From contig NZ_CP084319.1 in NCBI RefSeq assembly GCF_017352155.2, positions 1 through 64,000 of the forward strand: a DNA stretch of 64,000 bases, in the 5' to 3' direction. The position numbers and the translations under genes were made by a program. The first letter of the stretch is position 1; every line of letters starts with the position of its first letter. Source of the stretch: Haloterrigena alkaliphila. Lineage in GTDB: Archaea; Halobacteriota; Halobacteria; Halobacteriales; Natrialbaceae. Positions 1 to 64,000 of the stretch are shown here, one piece after another. The notes beneath the pieces are model-generated. The model was not told where the DNA came from. It made no database searches and saw nothing but the letters and a program-made list of their open reading frames with translations.

Positions 1-171
1 GATCCTCAATGAGTTCTGAATCCATCTCTTGTTTTTGCCAGCTCTAGTTTCATCGAGTGTAGTAGCGCAATCAGATTCATCAAAACTCGTCCGATCTATC
101 GGGACATTCGATTGACCTTCGAATTTTGGGTCGCTGCAGGTCGGGATTCCCAACTGTGATTGCATTAGCAT
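1..171 (-). CDS. 5' end of an unrecognised protein gene, cut by the left window edge
   Basis: The minus-strand frame is open from position 207 to the window edge without a stop; an in-frame TGA lies at 208-210. The first ATG is at 169-171 and a second at 163-165, giving 57 visible codons beginning MLMQSQLGIP, then a polar stretch including VPIDRTSFDESD and RAGKNKRWIQNSLRI. I do not recognise the family. Codon use is AT-richer than in the catabolic genes further right. The 13-bp palindrome TTCCATATTGGAA (180-192) sits just upstream of the start. It is divergent from parA across the repeat field, the arrangement often seen for a plasmid replication gene, but that role is only a guess. Confidence 0.5.
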   Translation of the reverse strand, partial: MLMQSQLGIPTCSDPKFEGQSNVPIDRTSFDESDCATTLDETRAGKNKRWIQNSLRI

Positions 172-179
172 CTTATCTC

Positions 180-192
180 TTCCATATTGGAA
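180..192. promoter_or_regulatory. 13-bp palindrome upstream of the left-edge gene
   Basis: TTCCA-TAT-TGGAA has perfect 5-bp arms and lies 9-21 nt before the ATG at 171 of the minus-strand gene. The core is AT-rich. Position and symmetry suggest an operator or part of a promoter; there is no direct evidence. Confidence 0.3.
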
Positions 193-312
193 TCGATTCT
201 CATTTGCTCAGACATGGATTGTCGATCACGCCTATCTCGCTTTTGTTGCTACCCTTGTTCGAGCGTTCACGGGATTGTCTAAGAAGTACCGGGGTATTGG
301 ATGGAATAGTTG

Positions 313-698
313 CAATAGGTGGATCAGACACAATAGGTGTGATAGGGACATTTAGTACAATCGCTAGAATAGTTGCAATTGTGGCGCTGGGATAGGCGCC
401 ACACGTCCAATAGGTAGCTATGGCAAGATAGGAACAACAGAATGTGGTGATGAGATAGGGGCCTTCTGTGGACTGCCTTCGGTAGATGCAGCGCTACGGG
501 TAGTTGTGCTGGGTGAACTACCAACAATAGGTGCCTCATCTACCTTAGCTACCCTACCTATTCGACTTATTGCACCTATTGTTCCTATTCTATCTACTCA
601 ACCTATTCCATTTCCAGTAGGTAGAATTAAGGTAACGGGGTGAAATGTGTTTTTCACCGGCTGAGATTGGAACTATCGGAACAATAGGTCCCTATTCC
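313..698. repeat. Cluster of CAATAGGT / ACCTATTG short repeats (candidate parS or iteron field)
   Basis: The gene-free stretch between the left-edge gene and parA is filled with an 8-bp motif and close relatives. Forward copies of CAATAGGT lie at 313-320, 331-338, 408-415 and 525-532, with GATAGG variants at 341, 391, 427 and 454. Inverted copies (ACCTATT) lie at 556-562, 574-580 and 601-607, with CCTATTC at 584-590. A composite near-palindrome at 678-698 (GGAACAATAGG, then CCTATTCC) is 29 nt before the parA ATG. The orientation switches near 540. Such repeats beside a ParA gene are typical of a plasmid centromere, an operator for partition-operon autoregulation, or origin iterons; which of these it is cannot be told by reading. 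From 193 to 312 I see nothing else. Confidence 0.65.
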
Positions 699-726
699 GA
701 TTCGATTGAGTCGGGTGCATACGACA

Positions 727-1617
727 ATGAGCGACACAACGACCGAGCCACGCGCCGTAAGCGTGGTCATCCTGAAAGGCGGCGTCGGCAAATCAACGAC
801 TTCGATGAATATCGCGCGCCAGCTCGCAGAGCACGGCCAGACCCTCTACGCTGACCTCGACCCGAACGGTCACGCGACGAATGGCCTCGGCTTCGAAGCA
901 GCGTATCAGGGAGACATCAATCTCGGGGACGTCATACTCGAGGGGGAGGCGACACCACACGACTTGATCCAATCGACCGATTACGGATTCGATCTGCTCC
1001 CATCGTCGAACACCCTTGAAGACGTCGAGAAGGACCTCGCAGGCGCAATGCAGGGTTCGGCGCGAATCAAATCGAAGATTGTTGACCCACTACTCGGTGA
1101 AGAGTACGAGTACATCGTCTTCGATTGCCCGGCGTACCCTGGCATGCTCAACAACAACGCCCTCGTCGCCACAGGGAACGTTATGATCCCGATCGAACCG
1201 GGTTCTAGCGCGATCGGCGGCTACAAGCGAACGATGGAACGGCTGATCGAACCGGCACGGGAATACATCGACGTCGATGTCCTCGCTGTCGTTCCGAATA
1301 AGCTCTCCGATCGGATCGATCAGCAGACTGAGGACCGGGAACTCCTCGAGAATCTGAATACGGCCACCTACGAGGTCAATCCCGGACAGCCGTTGCAGGA
1401 GGCGGTGCCGAATTTCGCTCGGATCACGGCTGAAGAGTTCGATGCGATCGACGCCGGTGAGATGAAGCCGCCAAAGCCAGGAATCCGTCACCGATCAGCG
1501 CTGTCGCGATCGCTACAACACAATCAACCACTCCAGGATTATGCTCCGGAAAACGACCAAATTGCCTACTACGAGGAGCTCGCCGAGATCGTCGCTGCTG
1601 GAGGGATCGAGCGATGA
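727..1617 (+). CDS. parA: ParA/Soj-family partition ATPase
   Basis: A 296-aa deviant-Walker ATPase (ParA/MinD superfamily) that would segregate the replicon with a DNA-binding partner. The deviant Walker A KGGVGKST is at about residues 17-24, followed by the A' segment (LYADLDPNG) and the Walker B region (YIVFDCPAYPG). There is no N-terminal helix-turn-helix, so regulation probably rests with the partner or the nucleoid. I prefer the ATG at 727 to a TTG at 706 because the Walker A then falls at the usual distance from the N-terminus. The stop overlaps the next gene by 4 nt (ATGA), so the two are co-translated. The composite repeat at 678-698 sits where an autoregulatory operator would be. Confidence 0.9.
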   Translation: MSDTTTEPRAVSVVILKGGVGKSTTSMNIARQLAEHGQTLYADLDPNGHATNGLGFEAAYQGDINLGDVILEGEATPHDLIQSTDYGFDLLPSSNTLEDVEKDLAGAMQGSARIKSKIVDPLLGEEYEYIVFDCPAYPGMLNNNALVATGNVMIPIEPGSSAIGGYKRTMERLIEPAREYIDVDVLAVVPNKLSDRIDQQTEDRELLENLNTATYEVNPGQPLQEAVPNFARITAEEFDAIDAGEMKPPKPGIRHRSALSRSLQHNQPLQDYAPENDQIAYYEELAEIVAAGGIER

Positions 1618-2120
1618 GTAATCCGTTCGACGATCTCAAGGAAGACGAAACGGAGACGTCCGAAGACGAAACGGAGACTCCTGAATCCACAGCGACGACT
1701 GAATCGGAGCAAGACCGAAATTCGGAACAACCTGTCGACGAATCGACGACAGCAGAGTCTTCCTCCTCAAATCCAAGCGGGGAATCGACCCAGGAACCTA
1801 TGGTCGACCAGAATTCTCCTGACGAACTCGGCGTTGAGTCGTCGTCACCTGCCGCCGCTGAGCCGCCATCGCCTGGAGAAACGGGACCGGCATTCGAGTA
1901 CAGCGAGGTCCAACAGAAACCGTTCTATGCTCGGACCGAGACGGTACGGGCATTCGAGAACCAGATCCGGACGACCATCATTCCGAAACTCGCCGAAGCC
2001 TCGATCATTGACGAGGAGAAACGTGAAATTCACGATGCAGTCCTTCGTCTCGCTACCGAACAACCGGAACGCATCGCCGAACTCGTACTCGAGGAACGAC
2101 GCCAGTCTGGAAACGAGTGA
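1614..2120 (+). CDS. Small acidic partner protein of ParA (putative plasmid partition protein)
   Basis: A 168-aa protein translationally coupled to parA. Residues 1-92 are low-complexity and Glu/Ser/Thr-rich (repeats such as EDETET), so probably disordered. Residues 93-168 form a compact, likely helical domain starting with KPFYARTETV and ending ELVLEERRQ. Comparable small proteins with a conserved FYAR-type segment follow ParA genes on haloarchaeal replicons; this is from memory, not a search. It has no ParB nuclease or helix-turn-helix motif I can see. By position it should be the adaptor/centromere-binding half of the system, perhaps reading the upstream repeats, but DNA binding is not demonstrable by eye. 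Confidence 0.75.
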   Translation: MSNPFDDLKEDETETSEDETETPESTATTESEQDRNSEQPVDESTTAESSSSNPSGESTQEPMVDQNSPDELGVESSSPAAAEPPSPGETGPAFEYSEVQQKPFYARTETVRAFENQIRTTIIPKLAEASIIDEEKREIHDAVLRLATEQPERIAELVLEERRQSGNE

Positions 2121-2286
2121 ACCCGTTCTGATGAAACTCATCCGTATTCACCCACAATTTTGATCGCTACTAATAATATCGAAGATATCCACTTATTTAT
2201 TGAAACTCAGAAGGCAGACAGAGACGTTTTACACTTCTCTCAGGTATGGGTTTAGAAACAGGTTTCCCAGCATCAATGCCATAAAC

Positions 2287-2304
2287 TGCATTATGATATA
2301 TGCA
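2287..2304. promoter_or_regulatory. AT-rich imperfect palindrome in the parA-partner / thioesterase gap
   Basis: TGCAT and ATGCA arms (5 bp) flank an AT-rich 8-nt core containing TATGATAT. It lies 57-74 nt before the thioesterase ATG in the AT-rich gap 2121-2360. It could be a TATA/operator site or an origin-like AT-rich element. The rest of this gap shows no gene. Confidence 0.3.
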
Positions 2305-2360
2305 ACATCACCCATTCAATAGCCCAGAGGCTTTTCGCTGTTGGAGTGGTAGCGTCAATT

Positions 2361-2810
2361 ATGGATCCGTTCTCGATCACGGACTCGAACCCGTTCGCTG
2401 AGTTGCTCGGAATCGAATTGGTGGAAGCAACGAATGGTCACGCTGAGGCGCAACTTTCCCTTCGGGACGACCTCTCTTCGAGCGAGCACGCGGACATCGC
2501 CCATGGCGGAGTGACCTATGCGCTGGCGGACCATGTCGGCGGAATGGCGATTATCTCGCTCGTCGAAGATGTCTGTCCGACGATCGATATGCGAATCGAC
2601 TATCTTGCGCTCGCTCGCAGTGATCTCCGGGCGACCGCGACCGTCGTTCGACGGGGTGGACAGGTCGCCTCGGTCGATGTCGACGTTTACGACGCCGCCG
2701 AAACGCACGTGGCGACGGCTCGAGGCATATACAAGGTCGGTCGTTCGCCGTCCGAGGACGCCAGTGAGAGCAGTCAAAATCCCTGGCTGGACGGCCGGAG
2801 CGATCAGTGA
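2361..2810 (+). CDS. PaaI-family hotdog-fold acyl-CoA thioesterase
   Basis: A 149-aa single-domain hotdog protein. The pattern ELLGIELVEATNGHAEAQL, then AHGGVTYALADHVGGMA in the central helix, matches the PaaI/YbgC-type thioesterases that hydrolyse (hydroxy)aryl- or acyl-CoA to release CoA. The HGG followed by an acidic residue in ALADH carries the usual catalytic region. I chose ATG 2361; a GTG at 2346 would add five residues. It has its own promoter region and stands alone between the partition module and a minus-strand MDR gene. Likely role: rescue of CoA trapped in dead-end thioesters made by the neighbouring CoA ligases. The exact substrate is unknown. Confidence 0.85.
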   Translation: MDPFSITDSNPFAELLGIELVEATNGHAEAQLSLRDDLSSSEHADIAHGGVTYALADHVGGMAIISLVEDVCPTIDMRIDYLALARSDLRATATVVRRGGQVASVDVDVYDAAETHVATARGIYKVGRSPSEDASESSQNPWLDGRSDQ

Positions 2811-2904
2811 ACGGGACACTGTGCCCACCACGGACGGAAACCGGTTCATTGCCGCCCGTCTTGACGCCGTTCGGCGCCTTCGCGGCTGACTGGACCCGCG
2901 TACT

Positions 2905-3876
2905 CTAGGGGGTCAGTACGACTTTCCCCGTACTTTTGCGGTCCTCGATGTACTGATGCGCTTCGGCGTCATCCTCGAGTTCGAACGACTTGCCGACGAT
3001 CACCTCGAGGTCTCCGCTCGAAAGGGCCTCCGTGAGGTCGGGGACGGCCGCCGTGATTCGGTCGGGATCGCGAGCGGCGGCCTGACCGAGGTGGAAGCCA
3101 ATGACGCTCTTATTTTCGAAGAGTAACCGTTTATTCTCGACGGCTGCCGGCGTCCCGCTGGCGACACCGTAGGTAACGAGGCGACCGAAGTGGGCGAGCG
3201 CGTCGATACTGCGCTCGAAGACGTCGTCGCCGACGCTTTCCAGGACGAGCTCGACCCCGTCACCGCCTGTTTCTTCAGCCACGACATCACGAAAGTCCGT
3301 CTCGGTATAGTCGATCGGATACTCACAGCCGAGGTCGGCGGCGAGCTCCAGTTTCTCCGCAGTGCTCGCGGTTCCAAACACCGTTGCGCCAGCGTGGGAT
3401 GCGAGCTGGACAGCGGCCATCCCGACACCGCCTGCGGCCGCCTGAATCAATACTGACTCGTCGTCCTCGAGCCCGCCCCATTCGAAGAGACAGGCGTGAG
3501 CCGTGAGAAACTGCACGGGGAAGCCGGCCGCTTCCGCGAAGCTCATTCCGTCGGGAACCGGAAAGAGTAACTGGGTATCCGAGACGACGTACTCGGCGTA
3601 GCCGCCGCCTCCGAGCATCGCGACGACCCGATCGCCCTCGTCGAAATCGACCCCGTCACCGACCGCATCGATCGATCCTGCAGCCTCCGCGCCAGGGACG
3701 TACGGTGGTTCAGGACCGCCGGGATACGTGCCGCGACGCTGCATGATGTCCGCGAAGTTGACCCCCGCTGCTTCGACGTCGATTCTGACCTCGCCGGGAC
3801 CCGGTTCGGGGACGGATCGGTCGGTCAATTCGAGCACGTCACTCTCCCCGTGTTCCGGGACCTCGATGACTTCCAT
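2905..3876 (-). CDS. Zinc-free MDR oxidoreductase, NADPH:quinone reductase type
   Basis: A 323-aa medium-chain dehydrogenase/reductase of the quinone-oxidoreductase subgroup, matching the usual ~325 aa. It has the N-terminal GroES-like domain (GVNFADIMQRRGTYPGG) and a nucleotide-binding AAAGGVGMAAVQLA segment. The cysteine cluster for structural zinc is absent, as expected. It should reduce quinones or 2-enoyl/enone compounds with NAD(P)H. ATG 3876 gives MEVIEVPEHG; an upstream extension in frame to 4059 looks non-coding. The start is about 190 bp from the divergent CoA ligase at 4066, so the two may share regulation. Confidence 0.85.
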   Translation of the reverse strand: MEVIEVPEHGESDVLELTDRSVPEPGPGEVRIDVEAAGVNFADIMQRRGTYPGGPEPPYVPGAEAAGSIDAVGDGVDFDEGDRVVAMLGGGGYAEYVVSDTQLLFPVPDGMSFAEAAGFPVQFLTAHACLFEWGGLEDDESVLIQAAAGGVGMAAVQLASHAGATVFGTASTAEKLELAADLGCEYPIDYTETDFRDVVAEETGGDGVELVLESVGDDVFERSIDALAHFGRLVTYGVASGTPAAVENKRLLFENKSVIGFHLGQAAARDPDRITAAVPDLTEALSSGDLEVIVGKSFELEDDAEAHQYIEDRKSTGKVVLTP

Positions 3877-4044
3877 GCTCGCTCCTTTGCCGGCGACCAC
3901 CATTAATGCCGCCGATAACGAGCATCGCTTGAGCGGAGGGCCCGGCACTCGTTTCGAATCCCCGATCTCCGCGACAGACGACTCGATCGGAAGCGTTCCC
4001 GAGAGATCGACCGCGACACGTGCTCTCGGCGAAACATCTATCAT

Positions 4045-4052
4045 GGTATATG
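4045..4052 (+). promoter_or_regulatory. TATA-like element of the CoA ligase at 4066
   Basis: GGTATATG lies about 20 nt before the first ATG (4066) and 27 nt before a second in-frame ATG (4072). Archaeal spacing would place the transcript start close to 4072, so the leaderless start may be the second ATG. Confidence 0.4.
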
Positions 4053-4065
4053 TTGTCACCCGACG

Positions 4066-5730
4066 ATGTATATGGAGTTACACGATCAAGACCGGATTGC
4101 GGAATACGAGGAGGCAGGCGTCTGGGGAGACGAAACGCTGCTCGAGCGATTCGCGGAGACCGCCGATCGGCATCCCGAACGGACGGCAGTCGTGGAGCCG
4201 CCGAACACGCAGGCGTTGGTTGACCGAGAGCCGGAACGACTCACGTATGCGGAACTCTCTTCCGCCGTAGACGCAGTCGGGGCATCGCTTCGCGAGCGCG
4301 GTCTCGGCAAGGACGACTTCGTCGTCGTACAGTCGCCGAACACATGGGAACTTGCCGTGCTGTATCTAGCGGTCGCTCGAGCGGGAGCCATCACGTCACC
4401 GATGCCGATTCAGTGGCGGCGGCACGAACTCGAACACGTGGTCGAGACGACCGAGGCCGTCATGTACGTCGGACCGCAAAACTTCGATGGGTTCGACTAC
4501 GTCGAGATGGCAACGGCGTTCGCGGACGAATCTGATACGCTCGAGCGGATCGTCTCGCTGTCAGAGATCCGTGATTTTGCGGACGGCGATCCGGACACCT
4601 CCGTGCTTGATACGGTCGAGATCGGTGCCAACGAGGTGTTTAACGTTCAGTGGACGTCGGGCACGACCGCGGATCCGAAGGCGTGCCCGATGACGCACAA
4701 CAACTGGCAGTCGAACCCGACGCCGCTGCTCTGCGATATGGAAGACGGGGACGTGGTCCTTTGTGCGGCGCCGCTGGTCAACATGACGGCGCTCGGCGTC
4801 AACTACGTGCCGTGGCTCCTCACTCGCGGAACGCTCGTGCTCCACCATCCCATTGATCTCGGGTTGATGGTCGAGCAGATGCAGGCGGAGGACGTCACGT
4901 TTACCATCCTGGTTCCGACGATGCTGAATCAGTTGCTCAAACACCCTGATGTTGACGAGTTCGATCTGAGCGACGTCGATACGATCACGACGGGGTCGGC
5001 CGCCCCCTCGGAGTGGGCAATGCGGGAGTTCGACGAGCGCTGGGGGATCGAGATCATCAATATCTGGGGGCAAAACGAGGGGACGTCTGCGATCAGCGGC
5101 CCGAAGACGACACCGATAGAGCGCCGCGCGACGGATTTCCCACGGTTCACAGCGGACATCGATTGGGGTATCGACGACCCACGGATCGACACCGTCAACG
5201 TTCGAATCGTCGATCCGGAGAGCGGTGACGAGGTCACCGAACCGGGCGAAGTCGGTGAGGTGGCGTTCCGGGGACCGGGACTCATGGCGGGCTACTACAA
5301 CCAACCCGAGCTCACCGCGGACGCGTTCGACGAGGACGGGTACTTCTTCACCGGAGACCTCTTTCGAGTCGAAGAGGACGGATACATGAGCTTCTTTGAC
5401 CGGAAGAAAGACGTTATTATCCGGGGTGGATTCACCATCAGCGCGAAGGAAGTGGAGAACATCGTCATTGAATACCCGAAGGTCGCGGATGCGGCCGTCG
5501 TCGGCGAACCGCACGATGACCTTGGGGAGCGCGTCGCGGTCTTCGCCGTTCCGAAGCCGGCCGAAGAGCTCGCGCTCAAAGACATTACGGAGTATATGGG
5601 CGACGACATCGCCGTTTATAAGCGCCCCGAACGGTTGGAAGTCGTGGAGGAGATCCCCCGGAACCCCGTCGGGAAAATCGTCAAGACGAAACTCCGGGAG
5701 CGGCTTCGTACCGCAGCGGTCGACGATTGA
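4066..5730 (+). CDS. AMP-dependent acyl/aryl-CoA ligase with atypical phosphate loop
   Basis: A 554-aa member of the ANL adenylating family, which converts a carboxylate plus ATP and CoA to acyl-CoA. The A3 phosphate loop near residue 196 reads WTSGTTADPKACPMTH; the usual TSGTTGxPKG has lost two glycines (to Ala). Other motifs are intact: NIWGQNEGT (A5), YFFTGDLFRVEEDGY (A7), DRKKDVIIRGG (A8 hinge) and the terminal NPVGKIVKTKL with the catalytic lysine. The long N-terminus (HDQDRIAEYEEAGVWG) resembles the dihydroxybenzoate/cyclohexane-carboxylate ligase branch more than fatty-acid ligases, so a cyclic substrate is possible (inference). Start is ATG 4066 or 4072. Confidence 0.85.
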   Translation: MYMELHDQDRIAEYEEAGVWGDETLLERFAETADRHPERTAVVEPPNTQALVDREPERLTYAELSSAVDAVGASLRERGLGKDDFVVVQSPNTWELAVLYLAVARAGAITSPMPIQWRRHELEHVVETTEAVMYVGPQNFDGFDYVEMATAFADESDTLERIVSLSEIRDFADGDPDTSVLDTVEIGANEVFNVQWTSGTTADPKACPMTHNNWQSNPTPLLCDMEDGDVVLCAAPLVNMTALGVNYVPWLLTRGTLVLHHPIDLGLMVEQMQAEDVTFTILVPTMLNQLLKHPDVDEFDLSDVDTITTGSAAPSEWAMREFDERWGIEIINIWGQNEGTSAISGPKTTPIERRATDFPRFTADIDWGIDDPRIDTVNVRIVDPESGDEVTEPGEVGEVAFRGPGLMAGYYNQPELTADAFDEDGYFFTGDLFRVEEDGYMSFFDRKKDVIIRGGFTISAKEVENIVIEYPKVADAAVVGEPHDDLGERVAVFAVPKPAEELALKDITEYMGDDIAVYKRPERLEVVEEIPRNPVGKIVKTKLRERLRTAAVDD

Positions 5731-5940
5731 TAGGCCGATCGATCTCGACGGAATCGGAACGATATCGACACAGTGGGTCCGAAACTGAAACTGATACCAT
5801 CTCGTGCGGGAGCGACGAAAAATCCGAGCGACGGTCGCGAGAGACCGATGGTCCGCCAGTATACAAGCGCGAGACGATGTCGCGGTAGCGATTGCACTTC
5901 GGTATACTACCGTTTATTGTGCGGGTTCGAATCGCCGTTC

Positions 5941-5948
5941 TTATTTAG
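5941..5948 (+). promoter_or_regulatory. TATA-like element of rdfA
   Basis: TTATTTAG lies 23-30 nt before the ATG at 5971, the spacing of a leaderless archaeal transcript. A GTATAC inverted pair occurs further up in the 240-bp gap (near 5858 and 5902); otherwise the gap 5731-5940 looks empty. Confidence 0.4.
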
Positions 5949-5970
5949 AACAGGCGGCAAAATACGACCG

Positions 5971-6555
5971 ATGAGCGAGTACGGGTGTAAAGTTTGCCGA
6001 GTATTAGATGAATACGGAATGGAGCGGTACGAGGAGCGGTTGCTCGAGCAGTGGCAGGCTGACTCATCCCAGCGAAAGGGGTATCGGCAACTTGCGGAGT
6101 GGTTCAACACGCTCATGTTACGCCGTGAGATGGACCGTGCAGGGATTTCGACTCTCGGTGACGAAGCTGAGTCCAAGTACGAGCGACTGCAATCCGACGA
6201 GGCGATCGCCGAGGAGGTCGCGACGGAATTGGCGAATGCCGGGATTCCGATCGAACAGTTGCGCGACGACTTCGTTTCCTACGGCGTCATTCGAACTCAC
6301 CTCAAAGAGTGCCTTGAGTCAGACGTTGATCTCCCGAGCGGGGAGTGGGAACAAGACGCAATCGAAATCTCTCGAAACCACGCAGCCAAGAAGATCGAAG
6401 AGGCGGTTCGATCGATCCGTAATAAGGGCCGATTGACCGCCGGCGGCGACGTGAACGTTTCTGTCGACATTGAACTCGAATGCGAAAACTGTCACTCTCG
6501 CGTCCCCGCCGAGAGAGCGATCCGACGCGAATACGTTTGTCAATGCGATGACTAA
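5971..6555 (+). CDS. rdfA: RdfA-family protein (rod-determining factor A)
   Basis: A 194-aa protein resembling the haloarchaeal rod-determining factor RdfA. It opens with a CxxC knuckle (MSEYGCKVCRVL, Cys6/Cys9), has a helical middle (ERLLEQWQ, ADSSQRKGYRQLAEWFN) and ends with a second zinc-ribbon-like part (CENCHSR, then CQCDD). The ATG at 5971 puts the first CxxC at the N-terminus as in the family; the in-frame extension upstream is rejected. It is 2 nt from the SMC-related gene, and this gene pair is conserved in haloarchaea. In Haloferax RdfA is needed for rod shape. Here the pair sits near a plasmid-type partition locus and may be an accessory copy. Confidence 0.8.
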   Translation: MSEYGCKVCRVLDEYGMERYEERLLEQWQADSSQRKGYRQLAEWFNTLMLRREMDRAGISTLGDEAESKYERLQSDEAIAEEVATELANAGIPIEQLRDDFVSYGVIRTHLKECLESDVDLPSGEWEQDAIEISRNHAAKKIEEAVRSIRNKGRLTAGGDVNVSVDIELECENCHSRVPAERAIRREYVCQCDD

Positions 6556-6557
6556 CT

Positions 6558-8405
6558 ATGACTGATCGAACACTTCACCTCGAACTGGAAAACATCGGTG
6601 GCATCGAGCGAAAAGAGATCACGATCTCTGAGGGTCCGACGTTCATTCAGGGACCGAACGCAGCGAACAAGAGCTCGTTCCTCAAGGGTCTCCTCTTCGC
6701 CCTCGGGAGCAGGTCGGTTCCGATTCGAAGCGGCGCGGATGAAGCCCGTGCAGTGCTTTCGTCTGACGAGAAACGCGTCGAGCGGGTCGCGCGTCGAACC
6801 GACGCCGGTATCGAGACAAGCGGCGAAGCGTGGATCACGAACCCCGATGACGTTACGCTCCTCGAGCGCTTCGCAGGGCTGCTGGAGACGAACTCGCTCA
6901 GGAGCACCGTGGCCCGCAACGAGGACGTCGAGTCGCTCCTGAAAGAGCCGATGGACATCGAAGTCCTCGAGCGGGAGCGATCGGCGAAGATGGACCGAAA
7001 GCGAGAGCTCACCGCAGAGATCGAATCGGCTGGAGACGTCGGCGAGCGGCTCGAGGACAGAGAGCGGGAACTCGCGGAGAAGCGCGACCGACTCGACGAA
7101 CTCGAGTCGACGCTCGAGGATCTCTACGATCGACAGGAGACGACTGACACCGACGATGCACTGCAGGAACTGCGCGAGGAACGGGCCGATCTGCGGTCCG
7201 ACGAAGCCGAGTGCGAATCCCAGATCGAACAGTTAGAAGACGCCATCGATCGGCTTGAGCACCGACGCGAGGAAGTCGAAGCCGACCTGGATGAAGCACG
7301 CGACGCCGTTGAAGGGACCGACATCGAGTCCCTCAAACAGGAGCGGGAATCTCTCCGGTCGGAACTCGATGACGTGACGAAACGCCTCGACGTGCTTCAG
7401 TCAGTCCTTACGGCGAACCGCGAGATGCTTAACTCCGAGTTCACGGGCGTAGTCGGCCGCGACTCGGGGCTAATGGGCGACGAGGTGACCTGCTGGACGT
7501 GCGGCCGGTCGGCGCCGGTCGATGATCTTGAGGAGTCGATCGAAGAGGTGACCGAACTCGTCGAAGCGGACAAACGGAAGAAGCGAGAACGCGAGCCCGA
7601 AATCGATGAAATCACCGAGCGAATCGAGCAGGTTCGACAGTCCAAGAACGAAATTCAGCGACTCGAGGAGGAGAAACGGGACGTCGAGCAGAAGTTAGAG
7701 AGCCGTCGTGACTCCCTTGAGGAGCATCGGGATCGGCGGCAGTCCCTACGGGACCGCCTCGGCGAACTCGACGATGAAATCGGCGAACGGGCAGCCGACC
7801 AGCACGCCGAACGGTCGGACCTCACCGACGAGATTGAGGAGACGCGGGTCGAAATACAGACGCTCCGCCGAGAGATCGAACGACTCGAGGACGCCTGCGA
7901 GTCACTCCGTGAGACGCGTACGGACCTGCAGCGGAAACGCGAGGAGGTCGAACGACTCTCCGACGAGATCACCTCGTTAACGGATCGGATCGAAAACCTC
8001 GAGGACGAACTACGAACGGTGTTCAACGAGACGATGGACGAGTTGCTGGACGCGCTTGAGTTCGAGCGGATCGAACGTGTCTGGCTCGACGGCGAGTTCG
8101 AACTTGTGATCGCTCGGGAGGTCGACGGCCAGGTTCGTTCGGATACGATCGACAACCTCGCCGAGAGCGAGCGGGAGATGATCGGTCTCGTTCTCGCACT
8201 GGCCGGGTTTGTCACCTACGACGTCGACGACGTGACGCCAGTCCTCGTCCTCGACTCGCTGGGTGCGTTCGACGCGGAGCGGACTCGCCGACTGGTCGAT
8301 TACTTCGCCGACGAAACCGACTATCTGGTCGCGACGGTCCATCCGGAGTACGCCGTCGATACTGCGTTCGATACGGTACTGTTCGAATCTCCCGTCCGGA
8401 ACTGA
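6558..8405 (+). CDS. Archaea-specific SMC-related ATPase (Sph-like)
   Basis: 615 aa with an SMC/Rad50-like plan: N-terminal ATPase lobe (residues 1-135), coiled coil about 140-300, zinc-hook-like CWTCG near residue 312, returning coiled coil about 330-480, and C-terminal lobe with the Walker B-like LVLDSLGAFD and an H-loop-like ATVHPEYA. The Walker A reads GPNAANKSS instead of GxxxxGKS/T: an Asn replaces the Gly before Lys, as I recall for this haloarchaeal family. It is much shorter than true SMC (about 1150 aa). It is coupled to rdfA with a 2-nt gap. A role in nucleoid or cell-shape organisation is inferred from the pair; ATPase activity is uncertain. Confidence 0.8.
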   Translation: MTDRTLHLELENIGGIERKEITISEGPTFIQGPNAANKSSFLKGLLFALGSRSVPIRSGADEARAVLSSDEKRVERVARRTDAGIETSGEAWITNPDDVTLLERFAGLLETNSLRSTVARNEDVESLLKEPMDIEVLERERSAKMDRKRELTAEIESAGDVGERLEDRERELAEKRDRLDELESTLEDLYDRQETTDTDDALQELREERADLRSDEAECESQIEQLEDAIDRLEHRREEVEADLDEARDAVEGTDIESLKQERESLRSELDDVTKRLDVLQSVLTANREMLNSEFTGVVGRDSGLMGDEVTCWTCGRSAPVDDLEESIEEVTELVEADKRKKREREPEIDEITERIEQVRQSKNEIQRLEEEKRDVEQKLESRRDSLEEHRDRRQSLRDRLGELDDEIGERAADQHAERSDLTDEIEETRVEIQTLRREIERLEDACESLRETRTDLQRKREEVERLSDEITSLTDRIENLEDELRTVFNETMDELLDALEFERIERVWLDGEFELVIAREVDGQVRSDTIDNLAESEREMIGLVLALAGFVTYDVDDVTPVLVLDSLGAFDAERTRRLVDYFADETDYLVATVHPEYAVDTAFDTVLFESPVRN

Positions 8406-8438
8406 CGCGATCCGAGAATACCCCAGTAGTCAGAGAAT

Positions 8439-8924
8439 TCAGTAAACTGGAAGGTAGTTTCTGATATTCACCGCGCGATCGGTTTCGATGAAGTAGTCGA
8501 TTTCGGTTACGGACTCCAGCGCCCGCATTTGGACGAGTAAGTCGTCGATCTCCGCGTTCGATCGTGCGGTAGCGATTCCGTATAGATCGACGGTTCCGAA
8601 CCCTTCAGCGACGAACCAGAAGTCCATGTTCGACATTGCCTCGAAGACGGTTCGCTTCGACTGCGGTTCGTTGGCCGTTTCGACCGTTACGAGGACGATT
8701 TCCCAACTGTTACGCTCCGGGCGCGGTAAGAAGAAACTCGTCATGTTCTCGAGCAGCGACGTCACGCGTCGGCGGACGCCCTCGCTGCTGAGTTCGATGT
8801 CGTACTCGCCCAACTTGTCCGCGATATCAGCGTACGGACTCCGTGGATCGTTCGCGAGGATCTCGAGGATCCGTCGATCGATTTCGTCTATTTCGAGGAC
8901 GTCATCGTCGGAGTGGTCCGCCAT
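8439..8924 (-). CDS. AsnC/Lrp-type transcriptional regulator (divergent)
   Basis: A 161-aa two-domain regulator. Residues 12-60 form an N-terminal helix-turn-helix (LEIDEIDRRILEILANDPRSPYADIADKL starts it) with a longer-than-usual wing segment (EYDIELSSEGVRRRVTSL). The C-terminal RAM-like alpha/beta domain (VLVTVETANE, then FVAEGFGTVDLYGIATARS) would bind an effector and oligomerise. It converges on the SMC-like gene (33-nt gap between stops) and is separated from the other genes, so it is monocistronic. It is the only recognisable transcription factor in the window and therefore a candidate regulator of the catabolic genes to its right; its operator is unknown. Confidence 0.8.
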   Translation of the reverse strand: MADHSDDDVLEIDEIDRRILEILANDPRSPYADIADKLGEYDIELSSEGVRRRVTSLLENMTSFFLPRPERNSWEIVLVTVETANEPQSKRTVFEAMSNMDFWFVAEGFGTVDLYGIATARSNAEIDDLLVQMRALESVTEIDYFIETDRAVNIRNYLPVY

Positions 8925-9071
8925 GGTCGAGTACTATTCCTGGCACCTCTTAAAATCGCTAGATAATCACTGTCCGATATGGTTCTCGAGCAGTTCTTGT
9001 GAACCGATAATCGAATAAACACCTAGTAAGTTCAAATATGGTGCCGAAGAATCGTTTGCTACGACGGATAC

Positions 9072-10070
9072 TTATGGCGCTACAGCAGCCATCGTTTCTC
9101 GAATCTCCGTCGGTCCGGCACCTCGCGGGAAGGACACGTTGATAGCATCCACCCCGTCGAGATCGACGAATTCTTCCAGCTGATCGCGCGCCGCTTCGGG
9201 CGTCCCCGCAGCCCCCATCTGGTCGCGTAGTTCCTCCCGAACGAGCGTCGTTGCGCGCTCTCTATCGCCGTCCTGCCACGTATCATAGATCTCGTGAGCA
9301 AGGTCCTCGTATCCTTGCCGCGCGAGGTTGTCGCGGTAGAACGTTCCCATTCCACCGAGGTAGAAGGCGATATGTTGGGCGACGAGCTCGCGAGCCCGAT
9401 CGCCGTCCTCGAGGGCACAACAGCCCACAGAGAGTGTGACGCGAAGATCGTCGAGGGTCCTATCGCCGAGTTCGGCACCCCGGCGAAGATCCTCGAGTCG
9501 TTCGGTGAGTCCGTCTCGAGTGTAGTTGACGGCGTGCCAGCCGTCGGCGAAGCGGCCGGCGAGTTCGACGGCTTTCGGCCCGAGACCCGCCGCGTCGATC
9601 GGTGGAGCCGGGTCGGGCGGATCGCAACGCAGTCGGAAGCCGTCGAGGTCGAAATACTCGCCGTCATACGAGACCGTTTCGCCGGAGAGCACCTGTCGGA
9701 CGATTTCGACCGTTTCTCGGGTGCGGCGTAGCGGATTTCCGAACTCTATCCCGTGCCAGTTCTCGATGACGATCGGACCGCTGGGACCGACGCCGAGACG
9801 GAAGCGACCGTTGCTGGCCTCCTGGAGCGTTGCGGCCGTCTGACCGAGCAGGGCCGGTGATCTGGAGTAGATGTTGGCGATGCTCGTTCCGATCCCGATC
9901 TCGTCGGTCCGCTCGGCGGCGGTCGCCATCGCCGTGACGGCGTCTCGCCCCCAGCTCTCCGGGAACCAGGCACGGTCGTATCCCAACTCCTCCGCGGTGA
10001 CGGCTTGGTCGACGAGGTCATCGAGCGTGGGCTGTGCACCGACCGGAAGAAAGACGTCCCTCTCGGTCAT
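9072..10070 (-). CDS. F420-dependent luciferase-like (LLM) oxidoreductase
   Basis: A 332-aa TIM-barrel of the bacterial-luciferase-like superfamily, F420/Mer-like subgroup common in haloarchaea. It is seen in FLPVGAQPTLDDLVDQA (strand 1), RAWFPESWGRDAVT, TSIANIYSRSPALLGQTA and RFRLGVGPSG, the last being the phosphate-binding region of the deazaflavin. It should use F420 or FMN to oxidise or reduce a small alcohol/aldehyde or enoyl substrate. ATG 10070 is preferred over a GTG at 10079. It shares strand with the acyl-CoA dehydrogenase ending at 10161 (90-nt gap), so it may be in that transcription unit. The substrate is unknown. Confidence 0.8.
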   Translation of the reverse strand: MTERDVFLPVGAQPTLDDLVDQAVTAEELGYDRAWFPESWGRDAVTAMATAAERTDEIGIGTSIANIYSRSPALLGQTAATLQEASNGRFRLGVGPSGPIVIENWHGIEFGNPLRRTRETVEIVRQVLSGETVSYDGEYFDLDGFRLRCDPPDPAPPIDAAGLGPKAVELAGRFADGWHAVNYTRDGLTERLEDLRRGAELGDRTLDDLRVTLSVGCCALEDGDRARELVAQHIAFYLGGMGTFYRDNLARQGYEDLAHEIYDTWQDGDRERATTLVREELRDQMGAAGTPEAARDQLEEFVDLDGVDAINVSFPRGAGPTEIRETMAAVAP

Positions 10071-10160
10071 GTGCGTCACGAAGCGTTCATCGGCAATAAA
10101 ATTACGCTACCGTCTCACATGGGTATCATGGCCAGGTGAGGGGACGGCGAGGATTCGTTC

Positions 10161-11384
10161 TCACTGCAACAGTCCGTTCTGCTTGGCGATCGTGTTGAGC
10201 TGAAGTTCGTCGGTTCCCTCGACGATGCGAAGAAGCCGCGCGTAGTTGAGGTGGTCCATGAAGCCGTAGTCCTCACTGAGGCCGTTGCCACCGTGGATCT
10301 GGACGGCCGAATCCGCGGCGTCCCAGTAGGTCTGCGTCGCAAACCAGTTGAAGATCGAGACGTCCTCGACGACCGAGTCATCCCTATCCATCTTCCACGC
10401 GCATCGAAGCCCTGCAGAGTCGGCCGCGTACTGCTTTGCGCGTCCACGAGCGACCTTCGAAGAGATCTGCTGAAAGCTCCCGATCTCCTGACCGAACGCT
10501 TCGCGTTCGCGCGCGTATTCGGTGGATCGATCCAATACGTACTCCGCGAGACCGACAGCCTGTGCGCCGAGTTCGAGCCGGCCGACCGAGAGGAAGTCCA
10601 TCGCCTCGTAGAATGCGGTCCCGACCTCGCCGAGGACTCGATCGTCTGGCAGTCGGACATCATCGAACCGGAGCTCGGCCTGTTGACCGACCTCTGCGGG
10701 GGTGTTATTGAGCGACCCGAGCTCCCATTCGTCCGATTCGACGAGAAAACACGTGATTCCGCCGTACCGTCCGGCCTCTTCTCGGGAGGACGTTCTCGCG
10801 AACACTTGCGCGAAATCGGCGTACGGAGCGTTCGTGATCCACTGTTTGGTGCCGTTTAGCACCCACTCGTCACCGTCTCGCACTGCCGTCGTTTGCATCG
10901 CAGGTGAGTCCGACCCCGCCACCGGTTCGGTCTGTGCGAACGCCGTAGATTTCTCCCCCCTCACGGCGGGTTCGACGTACTCGGATCGCTGTTCGTCGTC
11001 CGCCAGCAACAGCAGCGGCTTCGGTCCTTCGGGCCCAGCCAGTACGTGTCGGTTCAGTCCGCGCCCTTTAGAGAAGACGTGCGTGATCGCTCGATACCAC
11101 GTCACGAATGACACATCTGAGCCGCCGACGTCTTCTGGCATGTTCATCGCGTAGAAGCCCGCATCAGCGGACTTCTTTCGGACCGTCTCGATGAGTTCGA
11201 GATAGTCGTCTGTGAGATAGCCGTTCTCTTCGTGACCGGCTCTCGGGTTCGCGAGGATATCGTCGTGCTCCGCTTCGAGCGGTTCGACTTCCTGTTCGAT
11301 GAACTGATCGAGACTCTCGAGGATCAACTGCGTTTCGTCGTCGGTATCGAAAGCGACTCCGCTCTCGGTAGAAGGCGTACTCAT
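10161..11384 (-). CDS. Acyl-CoA dehydrogenase (paralogue A)
   Basis: A 407-aa FAD-dependent acyl-CoA dehydrogenase, the first oxidation of beta-oxidation. FAD-binding signatures AQTEPVAGSDSP and WVLNGTKQWITNAPYADF are in the middle domain. The C-terminal helical domain has IHGGNGLSEDYGF and the catalytic-base region RIVEGTDELQLNTIAKQ, with Glu present. The extended N-terminus (FDTDDETQLILESLDQFIEQE) is shared with the gene at 22428, with which it aligns over its whole length; the two form a recent paralogue pair. The start at ATG 11384 is 170 bp from the divergent thiolase at 11555. Confidence 0.9.
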   Translation of the reverse strand: MSTPSTESGVAFDTDDETQLILESLDQFIEQEVEPLEAEHDDILANPRAGHEENGYLTDDYLELIETVRKKSADAGFYAMNMPEDVGGSDVSFVTWYRAITHVFSKGRGLNRHVLAGPEGPKPLLLLADDEQRSEYVEPAVRGEKSTAFAQTEPVAGSDSPAMQTTAVRDGDEWVLNGTKQWITNAPYADFAQVFARTSSREEAGRYGGITCFLVESDEWELGSLNNTPAEVGQQAELRFDDVRLPDDRVLGEVGTAFYEAMDFLSVGRLELGAQAVGLAEYVLDRSTEYAREREAFGQEIGSFQQISSKVARGRAKQYAADSAGLRCAWKMDRDDSVVEDVSIFNWFATQTYWDAADSAVQIHGGNGLSEDYGFMDHLNYARLLRIVEGTDELQLNTIAKQNGLLQ

Positions 11385-11521
11385 GCAGTAGGTATCAAAC
11401 GGACCGTACCGGTCAAATAGCTTCGGGTGACTGCCGAACGGTGTCCAGTGCCGAGACTACGACCAACAACTTCGACATCGATCCGACCGTGGAGCTGCCG
11501 CCGGAGGCAATCGGGGGTGGG

Positions 11522-11529
11522 ATTTATAC
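11522..11529 (+). promoter_or_regulatory. TATA box of the thiolase/DUF35 operon
   Basis: ATTTATAC is centred about 29 nt before the ATG at 11555, which predicts a transcript with almost no leader. Confidence 0.5.
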
Positions 11530-11554
11530 GCTCAGGTAACGCACTGCGAAGTCG

Positions 11555-12721
11555 ATGACACGAGCGAGTGTCGTAGGTGCCGGAATGACCACATTCGGTC
11601 CTCACGAACGAACGCTTGCAGAACTGTTCGCCGAGGCAGCGCTCGAGGCGCTAGACGACGCAGGAACGACGAACGATATCGTCGACGCGTTCTACCTCGG
11701 GAATACACTTGGTGGAATGACCGAAAACGAGACACACCTCGCACCAAAGTTAGCGACGCACGTCGGTATCTCCGGCGTTCCCGCACAGCGCTTCGAGGAC
11801 GCTTGTGCGACGTCCTCGAACGCATTGAAGCACGCGGTTCGGGCAGTAGAGAACGGTGTCCACGACGTTGTCCTCGTCGGCGGAGTCGAGCGGTGTACAC
11901 CGGCGACGGGACTCGATACACCGCGAATGACCGAGATCTTCGCCAGCGCGTCGGACAGACAGTACGAACAACCGTCGGGAATCACGTTTCCCGGCGTGTT
12001 CGCCCTGCTCACGAAGCGGCACATGCACGAGTACGGGACGACAGAGGAGCAACTCGCCAGCGTCGCTGTGAAAAATCACGCGAACGGACGGCACAATCCT
12101 CATGCCCACTTCGGCAAGGAGACGACTGTCGAGGAAGTGCTGGAGTCACCACTCATCGCGGATCCGTTCCGGCTGATGGACTGCTGCCCGTTCTCGGACG
12201 GGGCGAGCGCAGTCCTGCTCGCCAGCCCCGAGGCCGCCGACTCGTTCGATTCGCCGGTCGACGTGACCGGGATCGGTCACGCCACGGGTACCGTCCCGGC
12301 TGCCGACAAAGTCTCGCTGACGGCGACACAACCGGCTCGCGACGCGGCGGCGTCCGCGTACGAGCAGGCCGGCCGAACTCCCGACGACGTCGACTTCGCC
12401 GAAGTTCACGACTGTTTCACCGGGGCGGAGGTACTCGCGACGGAAGCGCTCGGCTTCTTCGACGACGGTGAGGGCGGTCCCGCTGCCGAAGCCGGTCGAA
12501 CGGCCCTCGACGGCGAGAAACCGATCAATCCCAGCGGCGGGCTCAAGGCAAAAGGCCATCCGATCGGCGCGACTGGAACCGCACAGATCGTCGAACTAAC
12601 GACGCAGCTCCGAGGAGAAGCCGGCGACCGACAGATCGCCGACGCGGAGACGGGACTCGCACACAACCTCGGCGGCGACGCCGGAACGACCCTTGTGACG
12701 GTCATGGAGGCGAGAGCATGA
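11555..12721 (+). CDS. Thiolase-superfamily acetyltransferase (SCP2/archaeal type, DUF35-associated)
   Basis: A 388-aa thiolase-fold enzyme. The nucleophilic Cys84 lies in EDACATSSNA. The usual NEAF is replaced by HDCF (EVHDCFTGAEV), and the catalytic His is in KAKGHPIGATG. The second C-terminal cysteine (CxG) of classical thiolases is missing; the tail reads AHNLGGDAGTT, as in SCP2-type and archaeal thiolases. Such enzymes form complexes with a DUF35 zinc/OB protein, and that gene follows with a 4-nt overlap. Expected role: thiolytic cleavage of 3-oxoacyl-CoA or the reverse condensation. It differs clearly from the classical thiolase at 30479, so the island carries two non-redundant thiolases. 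Confidence 0.9.
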   Translation: MTRASVVGAGMTTFGPHERTLAELFAEAALEALDDAGTTNDIVDAFYLGNTLGGMTENETHLAPKLATHVGISGVPAQRFEDACATSSNALKHAVRAVENGVHDVVLVGGVERCTPATGLDTPRMTEIFASASDRQYEQPSGITFPGVFALLTKRHMHEYGTTEEQLASVAVKNHANGRHNPHAHFGKETTVEEVLESPLIADPFRLMDCCPFSDGASAVLLASPEAADSFDSPVDVTGIGHATGTVPAADKVSLTATQPARDAAASAYEQAGRTPDDVDFAEVHDCFTGAEVLATEALGFFDDGEGGPAAEAGRTALDGEKPINPSGGLKAKGHPIGATGTAQIVELTTQLRGEAGDRQIADAETGLAHNLGGDAGTTLVTVMEARA

Positions 12722-13092
12722 GCGGTGGCGAACTGGTCGACGGCGAACTCACGTACGAGTCCTGGAAGCGAGCGCTTCGAGAGGGAGCTCTCATCGGACA
12801 GGAGTGCACCGATTGCGGTCACGCGACCGGCGCGCCGAAAGCCGCCTGTGCCCGCTGCGGATCCCGCGATCTCGAGGCGGTTGAACTGCCGACAACGGGG
12901 ACGGTGTATTCGGAGACCACGATCACCGTCCCGCCGCGACAGTTCACCGACGACACCTATCAGGTGGCAATCATCGAACTGGATACCGCACGTGTGATGG
13001 CTCGGATCGACGGGACGGCGGAGATCGGTGACGAGGTACGTCTTCAGGGAACGCTCGAGGCCGACGATGCGCCAGCGCCGGTGTTCGGCTAA
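12718..13092 (+). CDS. DUF35 zinc-ribbon/OB-fold partner of the thiolase
   Basis: A 124-aa protein with an N-terminal helix (LTYESWKRALREGALIG), a four-cysteine zinc ribbon (CTDCGHATG, then CARCGSRDLE) and an OB-fold (TGTVYSETTITVPPRQF, then DTARVMARIDG). It starts inside the thiolase stop codon (ATGA overlap), so the two are made together. In archaea DUF35 proteins bridge thiolase and HMG-CoA synthase and bind CoA; here there is no HMG-CoA synthase, so it probably serves only the adjacent thiolase. Length and motifs are typical. Confidence 0.9.
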   Translation: MSGGELVDGELTYESWKRALREGALIGQECTDCGHATGAPKAACARCGSRDLEAVELPTTGTVYSETTITVPPRQFTDDTYQVAIIELDTARVMARIDGTAEIGDEVRLQGTLEADDAPAPVFG

Positions 13093-13146
13093 CCGTCCGG
13101 GTACTGCGGCCGTCCGTTTCGACCGTCGAGCGTCCCTGCCGTCAGT

Positions 13147-13156
13147 AATTATATTA
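13147..13156 (+). promoter_or_regulatory. TATA box of the hydroxyacyl-CoA dehydrogenase
   Basis: AATTATATTA lies about 40-48 nt before the ATG at 13195, which predicts a leader of roughly 15 nt. Confidence 0.5.
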
Positions 13157-13194
13157 CGGAGGGTCCAGATGGTAGTGGTGAGGGTTGACCTAGC

Positions 13195-14070
13195 ATGAAT
13201 ATTGCAGTCCTGGGAGCCGGAGCCATGGGCCACGGCATCGCCCATGTAAGCGCTCTCGGTGGACACTCAGTTATCGTTCGCGACGTCGAACAGGAACTCG
13301 TCGACGAGGGCCTCGAGCAGATCGAGATGAACCTCGAGGAAGGCATCGAGCGTGAGAAGATCACGCCGGCCCAGAAAGAGGATGCGATCGAGCGACTCAC
13401 CGGAACGGTCTCGCTTGAGGCGGCCGTCGAGGAGGCCGATCTCGTCATCGAAGCGGTGCCTGAACAGCTCGATATCAAGCAGGACGTGTTCGAGGACGTC
13501 GAGGAGTTCGCTCCCGACGATGCGATTTTGGCGACGAACACGTCGTCGCTGTCGGTGACGGAAATCGCGAGCGTTCTCGAGGATTCGTCCCGCTGTATTG
13601 GACTTCACTTCTTCAACCCGGCCCACATCATGCCGCTAGTGGAAATCGTCGTCGCGGAGCAGACGAGCGACGACACGAAGGAGTTCGCTGATCACTACGT
13701 CGAGAGCATTGAGAAGACACCGACGACTGTCAACGACGTACCTGGGTTCGCGTCGTCTCGCCTCGGCGCGATGTTCAGCCTCGAGGCGATCCAAATGGCT
13801 CAGGAGGGGGTGGCAAGCATCGAGGACATCGACGAGACGATGCGACTGGGATACAATCTCCCGATGGGACCAATCGAACTCGTTGACCACACTGGTATTG
13901 ATGTCAACGTCGAAGTGATGGAGTATCTCCGCGAAGAACTGGGTGAACGGTTCAAACCGCCTCAGTTACTGAAACGCAAGCTCCGGGCCGGGAAACTCGG
14001 CCGGAAGACCGGCGAGGGATTCTACGTCTGGGAGGACGGCGAGATTGTCGGTGTAAGCGGCGAGGATTAA
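13195..14070 (+). CDS. 3-hydroxyacyl-CoA dehydrogenase
   Basis: A 291-aa single-function enzyme oxidising (S)-3-hydroxyacyl-CoA to 3-oxoacyl-CoA with NAD+. It has the Rossmann GxGxxG (VLGAGAMGHGIAH) at the N-terminus, the acidic residue at the end of strand 2 (VIVRDVEQ), the catalytic-His region IGLHFFNPAHIMPLVEIV and the family signature DVPGFASSRLGAMF. The C-terminal dimerisation domain (RKLRAGKLGRKTGEGFYVW) is complete. There is no fused hydratase domain. It follows the thiolase/DUF35 operon in the same direction but has its own TATA box; together they supply the last two steps of beta-oxidation. Confidence 0.92.
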   Translation: MNIAVLGAGAMGHGIAHVSALGGHSVIVRDVEQELVDEGLEQIEMNLEEGIEREKITPAQKEDAIERLTGTVSLEAAVEEADLVIEAVPEQLDIKQDVFEDVEEFAPDDAILATNTSSLSVTEIASVLEDSSRCIGLHFFNPAHIMPLVEIVVAEQTSDDTKEFADHYVESIEKTPTTVNDVPGFASSRLGAMFSLEAIQMAQEGVASIEDIDETMRLGYNLPMGPIELVDHTGIDVNVEVMEYLREELGERFKPPQLLKRKLRAGKLGRKTGEGFYVWEDGEIVGVSGED

Positions 14071-14311
14071 GCGGACTGATCGGCGGCCTATCGCCTTCGT
14101 TTCTTCTCGCGGATACAGGAGAGGACGTGCCAAGAACGAGTGCGGCCGTATTTGGTCGTCACCCCACGGCTAACACCGTGGAGCGTCGGACTCCTCTTCT
14201 GGCTCTTCAAGGAGCAGACTTCCATGTTGTACCGCTGTGAATGAGGGGTTTAGAAGGGATTGTCAGCGACAGCGCTGACCACGATACTCAAGATCGAGCG
14301 GCGTAGACGGA
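14071..14311. other. Gap with hairpin, possibly a decayed IS200/IS605-type element end
   Basis: This 241-bp gap holds a perfect 6-bp hairpin, CCACGG-N6-CCGTGG (14164-14181). On the minus strand next to it a short frame reads VQHGSLLLEEPEEESD before a stop in the hairpin. Haloarchaeal IS200/IS605 elements end in similar hairpins right after the tnpB stop, so this may be the 3' relic of such an element. No transposase body is present. Alternatively it is a simple terminator between convergent genes. Confidence 0.3.
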
Positions 14312-15841
14312 TCACTTCAGATTCTCTTTGACGATCTTTCCGGTCGGATTGCGCGGCAGTTCGTCCCGGAACTCGATCTCGCGAGGTTTCTTGAAGTCGG
14401 CGATGCGATCGCCGACGTACTCCGCAACCTCCTCGGCGGTCATCGACGCTCCGTCGCGGAGGACGATGGCCGCTTTCACCCGTTCAGTCCACTCCTCGTC
14501 GGGAACGCCCACGACGGCTGCTTCCGAAATGCGCTCGTGTTCGTGCAGGACTTCCTCAATCTCGGCGGGGTGGATGTTCTCGCCACCGGAGATGATCATA
14601 TCGTCGTATCGACCGACGAAATAGAGGAATCCGTCTTCGTCTCGACGAACGAGGTCCGAGGACACGAAGTACCCGTCGTCGTCGAACACTTCCTCGGTCT
14701 TTTCCGGCATCCCGAGGTACTTCTCGAAGACGGTCGGCCCTCGATACGCGATTCGGCCGATCTCGCCGGGTTCGACTTCCTCACCGTTATCGCCGACGAT
14801 TTTGACGGCAACGTTGACGATCGGTTTGCCGATGCTATCCGGTTTTTCGAGGGCATTTTCCGGATCAAGCAGGCAGGTGACCGGTGACGTTTCAGTCTGT
14901 CCGAACACCTCGTAGAGGTTCGCGTCGAACGACTCGATGAGCTCCGCTTTGAGTTCCTCACCGGACGGGGCGGCGCCGGTCATGTAGTGCTCGAACGAGT
15001 CGATGTCGTAGTCCTCGAAGCCGTCCACGTTGAGAAGCGCACGACTCATCATCGGAACGAAAAAGGACCCGGTAATCTCCTCGGCATCGATGACCTCCAT
15101 CACGCGAACCGGATCGAAATCGTTTATCAGATACGTCGTCGAACCGCAGTAGAAGGTGTTGTTGAACAGCGCGAACGCGGCGATATGAAACAGCGGTGTG
15201 ACGACGAGGAATCGGTCCTTGTTCTCATCGAACTGACAGCTATACACCGTGTTTACGGAATTCTGGATGATGTTATCGTGGGTGAGGACGCAGCCTTTTG
15301 GCTTCCCAGTCGTTCCGCTCGTGTACATGAGGGCGGCGGCGTCGAGGCGATTTGGAACCACATCGATTCGATCGGTGGAAACACCATTACGAGCATCGTG
15401 GAATCCCTCGGCGAAGTCGGGGACGTCTGCGCCGAGGTAGAGGTAGTCGTCGATCTCCGTTTCGTCTTGCGCCGCGATGGACGAGATCGTTTCTCTCGCG
15501 TCGCTATCGAAGAGACAGAACGATGCGTTGCTGTCTCGGAGAACGTATCCCACTTCGTCGTCTTTGAACCGATGATTGATCGGTACCGGCAGAGCGCCGA
15601 GCTTCATCGCTGCGTAGTACGACTGAATCGTCTCCGGATGGTTTTGCATGTAGACCCCAACTCGATCACCTTCCGAGACGCCGCGGTCGGCAAGCACTTG
15701 AGCGATCTGATTCACCTGTTCGTCGAATTCGCGGAACGTGATCCGTTCTCGAGCCCCGTCGACGAGCGAAACGAGGCAGTCATCGCTCGGATACTTGCGC
15801 GCATTCGTCTCAGCGAGATCACCGAGAGTCAACCCTTCCAT
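14312..15841 (-). CDS. Acyl-CoA ligase (long/medium-chain type, paralogue of 51096)
   Basis: A 509-aa ANL-family ligase with a canonical phosphate loop MYTSGTTGKPKGCVLTHDN (about residues 172-190), VFGQTETSP (A5), YFVSSDLVRRDEDGFLYF (A7), GRYDDMIISGGENIHP (A8 hinge) and the terminal NPTGKIVKENLK with catalytic lysine. It aligns over its full length with the ligase at 51096 (shared GALPVPINHRFK, VPMMSRA, HYMTGAAPSGE-like blocks), so they are paralogues. It probably activates fatty or aryl-aliphatic acids. ATG 15841 lies 24-35 nt from a TATA box; a shared 23-bp element lies about 100 bp upstream. Confidence 0.9.
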   Translation of the reverse strand: MEGLTLGDLAETNARKYPSDDCLVSLVDGARERITFREFDEQVNQIAQVLADRGVSEGDRVGVYMQNHPETIQSYYAAMKLGALPVPINHRFKDDEVGYVLRDSNASFCLFDSDARETISSIAAQDETEIDDYLYLGADVPDFAEGFHDARNGVSTDRIDVVPNRLDAAALMYTSGTTGKPKGCVLTHDNIIQNSVNTVYSCQFDENKDRFLVVTPLFHIAAFALFNNTFYCGSTTYLINDFDPVRVMEVIDAEEITGSFFVPMMSRALLNVDGFEDYDIDSFEHYMTGAAPSGEELKAELIESFDANLYEVFGQTETSPVTCLLDPENALEKPDSIGKPIVNVAVKIVGDNGEEVEPGEIGRIAYRGPTVFEKYLGMPEKTEEVFDDDGYFVSSDLVRRDEDGFLYFVGRYDDMIISGGENIHPAEIEEVLHEHERISEAAVVGVPDEEWTERVKAAIVLRDGASMTAEEVAEYVGDRIADFKKPREIEFRDELPRNPTGKIVKENLK

Positions 15842-15863
15842 GCGTATTGCTCACGTGAGTCGC

Positions 15864-15876
15864 GTTATAGTATTTT
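15864..15876 (-). promoter_or_regulatory. TATA box of the acyl-CoA ligase at 15841
   Basis: Read on the minus strand, AAATACTATAAC lies 23-35 nt before the ATG, as expected for a leaderless transcript. Confidence 0.5.
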
Positions 15877-15899
15877 TCACGGCCGATAGTTGCTGTACA

Positions 15900-15922
15900 A
15901 TTCCAATTACGCCATTTGGAAT
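15900..15922. promoter_or_regulatory. Inverted repeat ATTCCAA-N9-TTGGAAT
   Basis: Perfect 7-bp arms lie at 15900-15906 and 15916-15922, about 60-80 bp upstream of the ligase start on the minus strand and 19 bp before the 23-bp shared element. This suggests an operator for the ligase promoter. Confidence 0.35.
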
Positions 15923-15940
15923 CAAAACGACACATCAGCA

Positions 15941-15963
15941 AATAACGGACTAAGGGTGTTATC
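15941..15963. repeat. 23-bp element shared with 30223-30245 (copy 1)
   Basis: It begins AATAACGGAC and ends GGGTGTTATC, with ATAAC/GTTAT outer arms. The second copy differs at one base. Both lie in gaps upstream of beta-oxidation genes (ligase at 15841, thiolase at 30479). Operator and mobile-element end are both possible. The rest of the gap 15964-16119 shows nothing. Confidence 0.5.
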
Positions 15964-16119
15964 ATTTGGGCGGCGACGCTGCGGAATATGTGAAATCAAA
16001 CCCGTGTGGTGCGTGATACAAGTTACCACGGGGCGATAACGTCGGCGCTGACGGCAGCGAACGGTTTCGTAACGGAAACAATCGATCGGATCGCTCGGAA
16101 CCGAGAGCCAAGGGGGCCG

Positions 16120-16365
16120 TCAGCGAAAATCCGGAGATGTCGGCGACTCTTCCCCGACCGTAATTCGATAGTAGTCGGTGAACTTGACGTGGTCGTACTC
16201 CTCGAACACGGCAGCGAGTCGTTCAGAAGCGGTAACGTTCGACGCGTCGGCTTTGACCAGTCGAGGCAGGTGGTTTTTCGCACGCTCGGGGAGTTCGTCG
16301 TAATGGTGTATCCTCGCGTCCGCCGGAACCCGATCTACCTGCGAGACGGTGATTCGCTCTGTCAT
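16120..16365 (-). CDS. Small conserved-looking hypothetical protein
   Basis: An 81-aa acidic protein beginning MTERITVSQVDRVPADARIH, then HYDELPERAKNHLPRLV and a C-terminal part FEEYDHVKFTDYYRITV. It looks like a compact alpha/beta haloarchaeal protein and not a shadow frame: a TATA-like box sits 36-43 nt upstream, third positions are GC-rich, and no convincing gene lies opposite. I recall similar HHYDELPE-type small proteins in haloarchaea but cannot name a function. It stands alone between two minus-strand metabolic genes. Confidence 0.65.
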   Translation of the reverse strand: MTERITVSQVDRVPADARIHHYDELPERAKNHLPRLVKADASNVTASERLAAVFEEYDHVKFTDYYRITVGEESPTSPDFR

Positions 16366-16400
16366 GGTACTCGATTACACACTGTGTGCTCAGAGCGTTT

Positions 16401-16408
16401 GTATATTT
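16401..16408 (-). promoter_or_regulatory. TATA box of the 81-aa gene
   Basis: Read on the minus strand, AAATATAC lies 36-43 nt before the ATG at 16365, implying a leader of about 10-15 nt. Confidence 0.45.
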
Positions 16409-16459
16409 CCTCGGCGGAAAAACGCGTTCGAGCTCTCGAGCCTGTCGGCCGACTCCGTC

Positions 16460-17260
16460 TCAGTGACCCTCGAACTCCGGTTCGCGCTTCTCTACGAACG
16501 CCGCGACACCCTCGGAATGGTCGTCAGTGTCCGCCCCCCTCGCGATCGCGTCCGTCTCCGCGGCGAGTTGCTCCTCGAGCGATCGATCGAAACTCCGCGT
16601 GAGGAGTTGCTTCGCGGCTCCGTAGGCCTGCGTCGGCCCGGACGCTAATTCACGAGTCAGTTCGTCGAGTCGTTCATCAAATTCGCCGTCGCGAACCGAT
16701 TCGGTCGCAAGTCCCCACTCGACGGCCTCGTCCGCCGAGATCGGTCTGTCGAGCAGGGCGATGTCCTTTGCCTTTCGGAGGCCGACGAGCCGCGGAAGGT
16801 GGAACGTCGCGCCGCCGTCGCCCGGCAGTCCGATGCGCGGATACCCGTATTCGAACCGGGCCTCGTCGCTGATGAGAACGAGATCGCCAAGCAGTGCGAT
16901 CCCGAGACCGGCGCCGGTCGCGACGCCGTTGACGCCGGTGATTAGTGGGACGTTCGCCTGGTGGAACTGGATGATCGCGTCGTGGAGGATCGACGCTTGA
17001 CGTCGGACCGACTCCGATCCGTGGCCCTCCTCGTGAAAGCTCTCAACATCGGCGCCGGCACAGAACACGCCGTCCGACCCCGTCATAACGGCACATCGAA
17101 CGTCGTCGTCGGCGTTGAGAAACGCCGCTAATTCGAGCAGTTCGTCGCCCATCGTCACGTTGAGCGAGTTGAATTTCGTCGTGCTATCGATCGTGATGGA
17201 GACGATGCCGTCGTCTCGTTCGAGGACGAAGTTTTCACACTCCGGTAGCGCTCGTGCCAT
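16460..17260 (-). CDS. Crotonase-fold enoyl-CoA isomerase/hydratase, PaaG-like
   Basis: A 266-aa crotonase. The oxyanion-hole segment is FCAGADVESF. The first catalytic Glu of hydratases is replaced: the helix reads VATGAGLGIALLGD, with Gly where CELA-type hydratases have Glu. The second region reads PRIGLPGDGGATFHLPRLVG, whose Asp matches the general base of PaaG/enoyl-CoA isomerases. So a double-bond or ring isomerase is more likely than a hydratase. The start MARALPECEN (ATG 17260) gives the normal length; a long in-frame extension to 17428 is rejected. It is divergent from the broken SDR at 17464. Confidence 0.88.
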   Translation of the reverse strand: MARALPECENFVLERDDGIVSITIDSTTKFNSLNVTMGDELLELAAFLNADDDVRCAVMTGSDGVFCAGADVESFHEEGHGSESVRRQASILHDAIIQFHQANVPLITGVNGVATGAGLGIALLGDLVLISDEARFEYGYPRIGLPGDGGATFHLPRLVGLRKAKDIALLDRPISADEAVEWGLATESVRDGEFDERLDELTRELASGPTQAYGAAKQLLTRSFDRSLEEQLAAETDAIARGADTDDHSEGVAAFVEKREPEFEGH

Positions 17261-17424
17261 GATACCATGCATACAGTCCAACGGTATAATTCTCCTGTTC
17301 GGTACCAGCAGCCGAACCGGTGAGCGCGACGGTTGCCCCATCGAAGACGGACTCGAGACGACCGTCACGAGGGTCGTCAGGCTTGCATCAGTCACGCGAT
17401 TGTGAATGTCCTCTTTCCCGAATA

Positions 17425-17444
17425 CCAACCATTATTGTGGTTGG
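17425..17444. promoter_or_regulatory. Perfect 7-6-7 inverted repeat upstream of the SDR
   Basis: CCAACCA-TTATTG-TGGTTGG lies in the divergent region between the PaaG-like gene (start 17260) and the SDR (start 17464), 20-39 nt before the SDR ATG. Size, symmetry and position over the promoter are those of a dimeric repressor's operator. Confidence 0.5.
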
Positions 17445-17463
17445 CAAATACACACATATTGCA

Positions 17464-18249
17464 ATGGATCTAGGTATCAGTGACAGGACCGCCGTCGTTA
17501 CCGGCGGCGCCGGACGGATCGGAAGCGAAGACTGCCGAACGCTCGCGAACGAGGGTGCCGATGTCGTCGTCCTCGACGTCGATGAGGACGGCGCATCCAG
17601 CGTCGCCAACGAGATCAACGAGACGGGCAACGGTGGGGACGCGATGGCTATACGGTGTGACCTGACGGATCGAGCAGACGTGCGGGAGTCGATGGAGACT
17701 GTCCGAGACGAGTTCGGCGGGATAGACATTCTCGTCAACAACGCCGCAATGGTCGACGCGCGCTCGCGTATCGATGACTACGACGACGGGACCTGGGACC
17801 GAGACGTCGAGATCAACCTCACCGGGACGTACAATATCAGCAAAGAGGTGTTCCCGCGGATGTGCGAACGCGGTTGGGGTCGCGTCATCAATATGTCGTC
17901 GATGGCGGGCTGGTACGGCGGGTTCGGCCAACTCTCGTACTCGGCGACGAAAGCGGCGATGATCGGGGTCGGACGAACGATGGCCCTCGAGGGCGCTCAG
18001 TCCGGCGTCACGTCGAACGTCATCGCCCCGAACATCGTCGTCGATCAGTAGTCGGAGATGACGCCCGACGAACTCCGCGAGAACGTCGACGAGTACTACG
18101 CGCGGATCGCCGAAGCGACGCCGATGCGACACCTCGGCAGCGAGGAGGACGTCGCGAACATGGTCGCATATCTCAGCTCAGAGCAGGCCGGATACGTAAC
18201 CGGACAGATCGTTGGTGTGACCGGCGGTATCGACCTCTTCTCGTTCTGA
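17464..18249 (+). pseudogene. SDR-family dehydrogenase interrupted by an in-frame TAG
   Basis: Read through, this is a full-length 261-codon short-chain dehydrogenase, probably acting on a hydroxyacyl or cyclic alcohol. It has the TGxxxGxG cofactor loop (VTGGAGRIG), NNAA (LVNNAAMV), catalytic Ser (INMSSMAGW) and YxxxK (YSATK). The frame is stopped by TAG at 18049-18051, right after IAPNIVVDQ, then continues without shift (SEMTPDELRENV) to the normal C-terminus (GYVTGQIVGVTGGIDLF). Only the substrate lid and last strand lie beyond the stop. Several other genes here end in TAG, so the codon is a normal stop and a nonsense mutation or sequencing error is the simplest reading. The ATG at 18058 could in principle restart a 63-aa fragment. 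Confidence 0.85.
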
Positions 18250-18396
18250 GACCGTCTCTTCCATCTTCCGTGATCGCGGGTGTCGGCCGGGCGGGAACGC
18301 GGTCTGGGTAAGCCGTCTCGAGTCGGGCGTAGACGGGAGACCGCATTGGTCGGTCTCTGGGGAATACTTATCACACCTCGTCGGGATGAATTGGCC

Positions 18397-19272
18397 ATGG
18401 GCTGGGAAACGCTAGAGGTTACCGAGCACGGTGAAGGTATCGTAGAGATCGCTCTGGACCGTCCCGAGTCGCGAAACGCACAGAACTTCGAACTCATCGA
18501 GGAACTGGACGACGCGACCCAGGAGTACGATGGGGACGACGAAACCCGAGTCATCGTCTTATCCGGGAACGGCCCCGACTTCTCGACGGGACACGAACTG
18601 GCCGGGGACGACCTCGAGTATCTGGAGGAAGAGGACGCAATTCCGGAGATTCCCGACGGTAATGTTACCGAGTTTATCGCCGACGGGCAGATCCCCCACG
18701 AGGAAGAGATGTACTTCGAGAAGTGTATCAATATAAAGGAGTTGTCGGTCCCAACCATCGCGCAGATACACGGCTACTGCGGGGGTGCCGGCCTGATGCT
18801 AATGACCGCCTGCGACCTCGCGGTCGCCAGCGAGGACGCCGTGTTCCAGAACCCTGTGATGCGGTTCTGCGGTTGCGGCGTTGAGTTGTTGTTAGAGCCG
18901 TGGGAGATGGGATTCAGGCGAGGAAAGGAATTCCTCTGGACGGGCGAGGAGATATCCAGCGACGAAGCGGTGGACCTCGGGATGGTGAACAGGGCCGTTC
19001 CGGGAGAACAGTTAGCGGACGAGACGATGACGTTGGCAACAAAGATCGCCCGCATGCCGCCGTTCACCCTCCAGCTGTCCAAGCGGTCGTTCAACTTCAT
19101 GGAGAGCCAGATGGGACTGCGAGACGCCTGGAAGTACCACTTCATGGTCCACCAGATCGCCCATCTCAGCCGTGAGTGGACCGAGTGGCACGAGGAGATG
19201 AACGAGGTTCTCGCCGAGGAAGGGTTCGGTGAGTGGATCCGACAGCGGGATGCCCCCTTCGATATCGACTGA
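18397..19272 (+). CDS. Crotonase-fold protein lacking both hydratase glutamates
   Basis: A 291-aa crotonase with a longer middle insert (EDAIPEIPDGNVTEFI) and C-terminal tail (HFMVHQIAHLSREWTEWHEEM) than standard hydratases, a form often seen in actinobacterial side-chain or ring degradation (recollection). The oxyanion hole is recognisable (STGHELAGDDL). The Glu helix reads GGAGLMLMTACD (Met for Glu) and the second site FQNPVMRFCGCG lacks Glu as well, so simple hydration is unlikely; isomerase, hydrolase or retro-Claisen activity are options. ATG 18397 is chosen because an upstream extension has no crotonase similarity. It follows the broken SDR in the same direction and may be its former operon partner. 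Confidence 0.85.
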   Translation: MGWETLEVTEHGEGIVEIALDRPESRNAQNFELIEELDDATQEYDGDDETRVIVLSGNGPDFSTGHELAGDDLEYLEEEDAIPEIPDGNVTEFIADGQIPHEEEMYFEKCINIKELSVPTIAQIHGYCGGAGLMLMTACDLAVASEDAVFQNPVMRFCGCGVELLLEPWEMGFRRGKEFLWTGEEISSDEAVDLGMVNRAVPGEQLADETMTLATKIARMPPFTLQLSKRSFNFMESQMGLRDAWKYHFMVHQIAHLSREWTEWHEEMNEVLAEEGFGEWIRQRDAPFDID

Positions 19273-19343
19273 CAATCGACTGAGGCTAGGTGGTAGTACC
19301 GTTCGAAGAACCGTCACCGTCGGCCGTCACTCAAGCGGCACTC

Positions 19344-20153
19344 CTATCGGCCTTCGAACTCCGGTTCGCGCCCCTCGAGGCGCGCCGTGAATCCCTCCGT
19401 GTAGTCGTGGGTCCCGTCGAGTTGCGCGCCGAGGGATCGCTCGTAGGCCAGTCCTTCGTCGAGCGGCATCTCGAGGGCAGCGTTGAGCGCTGTTCGCGCA
19501 CGTTCCATCCCCAGCGGTGCGTTCTCGGCGAGGTTATCGGCTAACTCGCGAGCACGATCGTCGACCGCGTCCGCCTCGCAGACATCGTTGACGAGACCGA
19601 TCCGCTCGGCCTCGACGGGATCGATAAACTCCCCGCTCAGGACGAGCTCTTTGGCCTTCGCTAGACCGATCATGCGGGGTAGCCGCTGGGTCGCGCCGCC
19701 GTGGGGGAAGGTGCCGAGCTGGACCTCGATGACGCCGTAGTTCGCGTCCTCGGAAATAATTCGAAAGTCCGCTGGGAGCGACAGCTCGAACGCACCGGCG
19801 GGCGCGGCGCGCTTAATACCGACGACGGTCGGAACGCGCGCAGTATCGATGGCCTCGACGACCTCCCCGAGGAGGTTGCCAGCGCGCGTACCGCTGGTAC
19901 CCTCTCCGTGTCCGGCCTGTTCGCCACGATCTCGCATCATCTCGAGATCCATCCCCGCACAGAAAACGGGACCCTTTCCGAGCAACGCGATTGCGCGGAC
20001 GCTCTCCTTTGCATCGACGTCCTCGAACGCGCGCTTCAGATCAGAAAGGACGTCCTCGTTCATCGCGTTTCGCTTGTCCGGACGGTTCAGGACGATATCG
20101 GCGCGGTGACCGTCAACATCCACGAGCACGTGACCAGTGCCAACTTCTCTCAT
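19344..20153 (-). CDS. Enoyl-CoA hydratase
   Basis: A 269-aa crotonase: N-terminal NRPDKRNAMN, oxyanion hole FCAGMDLEMM, first Glu in AGAFELSLPAD, second Glu in VIEVQLGTFPHGGATQRLPRM. Both acid-base glutamates of classical hydratases are present, although the usual triple-Gly is AGA. The C-terminal helix YTEGFTARLEGREPEFEGR is the standard ending. It would hydrate trans-2-enoyl-CoA to 3-hydroxyacyl-CoA. It is 79 nt downstream of the CaiB-type gene on the same strand, with 21479 further up, so the three may be co-transcribed. Confidence 0.88.
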   Translation of the reverse strand: MREVGTGHVLVDVDGHRADIVLNRPDKRNAMNEDVLSDLKRAFEDVDAKESVRAIALLGKGPVFCAGMDLEMMRDRGEQAGHGEGTSGTRAGNLLGEVVEAIDTARVPTVVGIKRAAPAGAFELSLPADFRIISEDANYGVIEVQLGTFPHGGATQRLPRMIGLAKAKELVLSGEFIDPVEAERIGLVNDVCEADAVDDRARELADNLAENAPLGMERARTALNAALEMPLDEGLAYERSLGAQLDGTHDYTEGFTARLEGREPEFEGR

Positions 20154-20232
20154 ACCAAGGTGTCAATGAGATCGCCCTTAATTGTATTGCCCAGCTCTGA
20201 CTGATCGATTCGCGACCGGCGGAGCTCAGCAC

Positions 20233-21408
20233 TCACTTCGCGGCGCCGGATTCGCGGAGCGACTCGATTTCATCGTCGGTGTATCCGACAGCCGCGAGAT
20301 AGTCGGCGGTGTGTTCTCCCTGACCCGGGACCCGTTCGTCGGTCGTCTCCGGCGGTTCGCTCGAATGCGCGGGGAATCCGATCCGCGGCGGCCCGTTGTC
20401 GGGCCGCTCGACGAGGTCCCGGGCCGTTATCTGTGGGTGATCGACCGCTTCCGCCGGGCTGTAGACCCCGGCGACCGCCGCGTCGACGCCGTCGAACATC
20501 TCCTCCCACTCGTCTCGCGTCCGCGTCTGGAACAGTTCCTCGAGCTCTGCGGTGACGTCCTCGAGCGCGCTGGGATCGGTGTCGCCGTGTGCATCAATGA
20601 GGTGTTCCATGTCGACGGTTTCGCAGAAGGTCCGCCAGAACTTCGGCTCGAGAGCTGCGACGGTCACCCACTGCTCGTCGGCCGTCTCGTAGCTATCGTA
20701 CCACGGCAGCCCGCCGGTGAGCGCGGTCTGTCCCGGACGCGGCTCGGCGGGATCCCCCGTCAGCGCCTGGTAGGCGACCGACTGAGAGAACGAGGCGATC
20801 ACGTCGGTCATTGCGATGTCGATGTACTCGCCGCCGGTATTCCCCAGTTCACGCGAGAGAAGCGCTTCGGTGACGGCGAACGCGGTGAACAGTCCGCCGG
20901 CCATGTCCCCGATCGGATACCCCGGCATCTGTGGTTTGGTCGTCGGCGATTCGCGAGTCATATCGAGCAATCCACCCAGAGCGACGTAGTTGAGGTCGTG
21001 GCCCGCGCGATCCGACCACGGACCCTCTTGACCGTACCCCGTGAGCGAGCAGTAGACGAGGTCGTCGTTGTGCTCTCTAAGCGTCTCGTAATCGATCCCG
21101 AGGCGGTCGACGACACCGGGTCGGAACCCCTCGATGACGACGTCGGCCGTCTCGACGAGCCGGTAGAACGCGTCCGTCCCGTCGTCGGTTTTGAGGTTGA
21201 GCGAGACGCTTCGCTTGCCCCTGTTTACCATCTCGAAGAGCGCACCGACGTCGCGGTCGGAGCGGGGCTCCTCGTGTCGAGCGTAATCACCTGCGCCGGT
21301 GTCTTCTACCTTCACTACGTCGGCACCCGAGTCGGCGAGTAACTGCGTCGCGTACGGTCCAGGGAGCAATCGAGTGAGGTCGAGTACGCTGATGCCATCG
21401 AGTCGCAT
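20233..21408 (-). CDS. CaiB/BaiF family III CoA-transferase, alpha-methylacyl-CoA racemase-like
   Basis: A 391-aa member of the CaiB/BaiF fold. It has the N-terminal LDLTRLLPGPYATQLLADSGADVVKVED and the block GYGQEGPWSDRAGHDLNYVALGGLLDM. The His in AGHDLNY, the Asp in YIDIAMTDV and the Glu in ALEPKFW match the catalytic His/Asp/Glu set of alpha-methylacyl-CoA racemase, and the length suits that branch (about 360-390 aa). It would interconvert 2R/2S-methylacyl-CoA so that acyl-CoA dehydrogenase can act. That points to methyl-branched or isoprenoid-type acids as substrates (inference). A CoA-transferase activity cannot be excluded. Confidence 0.85.
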   Translation of the reverse strand: MRLDGISVLDLTRLLPGPYATQLLADSGADVVKVEDTGAGDYARHEEPRSDRDVGALFEMVNRGKRSVSLNLKTDDGTDAFYRLVETADVVIEGFRPGVVDRLGIDYETLREHNDDLVYCSLTGYGQEGPWSDRAGHDLNYVALGGLLDMTRESPTTKPQMPGYPIGDMAGGLFTAFAVTEALLSRELGNTGGEYIDIAMTDVIASFSQSVAYQALTGDPAEPRPGQTALTGGLPWYDSYETADEQWVTVAALEPKFWRTFCETVDMEHLIDAHGDTDPSALEDVTAELEELFQTRTRDEWEEMFDGVDAAVAGVYSPAEAVDHPQITARDLVERPDNGPPRIGFPAHSSEPPETTDERVPGQGEHTADYLAAVGYTDDEIESLRESGAAK

Positions 21409-21478
21409 ATCTCTTCGTCGCTATCCTGCGCCTTCAAAATATCGCTCGATCGACTACTTCGGCATCGAGCGTGGAGCG

Positions 21479-22270
21479 CTACCGACCCGAGAACTCCGGT
21501 TCGTAATCGTCTTCGGCGAACGCCCTCGCTCCTTCTTCGTGATCTTCCGTGTCTAGCAACGGTTCGAACAGACGCCGGTCGTACTGTCGTCCCTCTCGTA
21601 GGCCGGTCTGCGTGGCGACGTTCGCGGACTCCTTGATTGCCTGGATCGCGAGCGGTGGTTTCGACGCGATCGTTTCCGCGAAGCGTTGGGTCGCCTCGTC
21701 GAGGTCGTCGGGGACCCGATTGACGATTCCCAGGTTACGCGCGCGGTCGGCACCGATGTGCTCGCCGGTCATTGCAATTTCTTTCGCTGCGGCCGGGTTG
21801 GCGAGTCGACTGATGAATTGGACCCCGCCCGCGCCGGGAATGATCCCAAGATCGACTTCGGGAAGGCCGAACCGAGCGTCCTCGGCTGCGAACCGGAAGT
21901 CGCAGGCCATCGCCGTCTCGAGGCCGCCGCCGAGACAGTAGCCACGGATCTTTGCGATGACCGGTACCGGGAAATCCATAATGAATTCGTAGTGTTCGGG
22001 GTCAGAACTGGCGCCGGGTTCCGTCTCGCTGAACTCGGTGATGTCGGCGCCGGCACAGAAGTTCCCCTCCGCACCCTCGACGATGACCGCTCTCAGTGCG
22101 ATCCCGTTTCGGTCGTCGTTTTCGGCCTCGAGCAGCCGGAGTCCGTCGATGATGTCCGTCTGGAGTTGGCCGCTGAGAGCGTTGAGCGAATCGGGCCGAT
22201 TCAACGTGAGGCGGCCGATACCGGTCTCTTCGTCGAACTCGACTCTCGTCGTGTCGAACGTCTCTTGCAT
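21479..22270 (-). CDS. Enoyl-CoA hydratase (both catalytic Glu present)
   Basis: A 263-aa canonical crotonase: NRPDSLNALS, oxyanion hole FCAGADITEF, first Glu in CLGGGLETAMACD, second in FGLPEVDLGIIPGAGGVQF, ending EPEFSGR. This is the most standard hydratase of the five crotonases here. ATG 22270 (MQETFDTT) is preferred over an upstream ATG at 22285 because it gives family length. It heads a minus-strand group (21479, 20233, 19344). It is divergent from the acyl-CoA dehydrogenase at 22428, so the two first steps of beta-oxidation share one promoter region. Confidence 0.9.
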   Translation of the reverse strand: MQETFDTTRVEFDEETGIGRLTLNRPDSLNALSGQLQTDIIDGLRLLEAENDDRNGIALRAVIVEGAEGNFCAGADITEFSETEPGASSDPEHYEFIMDFPVPVIAKIRGYCLGGGLETAMACDFRFAAEDARFGLPEVDLGIIPGAGGVQFISRLANPAAAKEIAMTGEHIGADRARNLGIVNRVPDDLDEATQRFAETIASKPPLAIQAIKESANVATQTGLREGRQYDRRLFEPLLDTEDHEEGARAFAEDDYEPEFSGR

Positions 22271-22392
22271 ACATGTGCCCGTCAATGGGCGAACAAATAG
22301 GTTTTCCGACGGTCGCGCGAGGAACCGTTCGATCGCTGGCGACCGCTCTACCGCCGACGGATCGTGACAGAATCCTCATACCAATGACGGGA

Positions 22393-22400
22393 TTTATATG
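22393..22400 (+). promoter_or_regulatory. TATA box of acyl-CoA dehydrogenase 22428
   Basis: TTTATATG lies 28-35 nt before ATG 22428, which predicts a leaderless message and supports that ATG over one at 22398. Confidence 0.55.
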
Positions 22401-22427
22401 TATATTCGGATAATGGTCTGTGTACGC

Positions 22428-23654
22428 ATGGCACGATCAGCGGAGACTAGTCCCGGCGTTTCGTTCGGGACTGACGACGAAACGGATCTCATCCTACAGA
22501 GTCTCGACGAGTTCGTCGAGCAGGAAGTAAAGCCGCTCGCAGACGAACTCGGCGAGACACTCACGAACCCTCGACTCGGACACGAACCGAACGGTCGCCT
22601 GACCGATGAAGTGCTCGAGGCGAAACGCGAAGTACGACGGAAGAGTGCGGAGGCCGGATTCTATGCGATGAACATGCCCGAAACGGTCGGCGGCGAAGAC
22701 GTGTCGGCCGTGACGTGGTACCGGGCGAATAAGCATCTCGCGACGAAGGACGTGCCGCTGGCGTCGGACGTACTTGCCGGTCCGGAGGGGCCGAAGCCGC
22801 TGCTCGCGCAGGCGGAAGGCTCGCAAGTCGAACGATACCTCGAGCCGGCGATGCGAGGGGAGAAGACGACTGCATTCGGACAGACAGAGCCGGGCGTGGG
22901 TTCGGACTCGCCGAACATGGAAACGCGAGCCGAGAAGGACGGGGACGAGTGGGTGCTAAACGGCACGAAACAGTGGATCACGAACGCCCCGTACGCGGAC
23001 TTCATCCAGGTGTTCGCGCGGACCTCGCCGCAGGAGGAGGCCGGCAGACACGGCGGGATCACGTGTTTCATCGTCGAGTCCGACGAGTACGAGATCGGGT
23101 CCCTGAACAACGCCGTCGGTGCGACCGGCATGCAGGCGGAAGTCCACTTCAACGACGTCCGACTCCCGGAGGACCGTGTCCTCGGGAGCGTCGATAACGC
23201 GTTCTACGACGCGATGTCGTTCCTCGGACTCGGTCGCGTCGAAATTGGCGCGACGGCGGTCGGCCACGCGGAGTCACTGCTCGATACTGCTACCGAGTAT
23301 GCGAACGAACGAGAGGCGTTCGGCGATCAGATCGGCCAGTATCAAGCGATTTCGCACAAAATCGCTCGCGGCCGAGCAAACGCGATGGCGGCCGACGCCG
23401 TCGGCCTCAAGTGCGCGTGGCTGCTTGATCAGGGCGAGGCTGCGATCGCCGAGTCGTCGATTCTCAAGTGGTTCGCCACCAACGCCTTCTGGGAGATCGC
23501 CGACGATGTCGTCCAGATTCACGGCGCCAACGGCCTCGCTGAGGAGAATCCGTTCATGGACCGCCTCCACCGCGCTCGTATCCAGCGAATCGTTGAGGGA
23601 ACCGACGAGATCCAGCTCAACACGATCGCGAAACAGTACGGCGTGAAAACGTAG
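22428..23654 (+). CDS. Acyl-CoA dehydrogenase (paralogue B of 10161)
   Basis: A 408-aa FAD enzyme. Signatures are GQTEPGVGSDSP, WVLNGTKQWITNAPYADF, IHGANGLAEENPF and RIVEGTDEIQLNTIAKQ with the catalytic Glu. It is collinear with the gene at 10161 over its whole length, with many identical blocks (SAEAGFYAMNMPE, LAGPEGPKPLL), so one arose by duplication. The two probably differ in chain length or branching specificity. The start MARSAETSPGV (ATG 22428) is supported by the TATA spacing. The 285-bp gap after it, to 23939, shows nothing beyond a likely promoter for the MBL gene. Confidence 0.9.
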   Translation: MARSAETSPGVSFGTDDETDLILQSLDEFVEQEVKPLADELGETLTNPRLGHEPNGRLTDEVLEAKREVRRKSAEAGFYAMNMPETVGGEDVSAVTWYRANKHLATKDVPLASDVLAGPEGPKPLLAQAEGSQVERYLEPAMRGEKTTAFGQTEPGVGSDSPNMETRAEKDGDEWVLNGTKQWITNAPYADFIQVFARTSPQEEAGRHGGITCFIVESDEYEIGSLNNAVGATGMQAEVHFNDVRLPEDRVLGSVDNAFYDAMSFLGLGRVEIGATAVGHAESLLDTATEYANEREAFGDQIGQYQAISHKIARGRANAMAADAVGLKCAWLLDQGEAAIAESSILKWFATNAFWEIADDVVQIHGANGLAEENPFMDRLHRARIQRIVEGTDEIQLNTIAKQYGVKT

Positions 23655-23939
23655 TTCGGGACGAGGAACGAGGCACTCGAAAGCCTGCTGGGCCGGACGA
23701 TCGACGATATGATCGTCACGGATCGGGATCGATCGCCACCCTTCGGGCGGAACGTTCGTCAGCGACCAGCGATGTCCCGCGTTATTTTGGGATTCTCGAA
23801 CCGGTATCGGAATGCTCGTCGAGCCGCTATTAGCGCCACGATACGGTAGCGAGACCCTCTCACTGTCCAGCAGCGTTTCTACGGGATGGCTTTGCCGCTA
23901 ATCGAAACTTATCCATCGTGGGTCATCGTATCTATCTCC

Positions 23940-24926
23940 ATGAGCAGATCAGATCGGACCACTACTACTCGCGACGTGAGAGTTCACCAGTTGGAGTTTT
24001 CCGTCGACTGGCCGCCGGGTCACGCGGCGGCGTACGTGATCCCGGGTGACGAGCCGATTCTCGTCGACGCGGGGACGCCCGGCGAGCGCGGCGCCGAAGA
24101 GTTACGCGCTGAACTGGGCGACCACGGGTACGATCCGTCGGACATCGAACACGTGGTGCTCACGCACGGTCACGCGGATCACGTCGGCCAGACGCCGACG
24201 CTGGTCGAGGCCGGGTCGCCGACTGTCTACGCGCCCCGACAGATTCGGGATCGATACGAGCGGGATATGGAAACGGTCGCCGAGCAGACGCGAACGAACC
24301 TGCTCGAGGCTGGCCTCGAGCCCGAATACCTCGATTCCGCCAGCGAACGCTTGCTTTCAGCTCGACGCACGGTACGCGAGTCGCTTCCAGCGGACGCGGT
24401 CGACGTCTGGATCGACGATGAGCCATTTACCGTCGGTACACGCGAAGTCGAACCGATCTATTCGCCGGGACACCACATCAGTCACTTCTGCTTTGGGACG
24501 ACTCTCGACGGTGAGCGGGTCGTTTTTTCGGGCGATATGGCGATGGAACCGTTCCGTGCGCCGGCGCTGCTCGTCAACTTCGACGACGGTGTCGAAGACA
24601 GTGTCCGAACGTTTCGGGCGACGCTAGAGCGCCTCAAGACGTATCAGTTCGAGCGAGTATTCCCAGGTCACGGTCCGGTACATGATCGGTACCAGGAGTG
24701 TCTCGACCGATCTATCGCAGATCTGGAGTCCAAACTCGATCGGTGCCTCGAGCGGATCGAATCGGACCGAGCGACGGCCTTTCAGATCGCATCGGAGAGG
24801 GCGGGTACGAAACGCGGAATCAGTCGAATATTCGCGGAAACCGTCGGACTCGTCGGATACCTCGAGGATCGAGGTGACGTTCGGAGCGTACTCGAGGACG
24901 GGGTTCGATTCTATGAGCGAAACTGA
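23940..24926 (+). CDS. Metallo-beta-lactamase-fold hydrolase
   Basis: A 328-aa MBL-fold protein. The zinc-binding HxHxDH is LTHGHADHVG (about residue 70). Further ligands are in SPGHHISHFCF, the bridging Asp in VFSGDMAM and a late His in FPGHGPVHD. A helical C-terminal extension (DLESKLDRCLERIES, winged-helix-like end) resembles the LACTB2-type hydrolases, which cleave thioesters or other esters. In this setting thioesterase or lactone hydrolase activity is plausible, but the substrate is not readable. ATG 23940 is chosen (MSRSDRTT); an upstream in-frame ATG at 23886 would add an implausible hydrophobic leader. Confidence 0.82.
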   Translation: MSRSDRTTTTRDVRVHQLEFSVDWPPGHAAAYVIPGDEPILVDAGTPGERGAEELRAELGDHGYDPSDIEHVVLTHGHADHVGQTPTLVEAGSPTVYAPRQIRDRYERDMETVAEQTRTNLLEAGLEPEYLDSASERLLSARRTVRESLPADAVDVWIDDEPFTVGTREVEPIYSPGHHISHFCFGTTLDGERVVFSGDMAMEPFRAPALLVNFDDGVEDSVRTFRATLERLKTYQFERVFPGHGPVHDRYQECLDRSIADLESKLDRCLERIESDRATAFQIASERAGTKRGISRIFAETVGLVGYLEDRGDVRSVLEDGVRFYERN

Positions 24927-25093
24927 ACGGTTCGAGACAACTTCGAACACAGTCGACTGCCCGGGAGGCCGTACCGACTCGACGCTACCGCAGTCGCCCT
25001 ATCGGGCGGTTCGGGACGTTCGTTCGGAACTTCGCGAGCCATAAGTCCCGAATGGGGATGTCATTTTATGATGTCTTGTGGGAAAGATAAGAT

Positions 25094-26260
25094 ATGCCCG
25101 GTTCCGAGACGGAAGTCCACGACCTGATCAGGAGTTCGGTCAGCGAACTTGCCGCTGATTACGACGCCGACTACTGGCGCGAACACGTCGACGAGAAACG
25201 CTTCCCTGAGTCATACTGGCAGGACCTCGCGGACAACGGCTGGCTCGGCGTCGCGATTGACGAGGAGTACGGCGGTGAAGGGATGGGAATGCAGGAGATG
25301 ACAATCGTCATCGAGGAACTCTCGAGGGCCGGCGGGCAGGGCGGGATTATTTTCATTCTTACGCCCGTGTTCGACGGCATTAGCATTCAGCGACACGGGA
25401 CGGAGGCCCAGAAGCGGGAGTTCCTCCCAGCGATCGTAAACGGAAACTGTCGCTTCTGTATGGGACTGACCGAACCGAACGCAGGAACGAACACGCTTTC
25501 GATAGAGACGACGGCCGAACGCGACGGCGACGAGTTCGTGATTGACGGCGAGAAAACGTTCATCAGTAGCGTCGAGAACGCGGACGAGATGCTACTCGTC
25601 GCGCGCACTTCGCCGTTGGACCCTGCAGACCCGACCCACGGCGGGACGCTCTTCCTCGTCTCCGACCCGGCCGATCAGGAGGCAATCTCACTATCGACGC
25701 TCGATACCGCGGTGCCGTGGTTCGAGCACCAGTACCAGGTCAACATCGACGGGTTGCGCGTCCACGAGGACGACGTCCTCGGCACCGAAGACGAGGGATT
25801 CAGGCTCATGTTCGATACGCTCAACACCGAGCGAATCGCCGGTGCGGCGAGCGCCCTCGGCGACGGACTCCGGGCCGTCGACCTCGCGGTCGAGTACGCT
25901 AACGATCACGACGTGTTCGGACAGCCGATCGGAGCCCACCAGTCGATCCAGCATCCGCTCGCCGAGAGCTACGCAAAACTCCTCGCTGCACGCCAGATCA
26001 CTTACGAGGCCGCCGCGAAGTGGGATCGCGACGAGGACTGCGGGATGGAGACGAACGCGGCCAAACTCCTCACCAGCCAGTTCAGTACCGAGGCCGCGTC
26101 GAGAGCGATCCAGACTCACGGTGGCAACGGGTTCACGAAGGAATACGAGGTATACGAGCTCTGGCAGAACGCGCGCGTGACGGAGACCGTTCCCGTTTCG
26201 AACGAGATGGCGAAAAACTACATCGCGGAACACCACCTCGGCCTCCCTCGTTCGTACTAG
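25094..26260 (+). CDS. Acyl-CoA dehydrogenase with altered catalytic loop
   Basis: A 388-aa acyl-CoA dehydrogenase. FAD motifs are MGLTEPNAGTNTLS and FVIDGEKTFISSVENADE, with HGGNGFTKEYEVYELW near the end. The catalytic-base loop, normally (Y/V)EGTxEIQ, reads VTETVPVSNEMAKNY and the protein ends LGLPRSY. This belongs to the subgroup where the loop carries a PVS-N-E-M pattern; Glu is next to Thr and could still act as base. A domain boundary and length are normal. It is 167 bp after the MBL gene and 98 bp before the CoA ligase, all in one direction. Confidence 0.88.
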   Translation: MPGSETEVHDLIRSSVSELAADYDADYWREHVDEKRFPESYWQDLADNGWLGVAIDEEYGGEGMGMQEMTIVIEELSRAGGQGGIIFILTPVFDGISIQRHGTEAQKREFLPAIVNGNCRFCMGLTEPNAGTNTLSIETTAERDGDEFVIDGEKTFISSVENADEMLLVARTSPLDPADPTHGGTLFLVSDPADQEAISLSTLDTAVPWFEHQYQVNIDGLRVHEDDVLGTEDEGFRLMFDTLNTERIAGAASALGDGLRAVDLAVEYANDHDVFGQPIGAHQSIQHPLAESYAKLLAARQITYEAAAKWDRDEDCGMETNAAKLLTSQFSTEAASRAIQTHGGNGFTKEYEVYELWQNARVTETVPVSNEMAKNYIAEHHLGLPRSY

Positions 26261-26329
26261 CCGATCGGAGAGCGTTCGCTGCTGACGAACCACCGTGACA
26301 CTCGCGATTTCCTGACAGTCGAAAAAGCT

Positions 26330-26355
26330 ATACCAGATATCATATTACGTGGTAT
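26330..26355. promoter_or_regulatory. Inverted repeat ATACCA-N14-TGGTAT over the ligase promoter
   Basis: Perfect 6-bp arms flank an AT-rich core (GATATCATATTACG) only 3 nt before the ATG at 26359. The core would also hold the TATA element, so binding there would block transcription. Confidence 0.45.
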
Positions 26356-26358
26356 CAT

Positions 26359-27996
26359 ATGACATACAGGAGCGTATACGAGGCCGTATACGATCAGTAC
26401 GAGACGGACATGAGCTGGGACGAACACGCTCACGTCGGCGACAGGGAGTCGCTCAATGTCGCGACCGAAGCGCTCGGTCGACACGCGTCGTCGTCCGAAA
26501 CGGGTCTCCGGATTCGGGACTTCGAGACCGGCGAGACGCACGCCTATACGTTCACCGAACTCAACGCTGCAGCGAACCGCGTGAGCAATTACCTGGAGGC
26601 ACACACCGACCGCGGCGATCGGATCGGTGCGATGCTTCCGACCCAGTTCGAACTGTACGCCGTCGTCTTCGGGACGATCAAAGCCGGGCGGATTTACCTC
26701 CCGCTCGCACCGATGTTCGGACCCGACGCGCTGAACTATCGACTCGAAGACTCGGGAGCGGCCGTCCTGTTCACGACGCCGGACGGACGCGAAACCGTCG
26801 ACGAAACTCTCACGACGCTCGAACGCGTCGTCATCGTCGATGGCGGGGACGAAGAGGGGGTCGATAGTGGGGGCGACGTGACCGTCGACGACCACGACGC
26901 GGTCCGCGATCGATCCGCCGCCTTCGAAACCGTCGAGACGCACCCGAACGATCCATACACGCTGACGTACACGTCCGGAACTACCGGTCCGCCGAAGGGA
27001 GTCTTAAGCGCACACCGCGGGCCGATCGAACTCTACGCGTACACGGAGTACGTCGTCGATCTCCGTCCCGACGACGTCTATCTTGTCGCCGCGTCGCCGT
27101 CGTGGTCGTACGGCCTCAATATGGGCACGATTATGTCCGGAATCAGGGGAACGGCGATCGGTTGCTATCGTGGCCAGTTTGACCCTCACGCGTTCTTCGA
27201 GACGCTCGCGGAGTGGGATGTCGACAACGCCATGATCCCGCCGACGGCGCTGCGGCAGGCGCGGGCCGCCGGTATGGACCTCGACGCGTACGACGTCGAC
27301 CTCCGCGTGTTGGTCTCGGCGGGCGAATCCCTCGATGAAGAGACCGTCGCCTGGTGCGAGGACGGACTGGGTGCCCCGCCGCAGGACGCCTACGGACTGA
27401 CGGAAGCCGGCATGGCGATCTGTAACTTCGCGTTCGACGATTGGGAGGTGAAGCCCGGGAGCATGGGTAAGGTCACGCCGGGCGAAGCGGTAGCGCTGCT
27501 GGATGAAGAGGGCGACGAGGTCGAGCAGGGCGAGGTCGGTGAGATCGCGATCAAGCGCGACGAGGATGCACAGGGATCGTACTGGGGGCGACCCGAAGCG
27601 ACGCTCGAGACGTTCACCGGTCCGTGGCTCCGGACCGGCGACCTCGCACGTCGGGACGAGGACGGCTACTACTGGTACGTCAGTCGTGCGGACGACGTCA
27701 TCATCTCCGCCGGGTACCGTATCGGCCCCGCAGAAGTGGAAGAAACGTTGCTCGACCATCCCGCGGTCGAGGAGGCGGCGGTCGTCGGCGCGGAACACGA
27801 GATGCGGGGCGAAATTGTCAAAGCCTACGTTACCCTTGTCGAGAACCACGAACCCGACGACGAACTGGCCGACGAACTACAGGAATTCGCCCGTGACGAA
27901 CTCTCGAAACACGAGTATCCCCGCGAGATCGAGTTCCTCGACGAACTCCCCAAGACTGCCAGCGGAAAGATCAAGCGGTCCGCCCTGAAGGGATAA
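26359..27996 (+). CDS. Acyl-CoA ligase (acetyl/medium-chain or benzoate-type)
   Basis: A 545-aa ANL ligase: phosphate loop YTSGTTGPPKGVLSAHRG, then YGLTEAGMAICN (A5), PWLRTGDLARRDEDGYYWY (A7), SRADDVIISAGYRIGP (A8) and the catalytic lysine in KTASGKIKRSALKG. The A8 form SAGYRIGP and the ending KIKR are typical of the acetyl-CoA-synthetase-like/medium-chain (ACSM, benzoate) branch, not the long-chain ligases at 14312 and 51096. It follows the acyl-CoA dehydrogenase at 25094 and precedes a related ligase at 28146. Confidence 0.9.
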   Translation: MTYRSVYEAVYDQYETDMSWDEHAHVGDRESLNVATEALGRHASSSETGLRIRDFETGETHAYTFTELNAAANRVSNYLEAHTDRGDRIGAMLPTQFELYAVVFGTIKAGRIYLPLAPMFGPDALNYRLEDSGAAVLFTTPDGRETVDETLTTLERVVIVDGGDEEGVDSGGDVTVDDHDAVRDRSAAFETVETHPNDPYTLTYTSGTTGPPKGVLSAHRGPIELYAYTEYVVDLRPDDVYLVAASPSWSYGLNMGTIMSGIRGTAIGCYRGQFDPHAFFETLAEWDVDNAMIPPTALRQARAAGMDLDAYDVDLRVLVSAGESLDEETVAWCEDGLGAPPQDAYGLTEAGMAICNFAFDDWEVKPGSMGKVTPGEAVALLDEEGDEVEQGEVGEIAIKRDEDAQGSYWGRPEATLETFTGPWLRTGDLARRDEDGYYWYVSRADDVIISAGYRIGPAEVEETLLDHPAVEEAAVVGAEHEMRGEIVKAYVTLVENHEPDDELADELQEFARDELSKHEYPREIEFLDELPKTASGKIKRSALKG

Positions 27997-28145
27997 CCAG
28001 CCCGATTACCCAGCGGTTCGATCGCTTCGTACAGTTTGCGAGCGAGTCCGTCTTGGTCGGCTCGAGGTGAACGCTTCCGGGCGGCACGGTGGGACGCCGA
28101 CGGACGACACTATTAATACGAGCGCAGTGATTGTCTTGTCACATC

Positions 28146-29819
28146 ATGACACGGATCGGCCAGTACCACTTCTACGAACGGGACTGGGACAGTTACGAGC
28201 GGCTTCGCGACTCCTTCGAGTGGGAGGTCCCCGAGCAGTTCAACATGGCGGAGTACGTCTGCGATCGCTGGGCTCGTGAGCGCGGACGCGTCGCGTTCTT
28301 CGCCGATGATGAGTCGGGCGACAGCCGGACGCTCACGTTTCGAGACGTCCAACTCGACGCGAATCGCCTCGCGAACCACCTCTCGGAGGCAGGGGTCACC
28401 GCGGGCGATCGGATCGGGATCTGTCTCGGACAGCGGCCGGAGGCCGCTATCGCCCACATCGCGGCGTGGAAACTCGGCGCCGTCTCGGTGCCGCTCAGCA
28501 CCCAGTTCGGGGATGATGCCCTCGCGTACCGACTCGACGACTGCCGCGCGACGGCCTGTATCGTCGGCGAGTCGAGCGTGGAGACCCTTCGATCGATCCG
28601 CGACGACCTCGAAGCGCTGGAAACGGTGCTGACCGTCGGGACCGACCCAGCTCCGACGGAGACCGCGTGGGATGCGGCCATGGGGCAGTCGTCGCGACGA
28701 TTCGAGACGGCGGAGACGAACGCTGACGACGACGCGATCATCATCTACACGAGTGGGACGACGGGCGATCCCAAGGGCGTCCTTCACGCACATCAGTTGC
28801 TGTTCGGTAACCTGCCGGCGTTCGCCGAGGGTTTCCTCGAGGACGGAACGACCGACGGAACCGTGTTCTGGACCCCAGTCGAGTGGTCGTGGATCGGCTC
28901 GCTGTTCTCGCTTGTGATGCCGGCGCTGTACTACGGTCGACCCGTGGTCGCATACGACACCGACCGCTTCGACGCCGAATCAGCGTTCGAACTCCTCGAG
29001 CGGTACGAGGTGACGGACCTCGGGGCACCGCCAACTGCCCTCCGTATGATGATGCAGATCGATGATCCGGCGGAACGATACGATCTGAAGTCGGTTCGAC
29101 GCGTTGGTGCAGGCGGTGAAGCGGTCGGTGAAAGCGTCGTCGACTGGGTTCGAGAGACGTTCGACGGCGTCACCGTCGAGGAACTCTACGGGCAGACCGA
29201 AGCGAACCTCCTCGTCGCCGACTGTCGCTCGCTGAAGCGACCGCGTTCGGGAACGATAGGGCTCGCAGTGCCCGGCCACGAGGTGGCGATCGTCGATCCG
29301 GAGACGGCCGAACCGATCGACGAACCGGGGGAGATCGGCGAGATAGCAGTTCGATACGAGGACAACCCGGTCTGCTTCGAGGAGTACTGGGAGAAACCGG
29401 AACTGACCGAGCGCAAGGTCCAAAACGGCTGGCTACTGACCGAGGACCTCGGATCGGTCGACGAGGACGGATTCTTCTCATTCGAGGGCCGCAAAGACGA
29501 CGTGATCATCACGTCGGGCTATCGCGTGAGTCCCGAGGAACTCGAGGAGACGATTACGGGCCACGACGCGGTCGCCGATGTCGCCGTTATCGGCGTTCCG
29601 GACGAGGAGCGAGGGACGGTTCCGAAGGCGTTCGTCGTTGCCGTCGACGAGCGGCCGAGGACCGAGTTAAAGGAGACGCTTGGAACGCGCGTCAAGGACC
29701 GTTTGGCTCCCTACGAATACCCGCGAGAAATCGAATTCATAGACGATCTTCCGAAGACGTCTACCGGGAAGGTCCGCCGTCAGTCCCTCCGCGAGCGGGA
29801 GGGAATCGCGGACTCGTGA
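28146..29819 (+). CDS. Acyl-CoA ligase, ACSM/benzoate-like (second in tandem)
   Basis: A 557-aa ANL ligase with IYTSGTTGDPKGVLHAHQ, ELYGQTEANLL (A5), WLLTEDLGSVDEDGFFSF (A7, with E-D in place of G-D), GRKDDVIITSGYRVSP (A8) and the catalytic lysine in KTSTGKVRRQSLRE. It belongs to the same branch as 26359 but is not a close copy. The N-terminus (YERDWDSYERLRDSFEWEVPEQFNMAEY) is characteristic of ACSM-type enzymes. ATG 28146 is chosen over 28131. A TATA-like TATTAAT lies near 28110. Confidence 0.88.
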   Translation: MTRIGQYHFYERDWDSYERLRDSFEWEVPEQFNMAEYVCDRWARERGRVAFFADDESGDSRTLTFRDVQLDANRLANHLSEAGVTAGDRIGICLGQRPEAAIAHIAAWKLGAVSVPLSTQFGDDALAYRLDDCRATACIVGESSVETLRSIRDDLEALETVLTVGTDPAPTETAWDAAMGQSSRRFETAETNADDDAIIIYTSGTTGDPKGVLHAHQLLFGNLPAFAEGFLEDGTTDGTVFWTPVEWSWIGSLFSLVMPALYYGRPVVAYDTDRFDAESAFELLERYEVTDLGAPPTALRMMMQIDDPAERYDLKSVRRVGAGGEAVGESVVDWVRETFDGVTVEELYGQTEANLLVADCRSLKRPRSGTIGLAVPGHEVAIVDPETAEPIDEPGEIGEIAVRYEDNPVCFEEYWEKPELTERKVQNGWLLTEDLGSVDEDGFFSFEGRKDDVIITSGYRVSPEELEETITGHDAVADVAVIGVPDEERGTVPKAFVVAVDERPRTELKETLGTRVKDRLAPYEYPREIEFIDDLPKTSTGKVRRQSLREREGIADS

Positions 29820-30154
29820 CCCGCCGCTGTCGCCCGTAGCCGAGCGATTCCGGGTCCATCCCGGCTGTACGTGTGATCTCGACGTGTTTCTCCCCGTTCG
29901 CGGTCTCCGTCAGACGCGATGGGTCGAAGGCGTCCGGGACAGCGAGTTCAGAGAGTATCGTGTTCTCAGACGAGAGGCCGTTGCGTCCGCAGGACGGTTA
30001 CGATCCGCGGTCGTTCACACACGCAGCCGTTGCGATGGGTCTGTGGTTGGTGAACCGGTCGCGTCGGGACACCGCGACCGTGGGCCATCACAGCGACAGA
30101 TAAACGCCGAACCGACGGGATTCGCGCCGGGGATACGGCGATCGTTACGAGGGA

Positions 30155-30195
30155 TGGATAGTGTATTATTGTGTTTGTTAACACACCACTATCCA
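30155..30195. repeat. Nested inverted repeat (possible hairpin)
   Basis: Outer arms TGGATAGTG (30155-30163) and CACTATCCA (30187-30195) are perfect 9-mers. Nested inside, TGTGTT (30170-30175) and AACACA (30180-30185) pair around a 4-nt loop. It could be an operator, a terminator of the upstream ligase gene, or a mobile-element end; it lies 27 bp before the shared 23-bp element. Confidence 0.5.
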
Positions 30196-30222
30196 ATTTG
30201 CCTTCCAACCTATATCTCCGGT

Positions 30223-30245
30223 AATAACGAACTAAGGGTGTTATC
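30223..30245. repeat. 23-bp element shared with 15941-15963 (copy 2)
   Basis: It is identical to copy 1 except one base (AATAACGAAC versus AATAACGGAC). It lies 234 bp upstream of the thiolase ATG. In both places an inverted repeat sits a few tens of bases to the left. Confidence 0.5.
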
Positions 30246-30478
30246 TATTTGTCCGCCCGTGCTAGTGTGCTATGGATAATCAAACTATAATCGTGGTCGA
30301 GACAGCGTCCCAGGACCGGGGCCTTGTCGTCGCTTGCAGTCGCCTGGGAGACGGACAGCAAACGGCCGAGCACATACGGTGTCTACTATCGTCTGGTCGA
30401 TCATCCCGATCGAGCGAATATGTAACGTAACGTAGGCAAAACCTATTACCATCTCGGGTGTTACGAATACACGTACCA

Positions 30479-31648
30479 ATGAAAAACGCGGTAATTGTCG
30501 ATGCAGTACGAACGCCGTTCGGTAAGCGAGGCGGATCGTTTCGCGATACTCACCCACAAGACCTCGCAGCAGAACCCCTGAAGGCACTCCGCGAGCGCAA
30601 CGGATTCGAGCCCGAAACGATCGAAGACGTCATCTACGGCTGCGTGACGCCGGTCGACGAACAGGGGCTCAATATCGCTAGACTCGCACCGATGGTCGCC
30701 GGCTGGGGAGATATCGTACCGGGCGTCCAGCTCAATCGGATGTGCGGATCGGGCCAGCAGGCGTCTAACTTCGCCGCGGCAAACGTCATGGCCGGCCAGC
30801 ACGACGTCCTCGTCGCCGGCGGTGTCGAGCACATGACCCGTGTCCCGATGGGATCGGACGGTGCCGATGGGGCAGACAGCAGCGACAGTCTCACCGACAC
30901 CTACTTCGAACACTTTGACGAGGTGACCCACCAGGGTGAAGGCGCCGAGCGGATCGCCGAGGAGTACGGGTTCAGCCGCGAGCAACTCGACGAGCTTGCG
31001 GTCGACTCCCAGCGCCGCTGGGGCGAGGCCTGGGACGAGGGGCGTTACGACGACCAGATCGTTCCCGTGGAGACGGAACTTGACGGCGAAGAAGTCGTCG
31101 TGGAACAGGATGAACACCCGCGCCCCGGAACCGACCTCGAGACCCTCTCCGAACTGCCGCTGTCGTTCCGTGAGGAAGGCGAGGGCCGCCATCATCCCGG
31201 CAACTCCTCGGGAATCGTCGACGGCTCCGCTGCACTGCTGATCGCCAGCGAGGAGGCCGCTGAGGAACACGGCTGGGATCCGATGGCCCGGATCGTCCAG
31301 ACGGAAGTCGTCGGCGTCGACCCGATCACGATGCTGAAGGGACCGATCCCCGCGACCGAGGGCGTCCTCGAGAAGGCCGACATGACGGTCGGCGACATCG
31401 ATCTGTTCGAAGTCAACGAGGCGTTCGCCTCGGTTGTCGCGGCGTGGCTTGAGGAGACCGGTGCATCGTGGGAGGACGTCAACGTCAACGGTGGAGCGAT
31501 CGCCCACGGTCACCCGCTGGGCGCGACCGGGGCGATGCTCATGACGAAGTTGGCTCACGAACTTGAGCGCACTGGTCAGGACACTGCGCTCTCGACGATG
31601 TGTATCGGCTTCGGGCAGGGGATCGCGACGATCCTCGAGCGCGTCTAA
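30479..31648 (+). CDS. Acetyl-CoA C-acyltransferase (classical thiolase)
   Basis: A 389-aa biosynthetic/degradative-type thiolase. The nucleophile Cys89 lies in LNRMCGSGQQAS, matching the position in well-known thiolases. VNEAFASVVAAW carries the NEAF loop, GGAIAHGHPLGATGA the His, and STMCIGFGQGIATI the second Cys (CxG) as proton donor. It cleaves 3-oxoacyl-CoA with CoA to acetyl-CoA and a shortened acyl-CoA. The start MKNAVIVDAVRTPFG (ATG 30479) is the family N-terminus; an upstream in-frame start at 30458 is rejected. It is monocistronic. Confidence 0.93.
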   Translation: MKNAVIVDAVRTPFGKRGGSFRDTHPQDLAAEPLKALRERNGFEPETIEDVIYGCVTPVDEQGLNIARLAPMVAGWGDIVPGVQLNRMCGSGQQASNFAAANVMAGQHDVLVAGGVEHMTRVPMGSDGADGADSSDSLTDTYFEHFDEVTHQGEGAERIAEEYGFSREQLDELAVDSQRRWGEAWDEGRYDDQIVPVETELDGEEVVVEQDEHPRPGTDLETLSELPLSFREEGEGRHHPGNSSGIVDGSAALLIASEEAAEEHGWDPMARIVQTEVVGVDPITMLKGPIPATEGVLEKADMTVGDIDLFEVNEAFASVVAAWLEETGASWEDVNVNGGAIAHGHPLGATGAMLMTKLAHELERTGQDTALSTMCIGFGQGIATILERV

Positions 31649-31759
31649 CGGAGAAGGTAACCCTCGATGACCGTCAGCGGTTGTTTGACGGTCACCGACC
31701 CACTATCTGTCGAGCGTCAGAAACTATTACTGGCTGCGTGTGAACCACTCGCATGACCG

Positions 31760-31972
31760 GTGGCAAGTACGATTGTCGCGCCTCGGCTGGTCAACGAACG
31801 GGTCGGCGCTGTCGACGAGGTGCTCTCCGTCACTCTCGAGACGGACGAGGGCGTCGACTGGCACACGGAAATGATGACCGAAGAAGCACAGAGACAGCGG
31901 AAGAAGAGAAAAGCTGCCCGCAAAGAGGAGTACTTCGACGATACAACCGAGGAAGCCAGCGCTAACGATTGA
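31760..31972 (+). CDS. Possible small hypothetical protein (GTG start)
   Basis: A 70-aa frame starting with GTG. Its first half is hydrophobic/acidic (IVAPRLVNERVGAVDEVLSV), followed by a highly charged helix (AQRQRKKRKAARKEEYFDD). Third-position GC is high in the middle and the composition is acidic as in haloarchaea, but there is no ATG and no recognised family. An antisense frame covers the same bases. It may be real; evidence is thin. The gap 31973-32187 that follows shows nothing. Confidence 0.35.
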   Translation: MASTIVAPRLVNERVGAVDEVLSVTLETDEGVDWHTEMMTEEAQRQRKKRKAARKEEYFDDTTEEASAND

Positions 31973-32187
31973 CGAGAGCGGTGGAGTTGTAGAGTGATTC
32001 TCCCACCGCAATGACTGTCATTCGAGTCACCCCCGCGTTCGGAGTACGGTAACGGAGTGCTGTATATTCACATCGAAATAACTCGTGGGACGCTACCGCC
32101 TTCGTACCGGGCTCGCTCGATTCCGACGACTGATTCCATTGCGATCGATCGAACGACGTTCCGAACTGAGCGACCTGCGCTACCGGT

Positions 32188-32937
32188 TCAGATGTAGCCG
32201 GCGTCGACCTTCAGCGCCCGACCGGTCACGTACGATGCGTCTTCGCTAGCGAGGAAGGCGACGCAGGACGCGACCTCGTCAGGATCAGCCCACCGTCCGA
32301 GTGCCGTCTGCTGACGCATCATCTCTTGTTCCTCCTCGGAGTACCACTCGTCGGTCATCGCCGTCTCGATCAGCCCCGGGCAGACGGCGTTGATTCGAAC
32401 GTCGTACTGTGCGAGTTCGCCCGCGACGGATCGCGTGAAGTGGAGCACGGCTGCCTTCGTGAGTGCGTAGCTCGTGATCGGTGCTGGCTTCCAACCGGCC
32501 ATCGAGGACGTGTTGACGATGACTCCGCCATCGTCCTCCTCGAAGATTGGGAGCGCGGCGTGACAGCCGTTCCAGACGCCCTTGAGGTTCACGTCGATCA
32601 ATCGGTCCCTGTGTTCCCGGGTCGTTTCGCGGAAGGATCGTTCTTCGCCGATACCGGCGTTGTTGAACAGGATATCCAGCCCGTCGTGATCTTCGGCGAC
32701 GGCGATCAGACACTCCTCGAACCGATCGTAATCGCTGACGTCGAGCGGTCGGAATTCGGCCGTTCCGCCGACCGATTCCGCCTCCTCGATCCGTTCGGCG
32801 GTCGCTTCGCCGCCCTCCTCGTCTACGTCTGTGACGACGACGTCGACTCCTTCCTCAGCCAGTCGGTATGCCGTTGCGCGGCCGATCCCGGAGGCACCGC
32901 CAGTGATGACTGCAGTCTTGTCTCGTAGCCCTCGCAT
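32188..32937 (-). CDS. SDR-family oxidoreductase
   Basis: A 249-aa classical short-chain dehydrogenase: cofactor loop ITGGASGIGRAT, acidic NAD-selective residue at the end of strand 2 (VVTDVDEEGG), NNAG (LFNNAGIGE), catalytic Ser (VNTSSMAGW), YxxxK (YALTK) and PG segment (NAVCPGLIETAM). It would oxidise a secondary alcohol such as a 3- or 4-hydroxyacyl or cyclic alcohol. ATG 32937 gives the family N-terminus; a long upstream extension to 33117 is rejected. It is divergent from E1alpha (173-bp gap). It could partly cover the function lost in the broken SDR at 17464, though the two are only distantly similar. Confidence 0.88.
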   Translation of the reverse strand: MRGLRDKTAVITGGASGIGRATAYRLAEEGVDVVVTDVDEEGGEATAERIEEAESVGGTAEFRPLDVSDYDRFEECLIAVAEDHDGLDILFNNAGIGEERSFRETTREHRDRLIDVNLKGVWNGCHAALPIFEEDDGGVIVNTSSMAGWKPAPITSYALTKAAVLHFTRSVAGELAQYDVRINAVCPGLIETAMTDEWYSEEEQEMMRQQTALGRWADPDEVASCVAFLASEDASYVTGRALKVDAGYI

Positions 32938-33068
32938 GAATTTCGATAACGCGGTCGGTTCATAAGAAAGTATCCACGAACGCCGATCCGCTCCTGGTTC
33001 GTCCACCGAACGCCACTCTCGAGGAGTACCACCCGATAGTCGTGGCATTTTATTCCTGGGTTGGGGTA

Positions 33069-33076
33069 GTTTTATG
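33069..33076 (+). promoter_or_regulatory. TATA-like element of the E1alpha-E1beta operon
   Basis: GTTTTATG is about 35-42 nt before ATG 33111. Confidence 0.4.
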
Positions 33077-33110
33077 CCGAACACTGAGGGACTCATAGAC
33101 GTGGGACCGA

Positions 33111-34109
33111 ATGACACGAAACATTAGCGTCGACGACGAGACAGCGAGGCGCTTCCTCGAGGAGATGCTTCGCATCGACGTCTTCGAGGAGGAGACGAAG
33201 GACCGATTCGGCGAAGGTGAGATTCCGGGATTCGTTCACCTCAGCGGGGGACACGAGGGATCGCATGTCGGGATGGGCGCCGCAATGCGAGACGAAGACT
33301 GGTTGGCCGTCGGCGGTGCTCGACTTATCGGACAGTACATCGCGAAGGGGGTTCCGCTCCCGGAGATCATGGCGGAGCTCTACGGACGCGTCGACGGATC
33401 GAACAAGGGTCACGGTGGCCAGATGCACGTCTCGGACGTCGATCGGAAACTGTACGGGCACGCGGCGACCATCGGCTCCGGCCAGAACCCCGCCGTCGGA
33501 CTCGCGTTGGCTGAGGAGATGAAGGGGACCGACAACGTGGCCGTGACGACCATCGGCGACGGCGGGACGAGCCGCGGCTCGTTCCACACGGCGCTCGTCT
33601 TCGCCGCGTACTGGGACCTGCCGGTGGTCTTCGTGATCGAGAACAATCAGTGGGCGATATCGACGCCGTCCGAGTCGCTTCCGCCAGACAGCCTCTCGGA
33701 CTACGGGATCCCGCACAACATGCCGACCGAGAGCATCGACGGGAGCGACGTGGAAGAAGTGTACCGCGCGGTCTCCGACGCTATCGAACGCGCCCGCAAC
33801 GGCGAGGGTCCGTCGGTCATCGAGAGCCGCGTCGTTCGGCTGGTGCCCCACTTCGAGGGCGACAAGGAGACCTATCGCGATGAGGAGGAGTACGAACGGC
33901 TCAAAGAGGAGAAAGATCCGATCGAAAACTACCGCGAGCGGCTGATCGAGAACGACGTTGTCACCGAGGCCGAAATCGAAGATATGATCGCTAACATCGA
34001 AACGGAGGTTGAAGAGGCCGTCGAGTTCGCTCGCGAGAGTCCGGAACCGGAACCGGAAGCGGCCTACGAACATGTCTACCGAATGCCCCTCTACGGGCAG
34101 GGTGAGTGA
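33111..34109 (+). CDS. Thiamine-PP dehydrogenase E1 component, alpha subunit
   Basis: A 332-aa E1alpha of the pyruvate/branched-chain 2-oxoacid/acetoin dehydrogenase group. The thiamine-PP/Mg motif is GDGGTSRGSFHTALVFA ... ENNQWAIS (GDG-N), and HGGQMHVSD and SGGHEGSHVGMG are active-site/cofactor segments. It lies 2 nt before E1beta, so the heterotetramer subunits are co-translated. Short E1alpha proteins (about 330 aa) are common for acetoin and archaeal OADHs. The neighbouring E2 (36289), E3 (63796) and the butanediol-dehydrogenase-like gene at 62685 make acetoin a candidate substrate, but a branched 2-oxoacid is equally possible. Confidence 0.9.
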   Translation: MTRNISVDDETARRFLEEMLRIDVFEEETKDRFGEGEIPGFVHLSGGHEGSHVGMGAAMRDEDWLAVGGARLIGQYIAKGVPLPEIMAELYGRVDGSNKGHGGQMHVSDVDRKLYGHAATIGSGQNPAVGLALAEEMKGTDNVAVTTIGDGGTSRGSFHTALVFAAYWDLPVVFVIENNQWAISTPSESLPPDSLSDYGIPHNMPTESIDGSDVEEVYRAVSDAIERARNGEGPSVIESRVVRLVPHFEGDKETYRDEEEYERLKEEKDPIENYRERLIENDVVTEAEIEDMIANIETEVEEAVEFARESPEPEPEAAYEHVYRMPLYGQGE

Positions 34110-34111
34110 CG

Positions 34112-35077
34112 ATGGCGAGAGAAATCACGTACGTGGAGGCGATCGCGGAAGCGCTCGACGAGGAACTGTCGCGGGACGACGACGTCATTCTGTTTGGGGA
34201 GGACGTCGAGGAGTTCGGCGGCAACTTCGGTGAGACGGAGGGACTGTACGAGAAACACGGTCGCGATCGGGTGCGGAACACGCCGCTGTCCGAAATCGGG
34301 ATCGCTGGCATGGCGCTCGGTGCCGCCGTCGGGGGCGTCCGTCCCGTTGCGGAGTTGCAGTTCGCGGATTTCGCGGCAACGGCCGGCGACGAGGTCTTCA
34401 ATCAGATCCCGAAACAGCCCTACGTCAGTGGCGGTCAGATTGAGGCACCGCTCACCATTTTCGCCCCGTCCGGCGCCGGGATCGGAGCGGGCGCACAGCA
34501 CTCCCAGTCCGTCCACTCTTGGCTCGGAAACGTTCCGGGGTGGGTCGTCGTCACCGCAACGACGCCGTACGATGCGAAGGGGCTATTCAAGAGCGCCATC
34601 AGGGATGATAACCCCGTTTTCTTCCTCCCGCACAAAATGCTGAGCGAGACGAAAGGCGAGGTTCCTGACGAGGAGTACACGCTCCCGCTCGGGGAAGCCG
34701 CGGTTGAGGAGGAAGGCGAGGACGTCACCGTCGTGGCGACCCAGCTCATGTTCCACCGCGCGAAGGAAGCCGCCGCCGAGGTTGATGCCGACGTCGAAAT
34801 TGTCAACCCACGCACGTTCGCGCCGCTCGACACCGAGACGATCGCCGAGAGCGTCCGGAAGACCGGGCGGCTGGTGGTCGTCGACGAGACCGTCGAACGA
34901 TACGGAACGCAGGGACATATCGCGAACGAGATCGTTGAGAACGACTTCTTCAGTCTCGACGCGCCACCGAAGACCATCGGCGTGAAGGACGTCCCGATCC
35001 CCCTCAGTCCGCCCCTCGAACAGGAGGTCCTCCCCTCTGCCGATCGAATCGCGGACGGAATCGAGTCGCTCTTCTAA
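34112..35077 (+). CDS. Thiamine-PP dehydrogenase E1 component, beta subunit
   Basis: A 321-aa E1beta. N-terminal REITYVEAIAEALDEELSRDD is followed by the TPP-binding FGEDVEEFGGNFGETEGL, the RVRNTPLSEIGIAGMALGAA stretch, and the transketolase C-terminal domain with VVVDETVERYGTQGHIANEI. ATG 34112 is preferred to GTG 34106. With E1alpha it decarboxylates a 2-oxoacid (or cleaves acetoin) and passes the acyl group to lipoyl-E2. The convergent F420-type gene separates this pair from E2. Confidence 0.92.
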   Translation: MAREITYVEAIAEALDEELSRDDDVILFGEDVEEFGGNFGETEGLYEKHGRDRVRNTPLSEIGIAGMALGAAVGGVRPVAELQFADFAATAGDEVFNQIPKQPYVSGGQIEAPLTIFAPSGAGIGAGAQHSQSVHSWLGNVPGWVVVTATTPYDAKGLFKSAIRDDNPVFFLPHKMLSETKGEVPDEEYTLPLGEAAVEEEGEDVTVVATQLMFHRAKEAAAEVDADVEIVNPRTFAPLDTETIAESVRKTGRLVVVDETVERYGTQGHIANEIVENDFFSLDAPPKTIGVKDVPIPLSPPLEQEVLPSADRIADGIESLF

Positions 35078-35134
35078 CGGCGTTCGGCGAGGATCGCACC
35101 GCGCGATCCCCGCGGTCGGTTCGGCGGCTTGCGA

Positions 35135-36121
35135 TCACTCGTCGAGCACACGCTCGGCGAACGTGCGGGCGTGACCCGGCACGTCCCGAGTCGGAAAGCC
35201 GTGATACACGGCATCGACGCCGCGATCCGCGAGCGACGCGATCCGGTCACGACAGCGCTCGGGCGGACCGGCGATCGCGAAGCGGTCGCCCAGGTACCGC
35301 TTGAGATCGTCCGAGAGCGACCGGGCGGGAGCCGCGTCCGACTGGCCGTGCTCGGCCATGTCGTGTCTGTCGACCAGTCGCTCGAGTTCCAGACGCAGAT
35401 CCGGCGGTGCGTCGTCGGTAGAGACGCTGAAGTTGTGATACGCGATGGGCTCCAAGATGTCGAGCAGTTCGTCGACGGCCTCGGCGGTCGTCTCGGCGAC
35501 GCACGTCGGGGCGAGCGCGGTGACCGTCACATCGTCGATCGAGCGGCCGGCATCGGCACAGCCCGCGGCGATCCGTTCGAAGGCGGCGTCAACCGCCTCG
35601 GGGTCGGTCCCGCCGCCGAAGATGACGCCGTCGCCCACTTCGCCGGCCATCCGTAGCGTCTTCGGACCTTCGGCCGCGACGTGGACTGCCGTCGGTGGCT
35701 CACCGGCCTCGAGGGCGAACGGTTCGCCATCGAATTCGACCATTTCGCCGTCGAACAGCGCGCGAATGTCCGTTACGGAATCGGCCAGTTCCGTGACGCC
35801 AGCGGGCGTCTTTCCGATAGAGTAGACGGCGCTGTCGCCGGCGCCGATGGCGAGCGTCGTTCGCCCGTCCGAAATTTCGTTGACCGACGCGATTGCGTTC
35901 GCCGTCACGGTCGGATGACGAGTGATGGGGTTGGTCACGCCGGTCGAAAGTTCGATCCGGTCGGTCGCCTCTGCGCACTGCGCCAGCGTCACATACGGAT
36001 CCGTGTATAGCCGGTGGGAATCGGTGATCCAGAGCTTCTCGTACGGACTGTCGTCGACGTACTTCACGAACGATACGGCAGCGGAGACGCTTTCGGGGAA
36101 TAATCCCACACCGTGATTCAT
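35135..36121 (-). CDS. F420-type LLM oxidoreductase (paralogue of 37788)
   Basis: A 328-aa luciferase-like protein of the Mer/F420 group: YEKLWITDSHRLYTDPYVTL, STGVTNPITRHPTVTANAIAS, LAIGAGDSAVYSIGKTPA and VHVAAEGPKTLRMAGEVGDGVIFGG are the cofactor-binding barrel strands. It aligns with 37788 throughout (shared GDSAVYS, EGPKTLR, AYHNFS), the two flanking E2 on the opposite strand. ATG 36121 is chosen; the extension beyond it is non-coding. The role is unknown; oxidation of a hydroxyl or aldehyde in the same pathway is possible. Confidence 0.85.
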   Translation of the reverse strand: MNHGVGLFPESVSAAVSFVKYVDDSPYEKLWITDSHRLYTDPYVTLAQCAEATDRIELSTGVTNPITRHPTVTANAIASVNEISDGRTTLAIGAGDSAVYSIGKTPAGVTELADSVTDIRALFDGEMVEFDGEPFALEAGEPPTAVHVAAEGPKTLRMAGEVGDGVIFGGGTDPEAVDAAFERIAAGCADAGRSIDDVTVTALAPTCVAETTAEAVDELLDILEPIAYHNFSVSTDDAPPDLRLELERLVDRHDMAEHGQSDAAPARSLSDDLKRYLGDRFAIAGPPERCRDRIASLADRGVDAVYHGFPTRDVPGHARTFAERVLDE

Positions 36122-36255
36122 GCTACCCTGTAGCACCGAATGGCATAAAACGGCTGGGGCGAACGGTCGGTCCCTCGACCGCGTTCTCGAACGCGGAGGC
36201 ATTGGGCGACTCTGTCGTACGGACCCGCACCAGCGGTAGAATCGGGTTGGTGAGA

Positions 36256-36264
36256 TTTTAAATA
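36256..36264 (+). promoter_or_regulatory. TATA box of the E2 gene
   Basis: TTTTAAATA lies 25-33 nt before ATG 36289. The spacing favours that ATG (leaderless) over the in-frame ATG at 36277. Confidence 0.55.
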
Positions 36265-36288
36265 GATGGGTGAACCATGGTAGCAAAC

Positions 36289-37749
36289 ATGGTAGAGGTA
36301 GTGCGAATTCCGAAGCTCGGGCTCAGTGACTACGGCGACCTCGTCTCCTGGGAGGTTGAGACGGACGAGCGCGTCGACGCAGGCGACGTCGTCGCCGTCC
36401 TCGAGTCGGACAAAGCCAGCGCCGAGATCGAAGCGCCAACGGACGGCGTCCTGCTCGAGCAGTACGTCGAGGAGGGAGAAGAGATCGCTATCGAGGTGGG
36501 GAAACCCCTCGCGGTGATCGGTGAGGAGGGCGAGTCAGTTCCCTCGCTCTCGGAACTCGAGGACGACAGCGATACCAAAACGGGGTCCGAGAGCGGTGAC
36601 GAATCGGCGAGCGCGGCAGACTCAGAATCCGCCGACGGTGCGACGGCCGATGGGGGTGCGGCGACCGTCGACGTCAAAGCGACGCCGCGCGCGAAGCGCC
36701 GCGCCAACAAAGAGGAGATCGAACTCGCGGGCATCGAGGGGACCGGACCCCAGGGTGCGATCACTGAGGACGATATCGAAGACCACCTCGAACGAAGCGA
36801 GGGCGAATCGACGACGGATGGCGCGGACGAGGGGACTGACGGCGATGAGTCCGATACCGATGCTGCATCCGCGACGGACGTCAAGGCGACGCCGCGCGCG
36901 AAGCGCCGCGCCGAGCAGGACGGTGTCGACCTGACGCGAGTCGAGGGGACGGGACCGCAGGGAGCGATCACCGAAGATGACGTTACGGAGTTCGCGAGCA
37001 GTGACGGAAGCGATACCGCCGGACCGCCGACGACCGCGAGCGACGAGACGACCGCCGACGGACTCACCGTCACGGAGTCGCGCGAACTCACCGGCGCTCG
37101 AAAGACGATCGCACAGCGTCTGAGCGAGAGCGCTCGAGAGAAGCCCCACGTCATGGGAACCCGCGACATCGGGATCGAACGCCTCGAAGAGGTCAGGGAT
37201 CGACTCGAGGAGAAGGGCGTCGATGTCTCCCTGAACGATCTGATTCTCCACTTCGTCGGTCGGACGCTCGAGGATCTCCCCGAGTTCAACGCCCACTTCG
37301 AAGACGGCGAACATCGTCTCATCGACGAGGTCAACGTGGGATACGCAGTCGACAGCGAGAGGGGACTCATGGTGCCGGTGATCGACGACGTTCCGGGCCG
37401 CGACCTCGAAGAACTGGCCGACGAACGACGGCGACTCGTCGAGTCGGTTCTGGAGAACGAACACTCGTCGTCGGACCTGCAGGGTGGCACCTTCACCGTC
37501 ACCAACGTCGGCGTCTTCGACATGGACGTCTCCTACTCGATCATCAACCCGCCTGAGGTCGCGATCCTCGCGCTCGGCCGTCGCAAGCCGATCCCCGTCG
37601 AGCGTGACGGCGAGGTCGCGTTCGAGCGCGCGATCACGTTCAGCCTCACGATCGATCATCGCGTCCTTGACGGCGCGGACTCCGGCGCGTTTCTCGAACG
37701 TCTCGCCGAGTATCTCGAGTATCCCGGTCGCGCGTTCGACGCCGTGTGA
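36289..37749 (+). CDS. Dihydrolipoamide acyltransferase E2 with two peripheral-subunit-binding domains
   Basis: 486 aa. The lipoyl domain is at residues 1-80 with the lipoylated lysine in LESDKASAE (Lys42). After an acidic linker come two E1/E3-binding (PSBD) domains at about 130-168 and 198-236, both with VKATPRAKRRA and EGTGPQGAITEDD. The catalytic acyltransferase domain starts near 260 (RELTGARKTIAQRLSE) and has the active-site DHRVLDGAD near the end. The PSBD copies are almost identical at DNA level over 35 nt and spaced 207 nt apart, so the duplication is recent. One PSBD is the rule. E2 transfers the acyl group from E1 to CoA. Confidence 0.93.
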   Translation: MVEVVRIPKLGLSDYGDLVSWEVETDERVDAGDVVAVLESDKASAEIEAPTDGVLLEQYVEEGEEIAIEVGKPLAVIGEEGESVPSLSELEDDSDTKTGSESGDESASAADSESADGATADGGAATVDVKATPRAKRRANKEEIELAGIEGTGPQGAITEDDIEDHLERSEGESTTDGADEGTDGDESDTDAASATDVKATPRAKRRAEQDGVDLTRVEGTGPQGAITEDDVTEFASSDGSDTAGPPTTASDETTADGLTVTESRELTGARKTIAQRLSESAREKPHVMGTRDIGIERLEEVRDRLEEKGVDVSLNDLILHFVGRTLEDLPEFNAHFEDGEHRLIDEVNVGYAVDSERGLMVPVIDDVPGRDLEELADERRRLVESVLENEHSSSDLQGGTFTVTNVGVFDMDVSYSIINPPEVAILALGRRKPIPVERDGEVAFERAITFSLTIDHRVLDGADSGAFLERLAEYLEYPGRAFDAV

Positions 37750-37787
37750 TGATCGCGGAACACAGCTGCAGTTAGTAGGACGCTCCC

Positions 37788-38789
37788 TCAGGGAGCGAGG
37801 GCCGTGTCCGCGAGGACGCGGTCGTGAAACCGCTCTGTCTCCGTCCGCCGGTCGGGCGGAAACAGGCACATGACGTGATCGACGCCGAGTTCCTCGAGCG
37901 CCCACAGACGCTCTCGACACGCCGGGGGCGGTCCCGCGACCGCGAAGCGATCGCCGAGGTATTCCCAAACTTCGTCGTTAATCTCGTCCAGTGCGTCGGC
38001 TTCCTCGTCGCCGTGCTCCTGCATGTCATGGGCGTCGACGAGCGCCCGGAGGTCCGCCTGCACGTCGTTCGGCGCTTCCTCGACGGAGAAGCTGAAGTTG
38101 TGGTAGGCGATCGGTTCGATGACCGGCTTCAGCTTCTCGACCGCGTCGGCCCGGCTCTCGGCCACGCAGGTCGGCGTGAGCGTCACGATATCGAGCTCGT
38201 CGAGCGACCGTCCGGCGTGCTCGGCTCCTCGGCGGACGTTCGCCAGTCCCAGCTCCGCGACTGTCTCGGGGTTCGGACCACCTCCGAAGATGACGCCGTC
38301 GGCGACCTCACCGGCCGCTCGCAGCGTCTTCGGCCCTTCGGCGGCCACGTAGACGTCGACGTCGCGCTGTCGTGACTCGAGCTGGAACGGCTCTCCGCCG
38401 AGCGTGACCTCTTCCCCGCGAAGCAGACGCCGCATTTTCTCGGCGCTCTCTGCTAGCTCGTCGACGGAAGCCGGTCGTTTGCCGACCGAGTAGACTGCAC
38501 TGTCGCCGGCTCCGACACCGAGTACTGCTCGGCCCTCGGAGAATTGGTCGAGGGAGGCAACGGCGTTAGCCGTCACCGACGGGTGTCGACTCTTCGGATT
38601 CGTAATGCCGGGCGCGAGCGTAAGCTCATCGGTGACCGTCGCACACGCCGTGAGCGTGACGTACAGATCGGTGTAGAGTTGCTGGGAGTCGATGGCCCAG
38701 AGGGCGTTCCAGCCCCACCGCTCTAGGGACCGGGCGTACTCGGTCGCGTCGTCGATCGAATCGGTGGCGACGAACCCGCCGAACTTCAT
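37788..38789 (-). CDS. F420-type LLM oxidoreductase, last gene of the hyuA-hyuB operon
   Basis: A 333-aa luciferase-like barrel: WNALWAIDSQQLYTDLYVTLTAC, LAPGITNPKSRHPSVTANAVAS, LGVGAGDSAVYSVGKRPA, VYVAAEGPKTLRAAGEVADGVIFGG. It is a paralogue of 35135. Its ATG overlaps the stop of the HyuB gene by 4 nt (ATGA), so it is co-translated with the Hyu subunits and probably works on the same metabolite. Coupling of an F420 oxidoreductase to a hydantoinase/carboxylase-type pair is unusual. Oxidising the Hyu substrate or product is the simplest guess. Confidence 0.85.
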   Translation of the reverse strand: MKFGGFVATDSIDDATEYARSLERWGWNALWAIDSQQLYTDLYVTLTACATVTDELTLAPGITNPKSRHPSVTANAVASLDQFSEGRAVLGVGAGDSAVYSVGKRPASVDELAESAEKMRRLLRGEEVTLGGEPFQLESRQRDVDVYVAAEGPKTLRAAGEVADGVIFGGGPNPETVAELGLANVRRGAEHAGRSLDELDIVTLTPTCVAESRADAVEKLKPVIEPIAYHNFSFSVEEAPNDVQADLRALVDAHDMQEHGDEEADALDEINDEVWEYLGDRFAVAGPPPACRERLWALEELGVDHVMCLFPPDRRTETERFHDRVLADTALAP

Positions 38790-40468
38790 GAGTCGTCGGC
38801 CGGATCATAGCCGTAGACCTCGCGGGCGCGTTCTTCCGTGATCAGGCCCTTCTCGACGTCCGCAGCGACGCGATCGGGGTCACGGTCCTCCGGATCGCCG
38901 AACCCGCCGGGTGTCGCGGAGACGAGCGTGAGCGTCTCGCCGGGCTCGAGCGTTCCGGGACCGTTCGGTGGAACCTCCTTGTTCTCGTCCGAGGAGTTCG
39001 TCGTCGCCCGTTTCCCCGACCGGCCCCCGCGGAAGCCCGAGGGGTCGCGGTCGGTACGACCGGACGTGAGCGCGAAGTAGACGGGGTGATCAGTCGGGTT
39101 GTGGTACGACGTCCGCATCGCCGGTCCGGAGCGGTGTTCGCCGGCGCCCTCCGTGTCGGGGACCAGTGCGGTCTCCTCCCAGCGGATGGGACTGTACCGC
39201 TCGAATATTTCGATCGGGGTGTTCTGTCCGTTGTACGGGAAGTAGACGCCCGGAATGCCGTCCTTGGTGGCGCTGGGGGGCATCCCCCCGGCCGTCCCGC
39301 CGACGGCGATGAACTCCTCGCCGTTCTCGTCGGCACCCGAGAAGGGTGCGAGCTGGATCCCCGCCATCTCCGAGAGCGCCGATTCGGGGACGACCTGTCC
39401 CAGCGCCCGGATGAGCGCGTCCTCCGCCCGCGAGTAGGTAAGGTGACGTCCCATTGTCGCCTTCGGTCGATCGCAGTTGAGGATCGATCCCTCGGGCGCA
39501 GTCACCTCGATCGGTCGGAAGAATCCCTCGGCGTTGGGCAGGTCCGGAACGAGCATGCACTTCACGATGTATTCGGTAATCGTGACGATGTTTCCAAACG
39601 GACAGTTGATCCCGCCGTCGACCTGCGCCGACGTCCCGTCGAAGTCGACCTCGAGTGCGTCGCCGTCGATCGTCGCGGCAACCCGTATCTCGAGGTCGTG
39701 GTCGGCGATGGTGAACTCGATCGAGTCCTCGTAGGTGCCGTCCGGGAGGTCGGCGAGTCGCTCGCGGAGCGCACGCTCGGTGCGATCGACGATCTCGTCG
39801 GCGACGCGGTCGAACGTGTCCGCGCCTCGTTCGTCGACGATTTCGCGAACGCGTTCCTCGCCGACCGTGTTCCCCGACCGCAGCGCCTCGAGGTCGCCCA
39901 TCGCCTGATGCGGGATCCGGACGTTGCTCCGGATGACGTCGTCGATCGCGTCGTTTCGCTCGCCGGCCTCGTAGAGCTTCGTTGGCGGAATCAGAATTCC
40001 CTCCTCGTAGACTTGCTCCGCGTCGGTCGACCAGCCGCCGCGGTTCCCGCCTACGTCATCGGTGTGACCGAGGCTCCCTACGATCGCGACGAGGTCGTCG
40101 TCGTGGAAGACGGGGTTCAGCACGACCACGTCCGAGAGGTGGCCGCCGCCGATCCAGGGATCGTTCGTGATTATCGTGTCACCTGGTTCCAGCGTCTCCG
40201 GCGGGAAGTGATCCTCGAGGATTAACCTCGTCGTCCGAGAGAGTGCCCCCGAGAGAACGGGGACGGACTGGTCGGAGAGTCCGATCGCGTCGCCGTCGGC
40301 GGTCATCACCGCCGTTGAGGCGTCTGCCGCCTCCCTGATGGAGAAGGAGTACGCCAGCCGTTCGGTCGCGTCGTACATCTCGTCGGCGGTCGCCTGGAGT
40401 CGGTTCCACAGGACCTGTGTCTCCAACCCCGCCGAATCGGTCGTCTCGGTGTTATCTGTCTCGGTCAT
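38786..40468 (-). CDS. HyuB-family protein (hydantoinase B / acetone carboxylase alpha-like), set 1
   Basis: A 560-aa member of the hydantoinase B/oxoprolinase C-terminal family. Recognisable are TIITNDPWIGGGHLSDVVVLNPVF, GHTDDVGGNRGGWS, IPPTKLYEAGERND and INCPFGNIVTITEYIVKCML, then GETLTLVSATPGGFGDPEDRD near the end. The metal-coordinating Asp/His of this family lie in the NDPW and HTDD segments. It starts within the stop of HyuA (ATGA) and ends overlapping the LLM gene. With HyuA it forms an ATP-dependent enzyme that opens a cyclic amide or carboxylates a ketone. No small zinc subunit accompanies this set, unlike set 2. Confidence 0.88.
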   Translation of the reverse strand: MTETDNTETTDSAGLETQVLWNRLQATADEMYDATERLAYSFSIREAADASTAVMTADGDAIGLSDQSVPVLSGALSRTTRLILEDHFPPETLEPGDTIITNDPWIGGGHLSDVVVLNPVFHDDDLVAIVGSLGHTDDVGGNRGGWSTDAEQVYEEGILIPPTKLYEAGERNDAIDDVIRSNVRIPHQAMGDLEALRSGNTVGEERVREIVDERGADTFDRVADEIVDRTERALRERLADLPDGTYEDSIEFTIADHDLEIRVAATIDGDALEVDFDGTSAQVDGGINCPFGNIVTITEYIVKCMLVPDLPNAEGFFRPIEVTAPEGSILNCDRPKATMGRHLTYSRAEDALIRALGQVVPESALSEMAGIQLAPFSGADENGEEFIAVGGTAGGMPPSATKDGIPGVYFPYNGQNTPIEIFERYSPIRWEETALVPDTEGAGEHRSGPAMRTSYHNPTDHPVYFALTSGRTDRDPSGFRGGRSGKRATTNSSDENKEVPPNGPGTLEPGETLTLVSATPGGFGDPEDRDPDRVAADVEKGLITEERAREVYGYDPADDS

Positions 40469-42537
40469 AGTTCGATGGTGATGTCGTAGTCGTCTGCCAC
40501 GGTCAGCGTCGAGTCCGGGTCGGCGACGACCGTCGTTTGGTCGGCCTCGACGACGACGGGACCGTCCACCGTCCGGCCCGCATCGAGGCCGTCCCAGTGG
40601 TAGACGTCGGTCGCGACGGTCCCGTAGTCGGGACCGAAGTAGACGTCGCGGCTGTCAGGTTCGGCGCTCCCGCCTTCGGGAGCGGTGAGCTGTGCTGTTT
40701 CGCCGGTTCCTGCCTCCTCTCTGAGTTCGAGTCGGTAGGTGAGCACCTCGACGGGGAACTCCAGCGTTTCGCGGTTGAACGTCTCTCGATAGGTGCGCTC
40801 GAACGCCTCCAGGGCGACATCAGGAGTCACGTCGCCGATATCGCAGTCCTCGAGGGGGACCTTGATCTCGTGGCCCTGATCGACGTGGCGCATGTCGAGG
40901 CTGAGAGATGCCTCGGTCGCGTCGGGATCGATGCCGGCCCGCTCGAGGACGGACGCGGCCTCCTCGCGCAGCGACTCGAACTGTTGTCGGAAGTCCTCGG
41001 CCGTGAGCGACGCGAGAACAGCCTGGCTCGTCGAGTTGGCCTCGTACATGCGCGGTGCTTCGGTGAGGCCGATCGATGAGCCGACGCCCGCACCGTACGG
41101 GCAGACGACCTCGTCGATGCCAAGCTTTCGGGCGACGCGGAACGCGTGCGAGGGACCAGCCCCGCCGAGGGCCGTCATCGAGAGCCCGCGAGTGTCGATC
41201 CCACGGGAGGCAGCGTAGCGGCGGAACGCCGTGGCCATGTTTTCGTTTACCACTTCGAATACCCGCCACGCGGCCTCGGTGACCGAAACCTCGAGTGGGT
41301 CCGCGAGCTCTTCGGCGAAGACGGTCTCGGTTTTCTCCGCGGCTAGGTCCATACGGCCGCCGTAGAAGTTCTCGGGGTTGAGGTAGCCGAGCAGGAGCGA
41401 CGCGTCCGTCACCGTCGGCTCCTCGCCGCCTTGATTGTAACAGATGGGGCCGGGATCGGATCCGGCGGACTCGGGGCCGACCTCGACGAGTCCGACGTCG
41501 TTCACCGAGGCGATCGAGCCGCCGCCTGCGCCGATCTCGGTGAGGTCGATCAGCGGCGAGATGAGGTCGTAGCCGCTGCCCTCCTTGAACCGGTGGACCC
41601 GAGCGACGTCGGCGGCGTACTTCATCCGGATGTCGCCGTCTTCGACGATCGATCCCTTCGCGGTGGTGCCGCCCATGTCGAACGAGAACACGTCGTCGTT
41701 CCCGTGTTTCTCACCGAAGATGCGCGATGCGAGGACGCCCGCTGCCGGACCGGACTCGACGAGGCGAACCGGCTCAGCCTTCGCCGTCCGCACGTCGACG
41801 ACGCCGCCGGACGACGTCATCATGTACACTTCACCTGCGAATCCCTCAGACTGCAACTCCGACTGGAGGTAGCTGAGGTAGTCCGCCACCACCGGCGCGA
41901 CGTACGCATTGATGACTGTCGTCGAGGTTCGCTCGTACTCCCTGATGACCGGAACGACGTCGGCGGATAGCGAGACGTTCAGATCGGGATACTCATCGTC
42001 GATGACTTCCGCCACGGCTCGCTCGTGGACGTCGGACTCGTAGGAGTGCAATAGCGAGACCGCTATCGAGTCGATGTCGTGATCCTCGACCAGCGTTCCT
42101 ACCCGCTCGCGTACCTCCTCGCGGTCGAGCGGTTCGACGACCTCGCCGTCGTCGTCCAGCCGTTCGTTCAACTCGAGGCGACGCTGCCGGGGGACCAGCG
42201 GATCGGGGTACTCCATCTCCCAATCGAACATGTCGTAGCGCGACCCGCGACGGAGCTGGAGCGTGTCGCGGATCCCGGCGGTCGTGAGCAGTCCCGTCGT
42301 CGCCCCCGTGCCCTCGATGAGCGTGTTCGAGACCAGCGTCGTACCGTGGATGACGCTGTCAATATCGTCGAACGAGACGCCGTTCTCGTCGAGTATTCGA
42401 CTGGCGCCGGTTAGGGCGCCCTCGGCCGGGTTCGCCGGCGTCGTCGGCTCCTTGTCGACGGTGACATCGCCCGACCGCTGATCGACCAGCGTGAAGTCGG
42501 TGAACGTCCCGCCGATATCTATGCCAAGTGTGTGCAT
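40465..42537 (-). CDS. HyuA-family protein (hydantoinase A / acetone carboxylase beta-like), set 1
   Basis: A 690-aa ASKHA-fold ATPase: phosphate loops LGIDIGGTFTDFTLVD and FSFDMGGTTAKGSIV, SHGTTL-type segment (VIHGTTLVSNTLIE), and TSSGGVVDVRTA with VESGPAAGVLASR. It activates the substrate by phosphorylation for the HyuB partner. ATG 42537 (MHTLGIDIGG) is chosen over a GTG at 42561. The 166-bp gap to the upstream phosphotransferase gene suggests a separate promoter, though all genes from 45533 to 37788 run the same way. True hydantoinase, oxoprolinase and carboxylase functions cannot be separated by reading. Confidence 0.88.
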   Translation of the reverse strand: MHTLGIDIGGTFTDFTLVDQRSGDVTVDKEPTTPANPAEGALTGASRILDENGVSFDDIDSVIHGTTLVSNTLIEGTGATTGLLTTAGIRDTLQLRRGSRYDMFDWEMEYPDPLVPRQRRLELNERLDDDGEVVEPLDREEVRERVGTLVEDHDIDSIAVSLLHSYESDVHERAVAEVIDDEYPDLNVSLSADVVPVIREYERTSTTVINAYVAPVVADYLSYLQSELQSEGFAGEVYMMTSSGGVVDVRTAKAEPVRLVESGPAAGVLASRIFGEKHGNDDVFSFDMGGTTAKGSIVEDGDIRMKYAADVARVHRFKEGSGYDLISPLIDLTEIGAGGGSIASVNDVGLVEVGPESAGSDPGPICYNQGGEEPTVTDASLLLGYLNPENFYGGRMDLAAEKTETVFAEELADPLEVSVTEAAWRVFEVVNENMATAFRRYAASRGIDTRGLSMTALGGAGPSHAFRVARKLGIDEVVCPYGAGVGSSIGLTEAPRMYEANSTSQAVLASLTAEDFRQQFESLREEAASVLERAGIDPDATEASLSLDMRHVDQGHEIKVPLEDCDIGDVTPDVALEAFERTYRETFNRETLEFPVEVLTYRLELREEAGTGETAQLTAPEGGSAEPDSRDVYFGPDYGTVATDVYHWDGLDAGRTVDGPVVVEADQTTVVADPDSTLTVADDYDITIEL

Positions 42538-42703
42538 ATATCGTCCGTTAGGGGCGTCCACGGACGGTCCGATATATGTTGTGGTCTGGTAACAGGATTC
42601 AACTGGGCGGTCGAGGCAACGCTATCGGGATTTTCGGGCATCCAGGCGAGGAATGCTGACGGCCGAGTTACGCGTCGGAGTTGCGCGCTCGCGTCGATCG
42701 AGA

Positions 42704-43771
42704 TCAGAGCCGGTCGCCTTCGATTATTTCGAGGAGGTCCTCGATCAGTCCCGGAATCGGATACTGGAACCAGGCGTTGCGGACATCGTCGCTCGACCCT
42801 GTCTTGTACTGGTGGGCGCCCCAACAGCAGATCGTCAGCATAACGAACGCGGAGAAGGCCTGCCAGTATCGGACGCGCTCCCGATCGACAGTCCGTCCCG
42901 TCCGGCGTTCGTACTCGTCGTAGAACCACTCCCGCTCGAGCAGCGAACAGGCGAGTTCGGGTCGTTCGATCGGCTCGACGAGTTTTCCAGCGAAGTATCG
43001 GGTGCTCGCGTAGCCGAGATCGAACAGCGGATCGCCAACGCGGGCGAACTCCCAGTCGAGGAGTCCAGTGATTTCGTCACCGTCGACGAGAGCGTTACCA
43101 ATCCGGAAGTCACCGTGAATCAGCGTCGTCTCCGGGACCGTCGGTTCGTTCGCGCGGAACCAGCGGATCGCCTCCTCGACCGCCGGCTCCCGTTTCAGCT
43201 CGGCAGTCCGGTAGAGCTCCTCCCAGCGGTCGATCTCGCGTGAGACCACCTCGTCGGCCGGTACGTCCTCGATCCCCGGGACCGCCGCACCGTCGATCGA
43301 GTGCACTCCCGCTGCGGCGTCGACAAACTGGTCGGGGAGCTTGCGGTCTGAGGAATCCCACGCATCGTACAATTCCTGTCGATCCCGCGGATCCCACGTG
43401 ATCGGCGGTTCACCCTCGAGGTGGTCCATGACGAAGAGTCCGCGATCGAACGGGCCGCCGTCCGCGTCAAACCAGCGAACCCGCGGCACAGGGACAGGGG
43501 CGTCCTGGGCTGCCGCCACCGTTTCGTATTCCGTCTCGATGTCGTTCCCGGGCAGGGCCGCATTGTCGGCGTCGTGCTGGAGTTCGTTCTCGGCCCGCAG
43601 GACCAGTCGATCGGACTGGTCGTCGCCGTTCTCGCGGTAGTGGGCCGTGAACGATACCGTGTCTCGGGACCACCCCTCGGTGTGTGCGACGACGTCGTCG
43701 ACGGACACCGGTCCGTCTGTGAACGACCCTGAGAGGTACTCTTCGAGAGCGTCGGAGGAAAACTCAGTCAT
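42704..43771 (-). CDS. APH-fold kinase, LvaA/ACAD11-type 4-hydroxyacyl-CoA kinase candidate
   Basis: A 355-aa aminoglycoside-phosphotransferase-fold protein. It has the catalytic loop LIHGDFRIGNALV (HxDxxxxN), the metal site GLLDWEFARVGDPLFDL, and a nucleotide-binding N-lobe (GWSRDTVSFTAHYRE, LVLRAENE). Family members next to an acyl-CoA dehydrogenase and a small DUF6285-type protein include LvaA of the Pseudomonas levulinate pathway, which phosphorylates 4-hydroxyacyl-CoA; in mammals the same kinase is fused to the dehydrogenase in ACAD10/11. Here it overlaps the small protein by 4 nt, and a dehydrogenase gene starts the operon, so the Lva-like role is a strong inference. Antibiotic resistance is unlikely. 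Confidence 0.82.
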   Translation of the reverse strand: MTEFSSDALEEYLSGSFTDGPVSVDDVVAHTEGWSRDTVSFTAHYRENGDDQSDRLVLRAENELQHDADNAALPGNDIETEYETVAAAQDAPVPVPRVRWFDADGGPFDRGLFVMDHLEGEPPITWDPRDRQELYDAWDSSDRKLPDQFVDAAAGVHSIDGAAVPGIEDVPADEVVSREIDRWEELYRTAELKREPAVEEAIRWFRANEPTVPETTLIHGDFRIGNALVDGDEITGLLDWEFARVGDPLFDLGYASTRYFAGKLVEPIERPELACSLLEREWFYDEYERRTGRTVDRERVRYWQAFSAFVMLTICCWGAHQYKTGSSDDVRNAWFQYPIPGLIEDLLEIIEGDRL

Positions 43772-44247
43772 TCCTCACCCTCTCGACCGAGGAGATGCAG
43801 CTGTCGGTCAACGCGCGTTCGCAGGAAGTCGTACATCGGTCGACGGGCGAGTGCGGCCCGCTCCCCGTCGAGTTCCCGATCGATCGCGGTCAGTACGTCG
43901 TCGGCGGCGGGCAGGAGCGTTTCCTCGAGGGTTCGTGTCGGTTCGTCCGCGCCGGCAACGTCGTCGCGGGCACCGTCGACCGCAGTGCGTACCGCAGTCG
44001 AATCGATCTCGTTCCGCTCGAGGACCGCCTCGAGTTCGTCCAGACACTCGTCAAGGGCACGACGTTGGTCACGAACGGCCGTCTCCCGTCCGTCGATCTC
44101 CCCTGCGAGGAACTGGAGCGTCGACGCCATCGAACCGACCTGGGCGTGGACGAACTCGTCGACGCCATCGTCGACAGCGGGTCGGATTTCCTCGCGGGTG
44201 AACGTGGCGAATCGGTCCAGTATGAGCTCCGGATCGAGGTATGGCAT
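43768..44247 (-). CDS. Small LvaB/DUF6285-like partner of the kinase
   Basis: A 159-aa, helical, very acidic protein (FTREEIRPAVDDGVDEFVHAQVGSM begins the first helices; ends FLRTRVDRQLHLLGREGEE). The first part resembles DUF6285: an E-x-x-P start, then an F-x-x-x-V helix and a following LAGEI. Residues 60-130 are a charged insert not expected in the short bacterial versions. In the levulinate system LvaB is a small protein required for LvaA kinase activity. The ATGA overlap with the kinase and the place between kinase and dehydrogenase fit that. No enzymatic motif is seen. Family assignment is tentative. Confidence 0.65.
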   Translation of the reverse strand: MPYLDPELILDRFATFTREEIRPAVDDGVDEFVHAQVGSMASTLQFLAGEIDGRETAVRDQRRALDECLDELEAVLERNEIDSTAVRTAVDGARDDVAGADEPTRTLEETLLPAADDVLTAIDRELDGERAALARRPMYDFLRTRVDRQLHLLGREGEE

Positions 44248-44300
44248 ACCGTGGTATATTACGCGACCGTTACAAATAACTGCGGGTTGGCTCCGTCTCG

Positions 44301-45533
44301 CTACCCGAGGTAGCCGAAGAGGTGGCCGGCGACGTTGCGTTTCTGGATTTCCTCCGAGCCCTCGGTGATCCGGTAGCGCCGATGGTGCCGGTAGATGTGT
44401 TCGAATGGTTCGTGGCGGGTATACCCCTTCCCGCCGTGGACCTGCATCGCCCTGTCGGCGGCGTCGCAGGCCAGTAGGTTCGCACGGTAGTTCGCCATCG
44501 ATACCTTATCGCTGACGCTCTGTTGACTGTCCTCGTCCAGTTGCCACGCCGTCTTGTAGACGAGGTTTCGCACCATCTCGGCTTCCGTGTGCAGGTCGGC
44601 CAGCGGGAACTGGATTCCCTGTCGCTTTGAGAGCGGTTCGTCCCATGTGTGGCGCTCCTTCGCGTACTCGACGGCCCGGTCGACGCAGTACTGGGCCGCC
44701 CCGACGCTCGAGGCGGCCTGCCTGATGCGGCCCTCGTGGACGAAGTACGACGCCTGCTGGAGCCCTTTCCCCTCCTCACCTAGGATCGCGTCCTCGGGGA
44801 CGCGGACGTCGTCGAGGGTCACCTCGGCGTGGTCCGTAGGCATGTTGAACGTCCAGTGGAAGTAGTCGACCTCTAGCCCGTCCGTATCCGTCGGGACCCA
44901 GAACGCCGTGATGCCCTCGTGATCGCCGTCGTCGCCGTCGGTGCGAGCGAAGACGACATCGTAGTCAGCGGTGTGCATCCCGCTGTTGTACCGCTTTGCT
45001 CCGTTGATCACCCACTCGTCGCCGTCCCTCTCGGCGGTCGTATCCATGTGCGTCGCGTCGCTACCGTGCTCCGGTTCTGTCAGGCCGAACGCTGCGGTCG
45101 TCTCGCCGGTGATTAAGTCCTCGAGGTGGCGCTCCTTCCGCTCCTCGCTACCGAACTCGATTAGCAGTTCGGGCACGTTGAAGTTCCCGACCACGGCCGC
45201 CTCCTGCTGCAAGACATTGTGGAGGCCGATCCCCTTCCTCGCGAGGTGTTCTCGGATCACCGCCATCCCGAGGTTGCTCCCGTCTCGCCCGCCGTACTCC
45301 TCCGGGAGCATGTACCGGTACAGTCCCGCCTCATCGGCGCGACGGCGCATCTCCTCGAGTAGCGCCTCCCACTCGGCCGTCGGCGTGCCATCCTCCCAGT
45401 TTGTGCGCGCGTCCTCGCGGCGGTGATCGAAGAATCGTTCGTGCTCTTGCTGGAGCGGTTCGATTTCGTCTTCGATGAACGCGTCTATCTCGTCGAGCAA
45501 CTGCTGGAGCTGCTCCGGGATCCGGAAGTCCAT
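44301..45533 (-). CDS. Acyl-CoA dehydrogenase, LvaC/ACAD10-11-like candidate
   Basis: A 410-aa acyl-CoA dehydrogenase. The FAD motifs LTEPEHGSDATHMD and WVINGAKRYNSGMHTADYD carry the SDAT and x-SG forms seen in ACAD10/11 (elsewhere NAPY or SNSP in this window), and the HEGRIRQAASSVG helix is ACAD11-like too. The catalytic-base loop is still the ordinary ITEGSEEIQKR and not the ADGPDEVH form I associate with ACAD11. It would act on 4-phosphoacyl-CoA by elimination/rehydration, giving 3-hydroxyacyl-CoA, if the Lva model holds. It is 53 nt before the small protein. ATGs at 45545 and 45560 are alternative starts. Confidence 0.82.
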   Translation of the reverse strand: MDFRIPEQLQQLLDEIDAFIEDEIEPLQQEHERFFDHRREDARTNWEDGTPTAEWEALLEEMRRRADEAGLYRYMLPEEYGGRDGSNLGMAVIREHLARKGIGLHNVLQQEAAVVGNFNVPELLIEFGSEERKERHLEDLITGETTAAFGLTEPEHGSDATHMDTTAERDGDEWVINGAKRYNSGMHTADYDVVFARTDGDDGDHEGITAFWVPTDTDGLEVDYFHWTFNMPTDHAEVTLDDVRVPEDAILGEEGKGLQQASYFVHEGRIRQAASSVGAAQYCVDRAVEYAKERHTWDEPLSKRQGIQFPLADLHTEAEMVRNLVYKTAWQLDEDSQQSVSDKVSMANYRANLLACDAADRAMQVHGGKGYTRHEPFEHIYRHHRRYRITEGSEEIQKRNVAGHLFGYLG

Positions 45534-45663
45534 ACGTAGTGACATTCCGACGTGATACATTAGCGTTCGGGTGAGTGCTGAGGTCGCGTTCGTCTCCGAA
45601 CGCGTGGAATGGAGACAGCAGAAAATTGCGTACCGACCCTACAGGGTCCTGACGAGCCAAACC

Positions 45664-45671
45664 GTTAATAT
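45664..45671 (+). promoter_or_regulatory. TATA box of the acetoacetate-decarboxylase-like gene
   Basis: GTTAATAT lies 22-29 nt before ATG 45693, the spacing of a leaderless transcript. The divergent dehydrogenase operon starts about 130 bp away. Confidence 0.5.
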
Positions 45672-45692
45672 CCGTGCCGATGACCGCCGACC

Positions 45693-46490
45693 ATGTCCGG
45701 ATTCGTGAGATCGGAAGACGAAATCGAAGCGATTCAGGAGCGAATGGCGGAGAACAGATTTTACGACGCGACGCAGGTAGCGATCCAGTTCCGTACTCGA
45801 GAGTCGATAGTCGACCGCATCCTCCCGCCCGGTTTGGAGCCGACCGAGGAGCCGGTGGTACGGGTCGACGTCGTCGACGTCGGACGCAGTAACTGCGTCG
45901 GCTCGTTCCTCGGGGCTGGCGTCTACGTGCGGGCTCATCACGACGGTCACGTCGGCGAGTACTGTCTTACAATGCCGATGTCGACCGAAGCCGCGATCAC
46001 GTGGGGACGGGAGCTGTTCGGCGAACCGAAGAAAAAGGCCACCATCTCGCTCGAGCGGAGCGGAAACGAGGTGAGAGGACGGGTGTCCCGGAGCGGCGAG
46101 TCGCTCATCGAGATAGACGCAACCATGGAAACGGAACACCAGCCCGATCCGAACCCGCAGACGATCTACCACTACAAATCGCTCCCTGACGCAACCGGGC
46201 GGGGGTTCCAGTTCGATCCGACGCTGGTCCGCGTCACGCTAGACACCGACCTTCACGCGTACGAATCCGGATCTGGCTCGCTTTCGCTGGGAACGGGTCC
46301 CGACAATCCCCTCGGCGAACTCGAGATCGAGGAGATTCTGGGAGCGGCGTACACCGAAGCGAACCTCCACTCGAGGCAGGAGAACGTGACCACCGTCGAC
46401 CCCGAATCGTTCCTTCCGTACGCCTACGGGACCGGGCGCACCAATAACTGGCTCGAGTTGGATACTCTGTCCGACGCCCCTGACCGATGA
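45693..46490 (+). CDS. Acetoacetate decarboxylase-family protein
   Basis: A 265-aa protein of the ADC beta-barrel family. The Schiff-base lysine region is FGEPKKKATISLE (Lys113-115), matching the GxPKK of clostridial acetoacetate decarboxylase. EYCLTMPMSTEAAITWGREL precedes it and a late beta-strand region (VRVTLDTD) closes the barrel. It may decarboxylate acetoacetate or a longer 3-oxoacid, or be one of the family's hydratase/aldolase variants. It lies 147 bp before HyuA set 2 in the same direction, close to a candidate ketone carboxylase whose reaction would be the reverse; another use of the fold is therefore possible. Confidence 0.82.
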   Translation: MSGFVRSEDEIEAIQERMAENRFYDATQVAIQFRTRESIVDRILPPGLEPTEEPVVRVDVVDVGRSNCVGSFLGAGVYVRAHHDGHVGEYCLTMPMSTEAAITWGRELFGEPKKKATISLERSGNEVRGRVSRSGESLIEIDATMETEHQPDPNPQTIYHYKSLPDATGRGFQFDPTLVRVTLDTDLHAYESGSGSLSLGTGPDNPLGELEIEEILGAAYTEANLHSRQENVTTVDPESFLPYAYGTGRTNNWLELDTLSDAPDR

Positions 46491-46637
46491 AAGCCGCCGT
46501 CAGTTCGCATCTCTTTCATTCGTACGTCCGAACCGGGTTCTGAGCCCAATTCGGAGAGCACCGACGAGTCGGTCGGGCGTTACGGTCTCGGCGAGGCGAA
46601 CGCTTTTCACGCCGCATTCTGTTCGATAGCATGCGCT

Positions 46638-48728
46638 ATGGGATACCTATGCAACGTCGATACCGGCGGTACCCATACCGACGCTGTCGTCATCGACGAC
46701 GACGGAGCGGTGACGGAGGCAAAAGCCCCGTCCACGCCGGACGACTTCTCACGGGGATTTTTCAACTCCCTGGAAGTCGCAGCGGAGAAGTTGGGCGTAT
46801 CGCTCGAGGTCCTGCTGTCGAACACCGACCTCGTCTCCCACGGGACGACCGTCGGGACCAACGCCATCATCGAGGGGGAGGGGACCCGCGCAGGACTGGT
46901 CACGACTCGCGGTGCCGAGGATGTCCTGTTCATCATGCGGGCCGCCGCGGGGCGGTCGACGGGACTTCCGACCGAGGAAGTGCTCCGGTTTCAGGAGTCG
47001 ACGAAACCCGACCCCATCGTCCCCAAACGCCGTGTTGAGGGCATTGACGAACGAATTGACTGTATGGGCGAGACGGTCGTCGAGTTCAACGAGGACCGCG
47101 CCCGCGAAGCTGCTCGCGAGCTCGCCGACAAGGGCGTCGATTCGGTAGCGATCAGCTTTCTCTGGTCGTTCCTGGACGCCTCGCACGAGGATCGAATGGC
47201 GGCCATTCTCGAGGAGGAGCTCGACGACGCGTTCATCACCCAATCGTCGGAACTCATCCCGAAGTGGGGCGAGTACGAACGAACTGCCGCCACGGCCATC
47301 AACGCCTACATCGGGCCGACGACCGCCGAGTACATTCGGAAGATCGACGACCGCCTGGCGGAAGTCGGTTACGATGGGACGCTGCTGGTCATGCAGTCCG
47401 GCGGTGGCGTGATGTCGGCCGAGGACGCGGTCGACGAGCCTCTTCGGACGATCGATTCCGGACCGGTCGGCGGACTGATCGGCTGTCAGTACCTCGCCGA
47501 ACAGCTCGGACACGACGACGTCATCGCCGGTGATATGGGCGGCACGAGTTTCGACATCGGGCTGCTCACCGACGGCGAGCCGCTGACCGAGCCGACGAAC
47601 GTGATCAACCAGTATGAATATATGATGCGGACGATCACGACGGAGTCGATCGGATCCGGCGGGGGCTCCATCGCCACAGCCGATACCCGGGCCGACCGAC
47701 TGCAAGTCGGACCGCAGTCGGCGGGGGCCGACCCCGGACCGGCCTGCTACGGCCAGGGCGGTACCGAACCGACGGTGACGGACGCGGACCTGCTGCTCGG
47801 CTTCCTCGACGAGGAGGACTTCCTCGGCGGCCGCATGACGCTCGACGTCGACCGGGCGCGTGGCGCCGTCGAGCCAGTCGCCGACGATCTCGGCATGGAC
47901 GTCATGGAAGCTGCGAGCGGAATCGTCCGAATCGCCAACGCGAAGATGGCCGATATGATCCGACAGCGGACCGTCAACGAGGGCCACGACCCGCGGAACT
48001 TCGTCATGTACGCCTATGGTGGCGCGGGACCGCTACACGTGCCCTCGCTGGCCCCCCAGCTCGGTATCGACGAGGTCGTGATCCCCGGCGGCTCGACCGC
48101 GTCGGTCTGGTCGGCGGTCGGCGTCTCGTCGTCGGACGTCCTTCACCGAGAGGAGATCTCGGACATCAGATCCGCACCGTTCGATCCGTCGGCGATTACG
48201 GCCCAGTTTCGGAGCCTCGAGGACGACGTCCGGAGCGACCTCCGCGATGAGGGGTTCGACGACAACGAGATCGACGTCGACCGGTATGCGGACCTCCGCT
48301 ATCAGGCGCAGGTCCATCAACTGTCGGTTCCAGTCCCGAATGGAACGCTCGACGAGGACGATATGGACGCGGTCATCGACCGATTCGAGCGCGCTTACGA
48401 GGACCGATACGGCGAGGGGGCGGGCTACAGCGAGTCCGGCTTCGAACTCGTCACGATCCGCTGTGATGGGTACGGTGAGACGGTCAAGCCGGACCTCGAG
48501 ACGTCCATGGCGGATGACGAGCCCGAACCGCGACGGACGACCGATGTGTACTGGCCCGACGAGGGCCGGTTTGTCGAGACACCGCGGTACCACGACGACG
48601 ACGTCGGCCCGGGCGCACGTCTCGACGGCCCGGCCGTCGTCGCCATGGAGCATACGACGATCGCGATTCCGCCCGGCGATCGCTGCGAGATCGACCACCT
48701 CAACAACTACGTGATCACCAATGAGTGA
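46638..48728 (+). CDS. HyuA-type subunit of a ketone (acetone/acetophenone-type) carboxylase, set 2
   Basis: A 696-aa ASKHA ATPase: LCNVDTGGTHTDAVVID, VSHGTTVGTNAIIE, VMQSGGGVMSAEDA, TIDSGPVGGLIG, GDMGGTSFDIGLL. It is followed by HyuB with an 8-nt overlap and by a small zinc subunit, the order of acetone carboxylase (AcxA-AcxB-AcxC) and close to the acetophenone carboxylase core. It should phosphorylate bicarbonate and/or the ketone enolate at the cost of ATP. The sequence differs from set 1 (VDTGGTHTD versus IDIGGTFTD; unrelated middle), so the two sets are not recent duplicates. Confidence 0.87.
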   Translation: MGYLCNVDTGGTHTDAVVIDDDGAVTEAKAPSTPDDFSRGFFNSLEVAAEKLGVSLEVLLSNTDLVSHGTTVGTNAIIEGEGTRAGLVTTRGAEDVLFIMRAAAGRSTGLPTEEVLRFQESTKPDPIVPKRRVEGIDERIDCMGETVVEFNEDRAREAARELADKGVDSVAISFLWSFLDASHEDRMAAILEEELDDAFITQSSELIPKWGEYERTAATAINAYIGPTTAEYIRKIDDRLAEVGYDGTLLVMQSGGGVMSAEDAVDEPLRTIDSGPVGGLIGCQYLAEQLGHDDVIAGDMGGTSFDIGLLTDGEPLTEPTNVINQYEYMMRTITTESIGSGGGSIATADTRADRLQVGPQSAGADPGPACYGQGGTEPTVTDADLLLGFLDEEDFLGGRMTLDVDRARGAVEPVADDLGMDVMEAASGIVRIANAKMADMIRQRTVNEGHDPRNFVMYAYGGAGPLHVPSLAPQLGIDEVVIPGGSTASVWSAVGVSSSDVLHREEISDIRSAPFDPSAITAQFRSLEDDVRSDLRDEGFDDNEIDVDRYADLRYQAQVHQLSVPVPNGTLDEDDMDAVIDRFERAYEDRYGEGAGYSESGFELVTIRCDGYGETVKPDLETSMADDEPEPRRTTDVYWPDEGRFVETPRYHDDDVGPGARLDGPAVVAMEHTTIAIPPGDRCEIDHLNNYVITNE

Positions 48729-50700
48729 CAGCCAGCACACCGGTTCCGACATTTGGGAGGACTTCACGAGCGGATACGTACCTGACGAGGAGCTCGACGT
48801 TCATCCGAGCCTCTCGCTGCACGCGAAAGCCAACGATGATATTGACCCCGTCACTCACGAAGTCCTCAGGCATCGGTTGTACAGCATCAACGAAGAGCAC
48901 GGCCAGACCCTAGAGAACGTCTCCGGGTCGCCGGTCGCCTACTACGCGCAGGACTTCAACCCGACCATCCTCGCCGAGGACGGCGAGGTCATCTTTCAGG
49001 GGCCGTACATTCAGTTCTTCTCGCCGATCGCGGAGCTACAGGTCAAGTGGATCCTCGAGAATCGTTCGGACAATCCCGGAATCGAGCCCGGGGACGTGTT
49101 CCTTGCGAACGACCCCTGGATCGGTGCGACCCACCAGCCCGACGTCCACTTCATCGCTCCGGTCTTCGAGGACGGCGAGCTCTTCGCCTGGGTCGTCAAC
49201 ACGCTCCATCAGTACGACATCGGCGGTATCGATCCCGGCAGCTTCTGTCCAGGTGCTGATGACGTCTTCCACGAACCGTCGCCGATTCCGCCCATTAAGA
49301 TCGTCGAAGGCGGTGAACGTCGCGAGGACCTCCGACAGCTCTATCTACGCCAGTCGCGGCTCCCGCAGATGGTGGGTCTCGACTTCAACGCACAGCTGGC
49401 CGGCGTCAACGTCGCCCGCGACCGCCTGACTGAGGTCGTCGACGAGTACGGTGCGTCGACCGTCAAGGGCGTTATGCGCGACGTGCTCGACGACGCGGAG
49501 CGGTCGTTCACCGAGAAGCTCGAGACGATTCCCGACGGCACGTGGCGCGCCCGCGGATACATGGACGGGTCGCAGACGGGCGATACCGACCTCTACGTAG
49601 GCCAGGTGCAGTTGACCAAGGAGGGTGACACGCTCACGTTCACGAACGAGGGAACGGAAGACGAGGCCGGTGCGATGAACCTCACGTACGCCGGATTCCG
49701 GACCGCGATCATGAGCGTGTTGAACCCGATGATGATGTATGACGCGATGTGGGTCGCCGGCGGCGCGCTGCGACACATCGATATCGAGACGACGCCCGGC
49801 ACGTTCACCCACGCCGAGTGGCCCTCGGCCGTCTCGACCGGCGGGCAGATCGGCATCGAGTTCGCTATCTGTCTCATCAACGACGTCGTCGCTCGGATGC
49901 TCGCGTCCTCCGACGAACACAAGCGGGACATCATCAACGGAACCCACGAGTCATCGGGCGCCGTCGCACAGGCCGGTATCGACCAGTGGGGCGACGAGTT
50001 CGGGACGATGAACCTCGACTGCATGGGTCTCGGCGGCGTCGGTGCCTCTCCTCACAAGGACGGCATCGACACCGGCGGAGCCTACTGGGCCCCGAAGGCG
50101 CCGATCCCGAACATGGAGCACAACGAACAGGACTACCCGATCCTGTACCTCTACCGGGACGAAGTTCCCGACTCCGGGGGTGCCGGCGAGTTCCGCGGCG
50201 GCGTCGGGATGCACTACTGCTGGATCCCTCACAACACGTCGCAGATCGAGAACGTGCTCGCCGGCGTTGGCGGGGCGGTGCCGCTCTCGCGCGGCGTCTC
50301 CGGTGAGCCGGGCGCCACGCTTCGCCCTAGAATCGTCCGCGATTCGGACATCGAATCACGCCTCGAGGCCGGGGAGATTCCCGAGCGAGCGACCGACGCC
50401 GAGGGAGCAGTGGCGAAACTGCCCTCGAAGTCCTACGACACGCAGGAACCCGACGACATCTGGGAGGTCCGGACCGCGGGGTCGCCGGGATACGGCGACC
50501 CGCTCGAACGCGATCCGGAGGACGTTGCCGAAGACGTCCGGAACGGATACGTCTCGGAGTCGGTCGCCGCCGACACCTACGGCGTGGTGCTGACGGAGGC
50601 GGGCGGACGAATCGTGTCCGACCTCGATGCGACAGCTGACCGGCGAGACGAACTGCGCGACGAACGACTCGCGAACAGCACGATCCCAGCGGAGAACTGA
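48721..50700 (+). CDS. HyuB-type large subunit of the ketone carboxylase, set 2
   Basis: 659 aa, 100 longer than HyuB set 1. Motifs are PGDVFLANDPWIGATHQPDVHFIAP, NTLHQYDIGGIDPGSFCPG, IPPIKIVEGGERRED and SAVSTGGQIGIEF, with C-terminal VRTAGSPGYGDPLERDPE. The family metal site lies around the ND and HQPD/HQYD segments. The start ATG overlaps the HyuA stop by 8 nt. An N-terminal extension (GYVPDEELDVHPSLSLHAKAND) is absent in set 1 and is typical of carboxylase alpha subunits. Expected product: a 3-oxoacid from a methyl ketone plus bicarbonate. Confidence 0.87.
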   Translation: MSDSQHTGSDIWEDFTSGYVPDEELDVHPSLSLHAKANDDIDPVTHEVLRHRLYSINEEHGQTLENVSGSPVAYYAQDFNPTILAEDGEVIFQGPYIQFFSPIAELQVKWILENRSDNPGIEPGDVFLANDPWIGATHQPDVHFIAPVFEDGELFAWVVNTLHQYDIGGIDPGSFCPGADDVFHEPSPIPPIKIVEGGERREDLRQLYLRQSRLPQMVGLDFNAQLAGVNVARDRLTEVVDEYGASTVKGVMRDVLDDAERSFTEKLETIPDGTWRARGYMDGSQTGDTDLYVGQVQLTKEGDTLTFTNEGTEDEAGAMNLTYAGFRTAIMSVLNPMMMYDAMWVAGGALRHIDIETTPGTFTHAEWPSAVSTGGQIGIEFAICLINDVVARMLASSDEHKRDIINGTHESSGAVAQAGIDQWGDEFGTMNLDCMGLGGVGASPHKDGIDTGGAYWAPKAPIPNMEHNEQDYPILYLYRDEVPDSGGAGEFRGGVGMHYCWIPHNTSQIENVLAGVGGAVPLSRGVSGEPGATLRPRIVRDSDIESRLEAGEIPERATDAEGAVAKLPSKSYDTQEPDDIWEVRTAGSPGYGDPLERDPEDVAEDVRNGYVSESVAADTYGVVLTEAGGRIVSDLDATADRRDELRDERLANSTIPAEN

Positions 50701-50701
50701 G

Positions 50702-51001
50702 ATGGAAGTCCACGAATACCTCGAACTCGAACCCGATGCGCGCGTCTTCTCGTGCCGCGAGTGCGGTCACGAACTCTGTGACGCCGATCGGAACTTCAAG
50801 GAGTACTGTGCGATGGAAACGTCTCCCGTCGAGGAGATCGGCCCCGCGTTCGACGCGCCCGCCGACATCCTCGGGGAGAATCACGGACTCGAGTTCCGCC
50901 GGTTCTACTGTCCGAACTGCGCGGTCCTGATGGACCACGAGATCGCTCGAGAGACGGATCCGATCCTCCACGATCTGGAGATCGACCTCGAGGCGCTGTA
51001 G
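50702..51001 (+). CDS. Small zinc-binding subunit, acetone carboxylase gamma-like
   Basis: A 99-aa protein with two CxxC knuckles: FSCRECGHELCDADRNFKEYC (first, long) and RFYCPNCAVLMDHEIA (second), then DPILHDLEI. The second segment, Y/F-YCP-x-C-x-x-L-x-D, is the hallmark of acetone carboxylase gamma and the small zinc subunit of acetophenone carboxylase. It begins 1 nt after the HyuB stop, so it completes a three-subunit operon. It is shorter than AcxC (about 168 aa). Its presence is the best evidence that set 2 is a ketone carboxylase and not a hydantoinase. Confidence 0.85.
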   Translation: MEVHEYLELEPDARVFSCRECGHELCDADRNFKEYCAMETSPVEEIGPAFDAPADILGENHGLEFRRFYCPNCAVLMDHEIARETDPILHDLEIDLEAL

Positions 51002-51095
51002 ATCAACCGCTCCGGCGAAGTAGCGCGGTCCTCGGCGTCAACAGGCGTCTGGACTGAACCATACTCTTTTGTCGGATGTTATCGTCTACCAGCGT

Positions 51096-52619
51096 ATGAA
51101 CGGGCTTACCGTCGGCTACCTCGCGGAACGGAACGCGAGAACCCAGCCGGACGCCGAGGCGATCGTACAACGAGAGGGCGGCGAGCGGACCGAAACCGTG
51201 ACATTCGAGGCGTTCAACCGTCGGATCGACCGCCTCGCGAACGCGCTCGCCGACCGGGGAATCGAAGCGGGCGACACCGTCGCGACGTACACGGGGAATC
51301 GGATCGAAACCGTCGAGAGCTATCTCGCGGCGATGAAACTCGGCGCCCTGCCGGTACCGATCAACCACCGGTTCAAGGCCGGTGAGGTGAGCTACGTCCT
51401 CGAGGACAGCGACGCGACGCTGTGTATCTTCGACGAGGCGGGTCGCGAGGCGATCACCGGCGTCCACGAGGAGTTCGACGCGTCCGTCGGAGAGTACCTG
51501 TACGTCGGCGAATCGACGCCGGACTTCGCGAACGACTACGAGGCGGTTCGGAGCGGCGCGTCCGCCGATCCCGTCGAGGTCGTCCCGTCCCGATACGACG
51601 ACGCAGCCATCATGTACACGAGCGGAACGACCGGGAAGCCGAAGGGGTGCGTGCTCACTCACGACAACATCGTTCAGGCCGCGGAGAACTCACTCTACGA
51701 AGTAAACCTCTCCCGGGACGCCCGATTTATGGTCGTGACGCCGCTGTTCCACATCGCCGCACTCGGGCTGTTCATGATGGCGTTTTACGTCGGCGGAACG
51801 ACGATCCTGGTCGACGACTTCGAGCCGGTGTCGGTCCTCTCGATTCTCGAGGAGGAGTCGGTGACGGCATCGTTCATGGTCCCGATGATGAGTCGCGCGG
51901 TGCTCGGGGCCGATCCCGGGGCGTACGATCTCTCGCAGTTCGAGCACTACATGACCGGTGCGGCGCCGTCCGAGCGATCGCTCAAGAAGGAGATCATCGA
52001 GACCTTCGACTGCAAGCTCTACGACGTCTTCGGCCAGACTGAACTGTCTCCCTCGACGACGATGCTGCGTCCGGAGAACGTCCTCGAGAAACCCGAAACG
52101 GTGGGTCGGCCGATCATCAACGTCGAAGTCAAGGTCGTCGACGAAACCGGCGACGAGGTCGACCCTGGCGAAATCGGGCGGATCGCGTACCGCGGTCCGA
52201 CGGTGTTCAAGGAGTACTACGGGATGCCTGAGAAGACCGCAGAGGTGTTCGACGACGGCTGGTTCATCTCCGACGACCTCGTTCGGATCGACGACGATGG
52301 CTTCGTCCATTTCGTCGGCCGAGCCGACGACATGATCATCACCGGCGGTGAGAACGTCCACCCCGCTGAGATCGAGGAGGTCCTCCACGAACTCGAGGGC
52401 GTGGACGAGGTCGCGGTCGTCGGCGTCCCCGACGACCAGTGGGGCGAGCGAGTGAAGGCCGTCGTCGTCCCCGAAGACGGGGGTGCGCTGACCGAGGACG
52501 ACGTCGTCGGCCACGTTGAGTCGAACCTGGCTGGGTTCAAGAAGCCCCGCGAGGTCGAGTTCCGGGACCAACTGCCGCGGAACCCGACTGGAAAGGTCCT
52601 GAAGAGCGAACTCGCCTGA
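51096..52619 (+). CDS. Acyl-CoA ligase (paralogue of 14312)
   Basis: A 507-aa ANL ligase: IMYTSGTTGKPKGCVLTHDN, VFGQTELSPSTTM (A5), WFISDDLVRIDDDGFVHF (A7), GRADDMIITGGENVHP (A8), NPTGKVLKSELA with catalytic lysine. It is 94 bp downstream of the carboxylase subunits and in the same direction, so it may activate their 3-oxoacid product (as the benzoylacetate-CoA ligase does in acetophenone degradation). A TATA-like CATACTCTTTT lies about 30 nt before ATG 51096, so it may also be transcribed alone. It is a full-length relative of the ligase at 14312. Confidence 0.9.
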   Translation: MNGLTVGYLAERNARTQPDAEAIVQREGGERTETVTFEAFNRRIDRLANALADRGIEAGDTVATYTGNRIETVESYLAAMKLGALPVPINHRFKAGEVSYVLEDSDATLCIFDEAGREAITGVHEEFDASVGEYLYVGESTPDFANDYEAVRSGASADPVEVVPSRYDDAAIMYTSGTTGKPKGCVLTHDNIVQAAENSLYEVNLSRDARFMVVTPLFHIAALGLFMMAFYVGGTTILVDDFEPVSVLSILEEESVTASFMVPMMSRAVLGADPGAYDLSQFEHYMTGAAPSERSLKKEIIETFDCKLYDVFGQTELSPSTTMLRPENVLEKPETVGRPIINVEVKVVDETGDEVDPGEIGRIAYRGPTVFKEYYGMPEKTAEVFDDGWFISDDLVRIDDDGFVHFVGRADDMIITGGENVHPAEIEEVLHELEGVDEVAVVGVPDDQWGERVKAVVVPEDGGALTEDDVVGHVESNLAGFKKPREVEFRDQLPRNPTGKVLKSELA

Positions 52620-52622
52620 GCG

Positions 52623-53639
52623 TTAGCGCCCGGGCTCCACGACCAGCTTTCCGACTGTCTCGCGATCGGCCATATCGGCGAACGCGCGATCGGTTTCCGC
52701 GAGCGGGTAGCGCTCGTGGACGACCGGCTCGAGTCGGCCGTTTTCGACGAGGTCGACGAGTCGCTCGAGGTCGCGTTGGGTCCCCATCGTGCTTCCGATG
52801 ACCCGCTTCTGATTCAGGAAGAGATCCCCCAGCGTGAGCGTCGAGGTTGGACCTGCCGTCTGTCCGCAGATCACCATCCGTCCGCCGCGGCGGAGAACGT
52901 TCAGCCCGACCTCGGAGAAGGGGCCGCCGAGGTGGTTGATCGTCGCATCGACACGGCCGACCTCGAGGACGGCATCTCGGATCGTATCGGGGTTGCCGGA
53001 CTCGACAACGTGGTCGGCGCCGAACGCTTCGAGTCGATCGAGTTTTTCGCGGGACGTCGACGTGCCGATCGTCCGCGCACCGAGGATATCCGCGAGCTGA
53101 ACGGTCGCGACGCCGACACCGCCGGTCGCCCCAGGCACGAAGATGAGGTCGCCGGGGCCAACCTCCGCTTCGTCGAGCATTCGAAACGCCGTCATGTACG
53201 AGACGGGAAGCGCCGCCGCATCCGCCGGTTCGACGGCGTCCGAGAGCGGGATCAGCCGATCGGCTCGAACAGTCGCGTACTCCGCTAACCCGCCGTGATA
53301 GAGACTGAATCGCTCGCAGTAGCTCTCCGGCCCCTCCCGGCAGAACCGACAGGAACCACACGTCTGGTTCGGACAGAGGAGCACCCGTTCCCCGACCTTG
53401 ACACCTTCGACGTCGTCGCCGACAGCCGAGACGGTTCCTGCAACGTCCATGCCGGCCACGTACGGGAGGTCCTCCTCGTCGACCCGGAAGTCGCCGTTGA
53501 GGATCCACAGGTCGTGGTGGTTGATCGAGCAGGCCTCGACCTCGAGGACTGCCTCTTCAGGACCCGGTTCGGGATCGTCGAACGATTCGATCGTCACGTG
53601 CTCCGGACTACCGAATCCGGTGAACGCTGCGGCGCGCAT
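52623..53639 (-). CDS. Zinc-containing MDR alcohol dehydrogenase
   Basis: A 338-aa MDR enzyme. The four structural-zinc cysteines are in CPNQTCGSCRFCREGPESYC. The NAD(P) loop is PGATGGVGVATVQLA. INHHDLWILNGDF replaces the usual catalytic-zinc CGSDxH at the N-terminus, so the catalytic zinc site looks altered (Asn-His-His-Asp), as in some threonine-dehydrogenase-like or quinone-reductase relatives. It converges tightly with the CoA ligase (3 nt between stops). ATG 53639 is chosen (MRAAAFTGFG). Substrate unknown; an alcohol or enone is likely. Confidence 0.87.
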   Translation of the reverse strand: MRAAAFTGFGSPEHVTIESFDDPEPGPEEAVLEVEACSINHHDLWILNGDFRVDEEDLPYVAGMDVAGTVSAVGDDVEGVKVGERVLLCPNQTCGSCRFCREGPESYCERFSLYHGGLAEYATVRADRLIPLSDAVEPADAAALPVSYMTAFRMLDEAEVGPGDLIFVPGATGGVGVATVQLADILGARTIGTSTSREKLDRLEAFGADHVVESGNPDTIRDAVLEVGRVDATINHLGGPFSEVGLNVLRRGGRMVICGQTAGPTSTLTLGDLFLNQKRVIGSTMGTQRDLERLVDLVENGRLEPVVHERYPLAETDRAFADMADRETVGKLVVEPGR

Positions 53640-53770
53640 ATCGTTTTGATCGGACGCTGGTGGCATATAACTGCGGTTCACGGAAGGTGACGTCGAACGG
53701 TCGAAGACGCGCCATCAGATGAGTGACCGGTACGCCGATCGGTCGCCCGCGTTCCGGGCCGCGAAAAGCG

Positions 53771-53775
53771 TTTAA
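53771..53775 (+). promoter_or_regulatory. TATA-like element of crotonase 53784
   Basis: TTTAA lies only 9-13 nt before the first GTG (53784) but 24-28 nt before a third in-frame GTG (53799). If it is the TATA element, the leaderless start would be 53799. Confidence 0.3.
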
Positions 53776-53783
53776 CCGCGTAC

Positions 53784-54629
53784 GTGGTGACACTCCACGT
53801 GACATCGAGCATCGAATACACCGTCGATTCCGATCGAGCAACGGCGCACGTCACACTCGACCGCCCCGACTCGTTGAACACGCTGAACGATCACTTGATC
53901 GAAGAACTCGTCGAGGCGATCGCTCGAGCCGAGTCCGACGACGAAGTGCGGGTGATCGTCCTCCGAGGTGCGGGGGAGGAGGCGTTTTCGGCCGGTTACG
54001 ATATCACCCCACAGGGGGACGAATCCAACCCGGTTCCGTCGATCGACGATCTCCTCGACGAGTTCGACGCCGCGACCGAGCACGTCCACGCCGTTTGGGA
54101 GTGCGACAAGCCCGTAATCGCCGCCGTCGACGGCTACTGTCTCGCCGGGGGCAGCGACCTGGCGATGGCGAGTGACATCGTGATCGCAACCGAGAGCGCG
54201 GAGTTCGGGTATCCAGGGCTGCGGATGGCGGGCGTTCCGCCGACGCTGATCTACCCGTTCGTCATGAACCTTCACGAGGCGAAAGAGTTGCTACTCTCCG
54301 GGAAGATCGTCGGCGCGCAGCGAGCGCGGGAACTGGGCATGATCAACCGCGTCGTTCCACGGGATAGACTCGAGGACGTCGTCCGTGCGGAGGTCGAGGA
54401 GATACGAAAGATGCCCGGGAACAACGTTCGTATACTCAAGCAGGTACTCAACGGCACCGCTGAGATGCAAGGCGCGAAACCGATGTTCACGTTCGGAGAA
54501 TTGTTCGACGCGCTCGGTCACCATACGGAGTACGGGAAGGAGTACTACCGCATCGCGGCGACTGAGGGGTTCGACGCGGCGCTCGAGTACATGAACGAGC
54601 GGAACAAGGGGACGAGACCGTCCGACTGA
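53784..54629 (+). CDS. Crotonase-fold enzyme with Asp in place of the hydratase Glu
   Basis: A 281-aa crotonase: LDRPDSLNTLN, oxyanion hole FSAGYDITPQ, then YCLAGGSDLAMASD (Asp where hydratases have Glu) and YPGLRMAGVPPT (no second Glu). The C-terminal part TFGELFDALGHHTEYGKEYY is long, like the crotonase at 18397. An isomerase, dehalogenase-like or ring-hydrolysing activity fits better than plain hydration. There is no ATG; GTG codons at 53784, 53787 and 53799 compete, and the TATA-like box favours the third. It converges with the CoA ligase at 54689. Confidence 0.85.
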   Translation: MVTLHVTSSIEYTVDSDRATAHVTLDRPDSLNTLNDHLIEELVEAIARAESDDEVRVIVLRGAGEEAFSAGYDITPQGDESNPVPSIDDLLDEFDAATEHVHAVWECDKPVIAAVDGYCLAGGSDLAMASDIVIATESAEFGYPGLRMAGVPPTLIYPFVMNLHEAKELLLSGKIVGAQRARELGMINRVVPRDRLEDVVRAEVEEIRKMPGNNVRILKQVLNGTAEMQGAKPMFTFGELFDALGHHTEYGKEYYRIAATEGFDAALEYMNERNKGTRPSD

Positions 54630-54688
54630 TCGGTGTTCGCTCGTTCGTTGCAGTCCGTCACCAGCTGTTAGTACACTGCCATCTGTGG

Positions 54689-56263
54689 TCAGTTCTCTTC
54701 GCGGAGTTTGTACTTCTGGATTTTGCCGCTGGGGTTGCGCGGGAGTTCGTCCCGGAGTTCGTACTGCCGCGGCCGTTTGAACTCGGCGAGGTCGTTACTG
54801 TCCCTACAGAACGCATCGAGTTCGTTCGCAGTCACGTCGCCGTCCGGAACGACGTAGGCGACGACGCGCTCACCCCACTGGTCGTCCTCCTCGCCGATTA
54901 CCGCAACTTCGGCGACGCCATCGTGCTGATAGAGGACGTTCTCGACTTCCGTCGGATAGATGTTCTCGCCACCGCTGATGATCATATCGTCGATCCGATC
55001 GACGAGGAAGAGGTACCCGTCCTCGTTGAGATACCCGGCGTCGCCCGTGAAGAACCAGCCGTCGCGGATCGCATCCGCCGTCTTCTCCGGCTGGTTCCAG
55101 TACTTCTCCATCATCGGCGGCCCCTGGAGGATTATCTCGCCCGTCTGGCCGGTCTCGACCGTGTCCTCCGGACCGACGGGATCGTTCGGATCCTCGTTCT
55201 CGGTTGGTTCGACGATGCGTACTTCGTGGTTCGGCGCGGCGCGACCGACGCTCTCCAAGTGCTCCCGGACCTCGAAAGGAAGGATGAACGTCGCACACGG
55301 ACCCATCTCCGTCATTCCGTACGCCGTAGCGTAGTCCTCGGTGAACGTCTCGATGCACTCCTCGAGCAGCGACGGTGGCATCGGCGCGGCGCCGTAGACG
55401 CCGAGCTCGAGCGACGAACCGTCGAAATCGTCCATCTCCCGGGACTCCTCGAGCAGCTGCCGCCAGATGCGTGAGGCCACGAAGAGATGAGTGGCCCGCT
55501 CCTCGTCGACGGCTTCGAGGACCCGTCGGGCGTCGAACTCGTGAAGGATCACCGACTTCCCACCGAGGTTGATTCGGGTAAGGAGCCCGCAGTTGAGCTC
55601 CGCGTTATGATACAGCGGCATTACGGAGACTCCGACGTCCGTAAAGTTGAGTCCCATCTGGCCGCCGTAGAGCATGTTGTGATAGGTCGCGTCCCGATGA
55701 GAGTGGACGACCCCCTTGGGACGGCCAGTAGTGCCGCTCGTGTACATGATCGCGTACTGGTCCGTCGGATCGATCGAGACCTCGGGCGCACTCGCGTCCG
55801 CGCTCTCGAGCATCTCGTGGAATCCGTCGGCGTACTCGGGGCCGTCTTCAACATCGTCGTCAACGTAGACGTACTCCTCGACCGTTCCGAACTCGTCGCG
55901 GCCGCGCTCGACGGTCTCCCGCGTCGCCTCCTCGAAGATGAGGACTGTCGACTCGGAATCGTTGAGGATGTAGCCGACCTCGCTGGGCGCGAGGCGGTAG
56001 TTCACTGGATTGAACGCGGCGCCGACCCGCAGGAGTCCGAACAGTGCAATCGCGAACTCCGCGGAGTTGTGAAGCAGGAGCGAGACGCGGTCGCCCTTCT
56101 CGACGCCGCGATCCGCGAGCGCGTTCGCGAACCGATCGACTCGGTCGTCGAACTCCTCGTAGGTCAGCCGGACGTCCTTTCGCGGGTAGACGATCGCCTC
56201 CCGATCAGGATACTTCCGCGTCGTCCGCGACAAGGTCTCCGGTAGCGTGGGAAGATAACCCAT
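54689..56263 (-). CDS. Acyl-CoA ligase (fatty-acid/long-chain type)
   Basis: A 524-aa ANL ligase: IMYTSGTTGRPKGVVHSHRD, AYGMTEMGPCATF (A5), WFFTGDAGYLNEDGYLFL (A7), DRIDDMIISGGENIYP (A8), NPSGKIQKYKLREEN with catalytic lysine. The NPVNYRLAPSEVGYIL and LYHNAELNCGLLTRINLGGKSV blocks are typical of the medium/long-chain FadD-like branch. It is one of six ligases in the window and is not a close relative of the others. It is divergent from the acyl-CoA dehydrogenase at 56554. Confidence 0.9.
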   Translation of the reverse strand: MGYLPTLPETLSRTTRKYPDREAIVYPRKDVRLTYEEFDDRVDRFANALADRGVEKGDRVSLLLHNSAEFAIALFGLLRVGAAFNPVNYRLAPSEVGYILNDSESTVLIFEEATRETVERGRDEFGTVEEYVYVDDDVEDGPEYADGFHEMLESADASAPEVSIDPTDQYAIMYTSGTTGRPKGVVHSHRDATYHNMLYGGQMGLNFTDVGVSVMPLYHNAELNCGLLTRINLGGKSVILHEFDARRVLEAVDEERATHLFVASRIWRQLLEESREMDDFDGSSLELGVYGAAPMPPSLLEECIETFTEDYATAYGMTEMGPCATFILPFEVREHLESVGRAAPNHEVRIVEPTENEDPNDPVGPEDTVETGQTGEIILQGPPMMEKYWNQPEKTADAIRDGWFFTGDAGYLNEDGYLFLVDRIDDMIISGGENIYPTEVENVLYQHDGVAEVAVIGEEDDQWGERVVAYVVPDGDVTANELDAFCRDSNDLAEFKRPRQYELRDELPRNPSGKIQKYKLREEN

Positions 56264-56370
56264 GACTCAACGTTTCCGGAATCACCGTGTTAGCTCTTTC
56301 GTCCGAAGCGGTCGCTGGCCCCGGGTTTTATTAGATGGACTGACATTGCTTCGAGCGTCTATGCGAGCCT

Positions 56371-56508
56371 ATGACAGAGCAGACTCTCGAGGATGCATCC
56401 CTCGAGATCGACCGACCGGACGTTCTGCTCGGGGGACGTGATCGTGACCGACCGCGATTCGACGGGCCGCCGGCCCGAGAGAGTGAACGCACGCTCAACG
56501 ACGGTTGA
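56371..56508 (+). CDS. Possible 45-aa polar peptide or relic
   Basis: ATG at 56371 opens a 45-codon frame (MTEQTLEDASLEIDRPDVLL start) ending TGA at 56506-56508, 45 nt before the acyl-CoA dehydrogenase. Composition is acidic/arginine-rich with no motif. It could be a small leader gene or chance; evidence is weak. The remainder of the gap 56264-56553 shows nothing. Confidence 0.2.
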   Translation: MTEQTLEDASLEIDRPDVLLGGRDRDRPRFDGPPARESERTLNDG

Positions 56509-56553
56509 ATCGAGCGGCAATCGAACGACGAACCGGAGAACCAGAACACGTAC

Positions 56554-57702
56554 ATGACGTTATTGACAGCGGAGCATGAAGCAATTCGCGACGCAGTCCG
56601 TGAGTTCGCGGAGACCGAGATCGAACCGATCGCTCGAGAGTACGATGACCCCGGCGCCGTCCAGTTCCCGCGAGAGGTCTTTCAGGAGGCCGCCGAACTG
56701 GACTTTCTGGCGCCACATTACCCAGAGGAGTACGGCGGTGCGGGGATGGACTTCCTCGGGTCGGTCATCGTCCACGAGGAGTTTAATCGTGCGGATCCCG
56801 GAATCGGGACCGCCGTCCTGACCGGCAAGTTCGGAACCGAGATGATCCTCGAGTACGGCGACGAGTGGCAGAAGTCCGAGTTCGTCCGGCCGGTGCTCGA
56901 GGGCGAGGCCGTCTGTGGAACGTCGATCAGCGAACCGGACGCCGGAAGCGACGTCGCCGGAATGCGAACGACGGCCGAGAAGGACGGCGACGAGTGGGTT
57001 CTCAACGGGAGTAAGACGTGGGCGAGCAACAGTCCTGTTGCGGAGTTCATGGTTGTCATGGCGAAGACAACCCCCGACGCCGGCCACAACGGAATCAGCG
57101 CGTTCATCGTTCCGACCGAGACCGACGGGTTCGAGGTCGAACGCGACATCGAGAAGATGGGACTCCGAGCGAGTCCGACCGCCGAAATTAACATCTCGAA
57201 CGCACGCGTTCCCGAAGATCACCTCGTCGGTGAGGTCGATCGCGGTTTCGCGCAGTTGATGGAGTTTTTCAACGAAAATCGAATCCTCGTTGCAGCTAAC
57301 GCTCTCGGCGCCGCCGCCGGAGCGTTCCGCCACGCGTACGAGTACGCACAGGAGCGAGAGGCCTTCGACCAGAAGATCAGCGACTTTCAGGGCCTCCAGT
57401 GGAAACTCGCGGACATGAAGACCGATATCGAAACGGCTCGTTCGACCACCTACCGGGCGGCGGGCGAGGTGATGGCCGAAAACGATCCGAGACACCTCGC
57501 CTCTATCGCCAAGTACTACGCGAGCGAGATCTGCGAGGATGTCTGTTCGGAAGCGATCCAGATCCACGGTGGCTACGGGTACACGCGCGAATTCCCGCCC
57601 GAGAAATTCTATCGAGACGCACGCGTACAGAAAATCGTCGAAGGAACGAGCGAGATTCAGAAAAACATTATCTACGATAGCATCGACGAGGCGAATCGGT
57701 GA
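56554..57702 (+). CDS. Acyl-CoA dehydrogenase (short-chain/butyryl-type)
   Basis: A 382-aa acyl-CoA dehydrogenase of the common short-chain type: GTSISEPDAGSDVAGM, WVLNGSKTWASNSPVAEF, REAFDQKISDFQGLQWKLADM, IHGGYGYTREFPPEKF and KIVEGTSEIQKNI with the catalytic Glu. Length and motifs are the most conventional of the five dehydrogenases here. It would oxidise short or branched acyl-CoA and pass electrons to ETF (no ETF genes in this window). A 147-bp gap separates it from the Liv importer. Confidence 0.92.
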   Translation: MTLLTAEHEAIRDAVREFAETEIEPIAREYDDPGAVQFPREVFQEAAELDFLAPHYPEEYGGAGMDFLGSVIVHEEFNRADPGIGTAVLTGKFGTEMILEYGDEWQKSEFVRPVLEGEAVCGTSISEPDAGSDVAGMRTTAEKDGDEWVLNGSKTWASNSPVAEFMVVMAKTTPDAGHNGISAFIVPTETDGFEVERDIEKMGLRASPTAEINISNARVPEDHLVGEVDRGFAQLMEFFNENRILVAANALGAAAGAFRHAYEYAQEREAFDQKISDFQGLQWKLADMKTDIETARSTTYRAAGEVMAENDPRHLASIAKYYASEICEDVCSEAIQIHGGYGYTREFPPEKFYRDARVQKIVEGTSEIQKNIIYDSIDEANR

Positions 57703-57808
57703 ACTAATTTCGATATGATCACTTCACAGTTTATTCGAGGCGAAAACTGTCACCCGTCAGAACTGTAGACCGGCACACGTCTCTAATGTCTCTTGTATTA
57801 TAGAAAGT

Positions 57809-57815
57809 GATATAA
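57809..57815 (+). promoter_or_regulatory. TATA box of the Liv importer operon
   Basis: GATATAA lies 35-41 nt before ATG 57850; a second AT-rich stretch (GTATTATAG) is about 15 nt further up. The spacing predicts a short leader of about 10 nt. Confidence 0.5.
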
Positions 57816-57849
57816 GGCAATCTCCAGCATGTACTGGTAGTCGATACCA

Positions 57850-59202
57850 ATGTACAAGGAGGTTAGCGAGAACTCTCGCTACGCTAGTGGTGGGACTGAT
57901 AGGACGAGTCGGCGAACAGTACTGAAAACGATCGGCGCGGGTACAGCCGTTGCATCGGTTGCCGGATGCCTAGGTGGCGGTAACAGCGATGCGATACGGA
58001 TCGGGCACATCATGCCCGTCGAGACGGACAACGGACTCGGTTCGGAGCGGTCTGCACAGTTGGCGGTGGATCAACTGAACGAAGACGGCGGAATCCTCGA
58101 TCAGGACGTCGAACTCGTTACGGCCGACTCCGCAGCCCAGCCCTCGGAGGCCCACTCTGCGGTCACGGAGATGATCAATCGAGAGAACATCAACATGCTC
58201 GTCGGGACGGTCGTGAGCGAGGTTGCGCTTCAACTCGTGGATTTGACGGCTGAGAACAACTTGCCGTTTTTGATCACGGGTGCAGCGTCACCGCGGATCT
58301 TCGCCGACAACCACCAGCAGAACTACGACCAATACAAGAGCGTCTTCCGTCCGGGGCCGGTCAATTCGATCAAACAGGCCGAATATCTCGCCCAGTACGG
58401 CGAATTCCTCGCCGAGGAACACGGCTGGGACACGATGGCTGTCGTTTCGGAGGACGCTGCTTGGACGCAGGACATCACCGATATCACGGCGAGCCGACTC
58501 CAGGAGAACGGGATCGAGGTATCGGTCAACGAGCGGGTCTCACTGGACACGAACGACTGGGCCCCGATTCTGGACGACGTCGAAGCCTCCGGCGCGCAGA
58601 CGATGATCGGCGCCCTTTCGCACATTCCGATCACCGGCATGACAGCAGCGTGGTCGCGAAACGAGTACCCGTTCTCGCTCGACGGCGTCATGATCGCGGC
58701 GCAGTCGCCACAGTTCTGGTCCGACACCGACGGCACGGCAGAGTACTTGGCTACGGCGACGGCGGCGGCGGACGGGTTCGCGGACATCACGCCGAAAACG
58801 AGCGAGGTGATGGACGCCTATCAGTCCGAATACGACTCTCGGCCGACGACGCCGACGTTCGTCGGGTTCATCACCCACGACGCGATCAACCTCTACGCGG
58901 AAGCCGTCGAGCGCGCCGGAACCGCCAACCACCGAGAGGACATCGATTCGATCGTTGAGGAACTTCAGGCGACGGACTTCGAGGGCTCGTACGGACAGAT
59001 TCAATTCCAGGGTGAAGACGACGAGTACCCGAACGACGTCTACCCAGGCGAGAGTCCGGGCGATGAGTTCGCGCCCTTTACCGTCACGCAGTGGCAAGAA
59101 GCGGAGGGCGGTAACGGGATCGGGGACACGAACGGAACTAAATTCTGTGTGTGGCCGGAGGAGTACGCAAACGGTGACCATCAGGCACCGTCCTGGATGT
59201 GA
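57850..59202 (+). CDS. Liv-type ABC importer, substrate-binding lipoprotein
   Basis: A 450-aa periplasmic-binding protein of the branched-chain amino-acid (LivJ/type I) family. The N-terminus carries a Tat signal (TSRRTVLKTIGAGTAVASVAGC) with twin arginine and lipobox AGC, so it is exported folded and lipid-anchored at Cys. Body motifs IRIGHIMPVETDNGLGSERSAQLAVDQLNEDGG and MLVGTVVSEVALQ are standard. The ligand may be a branched amino acid, but Liv-type proteins beside CoA ligases often bind aromatic or other carboxylates. It starts the operon with livH, livM, livG and livF. Confidence 0.92.
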   Translation: MYKEVSENSRYASGGTDRTSRRTVLKTIGAGTAVASVAGCLGGGNSDAIRIGHIMPVETDNGLGSERSAQLAVDQLNEDGGILDQDVELVTADSAAQPSEAHSAVTEMINRENINMLVGTVVSEVALQLVDLTAENNLPFLITGAASPRIFADNHQQNYDQYKSVFRPGPVNSIKQAEYLAQYGEFLAEEHGWDTMAVVSEDAAWTQDITDITASRLQENGIEVSVNERVSLDTNDWAPILDDVEASGAQTMIGALSHIPITGMTAAWSRNEYPFSLDGVMIAAQSPQFWSDTDGTAEYLATATAAADGFADITPKTSEVMDAYQSEYDSRPTTPTFVGFITHDAINLYAEAVERAGTANHREDIDSIVEELQATDFEGSYGQIQFQGEDDEYPNDVYPGESPGDEFAPFTVTQWQEAEGGNGIGDTNGTKFCVWPEEYANGDHQAPSWM

Positions 59203-59213
59203 GTCCGTGACAT

Positions 59214-60074
59214 ATGATCGGAGATATCATAACGATACTCATCGTCGGTGCGATGATCAGCGCGATTTACGCGTTGATCGCGATTGGGTTCACCATGGTC
59301 TTCGGCGTCGGCGGCGTCCTCAACCTCACCCACGGCGTCCTGCTCATGGCCGGTGCGTACACGTTCATGGTTGCGTACCCGTACGTCGGACGGATTGGCG
59401 GCGTCATCGCCGGCGTTCTCGTCGCAGCGGTCTCGTCGTACGCCATCTACATGGGCCTTGTCAGATACATCGAGGATAACGTCGTAATCACGTTCATGGC
59501 GACGATCCTGGCCGCGCTCGCTATACAGGAAGCGACGACGATGGGGTTCTCACAGCAGGCGCGGATCCTGCCGTCCCTGCTTCCGGGATCCATCGCGGTC
59601 GCCGGGACCCGTATCCAGTACGACCAGATACTGGCATTCGTCCTCTCGTGGGTGTTGATCGGGCTACTGTGGTACTACATCAAGCGGACGAAAAACGGAC
59701 GGGCGATCCTCGCGACCTCGATGAGCGAACGCGGTGCGATCTTCACCGGCGTTGACCTCCCAAAGGTCCGCCGCCAGACCTGGCTGATCGCGGGCGCGTT
59801 CGCGGGCGTCGCCGGTATCTTCATCGGCCGCCTCCAGCAGACGAGCCCCGAAATGTGGCTCGAGCCGCTCACGCTCGCGTTCATCATCGTTATCATCGGC
59901 GGCGTCGGGTCGATCAAGGGATCGATCATCGCCGCCTACCTCATCGGCTATCTCGAGACACTGACGGTCGAACTCATCGGTGCTCCGTATCGAACTGTGG
60001 TAGCGCTGCTGGTCATCATCGCGGTGATCATGTACAGACCCGAAGGCCTCTACGGGAGGGAATACCTTGAGTAA
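59214..60074 (+). CDS. livH: Liv-type ABC importer permease, LivH
   Basis: A 286-aa permease with about eight membrane helices (IITILIVGAMISAIYALIAIG is the first) and the family signature GVGGVLNLTHGVLLMAGAY. The GVGSIKGSIIAAYLIGYLE segment near the C-terminus is the cytoplasmic coupling region. It starts 11 nt after the binding protein and ends in an 8-nt overlap with livM. It forms the channel with LivM. Confidence 0.92.
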   Translation: MIGDIITILIVGAMISAIYALIAIGFTMVFGVGGVLNLTHGVLLMAGAYTFMVAYPYVGRIGGVIAGVLVAAVSSYAIYMGLVRYIEDNVVITFMATILAALAIQEATTMGFSQQARILPSLLPGSIAVAGTRIQYDQILAFVLSWVLIGLLWYYIKRTKNGRAILATSMSERGAIFTGVDLPKVRRQTWLIAGAFAGVAGIFIGRLQQTSPEMWLEPLTLAFIIVIIGGVGSIKGSIIAAYLIGYLETLTVELIGAPYRTVVALLVIIAVIMYRPEGLYGREYLE

Positions 60075-61077
60075 CAAATACGATAGTTCCGGCGAACCAG
60101 TATTGCAACGGCTCTCGAGGGAATTCCTCGGTGAACCGAATCGGTACCAAATCGGCGCGGTCAGCGCCGCCCTGATCGCGCTCCTCACACTGCCGTTCTG
60201 GGGAGCCCGGTACCAGTACGTATTCGCGCTCGCGTCCATATGGGCCATCTTCGCGATGGGCTGGGATATCATCAGCGGACACACGAACTACATCAGTTTC
60301 GGCCACTCGGCGCTCTCGGGCGGAGCGGCGTACACCACTGGTATCCTCATCTACAACGTGGATCCGGGGCTCCCGATGTCAATCACGTTTCCGCTCTCGG
60401 TCCTCGCAGCGGTCGCTATCGGCCTCTTATTTGCAGCGCCGACGCTGCGACTCAAGGGACCGTATTTCTCGCTCATCACGCTTGTCGCCGTGTTGGTCCT
60501 GACACAGCTCGTCTACATCTACGGCCAGTACACCGGTGGTGAGTTAGGAATTACCGCCGTCGAGACGCTCACGTACAACTTCACGGAGATGTACTACTAT
60601 TCGCTCCTTCCGATGCTGCTCATCGGCGCCGTGTTGGTCGTGGTGAGTCAGTCCAACATCGGACGGATTCTCCGTGCGATCGGCGAGAACGAAGAAGCGA
60701 TCGAATCGGCGGGAATCGACACGACGAAGTTCAAACTCTGGGCGTTCCTGTTGAGTTCGATCACGATGGGGATCGGCGGGGCGATGCTCGCTCACTTCTA
60801 CGGGAACGTCGATCCCACGACGGTTCTCGTAATCGACCGGAGCTTGGAGATGGTCGCGATGGCGGTACTCGGCGGCATGGGAACGATCGCCGGTCCGCTC
60901 GGAGGCGCGTTCGTCTTCGTCTTCCTCCGCGATGAGGTATTGACAACGTTCGGATCCACCGGGCGTTGGTTCTCCCTATGGGTACTCGTGTTGCTCTTCC
61001 TCGTCTTCCTCAGGGACGGCCTCTTCCCGTTCATCTGGTCGAAACTCGGCTCGATAGGGGGGTCCGACGATGAGTAG
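60067..61077 (+). CDS. livM: Liv-type ABC importer permease, LivM (TTG start)
   Basis: A 336-aa permease with eight or more helices. SGHTNYISFGHSALSGGAAYTTG and GKEYFS-like LKGPYFSLITLVAV, then GGMGTIAGPLGGAFVFV, are LivM signatures. The only upstream start is TTG at 60067, in an 8-nt overlap with the livH stop (TTG-AGT-AA), and it ends in an 8-nt overlap with livG. Coupled translation would explain a weak TTG start. An N-terminal cytoplasmic segment of about 35 residues precedes helix 1. Confidence 0.9.
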   Translation: MSNKYDSSGEPVLQRLSREFLGEPNRYQIGAVSAALIALLTLPFWGARYQYVFALASIWAIFAMGWDIISGHTNYISFGHSALSGGAAYTTGILIYNVDPGLPMSITFPLSVLAAVAIGLLFAAPTLRLKGPYFSLITLVAVLVLTQLVYIYGQYTGGELGITAVETLTYNFTEMYYYSLLPMLLIGAVLVVVSQSNIGRILRAIGENEEAIESAGIDTTKFKLWAFLLSSITMGIGGAMLAHFYGNVDPTTVLVIDRSLEMVAMAVLGGMGTIAGPLGGAFVFVFLRDEVLTTFGSTGRWFSLWVLVLLFLVFLRDGLFPFIWSKLGSIGGSDDE

Positions 61078-61813
61078 CGAATCGGTCTTCGAGGTCGACG
61101 GGCTGACGAAGCGATTCGGCGGACTGGTCGCGGTCGACGACCTCTCGTTCGACGTCCAGGACGACGAGATACTCGGTCTCATCGGCCCCAACGGGTCGGG
61201 GAAGACAACAGTCTTCAACTGCATCATGAGTATCTACTCGGTGACCGACGGCAGCATCCGATTCAGAGGTCACGATATCACGGACATGGACACACACGAT
61301 ATCGTCAATAACGGTATCGCACGTGTCTCACAGGAGTCGAATCCGATCCCGTCGTCGACGGTCGGCGAGAATATCGAGCTGTTCACGTATCCCAACAACA
61401 TCTTCTCGCTAACCGGCGGTGCGAACCAGAGTGAGGTGCTCGAACTCGCGCGCATGTTCGGTCTGGACGAGAAGATGGATACGCTCCCCGATTCGCTTCC
61501 CCACGCCGACGTGCGAAAGCTCGAGATGGCCAAAGCGATGGCGACAGGACCGGAGATGCTCTTGCTCGACGAACCGTTCGCTGGAATGAATCAGGCCGAG
61601 ATTCGCGACCTGTCCGAGCGTATCCGCGAGATTAACGCCCAGGGACGTCCGATAATCATTGTCGACCACAACATGAAGGGACTCATGCCGATCGTCGATC
61701 GCGTCGTCGTCATCAACAGCGGCCAGAAGATCGCTGAGGGGTCGCCCGAGGAAATCGCGGACGACGAGACGGTCCAGCAAGCGTACCTCGCAGGAACGGA
61801 GGTGAGTGGCTGA
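61070..61813 (+). CDS. livG: Liv-type ABC importer ATPase, LivG (degenerate signature motif)
   Basis: A 247-aa ABC ATPase: Walker A GPNGSGKTT, Q-loop region VSQESNPIPSSTVGENI, Walker B MLLLDEPFAGMNQAE and His-switch IIVDHNMKGLM. The ABC signature, normally LSGGQ or LSYGQ, reads LPHADVRKLEMAKAMA: both glycines are lost. ATP hydrolysis would then rely on the composite site built by this Walker A with the normal LSGGE of LivF. The stop overlaps the livF ATG by 1 nt. Confidence 0.9.
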   Translation: MSSESVFEVDGLTKRFGGLVAVDDLSFDVQDDEILGLIGPNGSGKTTVFNCIMSIYSVTDGSIRFRGHDITDMDTHDIVNNGIARVSQESNPIPSSTVGENIELFTYPNNIFSLTGGANQSEVLELARMFGLDEKMDTLPDSLPHADVRKLEMAKAMATGPEMLLLDEPFAGMNQAEIRDLSERIREINAQGRPIIIVDHNMKGLMPIVDRVVVINSGQKIAEGSPEEIADDETVQQAYLAGTEVSG

Positions 61814-62529
61814 TGGCCGATCCGGTCCTCGAAATCGAGAATCTCGACGTCTCCTACGGGAAGACCCAGGCGCTCGACGACGTCTCGCTGCGAGTAGAGG
61901 AAGGCGAGACGGTCGGCGTTATCGGTCCGAACGGCGCGGGAAAAACGACACTGTTCGACACGCTCTCTGGCATCAAGGAGTACGACGGGAGTATCAAACT
62001 GTTCGGAAAAGAACTGTCCGATCTCTCCAAACGAGAGATCGTCGACCGGGGTCTCGTCCACTGCAGCGAGGAACACGATCTCTTCCCCTTCTTTTCCGTC
62101 CACGAAAACCTCCTGATGGGCGCATACCCTCGGAAGGATCAGAAGGCCGCTATGGAGACGATCGACCGGGTTTACGAGCTGTTCCCCCGGTTAGACGAGC
62201 GCAGAGAGCAGGACGCGGAGACGCTGAGCGGCGGTGAGCAGCAGATGCTCGCCATCGGTCGGGCACTGGTCAGCGATCCGGAACTGCTCATTCTGGACGA
62301 GCCGACGCTCGGACTCGCGCCGGTCATCATCAACGACCTCGACGATACCTTCGAGCAACTCCAGCGGGAAGGGCTCACCATCCTGATCGCCGAACAGAAT
62401 ACCACCTTCGCGATGCGTCACGCCGAACGGCTCTATCTGCTCGAGACCGGCGAAATCACCCTCGAAGGCCCGGCGGAAGAGCTCCAAGAGGATGAGTACG
62501 TTCGCGACGCGTACATCGGCGTGACCTGA
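61813..62529 (+). CDS. livF: Liv-type ABC importer ATPase, LivF
   Basis: A 238-aa ABC ATPase: Walker A GPNGAGKTT, signature LSGGEQQMLAIGRAL intact, Walker B LLILDEPTLGLAP, and the LivF-type switch region ILIAEQNTTFAM, where Gln-Asn stands in for the usual His. It pairs with LivG to power import. It is the last gene of the operon; 155 bp separate it from the MDR dehydrogenase. Confidence 0.93.
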   Translation: MADPVLEIENLDVSYGKTQALDDVSLRVEEGETVGVIGPNGAGKTTLFDTLSGIKEYDGSIKLFGKELSDLSKREIVDRGLVHCSEEHDLFPFFSVHENLLMGAYPRKDQKAAMETIDRVYELFPRLDERREQDAETLSGGEQQMLAIGRALVSDPELLILDEPTLGLAPVIINDLDDTFEQLQREGLTILIAEQNTTFAMRHAERLYLLETGEITLEGPAEELQEDEYVRDAYIGVT

Positions 62530-62684
62530 CGCATCGCCGTTTCCGTTCCGACCGCGGACTACAGCAAATCGTTTTTCGGCCGTACGCTCGAACTCTCGAA
62601 GAATCTCTGTGTGACTCTAGAGACGTGGGACCGCGTTCGTGAACGCGTAGATTTACCATCGTGCGTGTGATACAACCACACAGG

Positions 62685-63764
62685 ATGATGAAGGCTGTAT
62701 ACCTGCATGGACCGAGAGACCTCCGTGTCGAGGACGCCGACCGGCGGGACGTCGCTCCAGGAACGGTCGCGGTCGATATCGAGTACACAGGGATCTGCGG
62801 CTCGGATCTCCACGAGTACGAGGCGGGACCGGTTCCGATCCGGGCAGAGGGAACCGATCACTCGATACCGGAGTCGGACTGGGACGAGCACTTGCCGAAA
62901 CCGATGGGACACGAGATCGCCGGCACCGTCTCGACTGTCGGTGAGAACGTCGAGGGCATCGACGTCGGCGATCGCGTCACGTTGAACATGGTGGCCGGTT
63001 GCCACGATTGCCGCTACTGCGCGACGGGCAAGTACCACCTCTGCGAGCAGGGCGACGGCGGCGTCGTCTCTAGTCGCGGATTCGCCGATCGAATCGTCGT
63101 TCCCGAGTCGATGGCAGTGCCCATCCCGGACGAGGTATCGCTGCGTCACGCGACGCTGGCGGAACCGCTCGGTGTGTCCCTCCGTGGCGTCCGCCGATCG
63201 GGGCTCGATTCGACCGATCGCGTTGCAGTGTTCGGAGCTGGCCCTATCGGCCTGGGCGTCGTTGCGGCCGCGGCGGCAGGCGGGGCACGCGAGATCTACG
63301 TCAGCGAACCACGAGCGGCCCGTCGGGAGGCCGCAGAAGCGCTCGGCGCCGACGTTGTTATCGATCCGACCGCCATCGATGCGGTCGAACGCATTAAGCG
63401 CGAGACCGACCGCGTAGAGGTGTCCTTTGAGTGTGCTGGAACGGCGACGACGCTGACGGATGCTCTTCGAAGCACCGCGTACGGCGAAACGGTCGTCGTT
63501 CTCAGCGTATTCGAAGAGGAGGTTTCTATCCATCCGAACGATATTATGCAGGCAGAACGGCAACTCGTCGGGTCATTTGGCTTTCAGGGCGGACCGCTGG
63601 CCTCGCGGTCCGAATTTGCGACCGTGTTAGATCTGATCGGCGACGGCCGCATCAATCCTGAGCCGATGATCACCGATACGGTACCGCTCGACGGCGTCGA
63701 AGCGGCGTTCGAAGATCTTCGCGATCCCGATAGCGATCAAATCAAAGTGCTCGTCGAACCCTGA
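62685..63764 (+). CDS. Zinc MDR dehydrogenase, (R,R)-butanediol-dehydrogenase-like
   Basis: A 359-aa zinc alcohol dehydrogenase. The catalytic-zinc segment is TGICGSDLHEYEAGPVPI, with MGHEIAGTVSTVG. The structural-zinc cysteines are in CHDCRYCATGKYHLC, and the NAD loop is VFGAGPIGLGVVAAA. The CGSDLHEY-xx-GP form is characteristic of 2,3-butanediol dehydrogenases. Such an enzyme makes acetoin, and it neighbours the E3 end of a dehydrogenase complex that may use acetoin, so the two fit. A TATA-like TTTACC (62652) lies about 30 nt before ATG 62685; ATG 62688 is an alternative start. Confidence 0.88.
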   Translation: MMKAVYLHGPRDLRVEDADRRDVAPGTVAVDIEYTGICGSDLHEYEAGPVPIRAEGTDHSIPESDWDEHLPKPMGHEIAGTVSTVGENVEGIDVGDRVTLNMVAGCHDCRYCATGKYHLCEQGDGGVVSSRGFADRIVVPESMAVPIPDEVSLRHATLAEPLGVSLRGVRRSGLDSTDRVAVFGAGPIGLGVVAAAAAGGAREIYVSEPRAARREAAEALGADVVIDPTAIDAVERIKRETDRVEVSFECAGTATTLTDALRSTAYGETVVVLSVFEEEVSIHPNDIMQAERQLVGSFGFQGGPLASRSEFATVLDLIGDGRINPEPMITDTVPLDGVEAAFEDLRDPDSDQIKVLVEP

Positions 63765-63795
63765 TCGACTTCTCCGGACGACCGTTTGCGATCGA

Positions 63796-64000
63796 TCATC
63801 TGTTTAGCGTGTGTATCGCCTGATCGAGCGCATTCTCGCACGCTTCCATGACCGCTTCGGAGAGCGTCGGATGCATGTGAACGGTTCCGGCGACGTTCTC
63901 GAGAGTCAGCCCTGTCTCGACCGCCAGCCCGAGTTCACCAATCAGCTCGGACGCGTCCGGACCGACGATTTGCGCCCCGAGGAGTCGGCCGGCGTCCTCC
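63796..64000 (-). CDS. Dihydrolipoyl dehydrogenase (E3), C-terminal part only
   Basis: The minus-strand frame entering from the right edge encodes 67 residues ending with TGA at 63796-63798. It reads AGRLLGAQIVGPDASELIGE, then GTVHMHPTLSEAVMEAC and a short tail. The HxHPTxSE motif is the active-site His-Glu dyad of E3 at the dimer interface; the usual first residue pair is HAHP, here HMHP. The gene is truncated by the window, so the FAD and NAD domains are not visible. With E1 (33111, 34112) and E2 (36289) this completes the complex, although 26 kb away. Confidence 0.9.
   Translation of the reverse strand, partial: EDAGRLLGAQIVGPDASELIGELGLAVETGLTLENVAGTVHMHPTLSEAVMEACENALDQAIHTLNR

Follow-up and report, generated by a model that had tools for sequence, protein, structure and literature searches.

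Do three adjacent genes of Haloterrigena alkaliphila encode an archaeal version of the hydroxy-acid phosphorylation route? The enzymes of this route were assigned only between 2017 and 2025, in Pseudomonas and in mammals. The window analyzed here, a stretch of 64,000 nucleotides from this organism (contig NZ_CP084319.1, positions 1 to 64,000), contains three intact open reading frames, all on the minus strand, that we refer to as KIN, SMALL, and ACAD. KIN (42704..43771) encodes an APH-fold kinase of 355 amino acids (Pfam APH, PF01636, E 5e-27) with an intact catalytic Asp/Asn motif (HGDFRIGN, LLDWEFA). SMALL (43768..44247) encodes a predicted five-helix protein of 159 amino acids; its overlap with KIN is the 4-nt sequence ATGA. 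ACAD (44301..45533) encodes an acyl-CoA dehydrogenase of 410 amino acids in which Pfam detects the N, M, and C domains of the family. The initial annotation had described three adjacent same-strand genes with a 4-nt overlap, an APH-fold kinase carrying HGDFRIGN, and a dehydrogenase with an ordinary EGSEEIQ loop; all of this agrees with the coordinates and motifs, the catalytic Glu391 of ACAD lying within TEGSEEIQ.

KIN, SMALL, and ACAD make up one conserved unit. Among 293 genomes of the order, their orthologs (cut-offs E<1e-60 for KIN and E<1e-120 for ACAD) were found in the same 7 genomes, which represent 5 genera in 3 families, and in none of the others. The probability that two such 7-genome sets coincide by chance is 3e-14 if genomes are independent, which related genomes are not. 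In 14 of 15 loci, SMALL and KIN overlap by 4 or 8 nt. The three genes are collinear in Natrinema (ACAD-SMALL-KIN), ACAD is divergent from SMALL-KIN in Halomarina and likewise divergent in some other genomes, and in Natronolimnohabitans SMALL-KIN-ligase faces a convergent ACAD. Exceptions are N. gelatinilyticum, where ~12 kb lie between KIN and SMALL, and genome G238, where one of two copies lacks an ACAD ortholog up to 10 kb away. Because the genes stay together through rearrangement and occur in the same 7 genomes, we treat the trio as a unit; this shared distribution and the recurrent overlap bear out the earlier view that the kinase, its small partner, and the dehydrogenase belong together.

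A probable fourth member is LIG, an AMP-forming acyl-CoA ligase (51069..52619, plus strand). In the window it is divergent and 5.5 kb away, whereas in Halomarina and other genomes it adjoins KIN or ACAD; its homologs (54-88% identity) are present in all 7 genomes and lie near the set in most loci. An acetoacetate-decarboxylase-family gene divergent from ACAD (45693..46490, plus strand) is retained in Natrinema and is 9 kb distant in Halomarina; we regard it as peripheral. The other neighbors include hydantoinase/carboxylase-like pairs, a luciferase-like oxidoreductase, a 2-oxoacid dehydrogenase, and a branched-chain-type (LIV-type) transporter. They vary between lineages and do not settle the substrate.

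In P. putida, according to the part of PMC6692424 that cites Rand et al. 2017, a pull-down recovered LvaB with LvaA, and the two together convert 4-hydroxyvaleryl-CoA to 4-phosphovaleryl-CoA. A small gene that overlaps the kinase gene by a few nucleotides is an LvaB-like feature, and SMALL, which has it, is by position the equivalent of LvaB/DUF6285. The initial annotation had gone further and called the small protein DUF6285-like, which our searches do not sustain. Neither Pfam nor NCBIfam has a family, DUF6285 (PF19802) included, that matches SMALL, and BLAST finds no similarity between SMALL and a real LvaB or a bacterial DUF6285 protein. Its hhalign probability, based on shallow alignments, is 0.5% against five LvaB-type proteins and 1.6% against seven DUF6285 proteins, with a faint alignment in the latter case that pairs the first two helices. 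The PF19802 profile recovered its positive controls, namely the annotated LvaB of P. aeruginosa plasmid p12939-PER (L022), our reference for the P. putida operon type (4.8e-24), a Sulfitobacter protein (5e-22), and a Nocardia protein (3e-12). DUF6285 was detected in 0 of 391 Halobacteria-class genomes, and two of the control genomes were positive in the same search. We therefore reject a DUF6285 assignment for SMALL, every line of search (Pfam and NCBIfam profiles, BLAST, both profile-profile comparisons, and the class-wide scan) having been negative; the alignments being shallow, the two may still be remote homologs. SMALL is an orphan haloarchaeal family in LvaB's place: a collection covering 84,980 prokaryotic species yielded 9 loci, each of them in Halobacteria, and the family's matches on plasmids are haloarchaeal only. 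The predicted structure is a five-helix bundle (pLDDT 88), and a PDB fold search with this model returned nothing significant (best E 0.39). Since SMALL has no detectable similarity to LvaB/DUF6285, its role is assigned by gene position only.

Judged by sequence, KIN belongs to a superclade of small-partnered kinases that includes LvaA. An unrooted tree of 32 kinases is split (100/100) into 21 that are encoded beside a small-protein gene and 11 that are not. The former comprise LvaA, the Sulfitobacter and Nocardia kinases partnered with DUF6285, KIN, and two groups with other orphan small proteins; the latter comprise KIN2, an ACAD11-like kinase of other haloarchaeal loci, and the ACAD11-associated kinases. 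KIN forms its own clade (100/100) outside the LvaA clade proper, which unites LvaA with the Sulfitobacter and Nocardia kinases (100/99). The N. gelatinilyticum kinase is the sole member of the KIN clade with a non-adjacent small gene. KIN is 26% identical to LvaA, and the ACAD11 kinase domain matches KIN with E 1.6e-9 versus 6e-50 for KIN2. The kinase phylogeny therefore upholds the expected kinship with LvaA as far as the side of the tree is concerned, but not a place inside the LvaA clade; KIN and the ACAD11-type kinases lie on opposite sides.

The dehydrogenase departs from the lva system. In LvaC, ACAD10, and ACAD11, R626, H634, and R637 bind phosphate and D753 replaces the usual Glu; substitutions at these residues abolish the activity of the ACAD11 dehydrogenase domain and leave the phospho-intermediate unprocessed (PMC12440821). 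ACAD has F, Q, S, and E at these four positions, so that none of the signature residues is present. At positions 626/631/634/637/753, ACAD and the orthologs that we checked read F/R/Q/S (or A/G)/E versus R/R/H/R/D in all LvaC proteins of lva operons and ACAD11-like controls. The corresponding active-site helix of ACAD is FVHEGRIRQAAS (44709..44744, minus strand), which aligns with R....R..HCMR in LvaC. The ACAD10/11-like FAD motifs on which the initial annotation relied are not diagnostic, given the other letters at the residues that define LvaC and ACAD10/11. That annotation had also staked its reading on the dehydrogenase phylogeny; in our trees the LvaC/ACAD11 clade is supported at 100/100, and ACAD falls outside it, the outcome that was to count against that reading. 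A position of the ACAD subclass as sister of this clade was not rejected (p-AU 0.44 and 0.52), which weakens a view of ACAD as an ordinary dehydrogenase without kinship to LvaC. An invariant His, residue 235 in the window protein, is common to the ACAD subclass and the LvaC/ACAD11 group and is rare elsewhere.

ACAD also has a feature of its own, the invariant basic block HIYRHHRRYRITEG, within which lies the catalytic Glu391. As FEHIYRHHRRYRITE (44361..44405, minus strand), with Glu391 at its C-terminal end, the block is identical in 12 of 12 ACAD orthologs (archaea, Nocardia, Sulfitobacter, and QY30) and absent from the LvaC-type and other ACADs compared. Residues 378-390 carry a net charge of +6, versus about +2 in the other ACADs compared. 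However, R382, R385, and R388 are also common in ordinary ACADs, and only H379, H383, H384, and R386 are distinctive. No curated NCBIfam equivalog scored above its cut-off for ACAD. Among solved structures, ordinary butyryl/short-chain dehydrogenases come nearest to it; thus, a plain desaturase role is possible. By these sequence comparisons, ACAD belongs to a subclass of its own, distinct from the LvaC type.

This subclass is not purely haloarchaeal, as might have been assumed from the trio: ACAD orthologs occur in Nocardia farcinica (63% identity), Rhodobacteraceae QY30 (59%), and Sulfitobacter pontiacus plasmids (57%), all with the basic block. In S. pontiacus, the operon (L134:15005-19332) has the order ligase-kinase-DUF6285-ACAD, and the ligase at its head is 34% identical to LIG. 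In N. farcinica (L135, about 10690-13236), the order is DUF6285-kinase-ACAD, with the same ATGA overlap. The ACADs of these two sets have an LvaA-like kinase and an authentic DUF6285 protein as neighbors and are the best support for SMALL as a functional counterpart of LvaB, and the two layouts indicate that the instinct of the initial annotation about the set was sound, though its claim about the DUF6285 sequence was not. Both bacterial sets are uncharacterized and known only as annotated or unannotated genes.

The 4-hydroxyacyl-CoA pathway proposed for the trio probably does exist in haloarchaea, on sequence grounds, at other loci. In the H. alkaliphila genome, 21 ACADs match LvaC. The LvaC/ACAD11 signature is complete in two of them, both chromosomal (C1:2427798-2429003 and C1:3725197-3726414), and two ACAD11-like kinases are also encoded in this genome outside the trio. 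Among 116 genomes of the class sample, LvaC-type ACADs were found in 53, and strong matches to KIN2 in exactly those 53 (Fisher 7e-30, uncorrected for relatedness), with weak matches (40-42%) in three further genomes. In 21 genomes, the two genes lie on opposite strands at most 400 bp apart; in ~12 more, the distance is up to 9 kb. The motifs were present in all 30 loci checked. DUF6285 does not accompany the pair (0 of 391 Halobacteria-class genomes). LvaC-type ACADs are also present in 7 of 7 genomes that carry the trio, and in Natronolimnohabitans and Salinadaptatus one lies in the same island. The earlier statement that no haloarchaeal description was known agrees with the open literature, in which we found no archaeal report of the pathway and no paper naming DUF6285.

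What, then, does the trio do? We lean toward a CoA-thioester module, formed by the trio and the ligase, with an LvaAB-like first half and a different second half. An LvaA-side kinase with a small partner and a non-LvaC dehydrogenase points to a module that resembles LvaABC but has another enzyme in third place, and to this extent the description as an LvaABC-like set stands: the genes are a linked unit with an LvaA-side kinase, but ACAD is not LvaC-type and SMALL is not detectably DUF6285. Alongside the observed gene content, conserved linkage, phylogenetic placement, and missing LvaC signature, we infer every catalytic step as follows. LIG, to judge from its family, would activate an acid to its CoA ester. 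KIN, presumably in complex with SMALL, would phosphorylate a hydroxyl group of the acyl-CoA with ATP in the manner of LvaA-LvaB, as kinase phylogeny and gene architecture suggest. ACAD, a flavin-dependent enzyme, would then act on the same substrate or one closely derived from it, and Glu391 is the putative base for the alpha-proton. Because ACAD has no Arg/His/Arg phosphate site but an invariant basic block by the catalytic base, it might either handle a phosphorylated or otherwise anionic acyl-CoA by another arrangement or contribute an ordinary alpha,beta-desaturation to the same pathway. A bolder version, which we offer tentatively and with more doubt than belief, is that ACAD founds a subclass of phosphoacyl-CoA-processing flavoenzymes in which phosphate would be held by H379, H383, H384, R386, and R271 instead of the Arg/His/Arg site of LvaC. 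Across Actinobacteria, Alphaproteobacteria, and haloarchaea, this subclass would work with a kinase of the LvaAB type, whose DUF6285 partner would have been swapped in haloarchaea for an unrelated or unrecognizably diverged five-helix protein.

The missing signature bears on a rival reading, in which the trio is the haloarchaeal LvaABC, phosphorylating 4-hydroxyacyl-CoA and eliminating the phosphate to yield 2-enoyl- or 3-hydroxyacyl-CoA in the use of levulinate and gamma-lactones. The side of the tree on which KIN falls, an ATGA overlap as in lva operons, and the possible sister position and common His235 of ACAD all speak for it. Yet the replacement of R626/H634/R637/D753 by F/Q/S/E, the lack of the signature in the checked orthologs as well, the loss of ACAD11 dehydrogenase-domain activity upon substitution of those residues (PMC12440821), and the presence of two full-signature ACADs and two ACAD11-like kinases elsewhere in the genome make it improbable, and nothing links the trio to levulinate or 4-hydroxyacyl-CoA in particular, contrary to the substrate range first proposed. 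Those chromosomal enzymes might instead process the KIN/SMALL product in trans, leaving the ACAD of the trio to an ordinary desaturation at a previous or subsequent step of the route. The occurrence of LvaC-type ACADs in all 7 module genomes, compared with 53 of 116 in the class sample, and within the module's island in two genera fits this idea, which we nevertheless consider unlikely: the trio's ACAD co-occurs perfectly with KIN, and LvaC-type ACADs co-occur perfectly with KIN2, so they need no second kinase. It is also conceivable, if quite improbable, that KIN phosphorylates a small alcohol or sugar with no link to acyl-CoA and that the trio merely shares a catabolic island. APH kinases have many substrates and the surroundings are mixed (hydantoinase/carboxylase-like pairs, 2-oxoacid dehydrogenase, LIV-type transporter), but the combination of kinase, small protein, ACAD, and ligase recurs across archaea and bacteria amid different neighbors.

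Overall, the kinase-plus-ACAD arrangement comes in at least two forms, the second with an ACAD subclass of different active site; related kinases are paired with small proteins of at least four families without detectable mutual similarity; and the genuine LvaC/ACAD11-type pair is widespread in haloarchaea.

Compared with the lva operon, the trio has the same 4-nt overlap between the APH kinase gene and the small gene, an adjoining ACAD, a CoA ligase, and a kinase of the same superclade. The gene order differs (small-kinase there, kinase-small here), the small protein is not DUF6285, and ACAD lies outside the LvaC signature and clade; the ligase, a possible counterpart of LvaE, is conserved with the set, and no 4-oxoacyl-CoA reductase of the LvaD type could be linked to it. 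Mammalian ACAD10/ACAD11 (PDB 8v3u, 2wbi) provide a general model of kinase and ACAD chemistry on hydroxyacyl-CoA. However, kinase and ACAD are fused there, the kinase is KIN2-like, across the tree from KIN, and RxxxxRxxHCMR and the Asp base are all absent from the ACAD of the trio. In Haloferax mediterranei plasmid pHME132 (L020:6596-9023), an LvaC-type ACAD and KIN2 are divergent neighbors. Kinase and ACAD are linked there as in the trio, but with the full LvaC/ACAD11 signature, an ACAD11-like kinase, and no small protein, and this pair is a better haloarchaeal counterpart of the known pathway than the trio is. The Sulfitobacter and Nocardia sets share with the trio the ACAD subclass, including the identical basic block, a small-partnered kinase, a small partner, and, in Sulfitobacter, a ligase; they differ in that their kinases are nearer to LvaA and their small protein is a true DUF6285.

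Within the window, the trio of APH kinase, small protein and ACAD is flanked by hydantoinase/oxoprolinase A-B pairs, one at 38786-42561 (-) and the other at 46638-50700 (+); among named models, those for caprolactamase and acetophenone carboxylase come closest, with every score far under the cut-off. A second acyl-CoA ligase (14312-15841, -) shares 59% identity with the ligase of the module (51069-52619), and paralogs resembling it are also found in other genomes with the module. In one genome, G252, the complete module is duplicated on contig C2: one copy is intact, and the other, elsewhere on that contig (L030:5344-13899), has decayed, its ACAD, small protein, kinase and HyuA frames being broken.

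ACADs with the LvaC/ACAD11 signature are encoded twice on contig C1 of the window's genome (2427798-2429003, L060; 3725197-3726414, L061), which also has two ACAD11-like kinases of the KIN2 type, at C1:240826-241878 (L063) and C2:65555-66610 (L062). The latter lies 1.5 kb past the window end, about 22 kb from the trio, with which it shares one catabolic island. Of 116 haloarchaeal genomes, 53 have a signature ACAD together with KIN2 as a co-occurring, frequently divergent pair; in Haloferax mediterranei it lies at L020:6596-9023.

Among bacteria, the Rhodobacterales and Rhodococcus loci hold two more orphan small-protein families, neither belonging to DUF6285 or to the window's small-protein family, whose genes overlap or abut those of related APH kinases (L019:7911-9433, L137:9923-11457, L018:7977-9361, L138:9899-11259). 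On Sulfitobacter pontiacus pDSM110277_b (L134), a single cluster with three APH kinases combines an LvaC-type ACAD and one of the window's subclass, and in Sulfitobacter alexandrii the ACAD accompanying the orphan small protein and APH kinase is of the LvaC/ACAD11 type.
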